NCBI GenBank assembly: GCA_000467715.1
Contig: AJFK01000724.1
Location: 62,001 to 126,000 of the forward strand
Source of the DNA: Hysterium pulicare CBS 123377
Lineage: Eukaryota > Ascomycota > Dothideomycetes > Hysteriales > Hysteriaceae
Reading direction: 5' to 3'
DNA length: 64,000 nucleotides
The position numbers and the translations under genes were made by a program. A model generated the notes under the pieces. That model had not been told where the DNA came from. It saw only the letters and a program-made list of their open reading frames with translations, and ran no database searches. This document shows, in pieces, positions 1-64,000 of this stretch (its first letter is position 1; each line of letters begins with the position of its first letter).

Positions 1-543
1 GGTATGTATAGATTGTGGGTGCTTTTCTAGATTATCTCCTTTAATATATATCTTATTCATGTGTCTCTATATCTTCATTTCTAACCTTAATATGAGCTCT
101 AAAGTAAATTTTTTCTCGGTCATGGGGGATCAAGAGTAGTGGCTATGGTACTTTCCAGTTCGGCTCAAAGATGGCAACTTACTTTCACCCCTTTCCCATA
201 GCCTGATTGATGTATGCAGACGAATGGGAACGAACATTAGGGAGGCTTGTATAGTCTCAGAACAGCCAAAGCACAATTACTATCTTACCTCGCATAGTGA
301 ATAGTGGGTTCTATCAGTACAAGGCTCGAAACCTCACCACAATTTGCCCCCTTCCCTCTTCACTACTTATTGTCCAATTGTATTATTCTACGGCTTATGT
401 CACAGCTTCGTCAACCAGCCGCTTCCTGGCAACAGCTGTTACCATAATTTCTCTCTCTTGTTCTTCCACTACTGGAACCGTCACATTCCACAACAAGATC
501 CTCAACATCGGTTCTCATTCACACACGACTTACCACAATCATT
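1..543. other. intergenic, no gene seen
   Basis: AT-rich upstream DNA. Short open frames between about 300 and 626 have no recognisable family or codon pattern. The stretch just before 544 is C/T-rich, as in fungal promoters and 5' leaders, and probably serves the first gene. Confidence 0.4.
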
Positions 544-622
544 ATGGCCGCAGAACGAGATCGCTTGATCCAGACGATCATACAGAACTGGAACCTCACT
601 GCCGCCTCCGAGTCGATACCCG

Positions 623-1315
623 ATGAGCTTCTCCCGAGACGAGACCAAGCGAGGCCTCTCTAGACAACCTCAAAATGACGCCCAACAATGGGACCTCTCC
701 ATGCTCCAAGAGCTCGTTACACTGTCTGGCTTGATGCAAGGAGATATTGATGCTGTACATCAGCAGCTGAGGGAGGTCGTAGCCGAACGTCGCCAGCGAA
801 ACGCCGCAACAGCTGATCCTTACCTCACGCTTGCCGACATCCAAAATACAATCAGCTATTTTCGAGACACGATGACTTCCATGGCATTGGCAGAAGTTCA
901 CGCCGATGTCACTACCAGTTCTCCATCCGAAGCGTCTACTACGAGCACCGGCACCCATGTAACTGTCCTTGCAGGTAGAGGTCAAAAACACTTGCGAAAC
1001 TCATTCAATGCCCGCCCCAATGTCGATCTCACTCTACCATCCCAGAACAATTCAACTAATCAGAATCCTAATCGAGTCCCTTCGCCAATTCTACGGTGGG
1101 AGCGGGAGAGGGACGAGGCTTCAGCAGATCAGTATGACGCTCTTGCTGCTGCTCATATGGAAGACGCTAGAGCTTATGAGGCAGAAGCCGAAGTACACAG
1201 AATACAGGCCGCAGTTTATAGGGCACGGGCGAAACGAAGAGCACCTAGAATAGCGGATCTTCGAATGCGTATAGAGAGGTTGGAGAGGATAGAGCGGGAG
1301 CAGAATGGGGATTGA
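623..1315 (+). CDS. hypothetical coiled-coil protein, first of a tandem paralog pair (frame-disturbed 5' end)
   Basis: No known family was recognised. The open frame encodes 230 residues. A Q-W-containing helical block near residue 20 and a charged, Ala/Arg/Glu-rich C-terminal coiled coil (about residues 150-225) both align with the next gene at 1805-3144, so the two are tandem duplicates. The N-terminal part of the paralog (motif IPEDLRPRR) matches IPDELLPRR encoded from an ATG at 544, but in another frame, which hits a stop about 40 codons in. The frame changes by one base between about 643 and 665. Either the gene is decaying, it now starts at the ATG at 623 inside the old N-terminus, or the assembly has an indel. 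A GTTGTTGTTTTCT-containing 3' flank is shared with the paralog. Confidence 0.55.
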   Translation: MSFSRDETKRGLSRQPQNDAQQWDLSMLQELVTLSGLMQGDIDAVHQQLREVVAERRQRNAATADPYLTLADIQNTISYFRDTMTSMALAEVHADVTTSSPSEASTTSTGTHVTVLAGRGQKHLRNSFNARPNVDLTLPSQNNSTNQNPNRVPSPILRWERERDEASADQYDALAAAHMEDARAYEAEAEVHRIQAAVYRARAKRRAPRIADLRMRIERLERIEREQNGD

Positions 1316-1804
1316 TATCCATGTACATATGACTGTTTATGAGGCGTACCTTAGACGTTTATTCTCTGGGAAGGGAGAATAAAGCCGGTGAGCATGTTGT
1401 GAGCTAATAAAGGTTGTTGTTTTCTAGAAGTCTAGAGTAAGATAGTCTATAAAAGTTCTAATAATCTTATTTTATTTTAGAAGATTAGTGGGTAACACTA
1501 CTTCACATATCCCTTCACCTTACTAGTCCGATAATCTCGTGACCGCTACGTCACTTATCATACCCTACTTCATTCACTTTTCACTGTTTACTGTTTTGTC
1601 TCGCTCGTCACCGTCTTACCCCTCACTGCCGCCTAGCAACTACGTGTTATGATACAAATTTTCTTCTCTTCTATTCTCTTCTTCTTTTTCCTCTACAACA
1701 ATCTTCTCACCCACAACAAATCAGCTTTTCTACATTCAAATTGCAGCTTCCGACTGCCATAATTTATAGCTACTTCTCTGTTTGATACCAACGCCATCGA
1801 AGTC
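1316..1804. other. intergenic between tandem paralogs
   Basis: The first half resembles the sequence after 3145 (shared GTTGTTGTTTTCT and a following T/A-rich block), so the duplicated unit included the 3' flank. The second half is a C/T-rich promoter-like tract leading to the ATG at 1805. No further gene is seen. Confidence 0.5.
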
Positions 1805-3144
1805 ATGATGACTAAAGCTACGCTGATTGCTCAGATCAAATCAGACTGGAGCATCCCTTCTGTCGCTCAGTCCATCCCTGAAGATCTCCGCCCTAGGAGA
1901 GGCACGCGTACCAGACCCTCACAAAGAGCTCAAAACAACCCGCAGCAATGGCTCCTTCCGTTCCTCCAAGCTCTCGCGAATTTGTCGCGAATCACACAAA
2001 ACCGACTTGCCCTCGTTCAACAATATCTGCAGGAGACAATCAATCGTCGCCGCAACCAGCCGAATGGAAATGCCTATGGCCATCTCACAGTAGCAGATCT
2101 TTTCCAAGCCTTCCACTACTTCAACAACCCGGCACCGCCTGCCACGATAGGTGGCCCAGAAAATACCCCAGAGAATACAAATGATCCTGCTGCAGTCACT
2201 CCGCCTCACGCTCCTCAAGCCCCGGCCATAGGTAGTGATTGGAATCCATTCCACACCGACCCAAGACCGTCTCGCGTTCAGCCTGTCCCACGAACAAAAT
2301 CTCAAACCGGGGCACAGGAGCATGGAGAAACCTCCAACGGCTCAAGTCTTTCTAGTGCTGAGGTAGGTCTTTGATAGGAAAAACTTTGAAAACTGACACT
2401 AACGCCTCACAGACAAGCCTCCTAGAGAACGGCAAAGTCGTAGCAAAGTCACAGCTGACAAATCCTTTCCACCGCCCAGCGAGTGATTCCGATAGACACA
2501 GCTCGCTGTACAACGATGATCCGCCACCAAGAGTTGCTGGAGAAAAGGCTCGAGGAAAACGACCAATGGTTACTGATGAAGAATACGAAGCAGCGTGGGA
2601 GCATATCAACAAAAAACGTAAAATGGCCGCCGAGAACAGAACTGTTGAGCCACATGACAATCGTGGCACCAGCATGGCTCGAAACTTTCCCGCCCAGCAT
2701 GGAATGGTCAGAAGTCTTGCTGCCACCATGACAGCAGGCGAACCCAGTAACGCTCTCGTCGAAAGAAGACCAATGGGCCCCCCCGACCTTCCGAACATCC
2801 CTCCGAACCGTCAGCAGCGCAGCATATCACCCTTGTCACAGCAGTTTTCCGACATCATGTCTCTTAGACAGCCTGATCAGTATATGGATATAGTACCTCC
2901 ACCTGCGAATGATACTGTCGAAGACTTACCACTGCTACGAATGGAAATGGAGAGAGATGAGGCACTGGGCCAAGCTGAGTTCGACGAGGCCATGGCAGAA
3001 GATCATAGGGCCGCTGAACAAGTTCATAGGGCCAAATCCCGTGAGGCTCGAGCACGTGGGGAAAGGATTAGAGCCAGGCAGTCCAATACACGAATGCGCA
3101 TCTTCAGACTGGAAAGAATGCAGGAGAATGCAGATGAGGCTTGA
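1805..3144 (+). CDS. hypothetical coiled-coil protein, second tandem paralog
   Basis: Two exons, 1805-2362 and 2413-3144, encode about 429 residues. The 50-nt intron has GTAGGT and CACAG ends, and removing it joins two frames that are each otherwise open. The N-terminal 100 residues are helical, with the NPQQW block shared with the gene at 623. The middle is Pro/Ser/Thr-rich and probably disordered, with a basic KKRK patch near residue 275 that could be a nuclear signal. The last 70 residues form a charged coiled coil rich in Arg, Ala and Glu, again matching the neighbour. No catalytic motif is visible. Function is unknown. The intact frame suggests that this is the functional copy of the pair. 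Confidence 0.72.
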
Positions 3145-4104
3145 TATGCATATGGCTTTCCTTTATTTGTACAATAGTTATTCGAGCTGGAGGAAACGAT
3201 TAGAAAGTTGTTGAGCCCTCTGAGAGGTAGTAAAAGTTGTTGTTTTCTGGCAGTCTAGTTCACCTGTATAAGTAAATTCTAAAAGGTTTCAATAATCCTT
3301 TTTCTTACTTAGGCTTATCTAGACTTCCCTCTTTTGCTTTCTGTACCTTTGTGGCAACGATGTGAACTGGATTTCGCTCTCTTCTCCCAGCCCAATCCAG
3401 TTCTGCAGGCGTCCGGCAACGTGCTATCGTTCTTGACACTGCAGTTCTCCCTGCTCATTTCTACAAGCGTCTAGTGACCTGTATGTTCATTAGCCTTAAT
3501 GAAAAACTAGTTTTTCCGGCCGGAGTAAAAGAGATCTGCACTGAACTTGCCATCCATTTTCAGAGAATGGCCCGTGGATAGAAGGGTGGTGTTCAATGCT
3601 CGAAGTTTTGTGGTATATTGATGGAAGTCAACATCTGCGTGGTAGAGTTTGTTGGCCTGGAAGACCGTAATGTACCACAAACTTGTAGTTGAGTGTCTGG
3701 AAAGGGGTATGCCTATGCATAATTCGCATTTCACTCCCGCAGCAGCAAGAATAGCTCACTGAATACCTAGTCGCTGCCATTGAGGCAATTCTCGACAATG
3801 AACCGGGGAGCGGAGATTGGAGAGTAGGCATCATGTATTTCAGTGAGGAGCTTGCAAACATATGAAAGAACCGGTCAATGTGAATATGTTCCTAGATATC
3901 ATTTCCCCGTATGGACCTTCCCGCGATCCGACCGTCCCGTTCCCGAGCATCAATACCATGAACGCCAGGAACTATCCAAAGCATAATGTTCTCTCCTCAA
4001 AATAGAGAGTCCCATCATATCCGAAGCAAAAATACCAATTCAAGTAAAGAGAACGCCATTAAAAAATAGGCAGATCGCCTCTACCAACTGATCCATGACC
4101 AAAA
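3145..4104. other. intergenic, no gene seen
   Basis: The first about 150 bases repeat the downstream flank of the gene at 623. Beyond that only short open frames on both strands occur (for example antisense around 3507-3861), with no family resemblance and no splice pattern joining them. Confidence 0.4.
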
Positions 4105-5328
4105 TCAAGCTCGAAACTCAATTTCAACACCCAAGCCCATCTCCTCCAAGGACGTCATGAAATTTTGAAGAGCGCCGAGAATCGTACGAAGATTTTCCGT
4201 AATCTTCGGATTAATATCACGGTCTCGAAAGGGGCACCCGCCGTAGGGAAAGCGACGAAGATTCTTGCAAGCCCTAAGAAACACGATCAAATCTGCCGAA
4301 GGAGTCGAATCCAAGTTCGAATCTAGGCTGATGATACTAGTCGTCTGGGGAAGGTATTCTTCCGCGGCCCAACATGGATTAGCTGGATCCCGCTCCTCGA
4401 CATCGCGAAGATGCTCTAACCCTAACGCCTTGTTCAAGGCTGCTTCTTGGAAAATGGGCGGGATATGGGCTAATGATAATCCTCTGATGTATATATCCAC
4501 GGTTTTGATGTGGCGGAAGCGCGAGGTATGTGTTGGTATGACTGATGGAACAGTGAACGGAACTGTCAGAAAGGGGCGCATGTCGACGCTCCTTCGATAT
4601 GGCGCTGTTGGTCCAATGAAAAGATATCGGACGTTTGGAGTATGAAGCAGTATGAGGGTCATTAGCGCCCACGGGTCATGCTTCTGTAGATTTTTGTACC
4701 ACCTAAGCTTCACCGGTCGTCGGAGATTCATTGGGTTCGTGACATCTTGGAAGAGTTGCTCATCCGACCTCATCTGTTCCAATGGCCAAAACTTTGAGGA
4801 ACCAGCCTTCAGTGGATATAGAAAGATCAGGCGCTTCACCAGAGCAGCTAAGAACGGAGCGTTAATGAGCGCTCGAAATAGGGAGATGTAATCTCTTGTA
4901 ACGCGGCAGATCTGAAGGAGTGGCTTTACTGCGCTTCGAAAGTACGGTATGTGGTAAAGATTCGCCAGGTCCGTCCATTCTAAAGTTTTGCTTGCCACGA
5001 TCATTTGAAGCAATTCGACAGGGAGCAACTTGATGGGTGTACGTGATTTGAGAGTTTGGGTTACTTGTTCGGTCATTTGGACAGAGAATAGTGACGGCGC
5101 ACGTCCATCCAGAGGGAGCTTCTGGCCAAATAACTTTTTAGGCGGAGGCAACATACCGCCTGAGGTATGATCCGAAGTGCGGCAGATCGATGTTGGTGTT
5201 GCATAATTACCACCAGAGGGGACCTGGTAAGATTTCTTTCTAGGAGGACGCGCCATACTGCATGTGGTATAAACCAGCACGCGAATTTTAGAATCGATCG
5301 ACTGCGACGTCCGCAAGAATAGGTTCAC
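4105..5328 (-). CDS. F-box-like hypothetical protein
   Basis: A single open frame of 407 residues. The second Met, at 5256 (MARPPRKKS), is an equally good start and gives 383 residues. Near residue 100 the segment TPIKLLPVELLQMI followed by helical, Leu-rich sequence resembles the opening of fungal F-box-like domains (L-P-x-E-L-L-x-x-I). The rest is Leu/Ile/Arg-rich with spaced aromatic residues, as in the structured tails of fungal F-box proteins, but no clear leucine-rich repeat can be counted. If the F-box call is right, the protein would bind Skp1 in an SCF ubiquitin ligase; that is inference. It stands alone with no co-oriented partner nearby. Confidence 0.62.
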   Translation of the reverse strand: MNLFLRTSQSIDSKIRVLVYTTCSMARPPRKKSYQVPSGGNYATPTSICRTSDHTSGGMLPPPKKLFGQKLPLDGRAPSLFSVQMTEQVTQTLKSRTPIKLLPVELLQMIVASKTLEWTDLANLYHIPYFRSAVKPLLQICRVTRDYISLFRALINAPFLAALVKRLIFLYPLKAGSSKFWPLEQMRSDEQLFQDVTNPMNLRRPVKLRWYKNLQKHDPWALMTLILLHTPNVRYLFIGPTAPYRRSVDMRPFLTVPFTVPSVIPTHTSRFRHIKTVDIYIRGLSLAHIPPIFQEAALNKALGLEHLRDVEERDPANPCWAAEEYLPQTTSIISLDSNLDSTPSADLIVFLRACKNLRRFPYGGCPFRDRDINPKITENLRTILGALQNFMTSLEEMGLGVEIEFRA

Positions 5329-6593
5329 ATCAAGACTGGAGCTTCAACGCTGTATAGAAGAAACGAGATCTCAAAGTGCTAGACTTGTTACGCCTGCGGA
5401 GAAGTGCACATATTAGACTACCTTCACGTGAGATCAAGGAACGCCTAAGAAGGTGTAGGAGATCCACAAGGAAGGAAGGTGATGACTCACTGGGCACAAG
5501 CTTTTGATATCGAGTGAAGATGCCAGAAGTAATATGGAGTGGAAGGTGAGAGCCAAAATTGACGGGATGTGATCAGAGGAGATGAGACACAATCCAGAGC
5601 CGTCAGCTTTTTGAGGTTTGCTGGGAAGCGTAGATGTTCCAGTAAGCCTTGCGTGAGGTTAAACCGATGTATGAGACGATGTGTGAGTGAGGGAGAATGG
5701 AGCGGGATAGTTGGTTGGCTATCAAGGCTCGAACTGAGGTGAAGTGGTTACATGTTTGAAGAAAGGTCTCGGAAACGGAGCGAGGAAGTGAAACTTGATA
5801 TGACCAATGCAGCGAGTTCAGATGATGGAAGTCAAAACCTCTCATGGCTCGACCTACTGAACTAATAGAGCGTGAATTGGCTCTTCGATCTATGAAGACT
5901 CTCAGGGTGCACGCATCTAACCGAGTGGGCTCCGAAAGGCGAAGTAGAGATGGTTATGGTGTAGCCATCCCACTTTGAGCTCTGTCTTCAACAAGATCTT
6001 CGAAACCCAGGTACACTTTCTCGAGTGCCAGCAACCGCTTTCAAAGGATCAGCATGGCTGGAAGGTCTAGTGTAGGGCCTGCCAGACAAGAGCCTAACAC
6101 CTTAAAGAGCTAGTAGTTCAGTCTCAGCAAGTGAAGGCAGATATGAGTGACAAAATCCTTGGGTCTACGTATCTCTAGATGCCTTTTCAGAACCAGTGTT
6201 GATCCTGCTGCGTCTAAAACTACCATGTTTGGAGATAGAACTTTGGGAATAGCATAGGGATGTGATTTGTTGTGTTCCACTTCCAAACGGAATGCATGCA
6301 ACTGGCGAGGCAAATGACCGCTGGCGTAGATAATGCGAAGTGAGCAAACGAAGCTGGCATTTACGCTGATTTGAAATGTAGAAGAACTTCAACAAACAGA
6401 AACGCGGGATGGTTTGTGGACTGGTTTTCCGCGCTTTGTCTTCAACCCATTGCCCGTGAAAGTGATGTTTTTATGACCCTGCCGCACAACTTATATAATC
6501 GGGCCTCAAGCGCTAGTCATTGCAATGAAATACTTATTCCCTCTTGCCTAGGCATCCGCGCAAATTAGAGCTCATCCAGCTGGAAAGCTCACC
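5329..6593. other. intergenic, no gene seen
   Basis: Contains only short open frames on both strands (for example 5603-5845 and 6110-6395 antisense), none recognisable. It probably holds the divergent promoters of the genes ending at 5328 and starting at 6594. Confidence 0.4.
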
Positions 6594-7337
6594 ATGCACG
6601 TCCGCAACCTCCTTCTACGCCTGTCGGTCTTCATGCTCGGTGTCAACGCAATCATTCCAGCCCTGATCACCTATGTCTATCTCTTCGGTCGAATGGCGCT
6701 CCATCCTGTCGTTGTGTTTGACGAGTATCTTTTCCCCATCTCCCTAAATACGGTCGTTGGATTGGATTCGGTCTTCCAAAGCATGCGTGAGGATCCATCG
6801 CTTCTCAGAATCACCCTAGCGATGGAAAATGTCATCAATCCAGTCCGCCAGGCCCGTGATGAACACACTTCCTCCTTATACGAACAGCTTTTCCTGCCGA
6901 GATCTGGCCATCGCGAGTTCTTTCAAACTCGGCTTGACTTTTTGACATCAACAACGAATGATCTGGCCAAGTATCCCCCGGATTACTGCGACCCCGAGAA
7001 GTACGGAAACCCTCAAAGACGACCAGAATGCAGGCATATCCAGGAACGGCTATTGACACTCTTTGAGAGCTGTACTCTCTGGCATCTCAAATACTCATAC
7101 TTGATGCACCACTGCTCCGGTGGAGAGTGCTCCAACTTGACTTCCGCTTTTCAACCTATAGTTGGAGCTTGTCCTAACGTAGGGATCACGGCGCGTCTCA
7201 GAGATGTACCCCAGCCTGAAATCGACTCTTTCATTCGGTCCCTGCCCCGACCACTGCAATACTTGCTCGACAATTCCATCTGGCGCGAAATCATCGGTGC
7301 ATTTGCGAGTCAATGGCAAGCCAATGCTGTTAACTAA
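6594..7337 (+). CDS. hypothetical single-pass membrane or secreted protein
   Basis: An uninterrupted frame of 247 residues. Residues 5-32 are strongly hydrophobic (LLLRLSVFMLGVNAIIPALI) after a short basic start, so they act as a signal anchor or uncleaved signal peptide. The remainder is soluble, with a Cys cluster around residues 133-182 (Cys in YCDPEKYG, PECRH, ESCTLW, HHCSGGECSN, GACPN) that could form disulfides in the secretory pathway. No family was recognised. The ATG follows a C-rich leader and CACC context, which supports the start. No paralog is seen in the window. Confidence 0.62.
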   Translation: MHVRNLLLRLSVFMLGVNAIIPALITYVYLFGRMALHPVVVFDEYLFPISLNTVVGLDSVFQSMREDPSLLRITLAMENVINPVRQARDEHTSSLYEQLFLPRSGHREFFQTRLDFLTSTTNDLAKYPPDYCDPEKYGNPQRRPECRHIQERLLTLFESCTLWHLKYSYLMHHCSGGECSNLTSAFQPIVGACPNVGITARLRDVPQPEIDSFIRSLPRPLQYLLDNSIWREIIGAFASQWQANAVN

Positions 7338-7798
7338 CTAGGCAATTGTTGGGCCAAATGAATCACTCAAAACTGCTGGCGAATGAGATAATGTTTGGCC
7401 ATAGCAAGGGACACACGAAAACTACCAAAGGAGGTGAGCGTTGGTGAAGAAATGTCAGGAGGTTCGATTTATCGGGCCGTTATGATAAGCTATTATTGAA
7501 TCAACAATGTACCTCCACCTCCATCGTATCAGGCTTTTGATCTCTAGAATGCCGTCGTGATCTTACTGCTTACTAATAGTGAATTGGCCGTTGTAGCCAC
7601 CTGGGCAAGTAAACGGAAAGTCTTTCAAAGAATGTTTTCTAAAAGGGAATCTAATGAAAAGAAATGAAAGGAATCTGATGAATGGAAACATTTGGAAGGA
7701 AACATTTGAAACGAAAATCCATTTGAAAGGAAATTCTTTGAAGCTCAAAGCATGTTTGTCTTACGGTGTTTAGTGAATGGCTAGCCTAGATTTCCTCT
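7338..7798. other. intergenic with purine-rich degenerate repeat
   Basis: Mostly non-coding. From about 7611 to 7745 it is made of imperfect GAAAGGAA / CATTTGAAA words that give an FPF-like repeated peptide when read antisense. No gene is supported. Confidence 0.5.
7611..7745. repeat. degenerate purine-rich short tandem repeat
   Basis: About 135 bases built from irregular 8-12 base units such as GAAAGGAATC, GGAAACATTT and GGAAATTC. The strand bias (purines on +) is strong. It sits about 120 bases upstream of the J-like gene. Confidence 0.6.
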
Positions 7799-7864
7799 TT
7801 GTTCTTGAGCACGGTATGTAGGGAAACCCCCCACATTCTATCTCTTCCAACCTGCACTTCAAGT

Positions 7865-8878
7865 ATGGCTTTTCAAAACCCCTATGAAGTTCTCGGACTT
7901 TCTCACGACGCCTCCGAAAATGACATTGTTACTGCCTACCACGAACTAACTCTCCTGTTCAATCCGGGCGAACTCTTTGTCGAAAAGGATGAAGAAAAAG
8001 CACGAAGGCTTTTCGCTCAATTTGCGGAGATCCGTGAGGCGTATGGCTTGCTGATGGATGAGAAACGACCAGCAAATTTCGACCAGGTGCCACGCGGGAT
8101 AGATTTCTACCAGCAACTGACCACCGACACGATTGCTAGATATCAGCGACTCGGGTCAGCCACGTATTTCAATGACATCTGTGCGCACCAACACTGCCTC
8201 TTTCAACACCTCCGCAATGATGCCATCAGTTGGAAATGCGGCATACTCCAGGACCCGCGATCCAATTCTAACGATTCAACGGCCAGTTGCGAAGAGATCC
8301 AAACGGTCTACAAAAAGTCTCTCAACAGCTGCAACAATCTGCTTGGTATGTACAAGGAACTCACCAGCATGCCATCCACGTCTCCGGCCATGTCGGTGTC
8401 TCCAGATTACACCGCCCTAGCATATCATCAAGCAAAGCGGCAATGCTTAGATGCTCAGAAACAGTACGAGAAGCTTTTTCCTACCCAGGCCATATCTCCA
8501 ACAATCACACCAACTACTATAATTGACCTGGATGCTGGAGGAGAAGCCTCTCCGAGACCCAATGAACCGTATCTTCCTTCCGATCCACCTATCTCGGACG
8601 AAGTGAGTCGGATCCTCGATTCAGCCACGATCCCAGGGGAAGCGAGAGTATCATCAGGACTTCCGGATCGGGCTCCGTCTCTTTCGAGCACGCAGTTGGT
8701 GACAAGTACATCGTCATTTTTGGTTCCTTCTACTTCGCCACCTTCCCAACCTCCGCTTGATAAGGCAACTTTGGAAGCTGATGGTCAAAATGGTACCATA
8801 GTCTTTTTTCCGATTGTTGCGTGCCTTGCATTTGCTGGGGCCTTTTATCTAAAGTGGAGAGTACAGCGGCCGCGGTAA
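7865..8878 (+). CDS. J-domain-like protein without HPD, C-terminal membrane anchor
   Basis: Encodes 337 residues from ATG 7865; an upstream in-frame ATG at 7799 would add 22 residues that precede the domain and look unstructured. Residues 4-70 read NPYEVLGLSHDAS followed by helices II-IV, the classic DnaJ J-domain opening. At the HPD position the sequence is LLFNPGE, so the His-Pro-Asp triad needed to stimulate Hsp70 ATPase is absent. The central part is a helical region with three Cys, then a Ser/Pro/Thr-rich linker (about 215-305). The last 30 residues hold one hydrophobic segment (FFPIVACLAFAGAFYL) and a basic end, giving a tail-anchored arrangement. It is probably a J-like adaptor on a membrane rather than a true co-chaperone. 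The domain call is confident, the role is not. Confidence 0.72.
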   Translation: MAFQNPYEVLGLSHDASENDIVTAYHELTLLFNPGELFVEKDEEKARRLFAQFAEIREAYGLLMDEKRPANFDQVPRGIDFYQQLTTDTIARYQRLGSATYFNDICAHQHCLFQHLRNDAISWKCGILQDPRSNSNDSTASCEEIQTVYKKSLNSCNNLLGMYKELTSMPSTSPAMSVSPDYTALAYHQAKRQCLDAQKQYEKLFPTQAISPTITPTTIIDLDAGGEASPRPNEPYLPSDPPISDEVSRILDSATIPGEARVSSGLPDRAPSLSSTQLVTSTSSFLVPSTSPPSQPPLDKATLEADGQNGTIVFFPIVACLAFAGAFYLKWRVQRPR

Positions 8879-9480
8879 ACGACATACGAGTCTGTGCAAC
8901 AAATGATAACGCTATCTCGAGAAGGAGGACTCATAGCACTCATCAACGACTCTATACGTTTGTGGCATCCGGGAGACGGCTCGGTGGAATGGTGAGCTCA
9001 CAAATCTGCTATGTTGTTTGCTCAACAACTCCGGAAATGAAGACTTTGAAAAGTCGGAGAACTAGGGAATCTCGGAGGCTAGATAGTTAGTGCACGATTA
9101 ATAGAAAAGCTTTGCAAAACTACAATACAAACTCCCCATAAAGTGCCTTGATCGTAAAGAAGATGCTCCGACTTACTGAAGGTGACGAAAATAGATGATT
9201 TTCGTAGTACGTCCAGGCGTTTAAAGTAGAGCGATGCACGGGCCAACGACTTTTTCGCTAAGCTAAAACATCGCTACGCTGTACAACTCACAAAACCTTA
9301 CCTTAACAAAACTCCATACCGACTACTGCCTGGACCGCATCATCAACCTCATTGAAAGGGTGTCAAGTACTCCTATTGTTACATCATCTCCTCTTTTTCT
9401 TCGTTATCTCACTCCAAACTTCTGCTTGTATCATGCCAGAGTGCGCGAACGAGGGAGGGGTGCCGTAAGAAGCAATCATC
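8879..9480. other. intergenic, no gene seen
   Basis: Short frames only (for example up to 9090 on +). The stretch 9300-9480 is C/T-rich and probably promoter and 5' leader of the CCCH gene. Confidence 0.4.
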
Positions 9481-11613
9481 ATGCTTAACGACGGTGAGCT
9501 GGAGGCTTTCGATGCCCAGCTCGAGGAAGCTAAATCATCAAATAACCATAACCAACGGACATTTTTGGTAAGATGGCGCCTCTACACGGCTTCGGCTACG
9601 TCGGCTGATATTTTCAGACCTTAATGGAGAAACATGCCGCGCTTCTGAAGGACTACAAACAACTTAGAAGTGACTATGAAGAAGAGAAAGAGTCCAGAGA
9701 GAAATACAAAAAGCTGTCCAAAGACCAGGTGGGTGCACTTGCATCTCTCAACGATTTGAACTGGACCAAGCTGCCGCGAAAAGCGTTGCATGGTCTGGCT
9801 CGAAACACGTGTATATTCTTTTGAACATAGGCAGCATCACTATGTTTAACTTCTGAGTTCACTTTGGCCCTTTGATAGTGGCGAAATCTGACTTTCTACG
9901 ACCATGTGGAGTAATAACTGATGAGTATGCATAGGTCCGCAATCCTTTTGTTCTGGCCCTTATAGATGGGGATGGATACATCGTAAGTGCGCCGGCAATC
10001 ATCATGTCCTCCTACTCATGTTTGTGTAGTTCAATGACGAGCTCGTTCGCGCGAATGGAGAAGGTGGCGGCCACGCGGCTCAATTGTTGAATAATGCGAT
10101 TAAAGAGACTCTCCCGAAAGTTATACCGGATTCAGAACACTGCCGTATGATGGTGCAAGTGTATGCAAATCTTGCAGGTCTTTCCAAAGCATTGTATAAG
10201 AATAAGCTGGTGGGACCCGAAAAGCGAAGCTTCGCTCCATTTGCAGCGGACTTTACCAGATCACAGGATCTCTTCGACTTTACTGATGCGGATGAAAAAA
10301 AAGAGGGCGCAGATTACAAAATCCGAGGCATGTCACCTGGTGCTCTATGCGATTTACCGTGCAACACTAACACACGGCATTTGTAGAGAAGTTTAAATTA
10401 TTTGTGGAGAATGGCCAATGCAAGCATATATTCTTCGGTGGTTGCCATGATACTGGTTATCTCTCCCTATTGACTCCATACCGTGGAAGATCTGACCGCA
10501 TTACGCTTATAAAAGGAAGCGTATGCCACCCTGAATTCTTGCAGCTAGGCTTCAGAGTTATAGACTTTCCTATGGTATTCCGTTCTTTCAGTCTAGATAC
10601 GATGAACAATTCGATGAATGGATATGGACTTGCAACATCCGCTGCTCTAAAGTCAGCGAAGCAGGAAGACAAATATCAATATAATTCGCAGGCAAAGGTC
10701 TGCAGATACTTTCTCAAGGTACGTTCGTCATGCAGCTCCTAGCCTCCCTACTAGCGGTCGCAAAAACCCATGATCATCATTTCGACGAGCTCAAATCTAA
10801 ATTCAAATGATCTCTGGCGACGTCAAAGACGGTCTTCGCGAACTTCCGTCCCTAACAATGATTCTACCGCCAACTAACTTTCAATAGGGTAACTGTTCCA
10901 GCGGCGACCGCTGTCGCTTTCAACATGCACTTCCAGATACCATACAAAAAGAAACGAATGGACTTCCGAGTAGATCGCAAACGATGAACTGGAGATCCGA
11001 AGTTTCTGGCAACAATATGGATAAAATTACCCAAAGCAGAGTCGATATCTCTGCGCAACTACCAACCACCGGACCAGCAGGACTTATTCCAGTGAACAAG
11101 GACAACCACAGGTTGGACATGTCAATCCGGATTCCGACTTCGGATGAGTTCCAAATTTATAACGAACGCTGTAGCCGACAAAAGCCCTGCAACAACTTTT
11201 ATATGCGTGGTCAATGTCACACAGACGATTGCGCGCTGGACCATACCCCTTTGGAACCAGGAGAATTTCACGTCTTACAGTACATCCTTAAACGAATTCC
11301 ATGTTCTCGTAAAGGCGATTGTCGCTCTGCTGATTGCTTTTACGGTCACGTATGCCAGAGGGAGAAATGCTATGGCAAAAATTGCAAGTTCAACTATGCA
11401 ATGCATAACACAGATATGACGGTCGCGGATTGGGTGCCATCGATCACACCAGTGGTACACGACACCCATGGAGAAGAGAACGGAATCGCTTTCGGTGCTA
11501 CGAGCCCTTCTGAACCGTCCCCTACCATCGCTGATGAAGCATCTGACAGCAACGGCGGTGCAAGTCTTAACGGACATCAATTTGGCTTTAACCCTTCTGG
11601 TTACGTGTTTTAG
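9481..11613 (+). CDS. CCCH zinc-finger protein (fungal DUF7923-type with tandem CCCH fingers)
   Basis: Six exons: 9481-9567, 9618-9728, 9935-9982, 10030-10327, 10387-10718 and 10888-11613, giving about 533 residues. The N-terminus is coiled coil (exons 1-2). Exons 3-5 hold the conserved domain, with NPFVLALIDGDGYIFNDELV at its start and HIFFGGCHDTGYL later, as in fungal proteins annotated with a NYN/PIN-like DUF7923 domain. A CCCH finger (C-x7-C-x5-C-x3-H) is split by intron 5: CRYFLK in exon 5 and GNCSSGDRCRFQH in exon 6. Two or three more CCCH-like fingers follow at about 11161-11410 (CNNFYMRGQC, CSRKGDCRSADCFYGH, CQREKCYGKNC). Such fingers usually bind RNA. Intron 4 uses a GC donor (AG|GCATGT), and all phases agree. 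Confidence 0.85.
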
Positions 11614-12111
11614 CTTGCTATCAATCAAATTGAGAATGCAGAGCAGCTTTTATCATCGGCAGATAAAAACGGGATCTTCGTTTGGGTAGAATAATGGAGG
11701 AATTTCGGTAGGATGAACTGGTTGGATGAAACTGAGGGGGATCGACAGGAGATCTAAAAGTCCAAAGAAACATGGTAAAAGCACACGGTAAATCAAAATC
11801 ACGGTTCTACAGTATTGCCAGTATTCAAAAGGGAGGCACATGTGGCCTCCGATGGTCCGGTGGCGCTCTACATATATCTGTGGTATTTTTGGCGGCCCCC
11901 ATCCAAATATTTATAATTTATAGCGGGCCCAGAACATAGATTATCAAATTGAATGAATGAAGAGTCTCCCAGAAATCTCTCCTCTTCCCGCTCTTTGCTA
12001 CCCTCCTATCTCTTAAGCTTCGCGCCTCCAAAGGCTAACCGCATTCCAACACCATCTATTTTCTCATCCCCAATTCCTAAAAGAACTACGAAGAAAGAAA
12101 AGAAGAACAAG

Positions 12112-12420
12112 AGAAATACCCCTCCTTAAGTCGAACCCTCCCCTCGCTAAAGAGGCAGCAATAAAAAGCCAAAAGGAAAGGGTTCCGAAGAACGTGCTAG
12201 TTACCACTCAACTGGCAACCTCAGCTTGCTTGGAACTTTTAATTTCAGCTACTTTCCCAACGAACCAGGAAAATAGTATTGTATATATAGGGGACTTGTA
12301 AAGAAGATGAGGCAATGAAAATAGTAGATGGTGGGGAAGGGCAATACGATAATAGTATGGCTGCAGCTAAAATGGCTGCCCTAAATGTGAAGTCACGGAA
12401 AGTTGCATATAATCTTAATT
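12112..12420. repeat. decayed repeat, copy 1 of 3
   Basis: Contains the shared words CCCTCGCTAA, a GGCAGCAA/AAAAGG block, TTCCGAAGAA, and later TTCAGCTACTTTCC, TGTATATATAGG, and AAATGTGAAGTCAC. The order is the same in copies 2 and 3. Differences are scattered with many C/T and G/A changes, suggestive of repeat-induced mutation, though this was not counted. No open frame survives. Confidence 0.6.
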
Positions 12421-12754
12421 AAGGGTTCTTGATCGCGATACTAAGAAATCAAGATTTATACATTTATTGTGTGCTCTTTGGAATATACGTATGTGTGTGG
12501 TGTGGCAGAATATGTATTATGCAAGCGACGGCTTGCTGAACTCCTTCTATCTCGACCGGAACATTAATTTTCATCGAGGCTTACCGACCTTACGCTATGC
12601 AAAATATATGCGTCGCGAGCAAGGAATAATATGGAAGTTCATAATTAGATTTTCGTGCAGAAATTTTTGAAGGAGACTAATAGTCGAATAATAGGTAAGT
12701 CAAACTAGCATTAACAAAAGCTCAGCCCGCCTTCTAAAAAAAGTGAAAAAAAGG

Positions 12755-13060
12755 CAAAGGTATCTCTATGGCTCGAACTCTTCTCCTTGCCAATTAGGCA
12801 GCAACAAAAGGCAAAAAGGAAAGGATTCCGAAGAATTTGCTAAATTTCAATATATGTTTGTTTCAGCTACTTTCCTGACAATTTGGAAGAATAATATAAT
12901 ATATATAGGTTAATCATAACTTAGTACGAAGTAACACGAAATGGAAGGCCGCAGAGACAAGCAGTATAGTAGAAGCAAGACCGCTGCTAGAATGGTTGCC
13001 TAAATGTGGAGTCACCGAAAGCGTCATAGTGATCGTAGTGTTTACTTGGCGCGCACGAAT
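12755..13060. repeat. decayed repeat, copy 2 of 3
   Basis: Same order of words as copy 1: CTCGAACTCTTCTCC, AGGCAGCAACAAAAGG, GATTCCGAAGAA, TTCAGCTACTTTCC, AATATATATAGG, AAATGTGGAGTCACC. It lies about 640 bases after copy 1. Confidence 0.6.
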
Positions 13061-13574
13061 GAGGTGTACATACTAGGCTTAGACGGTGACTCAGTTTACG
13101 TTGATGTGACCCGCTCACGTCTTTTCGCGCAGTTGGTTTGGCTTTTGCGATGAGCATTAAAGTGCTTCGCTACCGCGAGCCTTACAACCACGTTCTCTTG
13201 TTCCTATCTCTAGGCGCATTCTAATATACAAAAAATCTCAGTGGCGTACGTCTAGATTCGGCCATGCGAGAGTTAAGAAGTGTATTACTTCTTGCATTCT
13301 AGATTAGGGGTTATTGACCTCAAAGGTAATATATCTATACACAAGCAATAGATCGCTAGACTTTGTCACGCCTATGAAACTTCGTCGAGGACACTATCTA
13401 AAAAGGAGTTGCCTCGAACTCAGGATATTAAATTTATAGATATCTCGGAGGAGTTTTTTGTAGAGCCCTAACAGCAAAGAGATAGTCTAAGCAATAACTC
13501 GAGACTGACACTGTCCACCCGGTCCCCAAAATAAACACAACAAACTTGATCCAAATTCCAAAATCCAAAAAAGT

Positions 13575-13800
13575 AAAAAGTAGAGATATACCCATAGCTC
13601 TAACCCTCTCCTCGCTAGTTAGGCATCGAAAAAAGGCAAAAAGGAAATGATTCCGAAGAACATGTTAATTCAGATGTTTGTCTGGTGTTTAGGGCTACTT
13701 TCCTGGAAACAAAGTTAAATAATGTTGTATTTGTAGAGCAAATGTGAAATCGAATAAAACGAATGATAATAGGGGGCAGAGGAGAAGGATGCAATCAGGG
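13575..13800. repeat. decayed repeat, copy 3 of 3
   Basis: Shares CTCTAACCCTCTCCTCGC, TTAGGCATCGAAAAAAGG, GATTCCGAAGAACATG and GGGCTACTTTCCTGG with the other copies. It lies about 825 bases after copy 2, and its right end appears cut short. Confidence 0.55.
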
Positions 13801-14313
13801 CAGGAAAGGTGATACCTGGACGGGTTGCTGCGTAGGCGTGAACGGGAAGCGACATGGTGATGTTTCACTCATAAACAGAACTGGCCGATTCGGGAACCAA
13901 CGGTTTACGTGAGAGCCACCGTCAATTTGCTTCCTGAGATATGTATCTGAGCGATGGATCACGAGTATCGTATTACGGCTACGGAGTATCTGCTGAAAGG
14001 ATTTTTCACATGCAAGAATCACCGAGAAGCGGCCGGCCAGTGGACTGGGATATAGTTTCATGCATCAAGAGCAAGAGTATTTGTGTCAAAAGTTCATCTT
14101 TGTATTTTGGTTCTTCGGAGACCTAAGCACAGAATGATAGCCCATAGAGAGCTTAAGAGTTTTACTGATGACAGCATTAAGTGTCTGGCTCTGCTGCAGG
14201 ACTAGACCAAGTCGTCTATCCCCAATAAGATGCTCGTTTTCATTGAAGTGACCCTGTTTGCATATACTTGGATGGAATGTCAACACCATGAGTATTGGTA
14301 AGTGTAGCACGAC

Positions 14314-16063
14314 CTACAGCTCGAGGGAGTACCCATGCTGAGCGGCAACCTAAGCAGGCATTAGCTCTAATGCCCCTTACAGATTGAGAGCATGGGCTGG
14401 ACTTACTGCTTGTCGCTCCGGGTATGGAGGGACTTTGATGATAAGAGCACAGTATGAGTACACTGATTCAACCGATGCCGAATTGCCATACTGGAGGATT
14501 TGAGCAATGATCGGGGCATTAATGGAAATGAGAACTTACAGTCAGGTGTACCAGCCCGGTGTTGCGCCATTGGGGTGATGACAGCCAGTCTATTCGAAGC
14601 CAATCATGTGGGTAATCATTATAGATGTCTATAAGAGTGTCGCCCTCGTCACCCCGATCGGAGAATTCGATGCGACCGAGATTTTTGCCAACAAAGGATC
14701 GTGTGTTGAGGTCTTCGTCGTCATCGTCGCTATCACGGCCCAAGAAGATATCCCTACGTCGAGCACGATCTTTTATGTCTTGGAGAACAGGCCGTACAAA
14801 GACTTGGAGACCTAAAGCACGGAAGACTTCGTAGACAGCCATATCGGAGCCCTTTAGGATACCTGGAAGGGAAAAGGCCCCTTCTGGGGTGCTGTGAGCG
14901 TATGCATGCTGGCAATATGCTCCAAGGAAGCCTCCTAATCCAGTTTTCAGTAACAATTCAATAGATGAACTACACCACTTGTGGCTCTTACCTCCTTCTA
15001 AGAAATGTTGCTCGGCCAAGGCCTTTTTGACTTTCTGGTACAAGGGCAGGTTGTGAACATCCATGATGGAGCATTGTCCAGCAAGATCTCCCAGGCCGGG
15101 GAAGGCGTAGAGGTTGTATGTCAAAGTGATCCGATGGCCAGCAGTCACTTCTCGCACTTCATGTTCGCAATCGCTGTAGAATGCTGCCCATTGAATAGCA
15201 TCATGGCCGTCCCCGTTATCTCCGTTGGACCAGTCGAATTCCATAGTGTGATTTGCATGACGAACGATGAGCTGTCCTCCTTCATGGCTGCATGGAAGGC
15301 AAACCACGAGCGATCCGAATTGTTTATCTGATCTCGGGGTATCGACATGAGGTTTGAACATGCCCGACGGCGCAGAGTAGACCTAACACCTGAATTAGTA
15401 TGATGTTGCCACAATGGGATGAAACTAGTCACTTACGTTTAGTTTGTAAAGCTCGGCCCGAACGCCATTGATAGCAAAAGCCTTCCCAGCCTTCGGCAAC
15501 AGGAACTGGGCAATACTATCGATGATGCCGAGGCTGTATGGGCAGAAATTGCTCGAGAACACAGACTCGTCCATCTTTGTCGCTTTTCTGTAGGATTCGT
15601 CAAAGACATCCTCCCCTTTGAAGCCAAAACTTGCTGGTTGGCAATCATGGATAAGCTTGTTGAGGTTCTTCTCGCCACCTGTATCATCCAGATGAAGGGG
15701 TAAGGTTATTTTGCTGGTGCCCAAATTGGTATCTTCGGAGTCCCAGCGAATGACTACCGGTGCAGAGAAACCTCCATTGGCTCGAGACTTAGAGCTGCCA
15801 GATTGAGCCTCCCCAACCTTCGCGGTTTCGGCAGAAGCTTCGGTGTTGGCGCGCTTCTTTGGGGAGACCTCTTGCTTGCGAGTTTCCTTGTGCTTGGGCT
15901 CTGGAGCAGAAGTGGCGGCCACTGGTTCAATAGTGACTCTGCCTCCGCAGGCAAAAGTCGACGAGCGACTCGTCACGAGCAAGCTCAGTTCATCCGCAAT
16001 ATCATCAGTAAGGTCAGCGTCCGAACCAGAGGCATCTGAGGTCTCTGAACGTGAAGAAGACAT
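14314..16063 (-). CDS. 2-oxoglutarate/Fe(II) oxygenase-like protein
   Basis: Four exons on the minus strand: 15437-16063, 14540-15382, 14407-14490 and 14314-14349, giving about 529 residues. The first 110 residues are acidic, Ser-rich and Lys-rich, probably disordered. A prolyl-hydroxylase-like fold follows: FKPHVDTPR carries the HxD iron-binding pair just after the first intron, then a GSLVVCLP strand, a GGQL turn, and DCEHEVREVTAGHRITLTYN carries the distal His and the Arg that would bind 2-oxoglutarate. The C-terminal part ends in a YGNSASVESVYSY strand in exon 3. Fungal proteins of this type are widely annotated as 2OG-Fe(II) oxygenases of unknown substrate. The final exon rests on a GTAAGT donor, a GCTAAT branch-like site and a TTAG acceptor; if that intron is retained, the protein ends at 14377 instead. 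Confidence 0.8.
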
Positions 16064-17700
16064 CCCGGCTGGTAGGCAAGATAGAGGTTGAAAATTGTCG
16101 GTATGACCAGAGTCTCATGAAAGTAGAAAAGACGCGCGCTCGCGTGAGCACATGATTTGGCCTTTACTAGGTAGTTTCCGTACTACAATGACCAGGCAGC
16201 AACGAGCCGGGATGGTTGCCTAGCATGTCGACAAAATAATTCGCGGATTCTCCCGCTTGGGAATGAAGAGATCCGCTCAGGGCCAGCCGTTCTCTTTCGC
16301 CCGCTGTGCATGAAAAACCTTGGAAGCAATCACGTGATGGTGCAAGGATTTCATGAATGCAGTTCCACAGCATTTGTTAGATCAATTGGACCAGACAGCA
16401 ATGCATACGAAGCGGGAGGCCGCTCATGGGATGAGATGAAAATGTGACTAGTCGATTCTTTGCCCAAGTTTGGTGGAGAGAAGTCCAGTAAGAGTGTTCG
16501 AACACACGGGGTGTCATCATTCGTCGTTTTCGGATCATCTTCTTTACTACTAGCATACAAAAATGAATTAGGAAGTGCACACTGCTTCAAATCAAGGTAC
16601 CATCCTCGGGGTGATTCGGTTAGTATCATATGGAGTACATGCTTTCCAGACGTGTGCAGCCAAGGCTGTTCGAAGTACTGACGATTAATCGCACTCGTGA
16701 TCCATGACGATGCCTGGTATCAGTATTCTTACCTATCAAAACCAGGAGTCCATGCTGAAGCTTGTAGACATGTTCAGATACAGTTATGGGAAAGGTGAGA
16801 AGTGAGGTTGAGTGGTGAAGATGACGCTAAGCCCAACTAGACATTATCCCGGACCCCACCTGCAAGCGCAAATATGGGTTGGTGTGTTGGAGACGGTGCG
16901 ACACCTAGGCCCAATCAACGTGCTACAACATGTTTCGAGATGACGGCTGCCGTCGACGTGCCATCAAGTGGCCCTAAAAATAAGCAGCACTTTGTGGCTT
17001 CGGGGAGTAAGAGAGACTCCAAAAGTCCGACGACGACGATTGCCCTCTCTCCTAAGCCGTACGAAGATACGATGCCCCAGTCCTTTACTGCTTTATCTCT
17101 AGATCCATCCTCCGCCTCCTTCATCTGCAATGGCGTCATGCATGCTCAGTGGAAGCTTCTCCTCGACAGCACGTCTACCTGGATCATGGTTGTTCTCAAA
17201 CATCTGCTTACCCTTCGCCGTAAACCGTGCGCCCTCAAGGCTGGGGCGGTCATGGGACGAAACCTAGCTCTGTTTCTTTAAAAGACATGATATTATTGGT
17301 GTTTCGAGCTTAGGCAACCTCCATCCCGGACTTCGAGAAGACATCGACCAATCTTGGCTCTAGGGGTCCGCGACTCCCATGCCCGTGTGCAACAATGATA
17401 TATTGCTGAGGGAAAGTAAGCACAATAAAGCGCTCACTTTGCATTCCTTCAGCCCCATATTCTTACCACCAACGCCTCTACATGTGGTACGCTTCCCGCA
17501 CTTTATGTGCTTTGCCAACTATATACGCAAGACATTCGCCCTCTGCATCAACTCCGGTCAGAATAGCGCACGTCTACTGTTTCTAGGCCATTGGCCATTC
17601 TCTAGCAATCACATGAATTCTGCAAATACCTACAGTACAATCGGCCGCCACTGTGCTTATCGAAAAGGATCCTAGGGTGCTTTGGTCGGCGTCGTTCAAC
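16064..17700. other. intergenic, with one MITE-like end
   Basis: No gene is convincingly supported. A 135-codon frame at 16874-17281 and a 92-codon antisense frame at 16351-16629 show no family resemblance. A MITE-like terminus lies at 16509-16532. Confidence 0.4.
16509..16532. mobile_element. isolated MITE terminal repeat
   Basis: Begins GGGTGTCATCATTCGTCG and continues into TTTTCGG, matching the inverted right end of the element at 21609-21788 and the ends of the element at 49278-49469. No partner end is seen nearby, so this is a fragment. Confidence 0.5.
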
Positions 17701-19167
17701 ATGCTAGGGAGGCTAGAACCCCGACAAATAGTTCCAGACGCCGATAACGGACATGGTCTCGTCGTCGATATTGTATCGTGGGTGCTTGCAGTTGCCACGA
17801 TATTCACGATATTGACGCGGTTCACTCTGAAATTGGCGCTGTCGCGGAAACCCCATAAGTTCGGCTGGGACGATATAACGATTCTACTTGCTGCAGTACG
17901 CACTACTATACCACTTCAGACAAACACAGTCCTGACTATCTCATAGCTTTTTAGCATTGGCCAGACCATCGCTGCCTCTGCGCAGGCAGCTCAAGCCCTT
18001 GGCCAACATAGATTACCAATTGGTGATAGCCAAATCAGGAATTTCGAAGCGGTAAATGCTACTCTCTCTTATCTTGAATGGACTTCAGCTGAGGCTTTGT
18101 AGACAGAATATGCCAGCACCATGCTCTTCATCGCCAACCTGGGCGCCTCCAGGATATCTGCCTCATTATTTCTTCGAGACATTCTACCCGGTACATTAAA
18201 CAAGAGGCTCGCGTTAGGAACGGCAGGTTTGTCTCTGATTTGGATGATCGTTTCTGTTCTTGCGGCTGCTTTCCCTTGCCATACGCCTGCTCATGCCGTA
18301 TGGACGTTCCTTGAGGGCCATTGCTACGACCGCTCAACGTTCATCAACTATGTGGGAGCCTCTAACGTTATCCTCGAGGGCCTCATGGTTCTGTTTCCTT
18401 GTATCTTCTGGAACATGCGCGTCAGCTGTGCTCGAAGATTTGGCATCTTCCTAGCTTTTGTAGCTCGATCATGGTGAATAATCCTTACACTCATTGGCAA
18501 GATTCAAAGCATTAGCTAACACTCCTACAGCGTCGTTGCCTGCATTATACCCGGCCTAGTTCTCTACAATCGATATGCCAACATTTACGACTTCACATAC
18601 CAATACTGGCGTGTCGTACTCTGCTTTCAAATCGCCCAAAACCTCAGCATAATCACAGCCTGCATACCCTGCCTAAATCCCTTCCTACTCGACCTTCAAA
18701 GCGGCAAACGACAACCCGACGATCTACGAATCTACTACCTCGGAGACAAATGCATCGAGAAGAACTTCGACTCCATGCAATCCTCCTCATCTACTAGCCC
18801 CATGCGAACAACCCACTACGTCGCACCCCTAGCCACCTACGGCCTAGACCGCTCATCCGCACACCTCCCCACGGAAGACGTCTTCAACCGCAGCATCGAC
18901 TACCCGCGGCCCCCGCCAACTCCCTCATCACCACCACCCCAAATGCCCGGAGAACCGCCCAAATCCCTCACCCAAGTTGGTATCTTACCGACAATAGAGT
19001 GGGAAACCGACAGCGAGAAGGAGTCGATAGCACGCAGCACACCGACTGCGCGACACCCTGATTCAGACTACATTTTCCAGCGCGAGAAAGTGATATCGGT
19101 GCCCGAGGCAACGAAACTGTATGAAGGGAAAGGAGGAGACTTATTCCAGCATGCGTCGTGGAGTTGA
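17701..19167 (+). CDS. fungal rhodopsin-domain integral membrane protein
   Basis: Four exons: 17701-17895, 17947-18051, 18103-18473 and 18531-19167, about 435 residues, with phases consistent and canonical GT/AG ends. Seven hydrophobic segments can be counted: DIVSWVLAVATIFTILTRF, ITILLAALFSIGQTIAASA, STMLFIANLGASRISASLF, LGTAGLSLIWMIVSVLAAAF, VILEGLMVLFPCIFW, IFLAFVARSCVVACIIPGLV and a last one around VVLCFQIAQNLSIITACIP. The spacing, the F-G-W-D-D motif after TM1 and the PCLNPFL end fit the fungal rhodopsin family found in Pth11-like plasma-membrane receptors. No CFEM domain precedes it. The C-terminal 140 residues are a Pro/Ser-rich cytoplasmic tail. The ligand cannot be read. An in-frame Met 16 codons upstream is less likely. 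Confidence 0.83.
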
Positions 19168-20038
19168 GGGCGCTGGGAAAGCGCTGCAAAGCAAAGCCTA
19201 AATTTTCCTCTTCCTTCTGAATCTTCTGAATATAGACTTTTTGATACCATTTACCTCAACACATTTCGAATTTCCAAGTAAATTTACCAAGCACACGATA
19301 AGTCAGCTCCTTCTGAAACGTGACGAGCCGATCTCCCTCCCATTCACCTCTCCACACACCCATCCCTCCACGCGTCGTCCAACCTGCAATTCAGCTCACC
19401 TCATGCACCTCACCAAACCAACTTCCAACTCAAGGATCAGCGCAGCGCAAAGCAGCGCACTGCCCCCCAACACCCCCTTTCTAAATCAAATTTACATTTC
19501 GATCTCCGAGACCTCGGATTCGGGTTTCATGTTCATTTCGCTGACCGTACAAGGGGGGCGTCGCACGCACGGACCATGTTTCTTTTTCTTTCTCGAAGTC
19601 CGACGCGAGACAGGGGGTAACCTGAATGGGTTTTAGCGTGCTGGTTTGCTAGGCGAGGTGCACGTGGAGTGCATTATGTCAGAGTTAATTAAGGTATGAC
19701 AGACGAGAGAGACATCGTAGATCTGAAATGTGGAGTTTGAGGAGTTGTGACATGGTTGGAGACTTGGATTTGCATCTCTATTTTAATTTCTTGAGTTTTG
19801 ATCGGCTTTTCGAGATCGCGATTCGAATGTTTTCTCTCGGAGCACGTGCTTATCATGTGATCCATAACCAATCGATGAACGGACATTTTCGTGTGCCCGT
19901 CTCAAATGTCTCCCCTTCCCCTTTCCCGGCCGAAAAGTAGTCACAGAAACATATATCTCCATCCTCTCTAACATAAACCTGAATCTCAACTCTCGCCCAA
20001 CCTCTCTATCCCACAAACCTCATCTCACTAGACCCACC
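19168..20038. other. intergenic, no gene seen
   Basis: Non-coding frames only. The tract 19930-20038 is C/T-rich and reads like a 5' leader ending in CCACCATG at 20037-20041, pointing to the small frame that starts there. Confidence 0.4.
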
Positions 20039-20290
20039 ATGTCATCCACGTCTACCAGCAGGACAAGCGAGGAGACTTTAACCTCAGGCTCCGCTACATC
20101 ATCAATGGAGTTACAGAGGATGCCGAGGGAGACCGAGATTCAGAGACGGCAGCAGAGGAATGTGAATCAAAATGTGAATCGCCAGAGGCAGAGACCAAGA
20201 CCGGAACGGAGAAGGGGTACGGCTAGTTTCTTGGTAGATTGTGGACAGCTTTACTCTAGGACGCTTTTATCGGCTTTTGTGTGGTTTTGA
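20039..20290 (+). CDS. possible small hypothetical protein
   Basis: An 83-residue frame with a good start context (CCACCATGTC) after a pyrimidine-rich leader. It is Ser/Thr-rich for 25 residues, then Arg/Gln-rich (R-R-Q-Q-R, R-P-R-P-E-R-R-R), then hydrophobic at the end. No family was recognised. The composition would suit a disordered, nucleic-acid-binding or merely spurious peptide. Further open frames to 20867 do not join it convincingly. Confidence 0.28.
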   Translation: MSSTSTSRTSEETLTSGSATSSMELQRMPRETEIQRRQQRNVNQNVNRQRQRPRPERRRGTASFLVDCGQLYSRTLLSAFVWF

Positions 20291-20970
20291 GGGAGACAAA
20301 GATACGCTCTTTTGGGAGGTGTTGAGGTGCGCTGGTCGTGAGGCTTTAAGTTCATCGTGGAGTTGAGGGAGTTTTGAGAAATTGCACGGATTTATACTTC
20401 ACCGAGAGACCGAATCGAATCGAAAGAAGGAAGATCTGGAAGATGGGGTTATGATTTCGTCAAAGGCCAAAGGAGGATTTCGAGAATTGAACCGGAAATC
20501 GGAGGCAATCCAGTTGAGAAACGAAGTTGGATCGAACATCAAAAGCAAAAGCGAAAGCGAACGACAAAGACATCATGGGTTGCGAAATGCCAGGCGGAAA
20601 CTTTGGCAGGGGTGGATTACATCCACTGCTCACGGTGTGCGAGGTTGATTGAGGACTTTGGGTATGGGAGGTTCGTCTGATAAAACGTTATCAGAAAGCG
20701 CGATCGATTCCAAGAAGCGGCTTGCAATGCAATATGGGTATCTATTGTATTTCTGCATCCAAATCAGCGTGAAGTTGTGCATTGAGGTATCGCGGTCGCT
20801 TTCGCTTCATGGAAAATTGAGCGACTTGCATACTCTACCCTTCTGCTGCCTGTACAGAATCGGATGAATTTGCACAGCTGTGGTGATAGGAAATTCAAAG
20901 AACACCTATGATGGTTAGTAACGAGCCTCTTTACTGATACGGAAATGTTCCTCGGTAGGCCAGGCCCAGC
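20291..20970. other. intergenic, no gene seen
   Basis: Purine-rich on the + strand with frames of 70-90 codons of low complexity (for example 20382-20648). Nothing recognisable before the MITE end at 20971. Confidence 0.35.
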
Positions 20971-21060
20971 GGGTGTCATTATTCGTCGTACTGCGGGCTT
21001 CCGAAGCCGCACAAGTCTAGGTAGATTCTATTCTATAAGCTGCCTTTAAATTGTCTTCAG
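20971..21060. mobile_element. left end of a MITE-like element
   Basis: Starts GGGTGTCATTATTCGTCG and stays similar to the element at 49278 for about 80 bases (CTGCGGGCTTC, ACAAGTCTAGGTAG, GCTGCCTTTAAAT). No matching right end follows directly; the next inverted terminus on this side is at 21788, beyond the PDC fragment. Confidence 0.6.
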
Positions 21061-21103
21061 GGTGGCAGTGATGTGCTTACTCATTTCTTCGCAAAAGCTT
21101 CAG

Positions 21104-21573
21104 CTACCGTACGTTAGCCAATATTGATGAGAATCTATAAGGATTGACGAACTCGGATTTTCCATCTCCAAGCGTATGGTGCATGATCCTCCCAGCTTTC
21201 ATCGCCTCTACTCCGGGGTAACCGACAATGTGAATGACAGGAACGTATTCGGCATACTGTCCAGCAACTCCGCAGTAGGCAGATGTCTCGCCAGGGCCAA
21301 ACGTCGAAACGAAGGCAGCAGCTCCATTGATACGAGCGTATCCATCGGCTGCATAAGATGCTACGATCTCGTTGGGATTTTCCCTCCAATTGAGGTTGTT
21401 GCCCTCCACGAGATCCAGAAGGGCAAGTTCGTAGTCTAGGCACGTTAGTTCATGATGCGAAGTAACTGAGATGAGTGGAGCTTCAATTACCTCCAGGGAC
21501 ACCGAAGATGGAGCGAATTCCCAATTCATGAATTCTGCGGAAGAGATAATCTCCATGTTTGATCTGAGGCATG
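21104..21573 (-). pseudogene. truncated pyruvate decarboxylase fragment
   Basis: Encodes only the N-terminal about 145 residues of a thiamine-diphosphate pyruvate decarboxylase (normally 560-600): FGVPGDYELALLDLVEGNN, ASYAADGYARINGAAAF, STFGPGETSAYCGVAGQYAE, HIVGYPGVEAMKAGRIMHHT. The Glu of the TPP-binding half would fall near NPNEIVASYAADGYAR. An intron at 21436-21490 with GTAATT and CCTAG ends lies between FGVPG and DYELA, so this is a DNA-level copy and not a retrocopy. Upstream, the frame from ATG 21573 (MPQIKHGDYLF) is shifted by one extra C before RRIHELG. Homology stops after GDGKSEF at about 21165. It cannot make an active enzyme. It lies between MITE ends at 20971 and 21609. Confidence 0.85.
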
Positions 21574-21608
21574 ACTTGGGGTCTTCAGATAAAGTCCTAT
21601 TGCAAGAT

Positions 21609-21788
21609 GGGTGTCATTGTTCGTCGTAATGTGAACTTCTTTGATAGTACATGTCTAGAAAGATCCTCTTCTGTATACTATTTTCCGACTAAGCTCAAGG
21701 ATTGCAACTCTCTTTTATGCTCTTCCTAGAGTCTGTCTCAGGAAAGCAGTTGGTAGGGCTCCCCGAAAACGACGAATTATAATAACCC
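21609..21788. mobile_element. MITE, about 180 bp, complete with both ends
   Basis: Left end GGGTGTCATTGTTCGTCG, right end ACGACGAATTATAATAACCC, which are inverted copies of each other with a few changes. Internal sequence has no open frame. The terminal motif matches elements at 20971 and 49278. The target duplication is not clear by eye. It is a non-autonomous DNA transposon; the transposase family cannot be assigned from the ends. Confidence 0.65.
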
Positions 21789-22983
21789 TTGTGCTAGTTG
21801 AGTTTGGTAGAGGAACAAGCTTGTGTTCATAGGGAATGAAGGAAGTACCAGGTAACCGATTTATATAGATATGAATTCATTGCGATACTGTTGATAGTAT
21901 CCAGATCCGCCATATATCTCTAGCATATTGCTAAGGTGAATAAGCCGCATTGGAGCGGGTATCGCATATTTGTCAATGTAGTACAGCCCAATCAGAGGGT
22001 CGACCATCGTGTTTTGCCTAGGTAGAATGTTAAAAATGTACTCTCGTAACCTCATGATTGCCGGCATCAAGCGTTCGAAGCCCAAAAATGAATAGATGTT
22101 TTGGTGAGTTGTAGGAAATGGATGGTTGATATGTGCGCATTCAGCCGAGCGTTGAAGAAACCCGAACTCGTGCGATCCACCATTATTGCACCAAGACTAA
22201 AATGCTAGGTCGGAATAATGATACTGAAGACGATCTGCTTAGGCAATTCTTCTATCTAGGAAGTTTGACGGAGCGTAGGATCCTGGAAATATCGGGCCAC
22301 ATACGATTAGTCATTCCTGACCGGTCGCTGTGTTCTTCGCTTCCTCCTCCCCTCGAAAAGGAGGAATGCCCCGAGATATACCAGCGAATACACTCGCGAG
22401 ATTCCATCTTTTTACTTCCAATTGCATCGTGCCAATAATCGATTGCATCTTCAATCCTGTCAAGGTATATCTGTAAGAAATTTCTCATCAAGCAACGCCG
22501 AACGTCCTCATCGGAAATGTAGGCCATATCACAATATCCTAAATCTACGCATGCATCTACCACACACCAACTCAACTCCATCTTCGGGGAGACGAGTGGC
22601 TCTCAAGTTTGCAGCCCCACGCTCTTGAAACCCTTCTTCGAAGCATGCATGCGAAATCCGTCAAGATCTCATTTGTGTTCGTGCGTGTGCAACCCTGAAA
22701 GACGAAATGACACGTCGGGCTAACAACATGAGCTTCGATGTAGGTCATTGGCGACACCAGTCTGTCACCGAGAGACAAAATCATTCTTGTTGTGCAGTGC
22801 TGCATGTCCGCTGGGTTACCTAGATCAGAAGCAGGTCCGACGATTCTCTATGTGAAGGACGCCATTGCCGCGAAGTGTTCAACACATGTGAGACTTGTGT
22901 GGGAGATGGATGCATGCTTCGGACAGGATTTTTTCATAAGGGTGCTGACAATCATCCTGGTCGTCAGAGTGTTGGCGAGTAAT
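21789..22983. other. mostly unassigned, short antisense frames
   Basis: Antisense frames at 21861-22085 and 22252-22581 look protein-like in composition but do not join through clear splice sites and match no family known to me. They may be remains of a gene. Confidence 0.35.
22252..22581 (-). pseudogene. unrecognised protein-like fragment
   Basis: A 109-codon antisense frame with a plausible helical stretch (RRCLMRNFLQIYLDRIEDAI) and Trp/Tyr-rich segments (IDYWHDAIGSKK, CIRWYISGHSS). A second protein-like frame follows at 21861-22085 (FERLMPAIMRLREYIFN), with about 165 bases of broken sequence between. No family was recognised. It could be a decaying gene or a real gene with an unseen intron. 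Confidence 0.25.
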
Positions 22984-23400
22984 TCAATTCCCCGAAACGA
23001 AAACAACTAAGACGGCAGCGTAAGCTGCAGTAGCAGCAAAAACCTCGGCTCTTTTAGCATTCGTGAGCATTCCGACACTGAAGGCAAAGAGGAAGGTGAA
23101 GCCCGCAATCATGCCGAGCTTTGCTCCCGTCCGGTTCACAAAGTACAGGCTTATGATAGCACCGACGAGAAGGACTGCTGCGACGACAGAGCTAATGATA
23201 GCAATGGCCCACTTGACGTGCTTTTCGAGAAACGATGGGTATTGTCTCGAGGATCAAGATATGATTTACTTTGAAATGGCCAATGGTCCCTCAGCAAACG
23301 GGACAAGGCGTCTTGATCTGCTGGTGGCCGAAGAGCTGCGAGCTTTGGCATCATCGAGCATGTACTTTGTTCTACCAGCCAATATGTGATTTCTTTTACA
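22984..23400 (-). pseudogene. DUF6594 membrane-protein remnant
   Basis: The last part is the hallmark C-terminus of fungal DUF6594 proteins: three hydrophobic segments (WAIAIISSVVAAVLLVGAI, GMIAGFTFLFAFSVGMLT, VFAATAAYAAVLVVFVSGN) ending in a stop at 22984. The preceding segment, LSRLLRDHWPFQSKSYLD and DNTHRFS, belongs to the same family but lies in the next frame, so the two differ by one base around 23235 before EKHVKW. Nothing of the usual N-terminal half can be found upstream of about 23400. It is a truncated and frame-broken copy. DUF6594 genes often sit near HET genes in ascomycetes, as here. Confidence 0.72.
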
Positions 23401-23515
23401 GCCCTTGGATCACGACTTTCGCCTATGAACCAACTCTTAAAGGTAGTAAGGACTCGAGTACCAGGTCGGTTTAAGTTGATAAACGTAGTTGTCGCCTATA
23501 AGTATAGTATATATA

Positions 23516-26074
23516 TTAGGCAAGTATAATATACCGCTCTGATTCGTCCTCCGCATCGGCGCGAAAGAAACGCTCCATCGTATCCTCGGGGCCAGGGCGT
23601 ACCCTCAATCGCACAAGCGTTTTGCCGACGAGGCTGAAAACGCCAACCCGTTTGTAGAAACCCCGGAACCGGGCATCGCTTATATCTGCAGGTACAAGAA
23701 GCAAGCCAGAGACACCGTTTAGGGCATTGGTTACGTCGGGATGCAAGGCATGCTTACGATGGCTGCGTGTGTCAATGACAGGCAGGCACATGATAGGACA
23801 CGAATCAGACTCCTCCATGTCAATATCGTCGCTGCTATCCAGATGCACTATACCACAGAGAAGACCTCCATTCGCATCTGAGGACGAAGCAGTATCCGTG
23901 TCACTTTTACCGGCCTGAGGTACATCTGTTATAAGCTCGACCATGGCGTGACCTTGATCTGCGGACCGCGGTACTCCATCGTCCTCATGAATGATAGTAT
24001 TGCCAAATCCATCTGGCTCCATAACTACAAGAAACATACCAAGGTCGGTACTCCATTTAAGTTGGCCAGGGTGCAAATTCCCTTTCACGGCCAGAAAGGT
24101 GGTCTCGTGGAAACCATCGTCCAGGTACTCTTTCGGACCAAAGTGGTTCGCCTTGATCAAAGCCCCAGCTCTCAGTGGTGTAGGCATCATAATAGGCGCT
24201 TTCACAGCTGCCCAGGACCAGCTGGGCGCATTACGAATGCTTGGACGGCGGCCCTGTGGCTGCGATGGGGTTGCGGTTGGGGGAAATTTGGCGCCGAGTG
24301 TTTCGCTTCTTACGCCAGCGTCGACACTCCATACGAGCTGGGACGGCAATATGCTGCGCCATGTGCCGGCAATGTACGCATCCTTCAGTGACAACTCTCC
24401 GATGACCAGAGCAACACCGTAGATTGCAACTAGACGGTCGGAGTCAAAGGTGATGTTGGTGCGGCTATATGTCTCGACCAACCTGCTCCAAATGTAGTAC
24501 TTATCGAGACTTTCGGTTCCGACGGTACCTACATCAAATCTCCTCGTCGAAACTTCATCGCTTTCGCTGTCTGAAGACTTGAGATGTCTATCCCTCTCTA
24601 CTGTACTTCCTGCTTCGTTGATGGTGATGCTCTCGTCTTCCTCGCTGGGAGTCCAGTCTTCGGGGGACGCCCAGTAAACCGTGAGCTTGCTACCCTCGTA
24701 TATTGGTGGTCGGGTAGTCGCCGGTCGTTTCATGCGTCCCAATGATCTACCGTTATCTGCAATGAGCGAGATAAACCTGGTGTTCTCATCCTGCAAACCA
24801 GCTGGCAGACCCTTCGGAAACGTCTCACAGAAGTCACCTCCCTTGCACTCCCAAGCAACCTGCTTCCTCCCAAAATGAATGACGGCATTCGATAAGACAC
24901 GTTCTTGCAGGCACCAGGCGCGGCGCCCTAGATTAGAGTCGGACACCGTCTCCCTCCAGAAGTCGGCGGGTAGCAGAACGAACATCTCGTTTCCCAGACG
25001 CTCTTTGTATTGGCTGCAGTGCACTACCAAAGGGCTTATAGTCGCAGCCTTTCGATCGTAGAAAAGCCCTTCATAGCTATTCTTGGCACCATCCGCTGCC
25101 AACGTAAGATATGCGTTTGCGTAGAGTAGGCCCATCATAAAAGACTCCTTTTTCCAGTCTGCTTTGGAATTCTGGATAATGCAAAGCGAATCAATCCAAA
25201 GATACTTCACACCCAGACGTCTAGTAACGTCCACTGCATCTCGGAAGGTCATAGGTAGAGCATCGACTTCGATGCCATTGGCAGCAGCCTCTAATGTTAT
25301 GCCCCTGCCGTCTGCTTGCCACTCCAAGTTGGGATCGTATAGCCGACATGCCATGACGCTACCCCAGCAATGGCTCAACGTAATGTACGAGATCTTGTCA
25401 TCGAGCTGGGCTCGACTACGCAGTTGAATTTGGGGATCGCCAATTGCCCCCACATCTAGTATCCGGGCCATGGCGCAAGTCGTATCAGCATCTGGCGCGC
25501 GCAGACATTTGCAATTCTCTCGACAGTGAGCCATCCAGCCCTCCAGAAGATCCCAAGTTTCCTTTGAGGATGTGGTTTCTGATGCAACTTCATGGTCGAA
25601 GAGAGTCGGATGCAGTGATGCAGGCTGCAGCGCAAACAAAACGCTATCTGAAGCGACTCTGTACCTAATTTCCATGCGTCTCGCCCTAGTAATGCTTCCC
25701 ATATATATATTCAAAACCATAGAGTCCTCAGGGAACCGACCTTGATGGCCCATCAGACCAGAGTAGCGTTGGATGTAGAATTTGGAAAACCAGTCAGTGA
25801 TGTTGAGGGCGAGAACGTCTAGGCCACCATATTGCGTGGCCCTCTGCCATACTGTATGACAGATCGAACAGCCAGCTTCTGCTGCTTGCTGGCATTCAAT
25901 GGCTGTCGTGTGATGAATTCCTAGAGCACCATAATCATTGCCGCCCCATGATTCAAAGTCTGCGCGGAACATCCTACGACAGCTACTACATAATATAGAC
26001 CATGTTTTTGCTGCTGCTCCGGAAGCTTGATCGTCTAGAGTGGTTCGCTCCATGGAAGCTCGTAGGTCGTCCAT
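23516..26074 (-). CDS. HET-domain protein (heterokaryon incompatibility type)
   Basis: A single-exon frame of 852 residues. Residues about 229-370 form a HET domain: SYITLSHCWGSV, LPMTFRDAVDVTRRLGVKYL, WIDSLCIIQNSKADWKKES, and ANAYLTLAADGAKNSYEGLF. A pair of Cys motifs near the N-terminus (CSSCRRMF at about 29-36 and CSICHTVW) may bind metal. After the domain come RAWCLQERVLS and an acidic, Ser-rich linker, then a C-terminal half with the NAPSWSWAAVKAP motif common in long HET proteins. HET domains trigger growth arrest or cell death on non-self recognition; the partner here is unknown. No NACHT or repeat domain is attached. The gene is intact while its downstream neighbour is decayed. Confidence 0.9.
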   Translation of the reverse strand: MDDLRASMERTTLDDQASGAAAKTWSILCSSCRRMFRADFESWGGNDYGALGIHHTTAIECQQAAEAGCSICHTVWQRATQYGGLDVLALNITDWFSKFYIQRYSGLMGHQGRFPEDSMVLNIYMGSITRARRMEIRYRVASDSVLFALQPASLHPTLFDHEVASETTSSKETWDLLEGWMAHCRENCKCLRAPDADTTCAMARILDVGAIGDPQIQLRSRAQLDDKISYITLSHCWGSVMACRLYDPNLEWQADGRGITLEAAANGIEVDALPMTFRDAVDVTRRLGVKYLWIDSLCIIQNSKADWKKESFMMGLLYANAYLTLAADGAKNSYEGLFYDRKAATISPLVVHCSQYKERLGNEMFVLLPADFWRETVSDSNLGRRAWCLQERVLSNAVIHFGRKQVAWECKGGDFCETFPKGLPAGLQDENTRFISLIADNGRSLGRMKRPATTRPPIYEGSKLTVYWASPEDWTPSEEDESITINEAGSTVERDRHLKSSDSESDEVSTRRFDVGTVGTESLDKYYIWSRLVETYSRTNITFDSDRLVAIYGVALVIGELSLKDAYIAGTWRSILPSQLVWSVDAGVRSETLGAKFPPTATPSQPQGRRPSIRNAPSWSWAAVKAPIMMPTPLRAGALIKANHFGPKEYLDDGFHETTFLAVKGNLHPGQLKWSTDLGMFLVVMEPDGFGNTIIHEDDGVPRSADQGHAMVELITDVPQAGKSDTDTASSSDANGGLLCGIVHLDSSDDIDMEESDSCPIMCLPVIDTRSHRKHALHPDVTNALNGVSGLLLVPADISDARFRGFYKRVGVFSLVGKTLVRLRVRPGPEDTMERFFRADAEDESERYIILA

Positions 26075-26840
26075 TGTTGTGCCTTCTATGAAGCTTTATC
26101 TCCCGGCGGGCTCGTCAGATGGAGCAGAGAATGAGAAAAATAATTGTACTAAGTATCAGGATGAGGGCTTTACTTTGGCAGAGAAGTAACGCGGTGGCAG
26201 TACGTTGTCTAGGTCATGTAGGTATTTGGTGGATCGCGGAGCAGGATCACGGTCAACGATGCCGAGGCTTAGATGTGGCAGGTGCATGCAGGCTAATTTC
26301 TGTCATGCTGCAGCATATGGAGAAGCCCAATGAGACGTCCAACCACTTTTGGGGGCCATGTTGGTACCAAGCCGGGATGTATGCCGGGCCTCCTCCTATC
26401 GGACTGGCCTAACAATTCCAGGCAGCTAATATTCGGGATTTCTTTGGTATTTCAAGTAAACAAGGTAAGTAATATGAATACTCTAGTCTGCCATACTCCT
26501 CAGATCAGGTCGATGTATTGATCAAAAGCTGACATCTCCCACTGTCTCATCGCTAAGGGCTAGGTACTCCTCTAGGACCCCGATCCCAAGATCGAACAGT
26601 CTATGCGGACTGTAAGGAGAGTCATCACGAGGTTGGGGCGCAGCGTAGACTTCAACGAAATATGATACCCACTGTGCACCCATAGCAGATAGTGGCGATC
26701 ATACTTGATGCCGGATCCGACTAGAGAATGCTGCCTCTTTCTATGAGAGTCTTTGGCGATTGGAATTTATGCCTGTTTGGTCATGTTGTCAAAACCAAGT
26801 AAGTGCCAGTAAAGTATCAATATACAGTCTACTGAAACTA
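26075..26840. other. intergenic, no gene seen
   Basis: Divergent or upstream DNA of the HET gene plus 3' flank of the dehydrogenase. Short frames (for example 26119-26412) match nothing recognisable. Confidence 0.4.
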
Positions 26841-28082
26841 TTACAGCTTTTCCCGTGACGTTGTGACGAGAATTTTGATATGATCATCTTTATTTGTCAC
26901 GAGTTCCTCAAACCCCTTCTTTGAGATATCGTCGATGTATATTCGGCTCGTTACCATCTTTTCTACGCCTTTGAATTTCCCTATGCAAAATGAGTTGGTG
27001 GCGCTACTAGGGTTTATGTTTTTCTTACCTTGCACGAAGGCATCGACCGTCTCCTTGAAATGTTTGTCATTATATGCCATAGACGATTTGATTGTTATTT
27101 CTTTGAACATGAACTGCCCAAAAGGCACCTCAAACTAGATGTAGTCAGAAAAGGAGAATCAACTAAGTTCACAGATTACACTTACCGGAGTCTCCCACCC
27201 TGCAACGTTCACATAAGTACCTTTATATCTCAACGCATTCATCCCATCTTTAAGTCCAGGCTGGATACCAGCGCAATCGAATACCACATCAACACCCTCT
27301 CCTCCCGTCAGCTCGCGACACCTATCACCCACTTTATTTTTCAGAGGATTGAAAACCTCATCTGCGATTTCCGCATTTTGCTTCGCACGCGTTGCTGTCG
27401 GCTCCGATACATAGACCTTTTTCACCTCCTTAGCTTTCAAGACAAATATATGCGCGATGCCTACGGGTCCTCCACCAAGGATAAGCACAGAGCAGTTACT
27501 CCAATCTTTAATCTCAGCCATCTCGACAGCATGCCAAGCAACAGCCAAAGGCTCGATCAGTGCTGCGAGTTCCAGTGGGACGGAATCCGGCAAGGGGTAG
27601 CACATGCTTGGGTCCACAGCAACAGCTTCAGAGAAGCCTCCGCCAGCTCCCGAGTAGCCCTTGAAACCCCAACTGTAGCATACGTTGGTGGAGTTGACGG
27701 AGCATCTTGAGCATGATCCACAGTAGATTCGAGGATCGACCATTACCGCTTGGCCTGGCTTTAGATTAGAGCTTGAGGGAGCGGAAACGACGCGTCCGCA
27801 GAACTCATGGCCGAGAGTGACAGGAAGAACGTCGCCTGTTATGGGATGTGGTGTCTTTGATGGGATTACCATTGGACCTATCGTTCCGTCAATATTTTAG
27901 ATGACCGAAAGACTAGAAGTTCTGTAAGGAAATTATTACGAACCCATCAAATACTCATGTAAATCACTGCCGCATATCCCACACCACTCAATAGCAATCA
28001 AAGCTTCATCGGGCTTCGGCTCTGGCTTAGGAACGTCTACGACCCGAACGTCCCTTTTATCGTAGAACTGTGCTGCTTTCAT
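26841..28082 (-). CDS. zinc-dependent alcohol/polyol dehydrogenase (MDR family, butanediol-dehydrogenase-like)
   Basis: Four exons: 27944-28082, 27186-27877, 27029-27134 and 26841-26980, about 358 residues, the usual length for the family. The catalytic-zinc Cys lies in WCGICGSDLHEY and the GHEFCGRV His-Glu pair follows. Four Cys for the structural zinc occur in YCGSCSRCSVNSTNVC. The Rossmann fold has a VLILGGGPVGI nucleotide loop, and EPTATRAKQNAEIAD follows. This fits NAD-dependent 2,3-butanediol or polyol dehydrogenases of the cytosol; the substrate is inferred only. The third intron (48 nt) has GTAAG and CATAG ends, is a multiple of three, and contains no stop, so an unspliced message would add 16 residues. 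The C-terminal motif GFEELVTNKDDHIKILV is typical of this group. Confidence 0.88.
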
Positions 28083-28599
28083 ATTGGTTCCCAGGTATAA
28101 TCGATCTCAGAACCTTAAGCACAGCTGGGACGGATTGGAGAGTGGTCTAGACAGAGATTACATTCTTCGATAGATACAGTCGACCTAAAGACAAGCTTTC
28201 GACTCCGCACTCCCTAGCGGTAGACAGCTCGGGAGTCTATTCCCGGCATAGCTTGCAGGTGAGGAGCTTGTGGTCTTGTTTCATCCTTCGGGACTAAACA
28301 GACACGGAGTATCCAAATTCAGGATCGAGAGATGTATCAAGAGGCAAACAAATACCTCTACTATCAAAGCAGAGACGAGTAAAATAAAAAAGGATGTTGA
28401 AGGTTGAAGTCGAAGACCCCCTCCTCCCGTTCGCAGACTAAATTTCACCGCCTTCCCATTCGGCTCTAGCAGCATTAGAGAAAGCACAGGCAATTCCACC
28501 ACCATTCACCATAGCTCCGCACATTCACCAATTCTCAACATCCCACCAAAAAGAAGCTTAAAAGTAACGTTTCGCTTATTGCCGCATATTTTACACATC
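28083..28599. other. intergenic, divergent promoter region
   Basis: Lies between a minus-strand gene and a plus-strand gene, so it must hold both promoters. C/A-rich leader sequence precedes the ATG at 28600. No gene is seen. Confidence 0.45.
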
Positions 28600-30128
28600 A
28601 TGCAGTCTTCAAGATGGGCCTCGGCCCCAAAACCATCGTCTACACCGCCAGCAACAGCCCCACATCCACAAGAAACCGCATCAATACCTGAGCCTGCGCA
28701 ACCAGAAAAAGCTACAACAGTACCTGAACCAGTACCGGCATTCGTGCCTGCAGCTTTCTCAGAACCACTACCAGTTGAAAGTAGTACAGGGCCTCCGGTA
28801 AACTACCTTTTCCAATCGTCTTACACCACATCTTCGCCGCCAAATGCTAACATATTGATATTGATAGCCTGACGAAATTCCTTACGATCTGGCCATGGAT
28901 GAGTTCGCGCAAACCCGTGGAGCGGACGACCTCTTCTTCGACGATGATTTCACACCTGTTGCGGAGCCAGTCGTCGAGGCTACACCTCCGGCAGCTGAAG
29001 CGCAAGTCCCGAAAGGCGCACCCCATGGCCCTCAGAACGGCGCACGGGAGGGGGTTAGAGGCGGAAATAGAGGACGAGGCCGAGGTGGAAGGAGAGGTGG
29101 TGCATCTGCTGTAGGCAATCGGGATCATACGAAGGAGAAAGAGGTCAAAGATGTAAAAGAGACGCCAGTAGCGGCAGAGGTCACTGTGGAGACGACTTCA
29201 GAGGCAGATGGAGAGAATACAGAGGATACTAAACCCAAGGATCCCAAGACGCCACACAAGGAGGGTGCAGTGAGGGGAGACAGGAGCGGTACAGGTGGTA
29301 TCAAGAGGGTAAGACATCCTTTTCTATCTTCCCAGCCATAAACTTCCCACCTCAGTATACTAACCACCAACCTCCCAGACCAAACTCACCGAAGCCGAAC
29401 TCGCCGAACGCATCGCCTCCATCTCCCTCAAAAACTCCCAACTAACCGCGGCCCACGCCCGCGCCGAAGCCGATCTCGCCTCCTTCGAAGCCCGCGAGGC
29501 AGTCGCCGCCCAGCAGTCCGCCGAGCGCCGTCGCCAGCTACAACAGGCCCAGAAGGTAGACAAGCAGAATCGCGCACAGATGATGGGCGAGCGCGAGAAG
29601 AACAGACTGAGGAAGCTGGAGGCTGTGAAGGGCCGAGAGTGGGATTTGGAGAAGGAAGAAGGGTTTGGAGGTACTGGGGAAGAGAGGCAGAGAGGGGCGA
29701 AGAGGGGTGCGCATGGAGGTGTGGCGCAGACTCCTAGGGCTGCTGAAGGTGTTGCGGAGGAGGAACAAGCCGTGCCGAATACGCCGTCACACCGTGGAGG
29801 CAGAGGACGAGGTCGTGGTGGAAGGGCTGGACGAGGCGGACGAGGAGACCACCAAAAGCCATCTGGAGGACAGCAATCACAACCACATGACCAACACCCT
29901 CCCTCCGCATCCGACTTCCCAGATCTCCCCCCAGCTGCGGCAAAAGATACCCCAAATACTCAAGCACCCAAGCCTCTCGATTTCCCCATCAAAGGCAAAG
30001 CCGCCGCTCTCAAAACCTCCGAATCGGCCGAACCCGATCGACCCGGCCCGCCTAGGAAACAAGACTCCTTCGGTCTTCCATCTCCCGCAGCGGGTAAGAG
30101 CTGGGCTGAGCAGGTCGAGGGTACTTGA
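28600..30128 (+). CDS. RGG-rich, coiled-coil hypothetical protein
   Basis: Three exons: 28600-28797, 28868-29308 and 29379-30128, about 462 residues. Ends are canonical, and the second intron has an ACTAACC branch-like site. The N-terminus is Pro/Ala/Glu-rich. Exon 2 begins PDEIPYDLAMDEFAQTRGAD with an acidic DDLFFDDDF patch, and then an RGG box (RGGNRGRGRGGRRGG). Exon 3 has a long charged coiled coil (AERIASISLKNSQLTAAHAR, then RRRQLQQAQKVDKQNRAQMM) and a second RGG box (RGGRGRGRGGRAGRGGRG) before a Pro-rich tail ending in W-A-E-Q-V. RGG boxes bind RNA and are arginine-methylated, and the composition suits a ribonucleoprotein or translation-linked factor, but no named family was recognised. 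Confidence 0.78.
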
Positions 30129-30690
30129 TTGTATCCTTAAAACCATACTTTTCATTTGTTTTACCGGCATCAGCAATCCATCATTTTGATCATTAACATA
30201 CCCCATGGCGTTTTGCATACAGCCCAATAAGTTCCTGCATTGCTATTTCTTGAGTTTTTTGTTGATGGGTTTTCGAAAAGCTTCATTGTTGAGCTTGTTG
30301 TTGGATCGTGTGGGATATGAAGATGAAGCAAAATGGGTATCATCAGGTGGGCGGAAGCTATTAATTTGCTACTTGTTACCATTACCTAGTGTGAAGCTTG
30401 TATTGCGGGTAAGTTGGATGTAAGCGTGCATATGAAGGCAACAGAAAGGACGAAGAAGATGGCCAAGTAGACTGGACGAGTAAGAAGGAACTTCAGAAGC
30501 TAGGAGGAACAAGGGAAGAAGCTCCAAGAACTTCCTGGATAGTGTTGAACCAAATCAAATCAAAAAGGCGCTTCAAAATATATCGATGTAATGTGGTAAA
30601 ATGTCTCGCTGTCATTCTAAGCCAAGTAGTGATACTAATATACATGCATGATGCCTATCCAAGCGCTAACCCTCATCAGCCCCCTCCATA
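30129..30690. other. intergenic between convergent genes
   Basis: AT-rich 3' flanks of the RGG gene (+) and the NPC1 gene (-). No gene is seen. Confidence 0.45.
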
Positions 30691-33600
30691 TCAATCATCC
30701 GAATCGTACTCATCCTCATCATCTCCTAACAAAGCAGGATACTGTCTACTCCTCAAATCCTGCTCCAACCCACCATCAGACTCCGGATCCACATAGCCTA
30801 TTCAAAATCATTAGCAATCCTTTCCTTTCTCGTAACCATTTAGGAAGGAGCGAACTTACCTCTACCCCCAAACAAACTCAACGCGACAGGCAAAAACACC
30901 AGCGCGTGCAACGCCGCCCACACCACAAGCGCCAGCCACACTCTGAAATAATACACTTCGAAGATCTTACTCCGCGTAAAAGCCAACACACAAACACCTA
31001 GAAGCTTCGTGATTGTGATACCGCTGAAGACACTCCCTGCGACATTCACGAGCGCCGTCCAAGCCCTTGCATCCTTGCCTCTGAAGCGGTTCTTCGGGGC
31101 GCGCTCCATAACAGTGCGCGAGGGGAAAGTGAAGGCCCTTGCTATATGTGCGCAGAATTCCACGGAAATACCGACGCAGATGATGAGGTTGACTAGGGAG
31201 ACGGCGTTCAGGCTGACGGAGAAGAGAGCCATGTTGCCGATGATATCTGTGATTGTCATAGCGACTGTTACCGTCACTATGAGGGCAGTTGCTACGCTTC
31301 CAAGGAGGATGGTGGTGATCAAGAAGATCATGGCGAAGGCGGAGCCGATCAAGGCGACGGAGAGGTGCACAATCGAAACATATTGGTCGAAGAAGATGTA
31401 GAATTTGGAGTAGGCGAAGACTTCTGTGGATGTGTGTTTTGAAATTTCGTCGGCAATGCGGCGGCCGGAGATATAGGCTTTGATAAAATCATCCTGGGAG
31501 CGGAGGGGCGTGTGTGAGGTTCGGAAATGTGAGGTAGGGATAGTGAGGTGCTTTTCGTCGATGACGAGTGCATTCGAATAGGCTGCTGCACCGCCTAGAG
31601 GGCACTCGCTCGTCGTGGGAGCTTCGATCCAGCGGTCCAGGTAGTACATGAATTCTTCGCCTTCAGGCATGCCGTAGAGCGTAAAATTCCAGGGTGGTTG
31701 GCGATCCTTGAAACAAGGTATTCCTTTGTCGTTTTCATCACGACCGTCATAACAACACTCCGTGCTCTCTGGATTCAGCCAGTAGAAGAAGTCGTCGACC
31801 CAATTGGCCGCTGATCCAGCTATGTATGAGAACTCCGGCCGCTTGCGTTCTTGTTCGATGATGTTCGCCAAGGAGGACTGTTGGCATGTTGAAAAACGGC
31901 CGCAGAGTTCTTGCTGGTGTGTGCGTTCTGTTATATTCAACTCTTTGGTGACAAAGTAAACCGGTGGGCCTGCATTGAAGTAGTCGTATAGATCGTTGAA
32001 ATAGGGGATAAGGTACGAATCGCTGGGAATTGCAATTCGTTGATCTAGTCCGAGTTGAACAGCAGGAAACAACGCCAAACCAGCTGTGAAAATTCCGAGG
32101 AAGACAGTAATAATCGCAACTTTAGTCTTCTTGCCTAGCAGTGTAGGTGCGTACGTTTTACGAATGAACCGCTGTAAACCCCCTTCTTCATCTCCACCAT
32201 GGCCAATGCCGCCATTGAGAAAGCTTGGATCAGCGCGGCGAACTGGTATGCAGGGAAAGCAATCGGCTCGGTTTGATTCAACTCGACGTTGATTCAAAGC
32301 CAAGACCGAGACAAACATAGTGACTTGTAAAAGCGCGTTGATGAGCACGGCGCCGGCAGCATATGCTGCAAAGTTTCGCACCGCAGGCATGCCGACAGCT
32401 GCACCTAGAGCAAATGCAGCGGTTTCCGTTGTCGCAGAGAGTAATATGCTGGGCCCCATGCGGCCAAGAGCTCTTGCAACACGCTCCGCAACACTTCCTT
32501 CCGGATGACTGACATTGACGCGTTCGAATTCGTGGACGATAAGGAAGATATTGTCAACTCCAACAGCAAGGACAAGGAATGGGATGACTTCGGCGATGAT
32601 TAAGGTGACCTTGATTCCGGCAGCCGAAAAGAGGCCTACGGATGCAGATACTGACATGAGAACAATCAAAATTCCAACGATGCCGAGCATGAACTTTGAT
32701 TGCACAAGAGCGTTTGCTGGATTGCGAAGGATTGTCCTGACAGTCAAAGTTGTCGAGCCGAGGGCAAGGGAAGCGTAAAGGAACATGATAACGTAGCTGA
32801 TTACCACTATCTTTGCATCCGTATTCGTGGATTTGTTCAGCTCCTGTTCAAGGCTTGCTTCTGTGTTGAATGAGAGCCTGAGACCTCTTTCTTTGGCCTC
32901 GGCTTGGACAGCCAGCATCAGATTCTTGAGGCTTTCTTCCCAGTCCATTGCTCGCTCCACTTCGGAGGTGCCTTCCTCGTGGTTATTTACTACCCAGGTG
33001 ATAATGAGGGCTTCGGCATCAAGAACACTTTTGTTCCAGCCTCCGAAGAGCATATTCGGGTCCAAGGGTTGTTGAAAGGGTGGTAGGCAGTCACTTCCGG
33101 TAGGGTTATCCGCACAGCTCAAGATGCTATCCTTCCAACCGCCTGGAGTCAGATTGGAGAAATCTCCGCTGAAATAGCTTGTCACCGATTGCACCACGCA
33201 TTCATCTCCGATCGGCTTGAAGCAGATATCTTGCAACGTGACACCCTGTTTGAAAGACCTGAGGCGCTGCACACGACTCTCGACATCAAACCACCAACCT
33301 AACGTCTCGTAGGTCATGACGGGTCCCGGAACTTTGCCAGTGTCATTGACTAGAAATGCCTGTTCTGCACGATAAAACGGTCCAAATTCGGAATCAAAAA
33401 ATGCCTTTTCCTGCGCGGCGGCAGAGTTCGGGGCAACCCACAGGCGAACAGGGTCCGTCTCGACAGAAAACCGCAACCATCCCAAGCTCATGAGAACAAC
33501 GACCAGAATGCTAGTGAAGATCGTGATTACGGGAAACCGGGCGCAAATGTATCCCAGTCTGCTGAACGCTTTATCGCATGCGGTGTTCAAAAAATAATGC

Positions 33601-34658
33601 TTTGTCGGCCTGTCCAGCATACCAACGTTGTGCACTATATCGCCTTCATCTTCATCATCACTGGGTTCAATGTCTTGGAGTAGACGTAGCCTTTCGTTCT
33701 TCTGCTTGGAGTGCCTTTGGTATGCGACATGGCCGGTAATCGCGACGCATAAAAGTCCAATGAACACCGAGTAAACGATAATAACGGCGAACGAGAGGCA
33801 AGGTAAAAGCCCAACATAACATTCCTTGGCTTCCGAAACCTCAGGAAGCTCGGCGCATGATCCCGCACAATCTAGACATGCGCAACGATAGTTTTCATCC
33901 GTGGTATTACAACTGTAGACGGTTTTGTTCATTGCATCCATGTCCGGAAAGTCGGTCGCATTCGGTCGAGGAAAATTCATTTGAAACGGGCTGCCGAGGA
34001 ACTTCTTATCACCAAGAAATTTGAGAAACCGGGTGTAATTCTTCGCGCCACCGCCGATGAAGTCCATTGCATTTCCATTTGTAGCCCCGAATTTGACATC
34101 CTTGCAACTGTTGTAAAATTCCGATCCATACTCGTTGGACACTAAGTGGTCAAGTTCGGTAACGATGTATTTGTCTCCTTTGGCTTTCGCGCTCGTAACA
34201 TTGATGAATAAGGATTGGTCCGGCGAACAGGTGAAGGTACAGAAGAGATTGAAGAAGTTCTCTTGACATGCTGGGCATCCTCTTATGATATTTCCCGCTC
34301 GCTGTAAATTTGTTTGTAGAGTGTCAAGCTAGGCAACAGTCAGCATATGAGTTCTTGCGTTTCGGGTGAACCCATCATTTACCTGTTCCTCTTCACAGCA
34401 GACGTCCGAGTCTGACCAACTGTCACCGCAGATATCTATAAGTTTCTCCTTGACTGCAGCATCCGGTTTCTTTGCCAAACCATTGTCTGGACATGGTAGC
34501 TGTGGTCCGAAGAAGCTGTCGCTCCCACAGTGCCCTCTAATGGCACAGCGACCCTTCTCATGTTTGTTCGTCCAATCCGTATCACCTACAACTAGCCCAG
34601 GCAGGAGACTGAACAGCACTGCCGTTGTAGCTCTCCATCCTCCCCTCGCAATCTTCAT
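30691..34658 (-). CDS. NCR1: Niemann-Pick C1 (NPC1/NCR1-like) sterol transporter
   Basis: Three exons: 34383-34658, 30860-34328 and 30691-30797, about 1283 residues, matching yeast and human NPC1 length. A signal peptide (LFSLLPGLVVG) is followed by the Cys-rich luminal NPC1-N domain (GRCAIRGHCGS, ICGDSWSDSDVCC). After the first transmembrane helix (SFAVIIVYSVFIGLLCVAIT) comes a luminal loop and the sterol-sensing domain around residues 600-780 (IAEVIPFLVLAVGVDNIFLI, RMGPSILLSATTETAAFALG). A second RND-type membrane half follows. The last exon adds an acidic tail beginning YVDPESDGG, common in fungal homologs. It acts in the vacuole membrane, passing sterol from Npc2 to the bilayer. The gene symbol is given by analogy with yeast NCR1. 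Confidence 0.95.
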
Positions 34659-35398
34659 CCCTGCTTGTTATGGCTGGTTTGCCAGGGTGGTTGCCGTAAA
34701 TAGGCAGACGCTGAGGTAGTCGAGGACGGCAAGGTGGTCAAAGGTAGCTGCTCTACAGATATAAGCACATAGAGATCGTATAGTAAATGGTGATGGTAAG
34801 AACGACGTGTCGATGATGGTCGGAGCTGTCCAGATGCTCTTGAGAGGTCCCGAGGTGGCTGGAGTTTGCTCCGTTGGGCTTCAGTGTTGTTCAAAAGAGA
34901 GGCTATGGAAATGTCGGCGCAATCGAAAGACGAAGAAGTATCTTACGATGGAAGATGTGCAACGTGTGTGAATGAAGCTTGTGGTGGAGTTGTTTGCATG
35001 GTGTACCGGCACGCAGTTCGCTGTTGCTTGCTGCGCCACCAAAGCTCAGGAACAGCTCGTCTAGCGCATGACGTAAACCGGTGTGGCACGTGGCGGACAT
35101 CAATTTCCCCGCATGAAGCCCGCATCATGACTGTCACAAACATCTATACCTAGGTATGTAAAGCAACTCAGCCCTAATGTGCAAACGCTTTTTATTGACT
35201 CCAACCGTGTAGAACTCGTCTATTAACATTCATTCGTGCGTATGACATGCGATCCTTATGCAGAATCATGACTGCAAATCGTACACGTCGCATACGCCTA
35301 GTGGTATCAAATAAAGACCCATGGAAGATATTCATCCGTCGTGTATCATGACCCAAAGCCCATCCCTCACCCCATCCAATGCTAACACCAACCATCAT
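34659..35398. other. intergenic, no gene seen
   Basis: Upstream region of the NPC1 gene and 3' flank of the importin gene (both minus strand). Frames of 60-95 codons on both strands overlap each other and match nothing known. Confidence 0.4.
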
Positions 35399-38300
35399 CT
35401 ACTTTTGCAGATACTTAACAAGCTCAACCAGTTGCCCTCTCGTCTCATCATCTAGCTGTTCTTCGGGAGGGCCCAGCACTTTCTCGAAAATGGGCATCAA
35501 TCTGGGCGTGAGCTGCTGCACGGTGGACTCATTTGCCTGATCTGTATGCAATTATGTTAGCAAACAAGCGTATTTGAAAACGGGTATGCGAACGGTGCAG
35601 AAGTAGACATTAGGTGTGAGAACTTACAAAGCTTAACAATCATCTGAAAAATGGGCTTATTCTCCTCATGGTCTTCCCTTAGAGGTAAGAGGTCCACAAG
35701 TCTCGGTAGGACATCCGATATGGGAATCTTGTCAGGATGTTTGGAAATCATCCGGCTAACACAACCAGCGGTGTTGTCCAGCAGACGAGCTTGGTCTTGA
35801 GCATCAAGTAGTGGCTCAAGTTTCTGGAAAATGGTAGGGTAAGATTTGAGAATTTCTTGTTCGTTGGTCGACCTCTCGCAAAGGAGACCGAGGCCGTAGA
35901 CGGCATTCGACTTCGTTTCCGGATCTTCGTCCGTAAGGCGGTGAACAAGAAGTTTGAGCAAGCCGGAGGTATACGGTGCGCAAGCCTCAGCCATGTTTCC
36001 AACACACTCAGCAATCGATCCTACGGCCGCACTACGTTCGGTTGATTCCTGGCTACTTGCATATTTCAAGATAGGCTTTTCGAACATCTTCCACAGTTCT
36101 CCAAAGCTTGGGCCGAGGGCAACGGATAAACATGTGACAACTTCCAGAGCAGTTTCGATCACAAGCCAGTCATACTCTGACGACTCTTCCAAAATATCTT
36201 CTTCGGTATCATCACCGAGATCCTGCTGGCAAGGATGTCGTTTGGTGATAATAGAAAGAAGTTCCTGTGCCATCTGAGGGACAACGGTCCCCTCTTGTGT
36301 CATCAAAATGGCCGGACCGCAGAGTTTAAGCGTCGCAGAGATATCACGATTGATGTCCGTGACCGTTCCCCTAATTCAAACCAATTAGTTTAGTTCACAA
36401 CATTAGATATTGTGAAGAAGGGGTCGAAGAGACATGAGATCAGAAACAGATTCGCTTTCGCATCAACCGCACTTTGTGCGTCTGAGTGAGCTGGGATTAA
36501 CGAAGTTGGGTCATCCTTGTGCCTCGAGGGAGATGATAGGAAAAAGATTCAACGTACCGGTCCATCTCATCTTGCCACACAGACATTGTTGCTGTCATGA
36601 TAAGACTGCCTAATTGTTTGAGGTCATTGGTCGGTTCCACTTGAAGAGGTAGACCTGGCTTCCATTTCCCCATTCCTTCGCCCTCCGCCAGTCCCCAGAG
36701 ACAAGCATAAGTCCGCCAAAGTGTTCCAAGAGCAGCTTTTCGAATACCTTCGTAGGAGTGCTCGACAAGCTCCAATGTTTTCTTGACGGTGTCCTCCAAG
36801 TATGGAAGATATTGACGTCGAGTGTGCGTTATGATGTCTCCGATGACTTCGGCGGCAATTTCCTTCTCCATTGCTACAGCAGTAACTGCTCCAATGTCAT
36901 CCCAATCATCGTCATCATCGTCGCCCATTTCTGCCTCATCAAGATTGTCAGCGTCATTAGAAGCAGCCGCAACTTTTATTTTTCTACCCTCCACCACAAC
37001 CTCTGTGCCCACCAGATCCTTAGCGTCTTCGCCGAGTTGAACCTCGAGATCCGTTTCGTCTTGGTCAAGACAGTCGTGAAGACCCTTCACTGCGCCTGCT
37101 AGGTATGGAGCAAACTTCTCTTCATAGACCTTGGCCATCGTGCTCCAGAGAATGTAACTCGTCTCGCGCAGCCTTGGGTGATCCAGATGCAAGGCTTCTT
37201 CGGATGCCTCCATGAGAGGTCGAACGTATTGCTGGAATGGTTCTCCACCGACTGCTGATGCTATCTTGCCCATGGAGTCACAGACAACACCTCGAAGATC
37301 GAGATCATCCTGGCTGTCCTTAATTGTGACGTACGGGGCAAGTGCATGCATCGTCTGTTCAAAGTATGGCAAGAACGCCTTCTCGGATGCAGACGCAATT
37401 GAACCAACTGCGCCAATGGCAGCGCCTTTGCACTTGAAGTCCTGATGATGGAACAATGTGCTGAACCGGGGTACTAGCTCTCCGACGTACTTCGCAGCAT
37501 CTTCAGGCTCCAGACCTTCGATCAGGGAATCAATTGCGTGGCAACTACCTCGAATAATCTGCAAAGTACGCTCGTCATTTGCTTGATTGGAATTGATCGC
37601 GAGGTCGAAGTTTTTAACCATTGCTGGAATGAGTCGTGCGTGTTCTTTGCCCATGTCCTCGGCCAGGTCATCTGCTAATCGAGCCACGCCATTCAGGGCT
37701 GCAGAGCGAACTTTGATCTCGGGGTCGTCTAGGAGATGCAGTACCATAGGAAGAATCTCGTGGAGCTGAGTAGCGATGAAATCCGGAGCGCCTTCCACGC
37801 ACATACCAAGAGCGAGAATGCCCGCTTGGCGATAGTCGGGATTCTGCGAAGTGACAAAGGGCCCGATAGCTTTCAATAATGGTATGACGACCTGACTCGG
37901 AGGAAGGCTTGATGCAAGAATATCGAGCAAGCCTAAAGCTGACCTGGCTGGTGTGATGTCCTCCTCTTCACTGGAAAGATCACCCAACTCCGTGACAATT
38001 TGCAGGGCTTTGATAGTAAGCTCTTCGCCAATCCTTAAGCCTTGCACCTTCAACTTTCTGTAGCGGACGCATTGCATCAGAAAAGCAAGGGCTTGTGAGC
38101 GGTAGTCGTCGTCAACAGAATTAGTGCCTGCAAGTTCGATCATAAATCTAACCAGATCGCCGAAGTGCTTCTGCAAGAGGGCGGATTCGCATCCAAGCAA
38201 TGTTTGAAAGACTTCGAATGCTTGTAAAGCATGGTCTTCATCACCTTCTTGTACAGTAGATTTCAAAACATTGACCATGTTGGGAATACAGTCCTGGAAC

Positions 38301-38960
38301 AACTTTAGAGCCTTTGGGTCCTCGTCAGGATCCAGTAGCATGGCAAGCCGACTTAGTGCCAGCATCGTGTTCACTCTCACTTCTGAACTTTCCGGGTCTT
38401 GGATCGTGGAGCTGAACAGCTTGTATAGGTCGTTGATGTTTCCCGGAAACTGATCTCCTACAGATTCGAGGATCGTGTAGATTATATATATTCCAACCTC
38501 CCGATGCCGAGCAGTCTGACTTGTGGATGCCTGTTGAAGATAACCAGGCAGGTCGGCCCATTCTCCGTCTTCGAAGTCGATGCTGGCAATTTCGGCAACC
38601 ACACGGGCGACTGAATGCCGAGTGAGGGTGACATTTTCGCTAAGAGTGGCTTGAAATAGTTGATTCCTCAAAGCAGCTTTCTGATCCGCAGGGAGAGATT
38701 GCCAGTGCTTGCTGACCAGTTTCCTAGCCTCGACTGCGGCCAATTGTCTAAGCTCAGGCTTGGGGTGACTCGAGACGATCTGTAGAAGGGCATTCAAGGA
38801 TCCCGGAGATGTGTAGTAAGTCTTATTGAGGGCTGTCGTGGCAGACTTTACGCGCTCAGTGTCCGCTAAAATACGTCAACTCATGAGAAGGCGGAATGTT
38901 GAGTCTCTACTCACGTTGTAGCAAGCTCTCGAGGAGCTGGACAAATTGTTGTTCATCCAT
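35399..38960 (-). CDS. KAP123: importin-beta family karyopherin (Kap123/importin-4-like)
   Basis: Four exons: 38915-38960, 36558-38865, 35628-36370 and 35399-35541, about 1079 residues, typical for Kap123 (about 1,100). The whole protein is a chain of HEAT repeats (for example HHQDFKCKGAAIGAVGSIAS, DPEIKVRSAALNGVARLADD, DEDPETKSNAVYGLGLLCER). An importin-N-like segment occupies the first 80 residues (PELRQLAAVEARKLVSKHW). An acidic loop in the middle (EMGDDDDDDWDDIGAV, near residue 650) is also seen in Kap123 relatives. The protein carries ribosomal proteins and histones H3/H4 into the nucleus with Ran-GTP control. The intron of 187 nt at 36371-36557 is long for this genome, but flanking phases and family alignment agree. 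The symbol is by analogy with yeast. Confidence 0.92.
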
Positions 38961-40132
38961 AACGGAATCTCAACGTGCAAAACTAGAAAGAAAACAAACG
39001 TAACCAAACTGTTATGAAGAAAAGCTCGTGGGAAAGTGCAAATCAGCAGTGGGGTTGATGGGAATTTTTTTTGAAGCGAATCGAGGGAAGGCGGTGAGGA
39101 GAACTGCCGCCCCATCTTCACCCTGGAGCGGACTAGGTCTAATTCAACGCCATTCACCTTCAAGCTCCTGGAATATAGTATTGTACCTTTCATGCATGCT
39201 GTACCTAGTGAGACTCCACCACGTTAGTGATGATTTGCCAGCGCCGAAGAAGGCATCAAAAGTGCATGAGGCCTGGACTAAGCCAGCCCGTCTTGGCGAA
39301 GAGCCGGAAGCTTGCAACTATACATACCTCATCCACAATAGGTTGCATAACTTATGATGTTAGAGCAAGCCAGACCTCCGCTCAGGCCATAGTACCCTAA
39401 GGTAGTATCTTTTGAGAACATATTATGGATGAAAATGCTATTTGCAAGCCTCTACTGAGTTCAAACGGGTTCTGTAGCCTCGAATTCAGTCAGTCGAGCT
39501 GGGGTCCGGCCATCCATAACGGAATAACATAAACATGGATGAGAATCGGCGGAGCGGTATCACAACAGGGCATAACCCTCCGTAATAGCCAATCCACAGA
39601 GTAGCTTGGTGGGAAGTGAAAGAATGTGTGGAATCATGTCCATCAGCTAAGAACAACAGTCTGCCACAGAGAAGCAGTCATAAATGCAGTTGCTTTTCAG
39701 ACGTATCAGTGTGGCGGCAAGGTCTTGTTTGCAATAGAACAGGAGATATTGGTGGTTGACTGAGAGTGAATGGTGGGAGACTGGTTGAGAAGACGGTGGC
39801 AGCACGTGATGCCAAGATCAAACCTTGAGCGCGCTAAGCTTTAGCGTGGAAGCTCAAAATGTCGTGAAAACGAAGATAGACTGCAATTCACAGCAAACCC
39901 ATTACTCTCTCCTCTCCCATACCCTCTACAAAGGAGCCCATCTTGACTTCCTCTTGATCATCTCCACTCTTGATACCCCACACCGCCCTCATCTCACTCA
40001 CTGTCGTCTAGGAATCCAAATTCGACATCTTCATTTCGCACCACCGGTATTCTCCATGGCAGCCGTACGTTCACCGCGCTCATTAACCCCAGCTTACATC
40101 GAACCGCGTGCTAGTCTGGGTATACTGACAAA
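38961..40132. other. intergenic, divergent promoter region
   Basis: Lies between the importin gene (-) and the DUF2433 gene (+). Contains the poly-T tract near 39065 and short unmatched frames. An upstream frame at 39825-40295 overlaps the first exon in another phase and is rejected. Confidence 0.4.
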
Positions 40133-42375
40133 ATGCAGCAACCGCCCACTCAACCGCGCCCTTACAACGCTCCAAGCTATCTCCCCAACGGTGGAGCTCC
40201 CTCTGGTCCCGTGCCTGGAGCCCAGCCACTTCTACCCAATCAAGGCCGAGTCATACATACGGGAAGCGCACGAGTTCTGTGCATTGCCGATGTGAGAGGT
40301 ACGTGTTGGAAATTCATATCTTTCTCCAGTTTCAAAAGGCTCACCACGTCTCCAGGCAACCTCCAGTCACTCAATCAACTCGCGGCGGACGCTCGAGCGA
40401 ACTACATCATACACACGGGTGATTTTGGTTTCTATGACGATCGCTCCTTAGACCGGATCGCTGAGAAGTACGCTTCTCATCTGACCTATCCTTAGATAGT
40501 TGCGAGATCAAGCACTGACTTAACCTTCTTAGGACTCTCAAACACGTTGCGCAGTACTCTCCTCTTCTGAGCGATGCCACAAAGCGTTCTATTGCCGCCG
40601 CTCCCCCACAGCCTCCAATCAAAGAGCGATTCGCTAGAGAGCATCTCCCTCTATCAGAACTTCCGCTCTTCCTGAACAAGACTTATACACTTAATGTGCC
40701 CGTTTACACAGTATGGGGAGCATGTGAAGATGTACAGGTTCTGGAGAAGCTCCGGTCTGGCGAGTATAAGATCGACAATCTTCACATCATTGATGAAGCG
40801 CACGCACGATTGCTCGATGTTGGTGGCGTCAAGCTCCGTCTGCTTGGTCTCGGTGGTGCTGTGGTCATGCACAAGCTATTCGACAATGGCGAGGGCAGGA
40901 CTACCATTGCTGGTGGTCAAGGAACCATGTGGACTACCCTATTACAGATGGGCGAACTAGTAGATACGGCAAATCGCGTTTACGATCCCACCGAAACTCG
41001 TATCTTCGTCACCCACGCTTCACCTGCCCGCGAAGGGCTTCTAAATCAGCTGTCCGTCACATTAAAGGCAGACTTCTCGATATCCGCCGGTCTCCATTTC
41101 CGCTACGGTAGCTCATATAACGAATTCAGCGTGAACCCAACGCTCGATCACTATCGCGGGAAGCTTGCTGCCTCAAAGGCGTCGTTCAATGATGTCTGGG
41201 ACACTGTCAAGTCTGAGGTCGAGCCCGCGGTCGCCGATAGCGAGTCCCAACAACGTTTACTGCAATTGGCCATCGACATCGTCAACAAGATGCCTGCAGT
41301 TGCCAATGGAGGTAATCCTTTCGGTGGGCCAGCTCCTGGTGTTGCAAGCGGTCAGGTAGATGAGAGCGCATTCAAAAACATGTGGAACTTCAACTTGGCG
41401 GATGCAGCTTACGGCTGGCTGGTTCTAGATGTTGATAACGGCAGGATTGGCACGGAGATGCGAGCCCAAGGTTTCAACTTCGCTCATCGTGGCGGCAAAG
41501 CTCCCCTCCAAGGACAGGGACAAGCACCGGCAGCCCCAGCTACAAGCACAAACGCTCCAACCGGCGGTAATCTCCCTACTTCAGGAGCACAGTCATCTCC
41601 AGCGCAGATTCGAACGCCAGCTGCTCCTACTAGTGCACCACAACGGCAGGCCGCACCAACTCCTCCTGCCCAGCAGATGAAACCTGCAACAGCACAGCCA
41701 GCACGAACAGGACCATCACCTGTCCCCGCAACACCAAAAGAACCCATTAAACCTGCAACACCACAACCGGCTGCCTCAACGGCCGGGAACACTCCAGCGA
41801 ATGCCGCCGCTGAAAAGGCTATTCCGAGCGAGGTGAAGCCGAATGGGACGGCAGCACCGGAAAAGGGACCTTCAAGCCCGGCTCCAAAAGACCAACCTGC
41901 AGGAACCAAAGATAGCAAAGCTCTCTTCATCGTGAATGTCAAGGATGAAGAAGAAGCTCGTGGTCTTCTCCATGAAGAAGACAAACCAAAGTGCGAAAAG
42001 ATTGAGAAGCAGAAGCACTACTTCATCGCATCCTTCGCCACGCCTGCTGATATGCAAGCTGCTTTCGGCCGCGTATCCCAGGACTTCAAGAATTCTGCCA
42101 AGCCGGACAGGCCTAGTGTTAAGATCTACAGGGACCCGTCATCGAACCCTAGATACGGCGCAGGCAACTGGCAAAGTAGTAGTAGGGGAGGCATGCAGAG
42201 TGGTGGCTACCGTAGCGGTGGGGCGAGTGATAGTGAAGGTGGCCGTGGAGGTAGGGGAGGATACCGCGGACGAGGCGATCGTGGAGGAAGCCAACGAGGC
42301 CGAGGACGCGGACGTGGCTTCGGTCGTGGTGGACAAGGCGAAGGCGCTCCAGCATCGACCGGCGGCGAGTCGTAA
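40133..42375 (+). CDS. DUF2433 phosphoesterase-like protein with RGG tail
   Basis: Three exons: 40133-40298, 40356-40467 and 40533-42375, about 706 residues. The N-terminal half is a calcineurin-like phosphoesterase fold: ARVLCIADVRGNLQSLNQLA gives the first metal site (D-x-R-G in place of the usual D-x-H-G), IIHTGDFGFYDD the GD motif, VWGACEDVQVLEKL stands where GNHD lies, and ETRIFVTHASP plus SAGLHFRYGSS carry later His residues. This matches fungal DUF2433 proteins. The middle (about residues 360-540) is a Pro/Ala/Thr-rich linker. A small folded block (KALFIVNVKDEEEARGLLHE) precedes an RGG tail (GGRGGRGGYRGRGDRGG). Enzyme activity is uncertain, because two usual metal ligands look altered. 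The first intron (57 nt) is a multiple of three with no stop. Confidence 0.87.
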
Positions 42376-43169
42376 ACGACATCCCGGTACCCTTCCAATG
42401 CGATACCCACCACCCTTGTCCTACTACATCCGGGTCTTCTTTTTCATTGCCTTGGGTTTCATCTCTCATAGCTAGCGAGGTGTGCGGTCCAATCCTGTTA
42501 TTTCCTTTCATATTGTTCTCTGCAGATGGTATCACACTACACAACTACACCTTCTACTCGGAGTTGAGTTAGCGTTTCGACGAGACCGGTGGTTTAGGCC
42601 TTTCACCCTGAGCTAGATATCAGGTTCCGGCCTTGGCGAGTATTGTTTCTTCTCCCTTTCCTTCTTGTTTCATCCCGAAACCACTTCTTCATAGAAGGTA
42701 CTGGTTCCCGGATCCAGCAGTTGTAGTCCTAAGCGGCACAGCACTGTATAAGCTGGGTAGGCACTTCGCCCTGGCGCGGGGGTTATGTGAGGCACCATAT
42801 GTATTTTAATGCAATGAAAAGTCTTGAAAGATAAGATAAATATATCGGTATTGAAATGTTATGCCCTAACAAATGTTGATCCGACCAACGGCCGACAGTG
42901 TAACGCTATAGTTTCTAGCTACTCCTCGTAAGCTTTGAACTTTTCCGTATAAGCTCACTTTGATATCATTTTCGATAGACTGTCCGGTCTCAGAAGCTAC
43001 TCTCACAATGGGTGTAAAAAGTCATTCAATGCAAACTTCAATTATCCGGGACATTCAACAATTGCAGGCTATGCGAACGACAAGCTCAGCTTCCGCTGGG
43101 GCTGAATATTCACTAGAACTATATTACCCAGGTCCTAAGCAAAGAATTACACCCAGTGTTCGTATGTAT
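42376..43169. other. intergenic between convergent genes
   Basis: 3' flanks of the DUF2433 gene and the first kinase gene. A 76-codon frame at 42960-43190 overlaps the kinase end and is not supported. Confidence 0.4.
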
Positions 43170-45440
43170 TTACCTTGTTATCGTCTCTGATAGGATTTCC
43201 GCTGCCAAGGGGTCACTATCAGACCCGTCTTCAGAAACAGAGAGCGTGTCCAAATAGCAGCACTGCCCACAGAAAGGATTCGAAGGGTCTTGAGAGTGAT
43301 CATGTTCACTCGCAATCATATTATACAAGTTTTCGGCCCGAATCCTTTCTTCTGGCCTTCTTCTCAACATTTGCGAAACCCAATACAAGATCTCGTTATC
43401 AGAGTTCTCCGGTTCTTCGTTACGGAGCGCTTTGGCCCATGCCGTGGTTGAGGTCAGGTTTTGATAGAACCGGTAATTCTCGCCTCTGTCTTTTAGGAAC
43501 TTCCGCATATCGTCAATGGTGCGTTGCTTGATCACAGTGAACATCTCGAGGAATACGCAGCCCAGTGACCAGATGTCGGTGGAGCTGTTACGAGGCTCGT
43601 ATAGGGCAACCTCTGGAGCGCAATACACTAGGCTCTTCGCGGTATCCTCGGTTGTCGTGCTTCTTGTCAGGCTTTCCCAGTCCAGAGAGATTCCGAAATC
43701 GGTGAGATAGATGTTGCTTCCCTTAATGAGGATGTTTTCAGGCTTGATGTCGCGATGTCGTATCTTGGTCTCGTGGAGGTAATATAACGCTCCGGCAAGG
43801 CAGCCGAAAAAGCTTCGAAGTAGGGGTATGTTGGCAATGGAGTAGAAAGTTGTGAGATTGCAATCAGCCGCTGGGGCCATGATGATGCCAAAATATTTAG
43901 GATCTGTATAACTCCCAATCTGCAAAGCATTAGCAAAGGAAACTGACATCATGCGTGAAGTTAATAATACCAGCTCAACACAATGGACATGGTGAATTTT
44001 GCGCAAGATCTGCAGTTCGTTAACAAAACTCTCGAGATCTCTCTTTCGAGTCCGATTGCCTCTTCGGAACTTTTTGCGGGCGAATTCCCTTCGACTGAAA
44101 GTACTATAAACTTTGTCAACAACCCCAAAACCGCCGGCACCCAGCTTTTCGCGGACTTCATAAGGGAAGATTTCTTCTTCTGTGAAATGCACGTGACGCT
44201 TTTCACTATTCTCAAGGTCAACCGCCTTCGTTAGGACAAGCTGCTGCTTTTCGAGGAATTGTTCCCTAAACGAGTTGCCGAGTGTGTGCGGCAGAGAAGA
44301 TTTCGTGAAAGGAAACCAGAGGTCATTAATGCCTTGACCAAGTATATCATCAAGGAGTTGTAATTGATCAATGATGCGGAGGACAATGTAAAGTCTGGGA
44401 ACCTGACTCCAAGTAGCTCTATTGCTGTCGTAAAGTAATCGGGAGATCTGCTGACAGTCGAAATCGGTAAATTCATCCTCACAAATGCCACAAAAGTAAT
44501 CCACGAGCTTTGTCTTGGGCGTCGATATAGCCAAAGCAGTAAAATCGGCTTCGATAGTAGACTGTCCATTCGGTGCATCTTGAATCGAGGTGTATTGGGT
44601 TCCGATAACATTTGCTGACCACGATGTTTGGGAAAGTGTTTTGTCTTCTAGTCGACCTGGGATTTGGCTGGGACTTGTTGGTGCGATCATGGGCGGGTGC
44701 TGGCTCACATTGGCGGTTGGTTTTCGAAGGTACGACATTTGGTGTATGTTTATGCGATAGCCTCGTTTCGGGTGATATTCTTGAGACGCCATCTCATGCG
44801 CCTTTGTTACATCAAAGAGTTCAGTTGGTAGAGATGTAGGGAGTGTAAACTTCCGAAGTGGGCCAAGGCGGTACAATTCTGTCAGGTGAACAGCAACTAT
44901 ACAATCGACGCCGCTGTTGTACCAATTGACTTTTGTATCCAGGAGGTGGAAGACTCTGGTTGAAAAGTGTTTCGGTACTTCCGATGAGCACATCTTGAAG
45001 ATCGAATTTGATGTCCATCTGTCGACTTCTGCGATATTGGCAATGTATTCAGAAACCTGCTCTGGAGATGGAGCCCATTTGATAACGTCTAGAGTCCGAG
45101 GTCCACCAACACTTTTGAGGAACTGGAAATCCCCCTTCGTCATCTCAACGAAGCTTTCAGCTAGTTGGCCCACTGAAAACAGAGGCATTAGCATGGTGAT
45201 GAAATACACTTATTAATAAAAAAAAAAGGTGCAGTTACTTTCGACTCTAGCCTCCTGGTCGGGGATGGAAGAACCGGAGGGGTTATATTGAAGCTTTTCA
45301 AAGAGAGTAGCATGCTCCTGAGCCCATTTAAGCACACGTGCAGAGCCCTCAGCAAGGCAAAAATCTACGATCTTCGCAGCCTTCCGGATCTGTTTCCAAC
45401 CCGGCATTGGCGTATCAAGACGATGTTTAAGTATATTCAT
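43170..45440 (-). CDS. serine/threonine protein kinase, fungal type
   Basis: Three exons: 45239-45440, 43971-45172 and 43170-43919, about 717 residues. The N-terminal 370 residues have no known domain but are helical. The kinase domain begins with the Gly loop LGAGGFGVVDKVY, followed by the ATP-binding Lys in EFARKKFRRG, HRDIKPENILI as catalytic loop, LTDFGISLDW as the Mg-binding DFG motif, and YCAPEVALYEP as APE, then DIWSLGCVFLEM. All catalytic residues are present, so it should be active. An intron at 43920-43970 (51 nt, GTATTA...TTTGCAG) lies in the N-lobe between HHVHCVEL and IGSYTDPKYF; it is a multiple of three and stop-free. Substrate and pathway are unknown. The related kinase at 46383 is divergently placed. 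Confidence 0.88.
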
Positions 45441-46382
45441 GACCTGTGAAAATGCCGACTCCCTGTACTGAACTCAGCTTTTGTACAATTTCTTTTGCTA
45501 GCTAATAGCCACGATTCGTACCCAAGGTAAGTTATAAGAGCGATTTCGGCCAGTTCCCATGATTCTGGACCCCAAGGATCATCACTTGTGGCTAGTATAG
45601 TCTTTAGCAAATGTTACAAAATATGTAACCGTGGAGATAAAATACCTTTACGAACCTTGAGCTCGATGGCGTCGGACGTATATATGGAACGTAGTATCGA
45701 CATGTTTCTAGCGCGCTGCAGGCAATAGCAATTCGGAATATACATGAAATAACGTAGTGCTCGGATTATTGGACCACTTCATCGGGCAGAAAAGCCAAGG
45801 TGCCGATTCGATATCAAGACTTAGGTCGTGGTTATCCAACATATGGGATGAAGGTTCGGAGGATACAAGGCTGAGTAGACACGAGGCCTCATTATTCCGG
45901 ACAATCGTGGCTCGCAGCGTCAACGAATGATACCCATGGTGCATGGCAAAAAGGAAATATGGTTTTTTTTACCAGATAATTGCATGAAGAGGAAAAACTT
46001 CAGATGACGTATGATTGGCTATGATCAGAATAGAGAAATAAAACCACGATCTAGAACAAAATTCATATAATGAGAAAGAACTTCTCGTTTCCGACACGGT
46101 TTGCCATGCCTGAAGCACAGTGCAGTGCTCCCCGGGATAGTGGCTGAGCAGGAATGAGGCTGCGCAGGAAAGGTTAGTGTGGGGAAACGCTGCAGGTGAT
46201 CTGTCAGCGGGGACGCTCAAAATGAAGCAGAACTTTCCAGGCTGAGAACTTGTGAGCACCGCGGGCCTGCTATGACCCTCATGTGTCTGAATAGACGTGA
46301 ATGAGTTTGGTGCAGTCTCTCGCGTCCGGCAAAAGGCTTTGGTACATGGTCTCAGGGACCGTGCTTTTGGAAGTTCCCGGGA
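45441..46382. other. intergenic between divergent kinase genes
   Basis: Shared upstream region of two kinase genes. Short frames only; the 185-codon antisense frame at 45969-46526 overlaps the second kinase start and has no support. Confidence 0.45.
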
Positions 46383-49300
46383 ATGACGATGCCTACCAAC
46401 CCTACTTCGACATTCTTTGCTCCTATCGACAGAGACACCGGCACCGAGCTCTCCTCGAACCAGCAAGCAGAATGCCAATCGAACTATACTACAATAAAGG
46501 CATACATCGATGAAGTTGAAAATCACCCCGAGTTCCCTCTACAATGGTCCCGCAAGAAGCTACGCTGTTCTACCTCTGAGCTCCTGGGTTCCATCGAGAG
46601 CCTTGCCAACGATATAAGAAAGGTGGAAGGGGGCATACGTGGGATAATACAGCCCCATCAGGGCCTGGAGAGAGATGACAACACTTCCGCACCCACTGAT
46701 GGAGCAGTTCCATCGGCTGGGGCTATAGACCTGTCCAACGTTTCGATTCTCAACCCCGAGTTCTATCAGCGTGCGAACAACATTCTCCACGAGCTGATCA
46801 GCAGACTCATCGACGTTGGAAATCCTTTGGATAGTCAATCTGCTTCCAAAGTACACGATGGATCAAGTGTCGTGCGGGGATTCTGGGTTCCGGGAAGCAC
46901 CAGTAACAGCTCTGAAGCTAGCGCACCCACGACAAGTCTCACGAAGTCCCTTGACATAAGTAGTTCATCACGCACGGGCAGTAGTAGAGCATCCGATGAT
47001 CTGAATCAGAATACTGTTGGAAACGTCCCCCCAACCACGCAGCCTAGCAACACAGCTCGAGTAGCCTTCGATATTCCCCACCCAGGACCTGCTCCCGACA
47101 AGGGCCAACCAATACTTGAAGAGGATAGGACAAGGGCAACAAATGATTGGGTTATGGAATACCTTCGTGGAGGCTGGCTGGGTCTTGTTCCTGGGGTGGT
47201 CAACGAGCTGAGCATGTCGCATCTCTACAATACATCTGATGACGAGCTATCACCCGTGGGCAGTTTTCAGCGAGTTCAGCGGACCGACTCCGATGAAATC
47301 TCCAACCGTGGTGATGACGACCTTTGTCCACCACGGAAACCAAGACACTCCTTTCCAGTTCCGAACATGGCCTCCCGTATTATGGACAGAAACGGGAGTC
47401 AGGAGTTCGACAGGACACGTTCGGGATACTACTCGAACTATTCAGCACAAGACTTCTTCAAGACACCAAAGTCTATAATGAGCGGTGGCACTATTTTCTG
47501 TACACCAGACGATGGCTCTGTTACCCAAGTTCCGATTGGCCAATTTAAGTAAGTGATTCATCAAACTATATCCCAGTGGTCACTGAGGAAGTCTTTACGT
47601 GACAAAGAGAGCTTCCTGTCATCCTGGCTTTTTCTGATATTTCGATCCAAATACACTTTGCTGGGTGTTATAATTCTTAGGAGTTGGGCTGCACATCAAC
47701 CTCGTGATGATTCTTCTTACTATTCGCATACACGCTTGAGCTTGGCAATGTGATTATACTCCAGCAAGCACCGGAATTATCATACGCATAGCCACCGGTT
47801 ATTGAGTGTGTTGAAAAAGTGAAGCATAATCCCAACGAATTGTAACACCTACTGTATATCAGTGCTTTTCTATCTGATTTCCTTCTTATCTTCATCTTTT
47901 TCTTTTGGAGACGGTAGACCCGGGAATTATAGCAAACGTTGGGTCATGCCTTCATCATTATTCATTTATGGCAGTCAACCTTCTTCCGGATTAAGTTTAC
48001 TGTCGATCATTCTTCTTACACTTTCTCAGTAGTCCCTCGGCTTGGAATCGATACCTGCGAGAGAAAGGTCTTATACCTGATCCGTTTGACGAGATGAATT
48101 GGTCTGGGAGAGGCCAGCACGCAGAATATGGTGCGGACGAGGAAATGGAGGTGCCTCTTGCACTGGAAAAATCTCTAGGGCACAGTGCAACCGCGCTGGT
48201 AGAGAGCGTACGGTGCCGTCGCATTCGGCTTGCGCGGAAGACCGTAACAGTAAATCGCCGATTAAAAAAGGAAGAAGTGATCAAGGAAGTTGAGCATCTA
48301 CAACGTCTACGGCACCCTCATATCATTCGAGTCGTAGGAACATATACACTTGGAAGAAAACTATCCATACTATTGTACCCCGTGGCTGATTTCACTCTCG
48401 ATACATTCCTGGAATCCATCGAAGAAGACGATCTATCACGGGACGAACGATTTACGCGTTTGTTCTCAATATCGACGTTCATCCGCTGTCTTGCTAAAGC
48501 TCTATCTTATATTCATGAGAACGCGATGAAGCATATGGACATCAAGCCAAAGAACCTCCTCGTTCGAGATATGGGAGCCAGCACTATATGCAACCAAGGA
48601 ATGTACAAAATCTATATCGCAGACTTTGGCATCGCTCGTTCATATCGATCTGTGGAAGAATGCGACACCGAATCTCCTACCGCTTTCACTCGAATATATG
48701 CTGCACCTGAAGTTGTTGCCCAGGAAAGACGAGATCAGAGTGCGGATATCTTTTCGCTTGGTGCTGTATATGCGGAAATGCTCGCCGTAATTGCACAAGA
48801 AAGCACAACAGGTATCTCAAATTTGGACACACTAAGCAATATCCGCTTGAATAATCCAGAGGGGGATAAATCATATCACGCTAACTGCAACGAGATCCAA
48901 GCATGGCTTAGAAGTCTTTTCATTCCAAGCTACGGGTTTGAATCGCCCTTGACCTCCCACATTATCGAGCTGGCTGCTCGGATGTTGAGTGAAAACCCTT
49001 CGGATCGACCTTCCGCAAGTACTCTCATGCATAATATTCCTTTCATGGCTTTCTGCTGCGACGTCAATGGTGGCTCGGAACCGTTCGAGGCTGTCGATCG
49101 CTCTGCCAGTCGACAATTATACGACCGTTCTTTTGAGATTGCTGAATCGAACATGAGATTTTTGAGGTGTATGGTTGAGGGCTGTGTCAAAGTTTACTCA
49201 AGTCGGGACAAGCTTGAATACCATGAACAGGTACGTTCTTTAATCTTATGGTCTTATCATTCAAATGTATTGCTTTGGGTGTCATTCTTCGTCCTACTGC

Positions 49301-49727
49301 GGACTTCTATGCCCGGACAAGTCTGGATAGTTTTGCTGCCTTTCAAATAACCTCGAGGACGGGAACTTGCTTTGTCGCCTTGACCGACCTTACATCGGCT
49401 TTGTAGGCTGGCAGTAAAGAAGGTCGTAGGTTCAGATCTATCCTCCGGGAACGACGAATTATGACACCCGCATACATGAAGGCATCGAGGGTTACTGCGA
49501 ATTTTCACGCAAAACACAAACCCGATAATCTTACATGGCTAATTGTTGAGCAGCACGGCCATGGAGAATCTCTACAGCCTTCCGTACTGTCCAACAAGCT
49601 CAAACTTCAAGAAGATAGTACTGTCTACCGCCAAGATGGAGATAATGGAAAGCGATCTTCGTTAGATTATGAAGCTTACGAAAAGATGCTTCAAAAAGGA
49701 ATCATAGACAACTTGAGGTGGAGTTGA
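46383..49727 (+). CDS. serine/threonine protein kinase with long N-terminal region and C-terminal finger-like motif
   Basis: Proposed exons 46383-47548, 48030-49230 and 49482-49727, about 870 residues. The first 390 residues are Ser/Thr/Asp-rich and mostly disordered. The kinase domain opens PLALEKSLGHSATALVESV (degenerate Gly loop), then RLARKTVTV with the Lys, MKHMDIKPKNLLV as catalytic loop (HMD instead of HRD), YIADFGIARSY, and YAAPEVVAQERR, then DIFSLGAVYAEM. A CMVEGCVKVYSSRDKLEYH motif suggests a C2H2-like finger after it. The 481-nt first intron preserves phase (AA|T) and joins GQFN to SPSAWNRYLREKGLIP, a segment common before such kinase domains; still, the two parts could be separate genes with the kinase starting at 48094. 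The last intron holds a MITE. Confidence 0.75.
49278..49469. mobile_element. MITE, about 190 bp, inside a kinase intron
   Basis: Left end GGGTGTCATTCTTCGTC and right end GACGAATTATGACACCC are inverted copies differing at two positions. The inside has no open frame. It lies within the predicted intron 49231-49481 of the second kinase gene. Removing it leaves a 59-nt intron, the normal size here. It is related by its ends to the elements at 20971, 21609 and 16509, and is the best preserved of them. Confidence 0.75.
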
Positions 49728-49821
49728 TCCCGACGTAGCTGGCTAACACAAAGTTCAAAAGATCAGAAAAGATCCGGAAGCCTCAAAATACCAATCTTTC
49801 GTACACCGTCATGCGGCCGCT

Positions 49822-51632
49822 TCATTTAGGGAGCGTAATGCTCAAGAATCGTTGCTCCAACACCGGCTTGTGGCTCACCATCAGATCCCACTCCAGTTGG
49901 CTCATTTGATCTTCTTCCAACACTAGATCTCCTTTCTTCCACCGAATCTTTCCCTGTCCATCTTGGATCTGCTTCAAAGAGAGCTCAGGTCCACCTGTCG
50001 AAGCCGCTGCTACACCCTCGACTGTCCAACCTTTCAGCGCGTTGCTGGAATATTCACCACCAGAGGGATTCTTTCCCTTCAAACCCCAGCGAATTCTGAC
50101 AGACGCATGGACCTTCTCGTTCGTGTCCTTTAAGGGCTGATGAGGCTCGTATGGCACACCAGTGTAATGGTCGTAGCGGACATACTCATGCGGGGTGCGC
50201 GTTAGGGGGTCGGCAAGCTTGTAAAAGCTCTTAAATTCGTTGTGAATAGGACCTGGAATGAATTAGTATGTGTTGATGAAACACTCTTGTTTACTGCTCG
50301 TGAACCCTCTCGGTAAATTCTCCCAAGTGTAGCTTCACTCTAGAGCATTTCTTCTTACCACAACTCCAGGGTATCTCCGGTTCTTCTCCCTGCGGCTTAT
50401 AGTATTGTCTCTTCAAGATATCGTGGTCGAACTTTACTCCTAGCAATTCCAACTGATTAACCATCCATGCAAGCGTTATATCCGCCGCACGAGTGTCGTC
50501 ATAACTGCCGCCCACATCAGAATGGGCTCCCGCAAACCACACTTGTGTCAAGGTTTGCCCCTTCCTTGGATTCGGCAGTTCCCAGATAGTAGGCATGAAG
50601 GGTTTCCTGTCTTCGTCGAGAGCTACAGCATGGATAGCATGGTCGACTGCTTCTGGGACGGATGTATCAACAAAAGCATAGTCGATAGATTCGTGGTTCA
50701 TCTTGTTGAAGAGTCCCAGGCGGGGAACACCCAAAGATCCTACAGTTCGAGTCAGCATCATGTCAAACTATGCGCAACGGTATCAGAAGAGTCGACATAC
50801 CAACTGTATCCCATACTGCCACGGCTTTGATCCTCACACCAGGGGTCGTCATCCCCAAATCAACCAACTTCGCCACATAATTCTTCTTACCCTCGACATC
50901 AAACAAATTGTACTTCTCATCCGCATGGCCAGGGAATGGATCGTTGGCAAACGGGACCTTCCAACCTTTCTTTTGCTGATTCTCCCAGTCCGCGAAAATG
51001 GTGTAGAAATGCATCATGCCCACCGTCGTCAACAATCCCACATCATTAATAAAGCTAGCAATGCTGCGCGCTGTGAAAGCGCCTCGGGAGAACCCGATAA
51101 GATAGATCTCGTCGCCGATAACACCATCCCCGTCAACATCTGCGGCTGACCCATTCCAGTTTGCTGCGACAAACTGATATGCTTCGCGAATATGCTCGGC
51201 AAGACCATAGCCGGTAGCTCCGCCGGCGAGTTTGTCTTCGAAGTTCTGGGAGCCGATTCCCGCTTGGTAGTAGGTAATTTGTGGGATGGGGGGCGCAGAG
51301 CTAAACATAAGATCAGTACGCCGTATAGCGCTGAATGTAGTCCCATGAGAAAAGATGGCTTACTTAGTATCGATTTGTTTCACGCATCGACCTATGCGTG
51401 TGACATTCGATGGTGTTTGTAGGGAGACTTTCCCAGTCAACTCCGCGGCAAGGGCTTTGACGGGATCGAGAGTGATTGATGTGCCGGTGTTGGCATCGAG
51501 CCATGTTCCTAGAGGAGAGGAAAAGGATCAGCATTTGAAGACCCGCGAGTCATTGCTCTGGACTTGGAAAACTAGCTTACCATCGCAACAAACTACCAGC
51601 CTTTTCATGGGCAATTTCGAAGCTGCTGTCAT
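49822..51632 (-). CDS. DUF2235 alpha/beta-hydrolase (Tle1-like phospholipase domain)
   Basis: Five exons: 51581-51632, 51364-51508, 50801-51300, 50359-50739 and 49822-50252, about 502 residues. RLVVCCDGTW opens the domain, as in most fungal DUF2235 proteins. EIYLIGFSRGAFTARSIASF carries the G-x-S-x-G nucleophile elbow with the serine nucleophile, and VWFAGAHSDVGGSYDD carries the His and Asp region of the catalytic triad. The remaining strands (YYQAGIGSQ, IKAVAVWDTVGSLG) match the family, which is also found as the catalytic domain of bacterial type VI Tle1 phospholipases. In fungi the role is not established. No signal peptide is seen, so it is probably cytoplasmic. The exon 4 donor is GTAAGAAG after WSCG; a later GTAAAC donor breaks the frame and was rejected. 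Confidence 0.88.
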
Positions 51633-52344
51633 CTTGCTGTTGTTTAATCGACGCTTCTGATATATGAATAGAAATCGACCAAGCAGATGGAATCTCCAAG
51701 ACTTCAATATGAAAAGCAAAACAACCCGCAAGTAAAGCCAAATTTGATGTTAGCAGCATTCGTATTACACCTCTATTCTTATACTCCCCCTCCATTCCTT
51801 GCCCAGCTTGCCGTTGATAACATCGTTCTTGGCCCTTGGTCCCGCGTGAGCTTCAGCTGCTGCTGAACTCAGCTCGGCTGAGGCTAGACCTTTTGCGGCG
51901 CTCGCTTGAGGTATGCTTTGAGCACCATTCGATCGAGGGCGTGCGGAATGAGCCTGTGATGAACGGTTTGGGCAAATCGTAGTTCCCGTGTGCTGTGGCG
52001 GGCTGAAGGGTTCGGGGGGATGAGATCAGCTGGGGGGATTTTGGATGGGTGGGCTTGCTTACGGCTGGGCGGTGGAGGATGTGGGCCTCAGGCACGATTC
52101 AAGCTGTACAAGGTTTCAATGGTAAGCCCACGCGAAAACATCACATTATGTTAATCGGAGAGGTATAGTGGGAGCATATCTATTGAATTCGTGACGTAGG
52201 AAGGATTCCCATCTCAGTCGACAACACACTGAAGAAACCCGAGATGGCAAAACAAATAACCCTGTCATCGAATCGTAGAGATTATGTCCCTTCTATTAAC
52301 GATATCGTGAGCTTCTCCCTACCGTCCACATTCAGTTTGACTCA

Positions 52345-52408
52345 TAAGGTGATGCTATGTACACTGGAGCTCTGTGCACTAAGCTCCAGTGTAGATAGCA
52401 TCACCTTA
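52345..52408. repeat. near-perfect inverted repeat, 27-bp arms
   Basis: Arms 52345-52371 and 52382-52408 are complementary except at one position, with a 10-base loop. Weaker pairing continues outward for about 10 more bases. As RNA it would form a very stable hairpin. It does not sit at a gene end that would suggest a terminator. Confidence 0.8.
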
Positions 52409-52664
52409 CGAGCCAAAACTAACGCATGCGATTCAGCAGAAAAGCTCCAAGTAATCGTCCGTACATAACATAAAGAAAAGACAAAGGAAATTGGAGCCAT
52501 GGCTTGACTTTGACAAAATGGTAATCGAACTCGAATCCTTGACCATGATATGGCGGTTCAAACTCGGGGATGGCCCGAAACGTATACTCAGTGTTGTCGA
52601 GAAAACGTATTGAACGAAAAGCGGGCGGCCCGATGGAGGCAAAGCTTGAATTGAGCTCGTATTT

Positions 52665-52713
52665 CTCTTTGTCCTGCATGGAACCTTCACAAGATTCCAC
52701 GCAGGACAAAGAG
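52665..52713. repeat. near-perfect inverted repeat, 19-bp arms
   Basis: Arms 52665-52683 and 52695-52713 match as reverse complements except at one position, separated by 11 bases. It lies about 260 bases after the 27-bp-arm hairpin. Confidence 0.78.
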
Positions 52714-53007
52714 TCACATACCGGCCTAGATTTGTACCGCACGCCAGGAGTCTGTAAATAAGACGTGGAACAGTTTTATGATGAGCTCGTTTACTGAAAG
52801 TGTTACACGATTTGTATGCAGATGCCCGGCGCTAATCATAGTGCAGATTTGACTTGTCCTGAAGTAGATCAAAAGCAGCCACATTGAAGTAGCTACCTTT
52901 CCGAACATATTTGCTGACGTGGTTGATGACTTTCTCTCGGAGTAGGCGAGTGGAGATGTGGAAGATTATAGGTGGGAGCTTCTTGCCCAACAGCTAGCAC
53001 GAAAGCC

Positions 53008-54143
53008 TTAACACTTGCGACGTCTACTCTGGATCAACTCTTCCGAGTTAGAGGGATGAGCTTTGCGGATGTGCTTCTGAAGATTGTCGTTTCGCGAAAA
53101 GGTTTTCTCGCAGTCCGAAGCTGGGCACGAAATAGAGACTTGTTGATGGCGGGTTCTCATATGTCGTTTGAGGTCCTCCATTAAACCAAATGGGCGCTGC
53201 GTGCAACCCTTCACTAAACATGGGTAACGACGATTATGCTTCCGATTGATATGCTTCCTATCACATGGTGTCAGTACAGTTAGTCTAAAGTAAAAGGTGG
53301 CTCAGTCGAGAAACTTACGCTAGTTGGAACCTCTTCTCGAACACCTCATCGCAAGCGGTACAGGCATGCACTTGGCTGGATGCTCTGTAGGTACTCTCCC
53401 TTGGGGAAAAGCTTGTCGAGGAGGATCGGTGAGGAGGTGTGCTATACCGTAAAGTTGGAACATGTTCATATCCCTGGGCAGTAACAGAGATTATACCTCC
53501 CCTCGATGATGATGATGAAGATTCGGAGAATGAGGAACCATCGCTCGAAAGTAAGGAGTCGGAAGTATCGATAGAAGGATGCGAGAGGTCGGTGTTGGAG
53601 TCATCAGTTGAGTGAGCCGTAAGTTGTTCCAGCTCGTGTTCGGTAGAGATTGGATGTTCAGGAACAAGGAAAATAACAGGATTCAGATTATATTCAACCA
53701 AGAAGGGGCTGACATATTTAGGGAGCTGATGACCGAGATTGTCGTCTAAACTATGGTCCTGATAGTCACTCGGAATTTGGGTTGCGCGAAGACAGTCAGC
53801 CTTCGCGCAATCAACCTAATGTCTTGGAACAGGGTGTTGTTACGGCAACTCCTCCCAACTTCGGTGCTGCCGCTGTTCACGAGCACTTCGAAACACGTGA
53901 AAGGCTTTGAAACGAGTTGTTCTTTCAACCTTACGCGAAAAGTAGCGTAGCCCAAATTTGAGCTTGGAACAAGAGGGAGAATGATCAAGGACGAAAGACT
54001 TAGAGCACCCGCTGTGGATGGTTTGCCCCTCACCAAGCGCCGTGAAGGCGTGGCTATGGGATGGGAAGCTGGCAGTGCCCTTGGATGCAGAGCACAGCTT
54101 GAGAGAGAAGTACTTTTATAGACAGTGACTTGATGGAAGGCAT
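53008..54143 (-). CDS. three-finger C2H2 zinc-finger protein, copy A
   Basis: Exons 53008-53257 and 53319-53815 are well supported (61-nt intron, GTAAGT...GATAG). A first exon 54114-54143 (MPSIKSLSIK) is proposed because its start context is shared with copy B and its phase fits, but the 298-nt intron makes this tentative. About 258 residues. The N-terminal part is acidic and Ser-rich, with VEYNLNPVIFLVP matching copy B. Three fingers follow: CTACDEVFEKRFQLAKHINR with its final KH, CLVKGCTQRPFGLMEDLKRH, and CPASDCEKTFSRNDNLQKHI. They suggest DNA binding in the nucleus. It is divergent from the membrane-protein gene at 54623. Diverged paralog of the gene at 56886. Confidence 0.72.
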
Positions 54144-54622
54144 ACCGTGGCGTGGGGGCCGATGCCGTCGCCAAGGTTTTGTGGCGCGGGACCGGTGAAG
54201 GCTAGACCAATGACGCTCCCAAGCAAAAAGGCTGTTCCATGAGATGGGCTTGCCCTCAGAAGCGTACCGAAGGGCAAATGAAAGCGAAGTTGAGCTTGCT
54301 GAACTTCACATCCGCTTGCGTATGTGGAAGAATGTCAATAACCTTAGACCAATCGCTTAAGTACGAGAACCAGACACAGGGGGTTGATCATCAGGAATCA
54401 ATCCCTGTCCTAAATCGATGCTCCAGTCTCTGCCTCCAATCCTGACCAGAAAGTATGCCTCAAGAAAACAGTGAATGTATTTTAGGGGTGGTTCATGCCC
54501 TTTCTTGGAAGCATCATGCTCATAGAAAGCAATACTTTTCTCATATCAAACCACTACTGTATCACATAATGTTCTATTGATACATTTACTTTGAACCGAA
54601 TTCACTTTTACCTTCAGAAAGA

Positions 54623-54965
54623 ATGCCACCTCGTCCGTTTCTAAATCGCACTTCTGGTCCCCTTCAGCCCCCGACCAACCCACCCGGCATATCGAACGTC
54701 CAAAATCTTGCATTCAATATCCTAGCTGTTCTATTCGCGGTGGCATCGATCCTCGTTGCATACCTTCATTTTCGACACGAAAAACGACGCGCAAGTGTGG
54801 TTGTTATGGAACAGAGAGGCATACAAGTAGATCGACGTAAGTACTCCGTCTTACAAGCTATGCTAGGAGCCAATGTCCTTGCTAACAATGTGCGGCGATT
54901 TAGTACCCGTACATCCTATTGCGACGCTAACGGCGGACGCTTCTGTAAATTCTGATCAAGGCTGA
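54623..54965 (+). CDS. small single-pass membrane protein, copy A
   Basis: Exons 54623-54836 and 54904-54965 give about 91 residues; the 67-nt intron has GTAAGT, a GCTAAC branch site and TTTAG. Unspliced, the frame runs 110 residues. One transmembrane helix (NILAVLFAVASILVAYLHF) is followed by a basic H-E-K-R-R stop-transfer segment. The N-terminus is Pro-rich. The same pattern (FDILTVSFAAASLLVAFLHF, then H-Q-K-R-H) occurs in the gene at 59886, which has nearly the same length. No named family was recognised. It is a neighbour of the divergent C2H2 gene, with about 480 bases between the starts. Confidence 0.68.
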
Positions 54966-55567
54966 GGAAGGGGCCAGTTGGTGTTTGTGGTGGTGGTTTA
55001 CTTACGTCGGAGCTGGGGGCTGAAGGATGTGGGCCTTCGGCAGGACATACACGATAGGTGTCATCAGAATAGTTTATTATGAACTTCACTTGTTTCCGGG
55101 CCATGATCAGTCGGGCAACTTCATTTATGCCCTGCACCAAGGCGAAGTCATCTTTGTAGACTTAGAGGACAGAAGATGATAGGAGCAGGCCCACCCTAGC
55201 ACGAGGAATTATGAGACCTATGTATGTTTTGGTTGATGGACCTTATGAGTTCCAGTCCATTCGTTAAATTATCTAACAATTGTGTTGTCAAAGGCCTTTA
55301 CAGAAGAAAAGAAGAGAAAATCCAATATTAGCCATATCCGCCAAACGCTGCCATATCCAAAAAAAATAAAGAAATAACAATTATGTGCTGGGGTATCTGC
55401 AGTTGTGCTAGTCTCTTTCTCCAAGGTGTTGAAATGTTGATTGAAGAGGAGAAGAAGGGTGGAACGCCCCATTGAGGGGTTTTATACAAGATTAACCAGT
55501 TCCAATACTCCCTTTAGATTGGGAGGTGGCCTCATTCACTGAGGTATATTGTGCTTCTGGCTCGTCT

Positions 55568-55738
55568 GGCCTGGTGTTTCTATACCATCTGTGGTGTTTG
55601 GCTCCACAGCCTGGCAAGTATTAGGCCATCTCGGTGTGGCTCTTAGCTCTGGCAAGTCTTATGCCATCTCGGTTTGGCTCTCAGCCCTGGCAATTCTTAT
55701 GCCATCTTAGTTTTGGCTCTCTAGCCAGGCTCCATTCT
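55568..55738. repeat. minisatellite, about 38-bp unit
   Basis: Units begin GGCAAGTNTTATGCCATCTC at 55613, 55651 and 55689, with a more decayed unit before them. The word GGCTCT recurs in each. Confidence 0.75.
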
Positions 55739-55866
55739 TTTGGGCTCTCGTTATAGCGGTGATTGATTGTGCCATTCTCTGGCAAGCCTTGATGTTTTTA
55801 GCCTCGATTTGACGGTATTCTTTGGCTCTATGGCCTGGCCTCTTTGGGGCCCTTCGCACTTTGTGT

Positions 55867-56010
55867 GCGGTATTGAGTGGCTCAATAGCCTGGCCTCTCT
55901 GGCCCTTCGCTCTTTATATGCGGTATTAAGTGGCTCAATGGCCCTTCGCTCTTTGTATGCGGTGTTAAGTGGCTCAATAGCCTGGCCCTTCTGGCCTGCG
56001 CTCTGCGGCG
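55867..56010. repeat. minisatellite, 39-53-bp unit
   Basis: Three units begin GCGGTRTTRAGTGGCTCAAT at 55867, 55920 and 55959. The middle unit lacks a GCCTGGCCTCTCTG segment present in the first, and the last is slightly changed. Confidence 0.75.
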
Positions 56011-56885
56011 CGAATTCAAAGCTCCTCTAGTTTGTGTACCAAGTATGTTGTATTGAGATTTGACAGGAGGTAGGTAGGCTTGGATGAAATCAAGTCTGTG
56101 AGCGCTGTCCGGGCTCTTACGTTGTTGAAATGTTAATTGAAGAAGAGAAGAAACAGCAGGTTCGTTTGAGATTGCCTCTTTCGCTATCAGTGATGCCACT
56201 ATTCAAATTGAGCAGGATACGACTCACATGAGTGCGCAAAGCGCCTTGCGTAGAGCTTGACTAAGTGCCGACAATTTCGGAGCTCTTCATCTTCCAGGTC
56301 GGAAGTGTCCTTCGAGGCCATCAGCTGCTTGCTTAGACCGTATAACTTGAAGCTGATCTGCGACCTTGTGGCAGTTCCCGTCTCCCCGTATGACGGATGG
56401 TATTGAAAAGAATGATCGAAAAAGAAACCTGAAAAGACAGTGGAAAGGAAAACGGAGCCATGGAGTGATTTCAACAAAACTGCAACCTAACTCGAACCCC
56501 ATACACCATGAAAAGAAGCGAATAGCAGCGGCAGTGTCGGCAGTGTTGTTGTGTGGTGAGGATTCATGCCGCAGCCATGAAGCTGCGGGTCGAGACTTCC
56601 AGACTTCAATCAAGAATCTAGGAAGTTGACAAGCCTTTTTGAGGCGGATTCGAGCCTTTCAGGCTTCGATAAGGTATAGAAAAACCAACATATGGTACGA
56701 TACAGAAAAACAGCACGACTGCAATTTGCTGGACCACTGCGCTAGCTATGCTCACTAATCATGGTGTAAATTGCTGAGCTCTGAAAATATGAACAAAGCA
56801 ACCATAAAAAAATCCTGACGTTTCTCCCAAAAAAGGTAAGTATTACAGCAGTTATATGAATGGATCTCTCTTAGGAATGCGGCTA

Positions 56886-57946
56886 TCAAGTAGAGCATGG
56901 TTGGTTAGCGCGGTGAGGGAACGCATCTTGCGACGGATGAGCTTTGCGGATATGCCGTTGGAGGTTGTCATGTCGCGAAAAGGATTTCCCACATTGGACG
57001 ATTGGACAAGCTATGGATGATGTTTCCGCAGCTGATGGTTTGTGACGAGCTCTGATATGCCGTAATAGATCAGCTCTTAAACCAAAGGGCGGTCGCGAGC
57101 ATTGATCGCATTGGAAACGGCGATGATGCTTTCGATTGAAATGCTTGCTATATCATGAACACATTAGTATCGCCTCTCCACGTCAGAGCGAGTCACGGTG
57201 CTTACCTCAGCTCAAACTTCTTCTCGTAAACCTCATTGCATTCAGCACACGAGTATGTCCGAGAGGAGGCTCTGCCATAAGATGAGCCTGGTGACGTGCT
57301 TAAAGTGCTAGTGTTGCTAGTGTTGCTAGAAGCACCACGGCTCACGTCGAGTTCAGATGGGTTGGCTGGCAGAGAGTTGGCTGCATTTTCGGGACAACGT
57401 AATGAGGAAGTCGAAGTTGGAGATGGATCGTTCGCGTTTCCCTCTACGGAGGGCGACTTTGAATGCGGCGGGATAGACCATTGATGGCTGTGAGGTGGAG
57501 AGATACTGTTGTAAGGGATACCAGGTTCATGAGCTCTATCAGATCCTAGCTCATGTTCGGAAGACGGTGGTTGGATTGCATTTTCAGCGGCATAAAGGTA
57601 CGGAAGCCAAATAATGGGGTTCAGATCAATTTCGACCTCCCATGGGTCGACATATCCAGAGAGTTGATTGCTAGAATTGTTGTCCAAACGATGGTCCTGA
57701 CGGTCGCTCGAAATTGGGGTTGCGCGGAGACGATACGCCTTCGCGCTGGGGCTTTTCTGCTAAGATAATCGATGATGAAGTTTGAAAGGAAGTGCTGCAA
57801 AGTTTCTCCCTTCACCAAGCGCCACAGGGGCGTGGTTACGGGGAGATACTCCGGGGGGTGGAGTAGTGGTCCAAAGATTCGTGAAAGAGGGTGACGAAAG
57901 CTGATATTTCAATCATTTACGAAAGTCTTACAGGATTCGGAGGCAT
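56886..57946 (-). CDS. three-finger C2H2 zinc-finger protein, copy B
   Basis: Exons 56886-57147 and 57206-57759 are well supported (58-nt intron, GTAAGC...TATAG). A short first exon 57932-57946 (MPPNP, then a GTAAGA donor) is in phase 0 and shares its CCACGGNATGCC context with copy A. About 276 residues. An N-terminal segment EIDLNPIIWLPYL and a Ser/Pro-rich middle precede three fingers: CAECNEVYEKKFELRKHFNR with its final KH, CDQCSRPPFGLRADLLRH, and CPIVQCGKSFSRHDNLQRHI. Spacing and the intron inside the first finger equal copy A, so the two are tandem duplicates. The second finger has lost the two-residue insert seen in copy A. It is probably nuclear; targets are unknown. Confidence 0.72.
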
Positions 57947-59885
57947 GCCGTGGGGGCTTAACTGCGTCAGCTTTCTGCAGCCACAATACTTCCCAGCCGA
58001 CAACCGGTGAAGGCTGTGACCAATCAAAATTGGACCGTCTGCATAGCCTCGTAGCTTTCCGGAATTGATTGAAGGCTACAGTCAATCAGCTAACAAGCGT
58101 ACAGAACTTGTGCTCCTTTGGTATTTTCTAGGTCTTTCTAGCACAGATCACGTCTTACAATATGCGGCCGAACATCCAACATTGAACAATCGTCTGAGCC
58201 TTAAAAACGAAAGCTAGAATGCAGCATGCGGCATGCCTCTGCTCATAACACGTGGTGGCCATTAGGGATCGTCCCCTAAACTCAGGTGGTTTACGGCTAC
58301 TATTCGAATCAGTTAAAGCCTCTGCTGCCAAACCCATCTAGTCTTTGTTAGACTCTACATAGATAAAACCTAGATGTGAATCTTTTTCCTACCTATGGAA
58401 GTAAGTGTAGCAAGAGGAGAGCTATGTTGCCACGTTAGCGGTAGCAAAAGCACTTTATACTCAAGGTAAAGTCCAAGCCGACTATGTGAAAGAGGGGAAC
58501 GGGATATAGCAACATTATGGGAGGGTCCGAAAAGTAAAACTTCCACCTTCCAGTAAGCCTATGCGCCCAAAGGCCAATAGCTGTACGCGCACGGATAGGG
58601 TATAGATAGATGAGATCTCGGGCGCATGGCATTGCATGCCGCAGACAGCGCCTATGACTGCCTGTCCACGTAAATTGGCATACTATTCTAAAACGTGAAA
58701 CTGAATCTCGAAGAGAAAATATGCGAAATCTAGCCAACGAGCAACGTCACATCCTCGTCTTCTCAGCGAAACCTCGACGCGTCTAGCTTGCCAAACTTTC
58801 CAACTCTTGTATTCCACATCTTGCCAACCCCACGGCCCAAAAGGCGTGTGAGTGAGGTGATTCGAAAGAAGGTCGGAGCAAGAACAGTGTCTGTGAATTT
58901 AGCTTCTAGGGAGGTTGGGCCAAATTTCAGAGCGAAGTTGATGATGAGGACCCAATTTCTTGAGGCTTTCATGGGGTATCGCAGGATGCTGCGATGCTGC
59001 ATATGTCATCTAATCGCAGCCACAATTGAGCCTAAGGCTTACCGAGTGGAGCTTACAATCAGTCACAAGGCACTTGACAAGTAAGCCTTATGCGAGGACA
59101 CGCGATTGTATCAAATAAGAGAGGTAGCTCGAAGCCGGGTTGCCACTTAACAAATTAACCATGCACATAACAAAGTGACCATGCCACAACACAACCATCA
59201 AACACCAATGGAGTAGGAGCCCTATCGATTCAGCAAATCCCGTTGTTGCGGATGCGGGACAAGGCTCCGGGGGACAACTGCATGTTCCATAGCCAACCTA
59301 TACAAGAGCCAATTGGAGGCCGATAGATAATGTAGTGGCTGCTAGCGGACTGCTAGCGGACAGTGCCGAAGCGCTAACGGGATGCTCCATTGACCTACGC
59401 CTCGCCTCGTACTTCCCTCTGTGCTATAATAACAACAATGCAGGTGATGATTAAGTACGAAAAGGTATACGATGATAAGATACGGACTTACATGTGTGTC
59501 ATATTCAGTACTGCCAACACCCCCGAAGCTTCCGTTTGATAGATCTATGCATCCTAGCTGAAAAAATGTGAGCAGTGATGAAAGGTAACATGTCTGTCTT
59601 ACTGCCTAAGTCTGGGTAATCAATGCTAGAAGTAGCGATTTAAGTTAGCTCAGTAGGTATAGGTGTACACCGACCTTGCGACTTTAAGATGATCAGATCC
59701 ATCATCCGTCAGAGCCAGACCGAAAAATAACATCTATGATATCGAAACCCGGGCGGCTGTGCAGGAAGGCACGCCTCCACAGGACCCCTCTATAAGTCTT
59801 AAAACCCCGGGGCACCGTTAGTAAATTAGTTGCCCTTGCTAAAACTCACCTGGTATATCGTGTCAAAATTGTAAGACTCCTCACG
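57947..59885. other. intergenic, no gene seen
   Basis: About 1.9 kb with short frames on both strands (for example 58435-58737 and 58763-59002 antisense), none recognised. The corresponding gap in copy A is only 0.5 kb, so this stretch probably expanded after the duplication. A small TTAGGG...CCCTAA-like inverted word lies near 58263-58281. Confidence 0.4.
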
Positions 59886-60155
59886 ATGTCTTCGCCCATT
59901 ACCAACTCCACCTTCTCATTACCTTCGCCGATGAGCATCGCTTCTGGTGGATCCAAACTACAAACACTGATGTTCGACATCCTGACGGTCTCATTCGCCG
60001 CAGCATCTCTCCTAGTCGCATTTCTACACTTCAGGCACCAGAAACGGCATTTGCTTGGCGATCTCGAGAACGGTGATATAGAATCACCGCACCCAAACGT
60101 TGAAGACATACACCTGCGTAGGGGCTCCATGGTCAATACTTACTGCCAGTCCTAA
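59886..60155 (+). CDS. small single-pass membrane protein, copy B
   Basis: An 89-residue frame. A Ser/Pro-rich N-terminus is followed by one transmembrane helix (FDILTVSFAAASLLVAFLHF), a basic R-H-Q-K-R-H segment, and an acidic tail (GDIESPHPNVED). It is a clear paralog of the protein at 54623, but without that gene's intron. After two adjacent stops at 60153-60158 the same frame stays open for 90 more codons to 60431; no good splice pair joins it, so it is left out. The nearest gene is the divergent C2H2 copy B. Confidence 0.6.
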   Translation: MSSPITNSTFSLPSPMSIASGGSKLQTLMFDILTVSFAAASLLVAFLHFRHQKRHLLGDLENGDIESPHPNVEDIHLRRGSMVNTYCQS

Positions 60156-62008
60156 TAGTTGTTAGACAACTTGACACCTACACAACGAAACATCTCGGTA
60201 GAAACTCACACACTCGAAGGTCCCAATAATCCTCACCAGGGCAGCAACTATACGGCGGAGCATGGAGGACTCGCTTCTCAAGCTAGAAATGACGCATCGA
60301 GCAACCGAGTCACAGTTTCGAAGCAACTTGGCGACCGGACGAATACCATGTGTTCAGAACATCGTCCAAGGAAGGACCTCGAAAAAGACATGGCTTCCCA
60401 CACCACTGAGTTGGATGAAGCAAGCTCATAGCAAGAGGTTATGAATTGGGATAGAGAGGCACATTGCTGGAGGACGATAAAGCTCCGGACGATTGTGACG
60501 ATACCACTGAGGAAGTATGGAAGGGTTGATGAATGGATTGTGTGTGTGAGAGGAGACTGGAAATTAGAAAAGGAATATGGCTTTCTCGATAGATGCCAGA
60601 AAGGACTTTCTCATTACATGGAACCCACTTCAGCGACTCGCAAGTCGGTTTACGTGGCTGAATATCTTTAGTTCTTGTGTTACTCTCTGTAGAGTGAATA
60701 GTGTGGACGGGACCCACGGTCAGCAAACCAGCCGACCGATACTACTAATGTGACGGATCTCCGGTAAGATCCAGTGCTTTGTCTAGACAAGCCGAAGCAA
60801 AAGCTCAAGTAGGCCTACGCGGATTTGGCCGACACTTCGCTATGATCTCCAAGTCTCAGACGTGGAATGTGACACACGGAAACGCGCTGTAGAGCAACGC
60901 GGAGAAGCGCCGGTGCTACAGAAAAGTACATCTGCTGGCCTCACGGAGTACAGTACTGTAGACGCCGTATTCTGTCGTACTGGATATATTTATGGTGTTG
61001 GAAGAGGAGAAATTGTGTGGTGGTTATGGGTGGCCTTGTGGTCGGATGATCGGGTTGTGAATGGCTTCGTCGCGGAAATCCAGGCACGATTGGCAGCCGG
61101 CCACTCGCAGGAACAGGCTTAGCGGTTACTCCGTCCGTTGGCCTGAGGCTGTCGCGAAAGTGGTGAAGGTTGTTGATTGGCGTAGCGTCGGAGTCTGTGC
61201 CCCATTTCAAACTTCTCAAACGCGGAGGTCGTTCGGGGGCCTGGTCTCCCGCCGAATGGATGGGTTGGCCCGCAATCTGATCGCAAAAGGAGTCTCACGG
61301 CTGCATCTGCATCGCCGCTCTCACCATGCCTCTCAGCGGCCGCCATGTCAACAATAAACGCCCTGACTGCTGTTTCTTTGATTCTTTGTGACCTTTGACC
61401 ACTCGTTGCACTGTCGTTGCATTGTCTCGCGCCCGAGTCCCACCCTCTGCGCCGCCCGTCACTCATTAAGGCCACAATAGCCATTGAGCTCCTGCAGCAT
61501 TCATTCGACACCACTTCGAAAGAGCGACTTACCTCCGAAGATTTCTTACCAACATTGACTTACGACCGAGGATTTACAGCTGCCAGAGGCCCTTCTGCTG
61601 ACGACGCAGATTGGAGCATTGAGCGTGTCAAACAGTCTGCGCCCCAGGAATATACCTCAAATCATGCACATTCTCTAGCACTTCCGCACTCGACGTAAAC
61701 GTACATCTCACACACTCCCTTGTCACGCTTCAGCCTCTCCTTGGATATTCAACAAAACCCTACCCTGTCACTCTTTCACCACTTCAACTGCTGGTGGTAG
61801 ACAGCTGGACTGTTACCACAACCCAGCAAGACGACTCACCGCAATCGCGGTACTATTCGTGCGCGTCTGGACTTCGGATACGACAACGCGCATCTGTCAC
61901 TCTTTTACCTCGAACTAGGACGACGGAAATCAGCTGGGCTGGATTAGCCCCTCTCCCATAGCCGTTGACCGGATAAACCCACCTTAATAATACCAAACAA
62001 TATTCACA
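60156..62008. other. intergenic and probable long 5' leader of the channel gene
   Basis: No gene is supported. 60159-60431 is open in the same frame as copy B of the membrane protein. Overlapping frames between 60862 and 61698 are shadows of each other. 61700-62008 is C/T-rich and probably promoter and 5' leader. Confidence 0.4.
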
Positions 62009-64000
62009 ATGGGTTGTTGTGGAGATAGAGAGAAGGGACCGGTGTCTGAAGAGCAGAAATGGGACTATATTGTATGTGGAGATTCGTGCACTTAGCTGCA
62101 AATGCCGTCCTCGCCATACTTGTAAATGACTGACTGACCCACTCTCTCAGACCCTTTCAGACTTCAAGTCAACATCGTGCCTCGCTCCATTGTCGTACAT
62201 GTGGCTGTGGATTCTCGTCATAATCTCAGTTGCTGTCTATGTAGCCGACGCCTTTACTGCCGTCAATCTCCTTGCCTTCAACAAATGGTCCAGTGATGTC
62301 AAACCGCCAATTCCCTTCGACGTTACCAAATGGATCTTCGCCGTGTGCATCATCCTATCATATGTTCTTATTGCAATTGATTGGATCCGTGCATGGAGGG
62401 TGATCCGTTCGGGCGGTGTTGCTGAAAGCTACCTCGATCCTCTTGCGGTTATATTCCAGAGTATGCGTATGGGAAAGAATGGGCAAGGTTGGAGAAGATT
62501 CTTGGTCTTTGCTGAATTGACCAAAAGTAAGAAAGGCGTCGATTATGTCGCCCTTTTTGTCTACTTTCAATTCAAAGGTACGGAAGCACTCTGCAAGGAG
62601 AGCAACATATTTTGCTAACTTTGGTGCAGGCGCCCTCTTGATAATCCTTGCTGAAGGCCCTCGAATCGTCGTCAATGCTATAACTCTATGGGCTGTTATG
62701 CAGGCCAGCTTGATTCCCACTGGAAAAAATGCTCCAGATAAAGGTCATTCACCCATCCAACAGTTCTTTATCAACGTGGAAGTTCTGGCTCAACAAAACC
62801 GGCAAGAAACGATAGTCTACTTTACTATGTTGTTCTCCCTCGTTATTTGGGTTATAGCGGCTCTGTCACTACTCATCTCAGTCATTCTTTATGTCTTCTT
62901 CCTTTGGCACTATGTTCCGAGCGCCGATGGAACGTTGTCACAGTATTGCCGGCGAAAAATTGATGGTCGACTTGAGAGGATCGTGGGTAAGAAGGTTAAG
63001 AAGGCCTTGGAGAAACAAGACCAGAAGCGAAGGAAAGAAGAGCAGAGGGCGATCAAGAAAGGCGAGCTCACCAACGAGCCTCAACGAGTTCCAACTCTGC
63101 CTAATCTGTCGAGCGACGATGATGACAAGGGTTCAATCCACTCATTCCAAACGTCGACTACCATGCCCACTTTGCCTCCGTATTCATCCCAACCGCCTTC
63201 TCGAACGAATACTATGAGCACCACACGGACGGGCGCTTCCAGACAACCAACTCTACCATCCTTCCCAGGAGATCTCAAACGACCTCTACCATCACGCTCC
63301 GACACCCAGAGTTCCGCATATTCAAATGCAAGCTACGGCTCCAATGCTCCGCTCCTTAGCCAAGCGGGCAGCATGGGTTATTCAGAGCCAGGGCGAGAGT
63401 CTCCAATGCCGCCAATGCCATCCTTAGACCGCAATGCAGATTACTTTTCCGGCCCTGCATTGAATCGCAATATGAGCGGCAGTTCCCAAGCATCCCAAAA
63501 TCCCTACACTCCAATGTCCCAGGGAGGTCGTAGCTCACCTGGATCTCGGGGTCCAAATAATGGATATCCATCCCGCTTGAACACAGGCTATAATACTGAT
63601 GGTCGCTCCTCGCCCTCACCCCATTTAATCAGCCCCCTCTCCGCCAGCCATGATCCCTACCAAGGTCCACCATCACGAACGAACACCGGTGCTAGCTCGA
63701 ACAGGGCCCGCGCTCCTGGCCCTTCGCCTCTTGGCGATCCAACCTTTTCGCCCTACGACAGCCGGGCCCCAAATCAGGGACCAGCATATGAAATGTCTCC
63801 TGTGGAAATCTCGCCACTGGCTGCTCAGAATCAGAGCCAAGGTCAGGGTGCGTATGACGATATATTAGACGATTACGACCCATACCGTACCCCTTCGCCT
63901 GTCAACCGACCTCCGCCGAGTTTGATTCCTGGAAGCCAAACGCAAAGAAACAATTATATAGCTTATAATTCCGATGCCGCCCGCAGTGGTAGCGCTCCGC
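62009..64000 (+). CDS. KCH1: Kch1/Prm6-like fungal potassium channel (partial, runs off the window)
   Basis: Exons 62009-62071, 62151-62577 and 62630-beyond 64000. The start MGCCGDREKGPVSEEQKWDY is the conserved beginning of the KCH family. Hydrophobic segments LWILVIISVAVYVADAF and WIFAVCIILSYVLIAIDWI, then FLVFAELTKSKKGVDYVALF, ILAEGPRIVVNAITLWAVM and YFTMLFSLVIWVIAALSLL, fit the known four-or-more-pass layout. The Gly-2 and Cys-3/4 start would allow lipid modification. After the domain, a basic coiled coil (KKALEKQDQKRRKEEQRA) leads into a long Ser/Pro-rich cytoplasmic tail (over 300 residues in the window). In yeast, Kch1 gives low-affinity K+ entry needed for Ca2+ signalling in the pheromone response. 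The symbol is by analogy. Confidence 0.92.

What the first reader, a model, noticed from the sequence alone, without database searches (positions are those of the whole stretch)
51900..60155. Duplicated two-gene module: C2H2 protein plus small membrane protein
Four anchors keep the same order in two units: the GGATGTGGGCCT block (52075/55025), a TPWL-type block (52500/56460), the C2H2 genes (53008/56886) and the divergent membrane-protein genes (54623/59886). The proteins have diverged greatly, yet finger spacing, intron position and membrane-helix design are kept. A DNA-binding protein paired head to head with a tiny membrane protein, kept through duplication, could be an undescribed functional module.
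Basis: partly seen in the sequence, partly recalled or inferred. Interest (0 to 1): 0.72.

Follow-up and report, generated by a model that had tools for sequence, protein, structure and literature searches.

The report
Old tandem duplicate of two genes
A fungal chromosome carries two very old neighbouring copies of a stretch holding a zinc-finger regulator gene and a tiny membrane-protein gene; both genes look real in both copies, but that the two proteins work together is not shown.

Summary
The duplication is real. Two units in the same order carry a C2H2 gene (minus strand) and a divergent small single-pass membrane-protein gene (plus strand). The C2H2 proteins align over 254 columns at 43% identity, with an N-terminal part whose next genome match is only E 0.27. 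The membrane proteins match at protein level only, 26/52. Fingers and membrane core show coding constraint.

Three supports are weaker than claimed. The 'TPWL' block shows no sign of coding. The finger-1 intron also sits at the same place in three other C2H2 genes. The head-to-head spacing is about 2.1 kb in unit 2 against 0.8 kb.

Is the pair a functional module? The only further credible membrane homologues found (two, contig C161) flank a C2H2 gene, one of them divergent from it, as here; by chance about 1-4%, post hoc. But that C2H2 gene is of another subfamily, and two of the nearer C2H2 relatives have no such partner in 7.9 kb each. No other fungal genome could be searched.

Best reading: an ordinary, very old tandem duplication of two adjacent, separately constrained genes. 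A functional module remains possible.

The parts
53008..53815 (-). C2H2-1 gene, readable part (248 aa; exons 53319-53815 and 53008-53257, intron 53258-53318, phase 2 inside finger 1); start exon unresolved
   Evidence: Pfam zf-C2H2 E 1.2e-11
56886..57759 (-). C2H2-2 gene, readable part (271 aa; exons 57206-57759 and 56886-57147, intron 57148-57205, same place and phase); start exon unresolved
   Evidence: Pfam zf-C2H2 E 1.6e-9; 43% identical to C2H2-1 over 254 columns
54623..54955 (+). mem1: 110-aa single-pass membrane protein, helix about residues 30-48, one N-glycosylation sequon (N8) before it, basic stretch after it
59886..60155 (+). mem2: 89-aa single-pass membrane protein, same design (helix about 29-47, sequon N7)
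53671..53808 (-). 5' block of the C2H2-1 readable frame, 73% identical to 57609-57746, conserved without third-position excess
57609..57746 (-). 5' block of the C2H2-2 readable frame, partner of 53671-53808
54191..54211 (+). upstream element of C2H2-1: ACCGGTGAAGGCT followed by CCAAT (54207)
   Evidence: 13-mer occurs 4 times in the genome
58003..58024 (+). upstream element of C2H2-2: ACCGGTGAAGGCT followed by CCAAT (58020)
54026..54060 (.). conserved block upstream of C2H2-1 (77% to 57808-57842)
57808..57842 (.). conserved block upstream of C2H2-2
52472..52538 (.). 'TPWL' block of unit 1: conserved DNA, no codon periodicity
56433..56499 (.). 'TPWL' block of unit 2
52064..52097 (.). GGATGTGGGCCT block of unit 1
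   Evidence: E 4e-4
55012..55045 (.). GGATGTGGGCCT block of unit 2
55427..55990 (.). dispersed-repeat sequence in unit 2: 55427-55487 and 55848-55989 match C42, and 55848-55990 matches C404 and in part C189
58438..58541 (.). second dispersed repeat, between C2H2-2 and mem2 (C116, C507)

Best explanation
A stretch of about 3-4 kb holding two adjacent divergent genes was duplicated in tandem long ago. One gene codes for a three-finger C2H2 protein, most likely a DNA-binding transcription regulator with a Ser-rich disordered middle. The other codes for a small single-pass membrane protein, most likely in the secretory route or plasma membrane, with a short Ser/Thr/Pro-rich glycosylated N-terminus outside and a basic tail in the cytosol. 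Both genes were kept by purifying selection in both copies. The two regulators keep most base-contacting finger residues (9 of 12 identical, one more K/R; positions by the Zif268 rule, recalled), so they probably bind overlapping DNA sites. They share an ACCGGTGAAGGCT + CCAAT upstream element, so they are probably expressed under similar control and differ mainly through the fast-changing middle. Unit 2 carries dispersed-repeat sequence that lengthens it. Shown: duplication, readable gene structures without their starts (splice sites by sequence only), constraint. Inferred: DNA binding, membrane topology, shared targets. The neighbourhood of the two genes is explained by inheritance of their order and needs no joint function.
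For: Collinear blocks; C2H2 match over 254 columns, with an N-terminal part whose only other genome match has E 0.27; membrane-protein match at protein level only; third-position excess in fingers p=5e-4 and membrane core p=1.6e-3, dN<dS; shared 13-mer + CCAAT upstream of both C2H2 genes; no shared word beyond chance in the rest of the two intergenic stretches, longest 11 nt against a shuffled mean of 10.1 (14 of 50 shuffles reach it); C286 and C107, two of the nearer C2H2 relatives, lack the partner in 7.9 kb each.
Against: At an unlinked locus (C161) two further homologues of the membrane protein flank a C2H2 gene, one of them divergent to it. I count 45 C2H2 loci over (a lower bound), which gives about 1% by chance (my arithmetic); 150 loci would give 3.7%. 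That is more linkage than inheritance of one duplication predicts. The C2H2 middle part shows no third-position excess (60 of 169 differences, p=0.3), nor do the first 48 codons (15 of 43, p=0.47).
Confidence: 0.66

Rival explanations
1. A functional two-gene module: the C2H2 protein controls the divergent membrane-protein gene, or the membrane protein senses or holds back the regulator, and linkage is selected for. C161 is a second, older instance whose C2H2 partner has diverged or been exchanged.
For: The four credible members of the membrane family lie at two unlinked loci, each holding C2H2 genes. A profile made from one pair alone finds the other pair and nothing else below E 0.7 among 3705 held frames (window pair finds C161 at 1.4e-5 and 2.4e-5; C161 pair finds the window at 3.4e-7 and 6.6e-4). 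Order is memA(-) C2H2(+) memB(-) in C161 and, read on the minus strand, mem2 C2H2-2 mem1 C2H2-1 in the window.
Against: Single-sequence matches between the two loci are weak (E 0.007 to 0.11), and with C161 memA as query C474, C161:167792 and C170 score as well as mem1. The C161 C2H2 is no relative beyond general finger similarity: 30% over 81-86 columns; its best matches are C174, C377 and C507, and the window pair is absent at E<=0.01. Its intron lies before the fingers, as I read it. memB has no C2H2 finger pattern in the 5.8 kb to its right. No shared mem-side element. Divergent spacing is about 0.8, 1.1 and 2.1 kb, measured to the readable or presumed starts.
Confidence: 0.2
2. One or both copies are decaying: the frames are left over from a duplication and no protein is made, which would explain the missing start codons.
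For: No in-frame ATG in the readable C2H2 exons before the fingers; middle part evolving with little constraint; unit 2 carries dispersed-repeat sequence.
Against: No stop in either readable frame as joined; fingers at dN/dS about 0.15; GT-AG splice sites at the same place; membrane core conserved with third-position excess. ATGs at 54143 and 57946 with phase-0 donors could supply short first exons (my reading).
Confidence: 0.08
3. The pair is part of a larger unit, for example a third gene under the TPWL and GGATGTGGGCCT blocks, and the duplication carried a small gene cluster.
For: Both blocks are kept outside the two named genes in both units.
Against: No clear codon periodicity in the TPWL block in any frame. 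Two frames there (52419-52742 and 56199-56477) find only themselves in the genome at E<=1; the other frames were not searched. No RNA family match in 51500-61000.
Confidence: 0.06

Closest known systems
Fungal C2H2 zinc-finger proteins (Pfam PF00096 zf-C2H2); in this genome C286:40611, C107:180317 and C132:2322
   Same: Three fingers, last finger close to SRxDNLxxHxxxxH, phase-2 intron at the same place inside finger 1 (my reading)
   Different: N-terminal part of the window pair has no credible match elsewhere in the genome; no membrane-protein neighbour in 7.9 kb around C286 or C107
Small single-pass membrane proteins at C161:198001-198312 and in the open frame C161:202857-203234 of the same genome
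   Same: Core IL..FA.AS..VA.LH.R or close to it, one sequon before the helix, basic residues after it
   Different: N-terminal extension that looks like a signal peptide (my reading); C2H2 neighbour of another subfamily
Solved C2H2 domains (WT1, GLI, ZNF410, TFIIIA)
   Same: Finger sequences match, best E 1.7e-12 to WT1 chain 6b0r_D
   Different: General finger similarity only; no claim of orthology

Membership tests
C2H2 zinc-finger transcription factors | Pfam zf-C2H2 above the curated cut-off in both copies | tested here: met
   44.7 and 38.1 bits against 25.2
C2H2 zinc-finger transcription factors | sequence-specific DNA binding and control of transcription | not testable with these tools
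   needs binding and expression experiments
Tandem segmental duplication | several homologous blocks in the same order and strand | tested here: met
Conserved functional gene pair (module) | same two families linked at independent loci or in other genomes | tested here: inconclusive
   C161 has the membrane family beside a C2H2 gene of another subfamily; C286 and C107 lack the partner; no other fungus searchable
Conserved functional gene pair (module) | shared regulatory elements serving both genes | tested here: inconclusive
   the only shared upstream element lies on the C2H2 side; exact-word test found none elsewhere, which would miss short or degenerate sites
Known family of small fungal membrane proteins | match of mem1 or mem2 to a curated Pfam family | tested here: not met
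   none over cut-off; best DUF2484 for mem1, 15.3 against 25 bits; none for mem2

The most novel reading that the evidence does not exclude
A recurrent fungal gene pair in which a lineage-specific C2H2 regulator is kept divergent to a glycosylated single-pass mini-membrane protein with a conserved IL..FA.AS..VA.LH.R helix. It exists as at least two unlinked loci in one genome, with the regulator exchanged between loci while the membrane partner is kept, forming an undescribed membrane-to-nucleus or self/non-self control unit.
Probability: 0.12. Interest if true: 0.65.

Novelty: new member of a known kind. Interest (0 to 1): 0.3.

Why it matters
If the linkage held across fungi, it would name a new small-membrane-protein family tied to C2H2 regulators and give it a testable function. 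As it stands it is a documented example of an old tandem duplicate in which two unrelated neighbours were both kept, and it marks a membrane-protein family without a Pfam match (four credible members in this genome) worth following.

Tried and rejected
Relatives elsewhere: an alignment of the four membrane proteins gave 91 pattern matches in viral contigs and 23 in bacterial/archaeal genomes; none was confirmed. No other fungal genome is held.

Other membrane relatives: with C161 memA as query, further weak hits (C474, C161:167792, C170, C137 and others, E 0.001 to 1.3) overlap in E-value with the window's mem1 (0.008). In profile scans of the DNA held, those listed scored E 1 or worse with the four-sequence core and with a profile of the C161 pair, while the window proteins scored 3.4e-7 and 6.6e-4. 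I treat them as chance. The core was chosen by me after seeing all four proteins.

Third gene in the unit: rejected for lack of codon periodicity and of homologues of the two frames searched.

Shared bidirectional promoter: not supported, longest shared words no longer than in shuffles (14, 22 and 28 of 50 shuffles reach the observed length in the three comparisons).

Papers: three searches, listings and abstract starts only. Two hits for C2H2 / small transmembrane / divergent / filamentous fungi (neither holds 'small transmembrane protein'), one for C2H2 / Pezizomycotina / expansion / ankyrin / intron position, four for divergent pairs. Titles and abstract starts of these seven describe no such pair.

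Rows left out: fifteen loci that repeat DNA of the four known membrane genes were left out; the window, L016 and the rest held were kept (3705 frames). The scan covers only the DNA held, not the genome. In one search weak blastn hits off the collinear line (E 2.6 to 9.2) were ignored.

Structure prediction was not run: for three fingers and one helix it would not separate the explanations.

Full report
SETTING. The window is G000:C485:62001-126000 of an unnamed 37.2-Mb, 596-contig assembly. A HET domain, spliceosomal introns and a C2H2 gene that reads like an ankyrin-repeat protein (my reading) point to a filamentous ascomycete (inference; the HET link to such fungi is recalled).

OBSERVATION. 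Blastn between the two halves gives collinear plus-strand blocks: 52064-52097/55012-55045, 52475-52548/56431-56511, 53051-53267/56932-57157, 53328-53353/57215-57240, 53631-53647/57548-57564 (weak), 53671-53808/57609-57746, 54026-54060/57808-57842 and 54191-54211/58003-58024 (four weak hits off this line, E 2.6 to 9.2, were ignored). The membrane genes show no DNA match. Their proteins match 26 of 52 residues, and in the genome each finds the other at E 4e-8 and 2e-8. The C2H2 proteins align over 254 columns at 42.5%. The N-terminal parts alone match at 51% over 72 columns, and a query of the first readable exon has no other genome match better than E 0.27.

GENE STRUCTURE. C2H2-1 reads 53815 to 53008 with an intron at 53258-53318 (61 nt); C2H2-2 reads 57759 to 56886 with an intron at 57148-57205 (58 nt). 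Both introns are phase 2 inside finger 1. Neither readable part has an in-frame ATG before the fingers. ATGs at 54143 and 57946 could start short first exons that splice in phase 0 (my reading), but this needs RNA. The intron position is not special: the C2H2 genes at C286, C107 and C132 have it at the same place and phase, by my reading of three of three examined.

CONSTRAINT. NG86 counts on protein-guided alignments: fingers dN 0.36, dS 2.35 (near saturation); N-terminal part dN 0.67, dS 1.11; its middle dN 0.91, dS 1.47; membrane proteins pN 0.39, pS 0.86 overall and pN 0.22, pS 0.91 in the 32-codon core. Third-position differences: fingers 53 of 108 (p=5e-4), membrane core 22 of 38 (p=0.0016), whole membrane protein 63 of 135 (p=9e-4). 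Against this, the first 48 C2H2 codons (15 of 43) and the middle (60 of 169) show no excess. The 5' block is conserved as DNA in a way that codon constraint does not explain: in the coding frame differences are 16/8/13. The TPWL block is 4/7/7, and the frame through it in unit 1 does not find unit 2 as a protein at E<=1, so it should not be read as protein. Protein-guided alignment leans towards third-position excess; the membrane match used for the core is ungapped.

UPSTREAM ELEMENT. A perfect 13-mer, ACCGGTGAAGGCT, followed a few bases on by CCAAT, lies upstream of both C2H2 genes (54191, 58003). The 13-mer occurs 4 times in the genome, two of them here; the other two (C134, C158) were not looked at. 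Beyond it the intergenic stretches share no exact word longer than shuffles give.

MEMBRANE PROTEINS. mem1 and mem2 have one hydrophobic helix, one NxS/T sequon before it and basic residues after it, which suggests an N-outside, C-inside protein (inference from the positive-inside rule, recalled). No Pfam family passes its cut-off.

THE TEST INSIDE THE GENOME. Two further members of the membrane family lie on C161 (198001-198312 and the open frame 202857-203234, both minus; 43-51% identical to each other). Single-sequence matches to the window pair are weak (E 0.007 to 0.11), and some unrelated-looking hits score alike. But a profile made from either pair alone finds the other pair well ahead of everything else in the DNA held: 1.4e-5 and 2.4e-5 one way, 3.4e-7 and 6.6e-4 the other way, next best E 0.7 or more (3705 frames). 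Between them, on the plus strand, is a three-finger C2H2 gene (Pfam E 7e-17), so memA and this C2H2 gene are divergent about 1.1 kb apart, as in the window. Over I count 45 distinct C2H2 loci (a lower bound that includes C161 and the window's two). The chance of one within 2 kb of a 5.2-kb span is then about 1% (my arithmetic; one search gives 0.7% for 28 loci and 3.7% for 150). This is post hoc. Against the module, the C161 C2H2 is of another subfamily: best matches C174, C377 and C507, window pair absent at E<=0.01, 30% over 81-86 columns. Its memB has no C2H2 finger pattern to its right in the 5.8 kb read. Two of the nearer relatives of the window C2H2 genes, C286 and C107, have no membrane-core match with E below 0.7 in 7.9 kb each.

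CONCLUSION. The step from kept side by side to functional module is not supported beyond one suggestive second locus. A tandem duplicate keeps its neighbours by default, and the intron position is shared by other C2H2 genes. The mechanism I commit to: two paralogous regulators with near-identical base contacts and similar upstream control, and two paralogous small membrane proteins, each kept by selection of its own, with order inherited.

NOVELTY. A new member of a known kind. The membrane family has no Pfam match (mem1 and mem2) and deserves a survey in fungal genomes; three paper searches (listings only) showed no description of such a pair.

Noticed in passing
window 52336-52417 and 52665-52713: Two strong palindromes (41-nt arms with no spacer, 88%; 23-nt arms with 3-nt spacer, 91%) in unit 1, on either side of the TPWL block; possibly relics of small mobile elements.
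   Followed up: no
window 50291-51308, minus strand: Two adjoining frames of a Tle1-like (DUF2235-type, name recalled) hydrolase, Pfam PF09994, covering profile positions 41-188 and 183-287; to the left of unit 1.
   Followed up: partly
window 43170-45209 (-), 48094-49350 (+) and 23516-26074 (-): Two protein-kinase genes and a HET-domain gene in the same window. The second kinase has a C2H2-like stretch near its end, by eye (CMVEGCVKVYSSRDKLEYH).
   Followed up: partly
window 53671-53808 and 57609-57746: Start of the readable C2H2 frame conserved at DNA level with most differences at first codon positions (16/8/13); the frame shifted by one also reads similar in both copies but has a stop in copy 1. 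May be an untranslated leader or a short upstream frame.
   Followed up: partly
window 623-1315 and 2371-3144, plus strand: Two frames whose C-terminal helical stretches look alike by eye (R-rich, RMRI.RLER), possibly another local duplicate.
   Followed up: no
window 55427-55990: Dispersed-repeat sequence beginning with TGTTGAAATGTTGATTGAAGAGGAGAAGAA (second copy, 93%, at 56123), like a decayed LTR; parts recur on C42, C404 and C189.
   Followed up: partly
window 55113-55197: Short stretch just right of the unit-2 GGATGTGGGCCT block recurs on C596 at 76% (E 1e-6).
   Followed up: no
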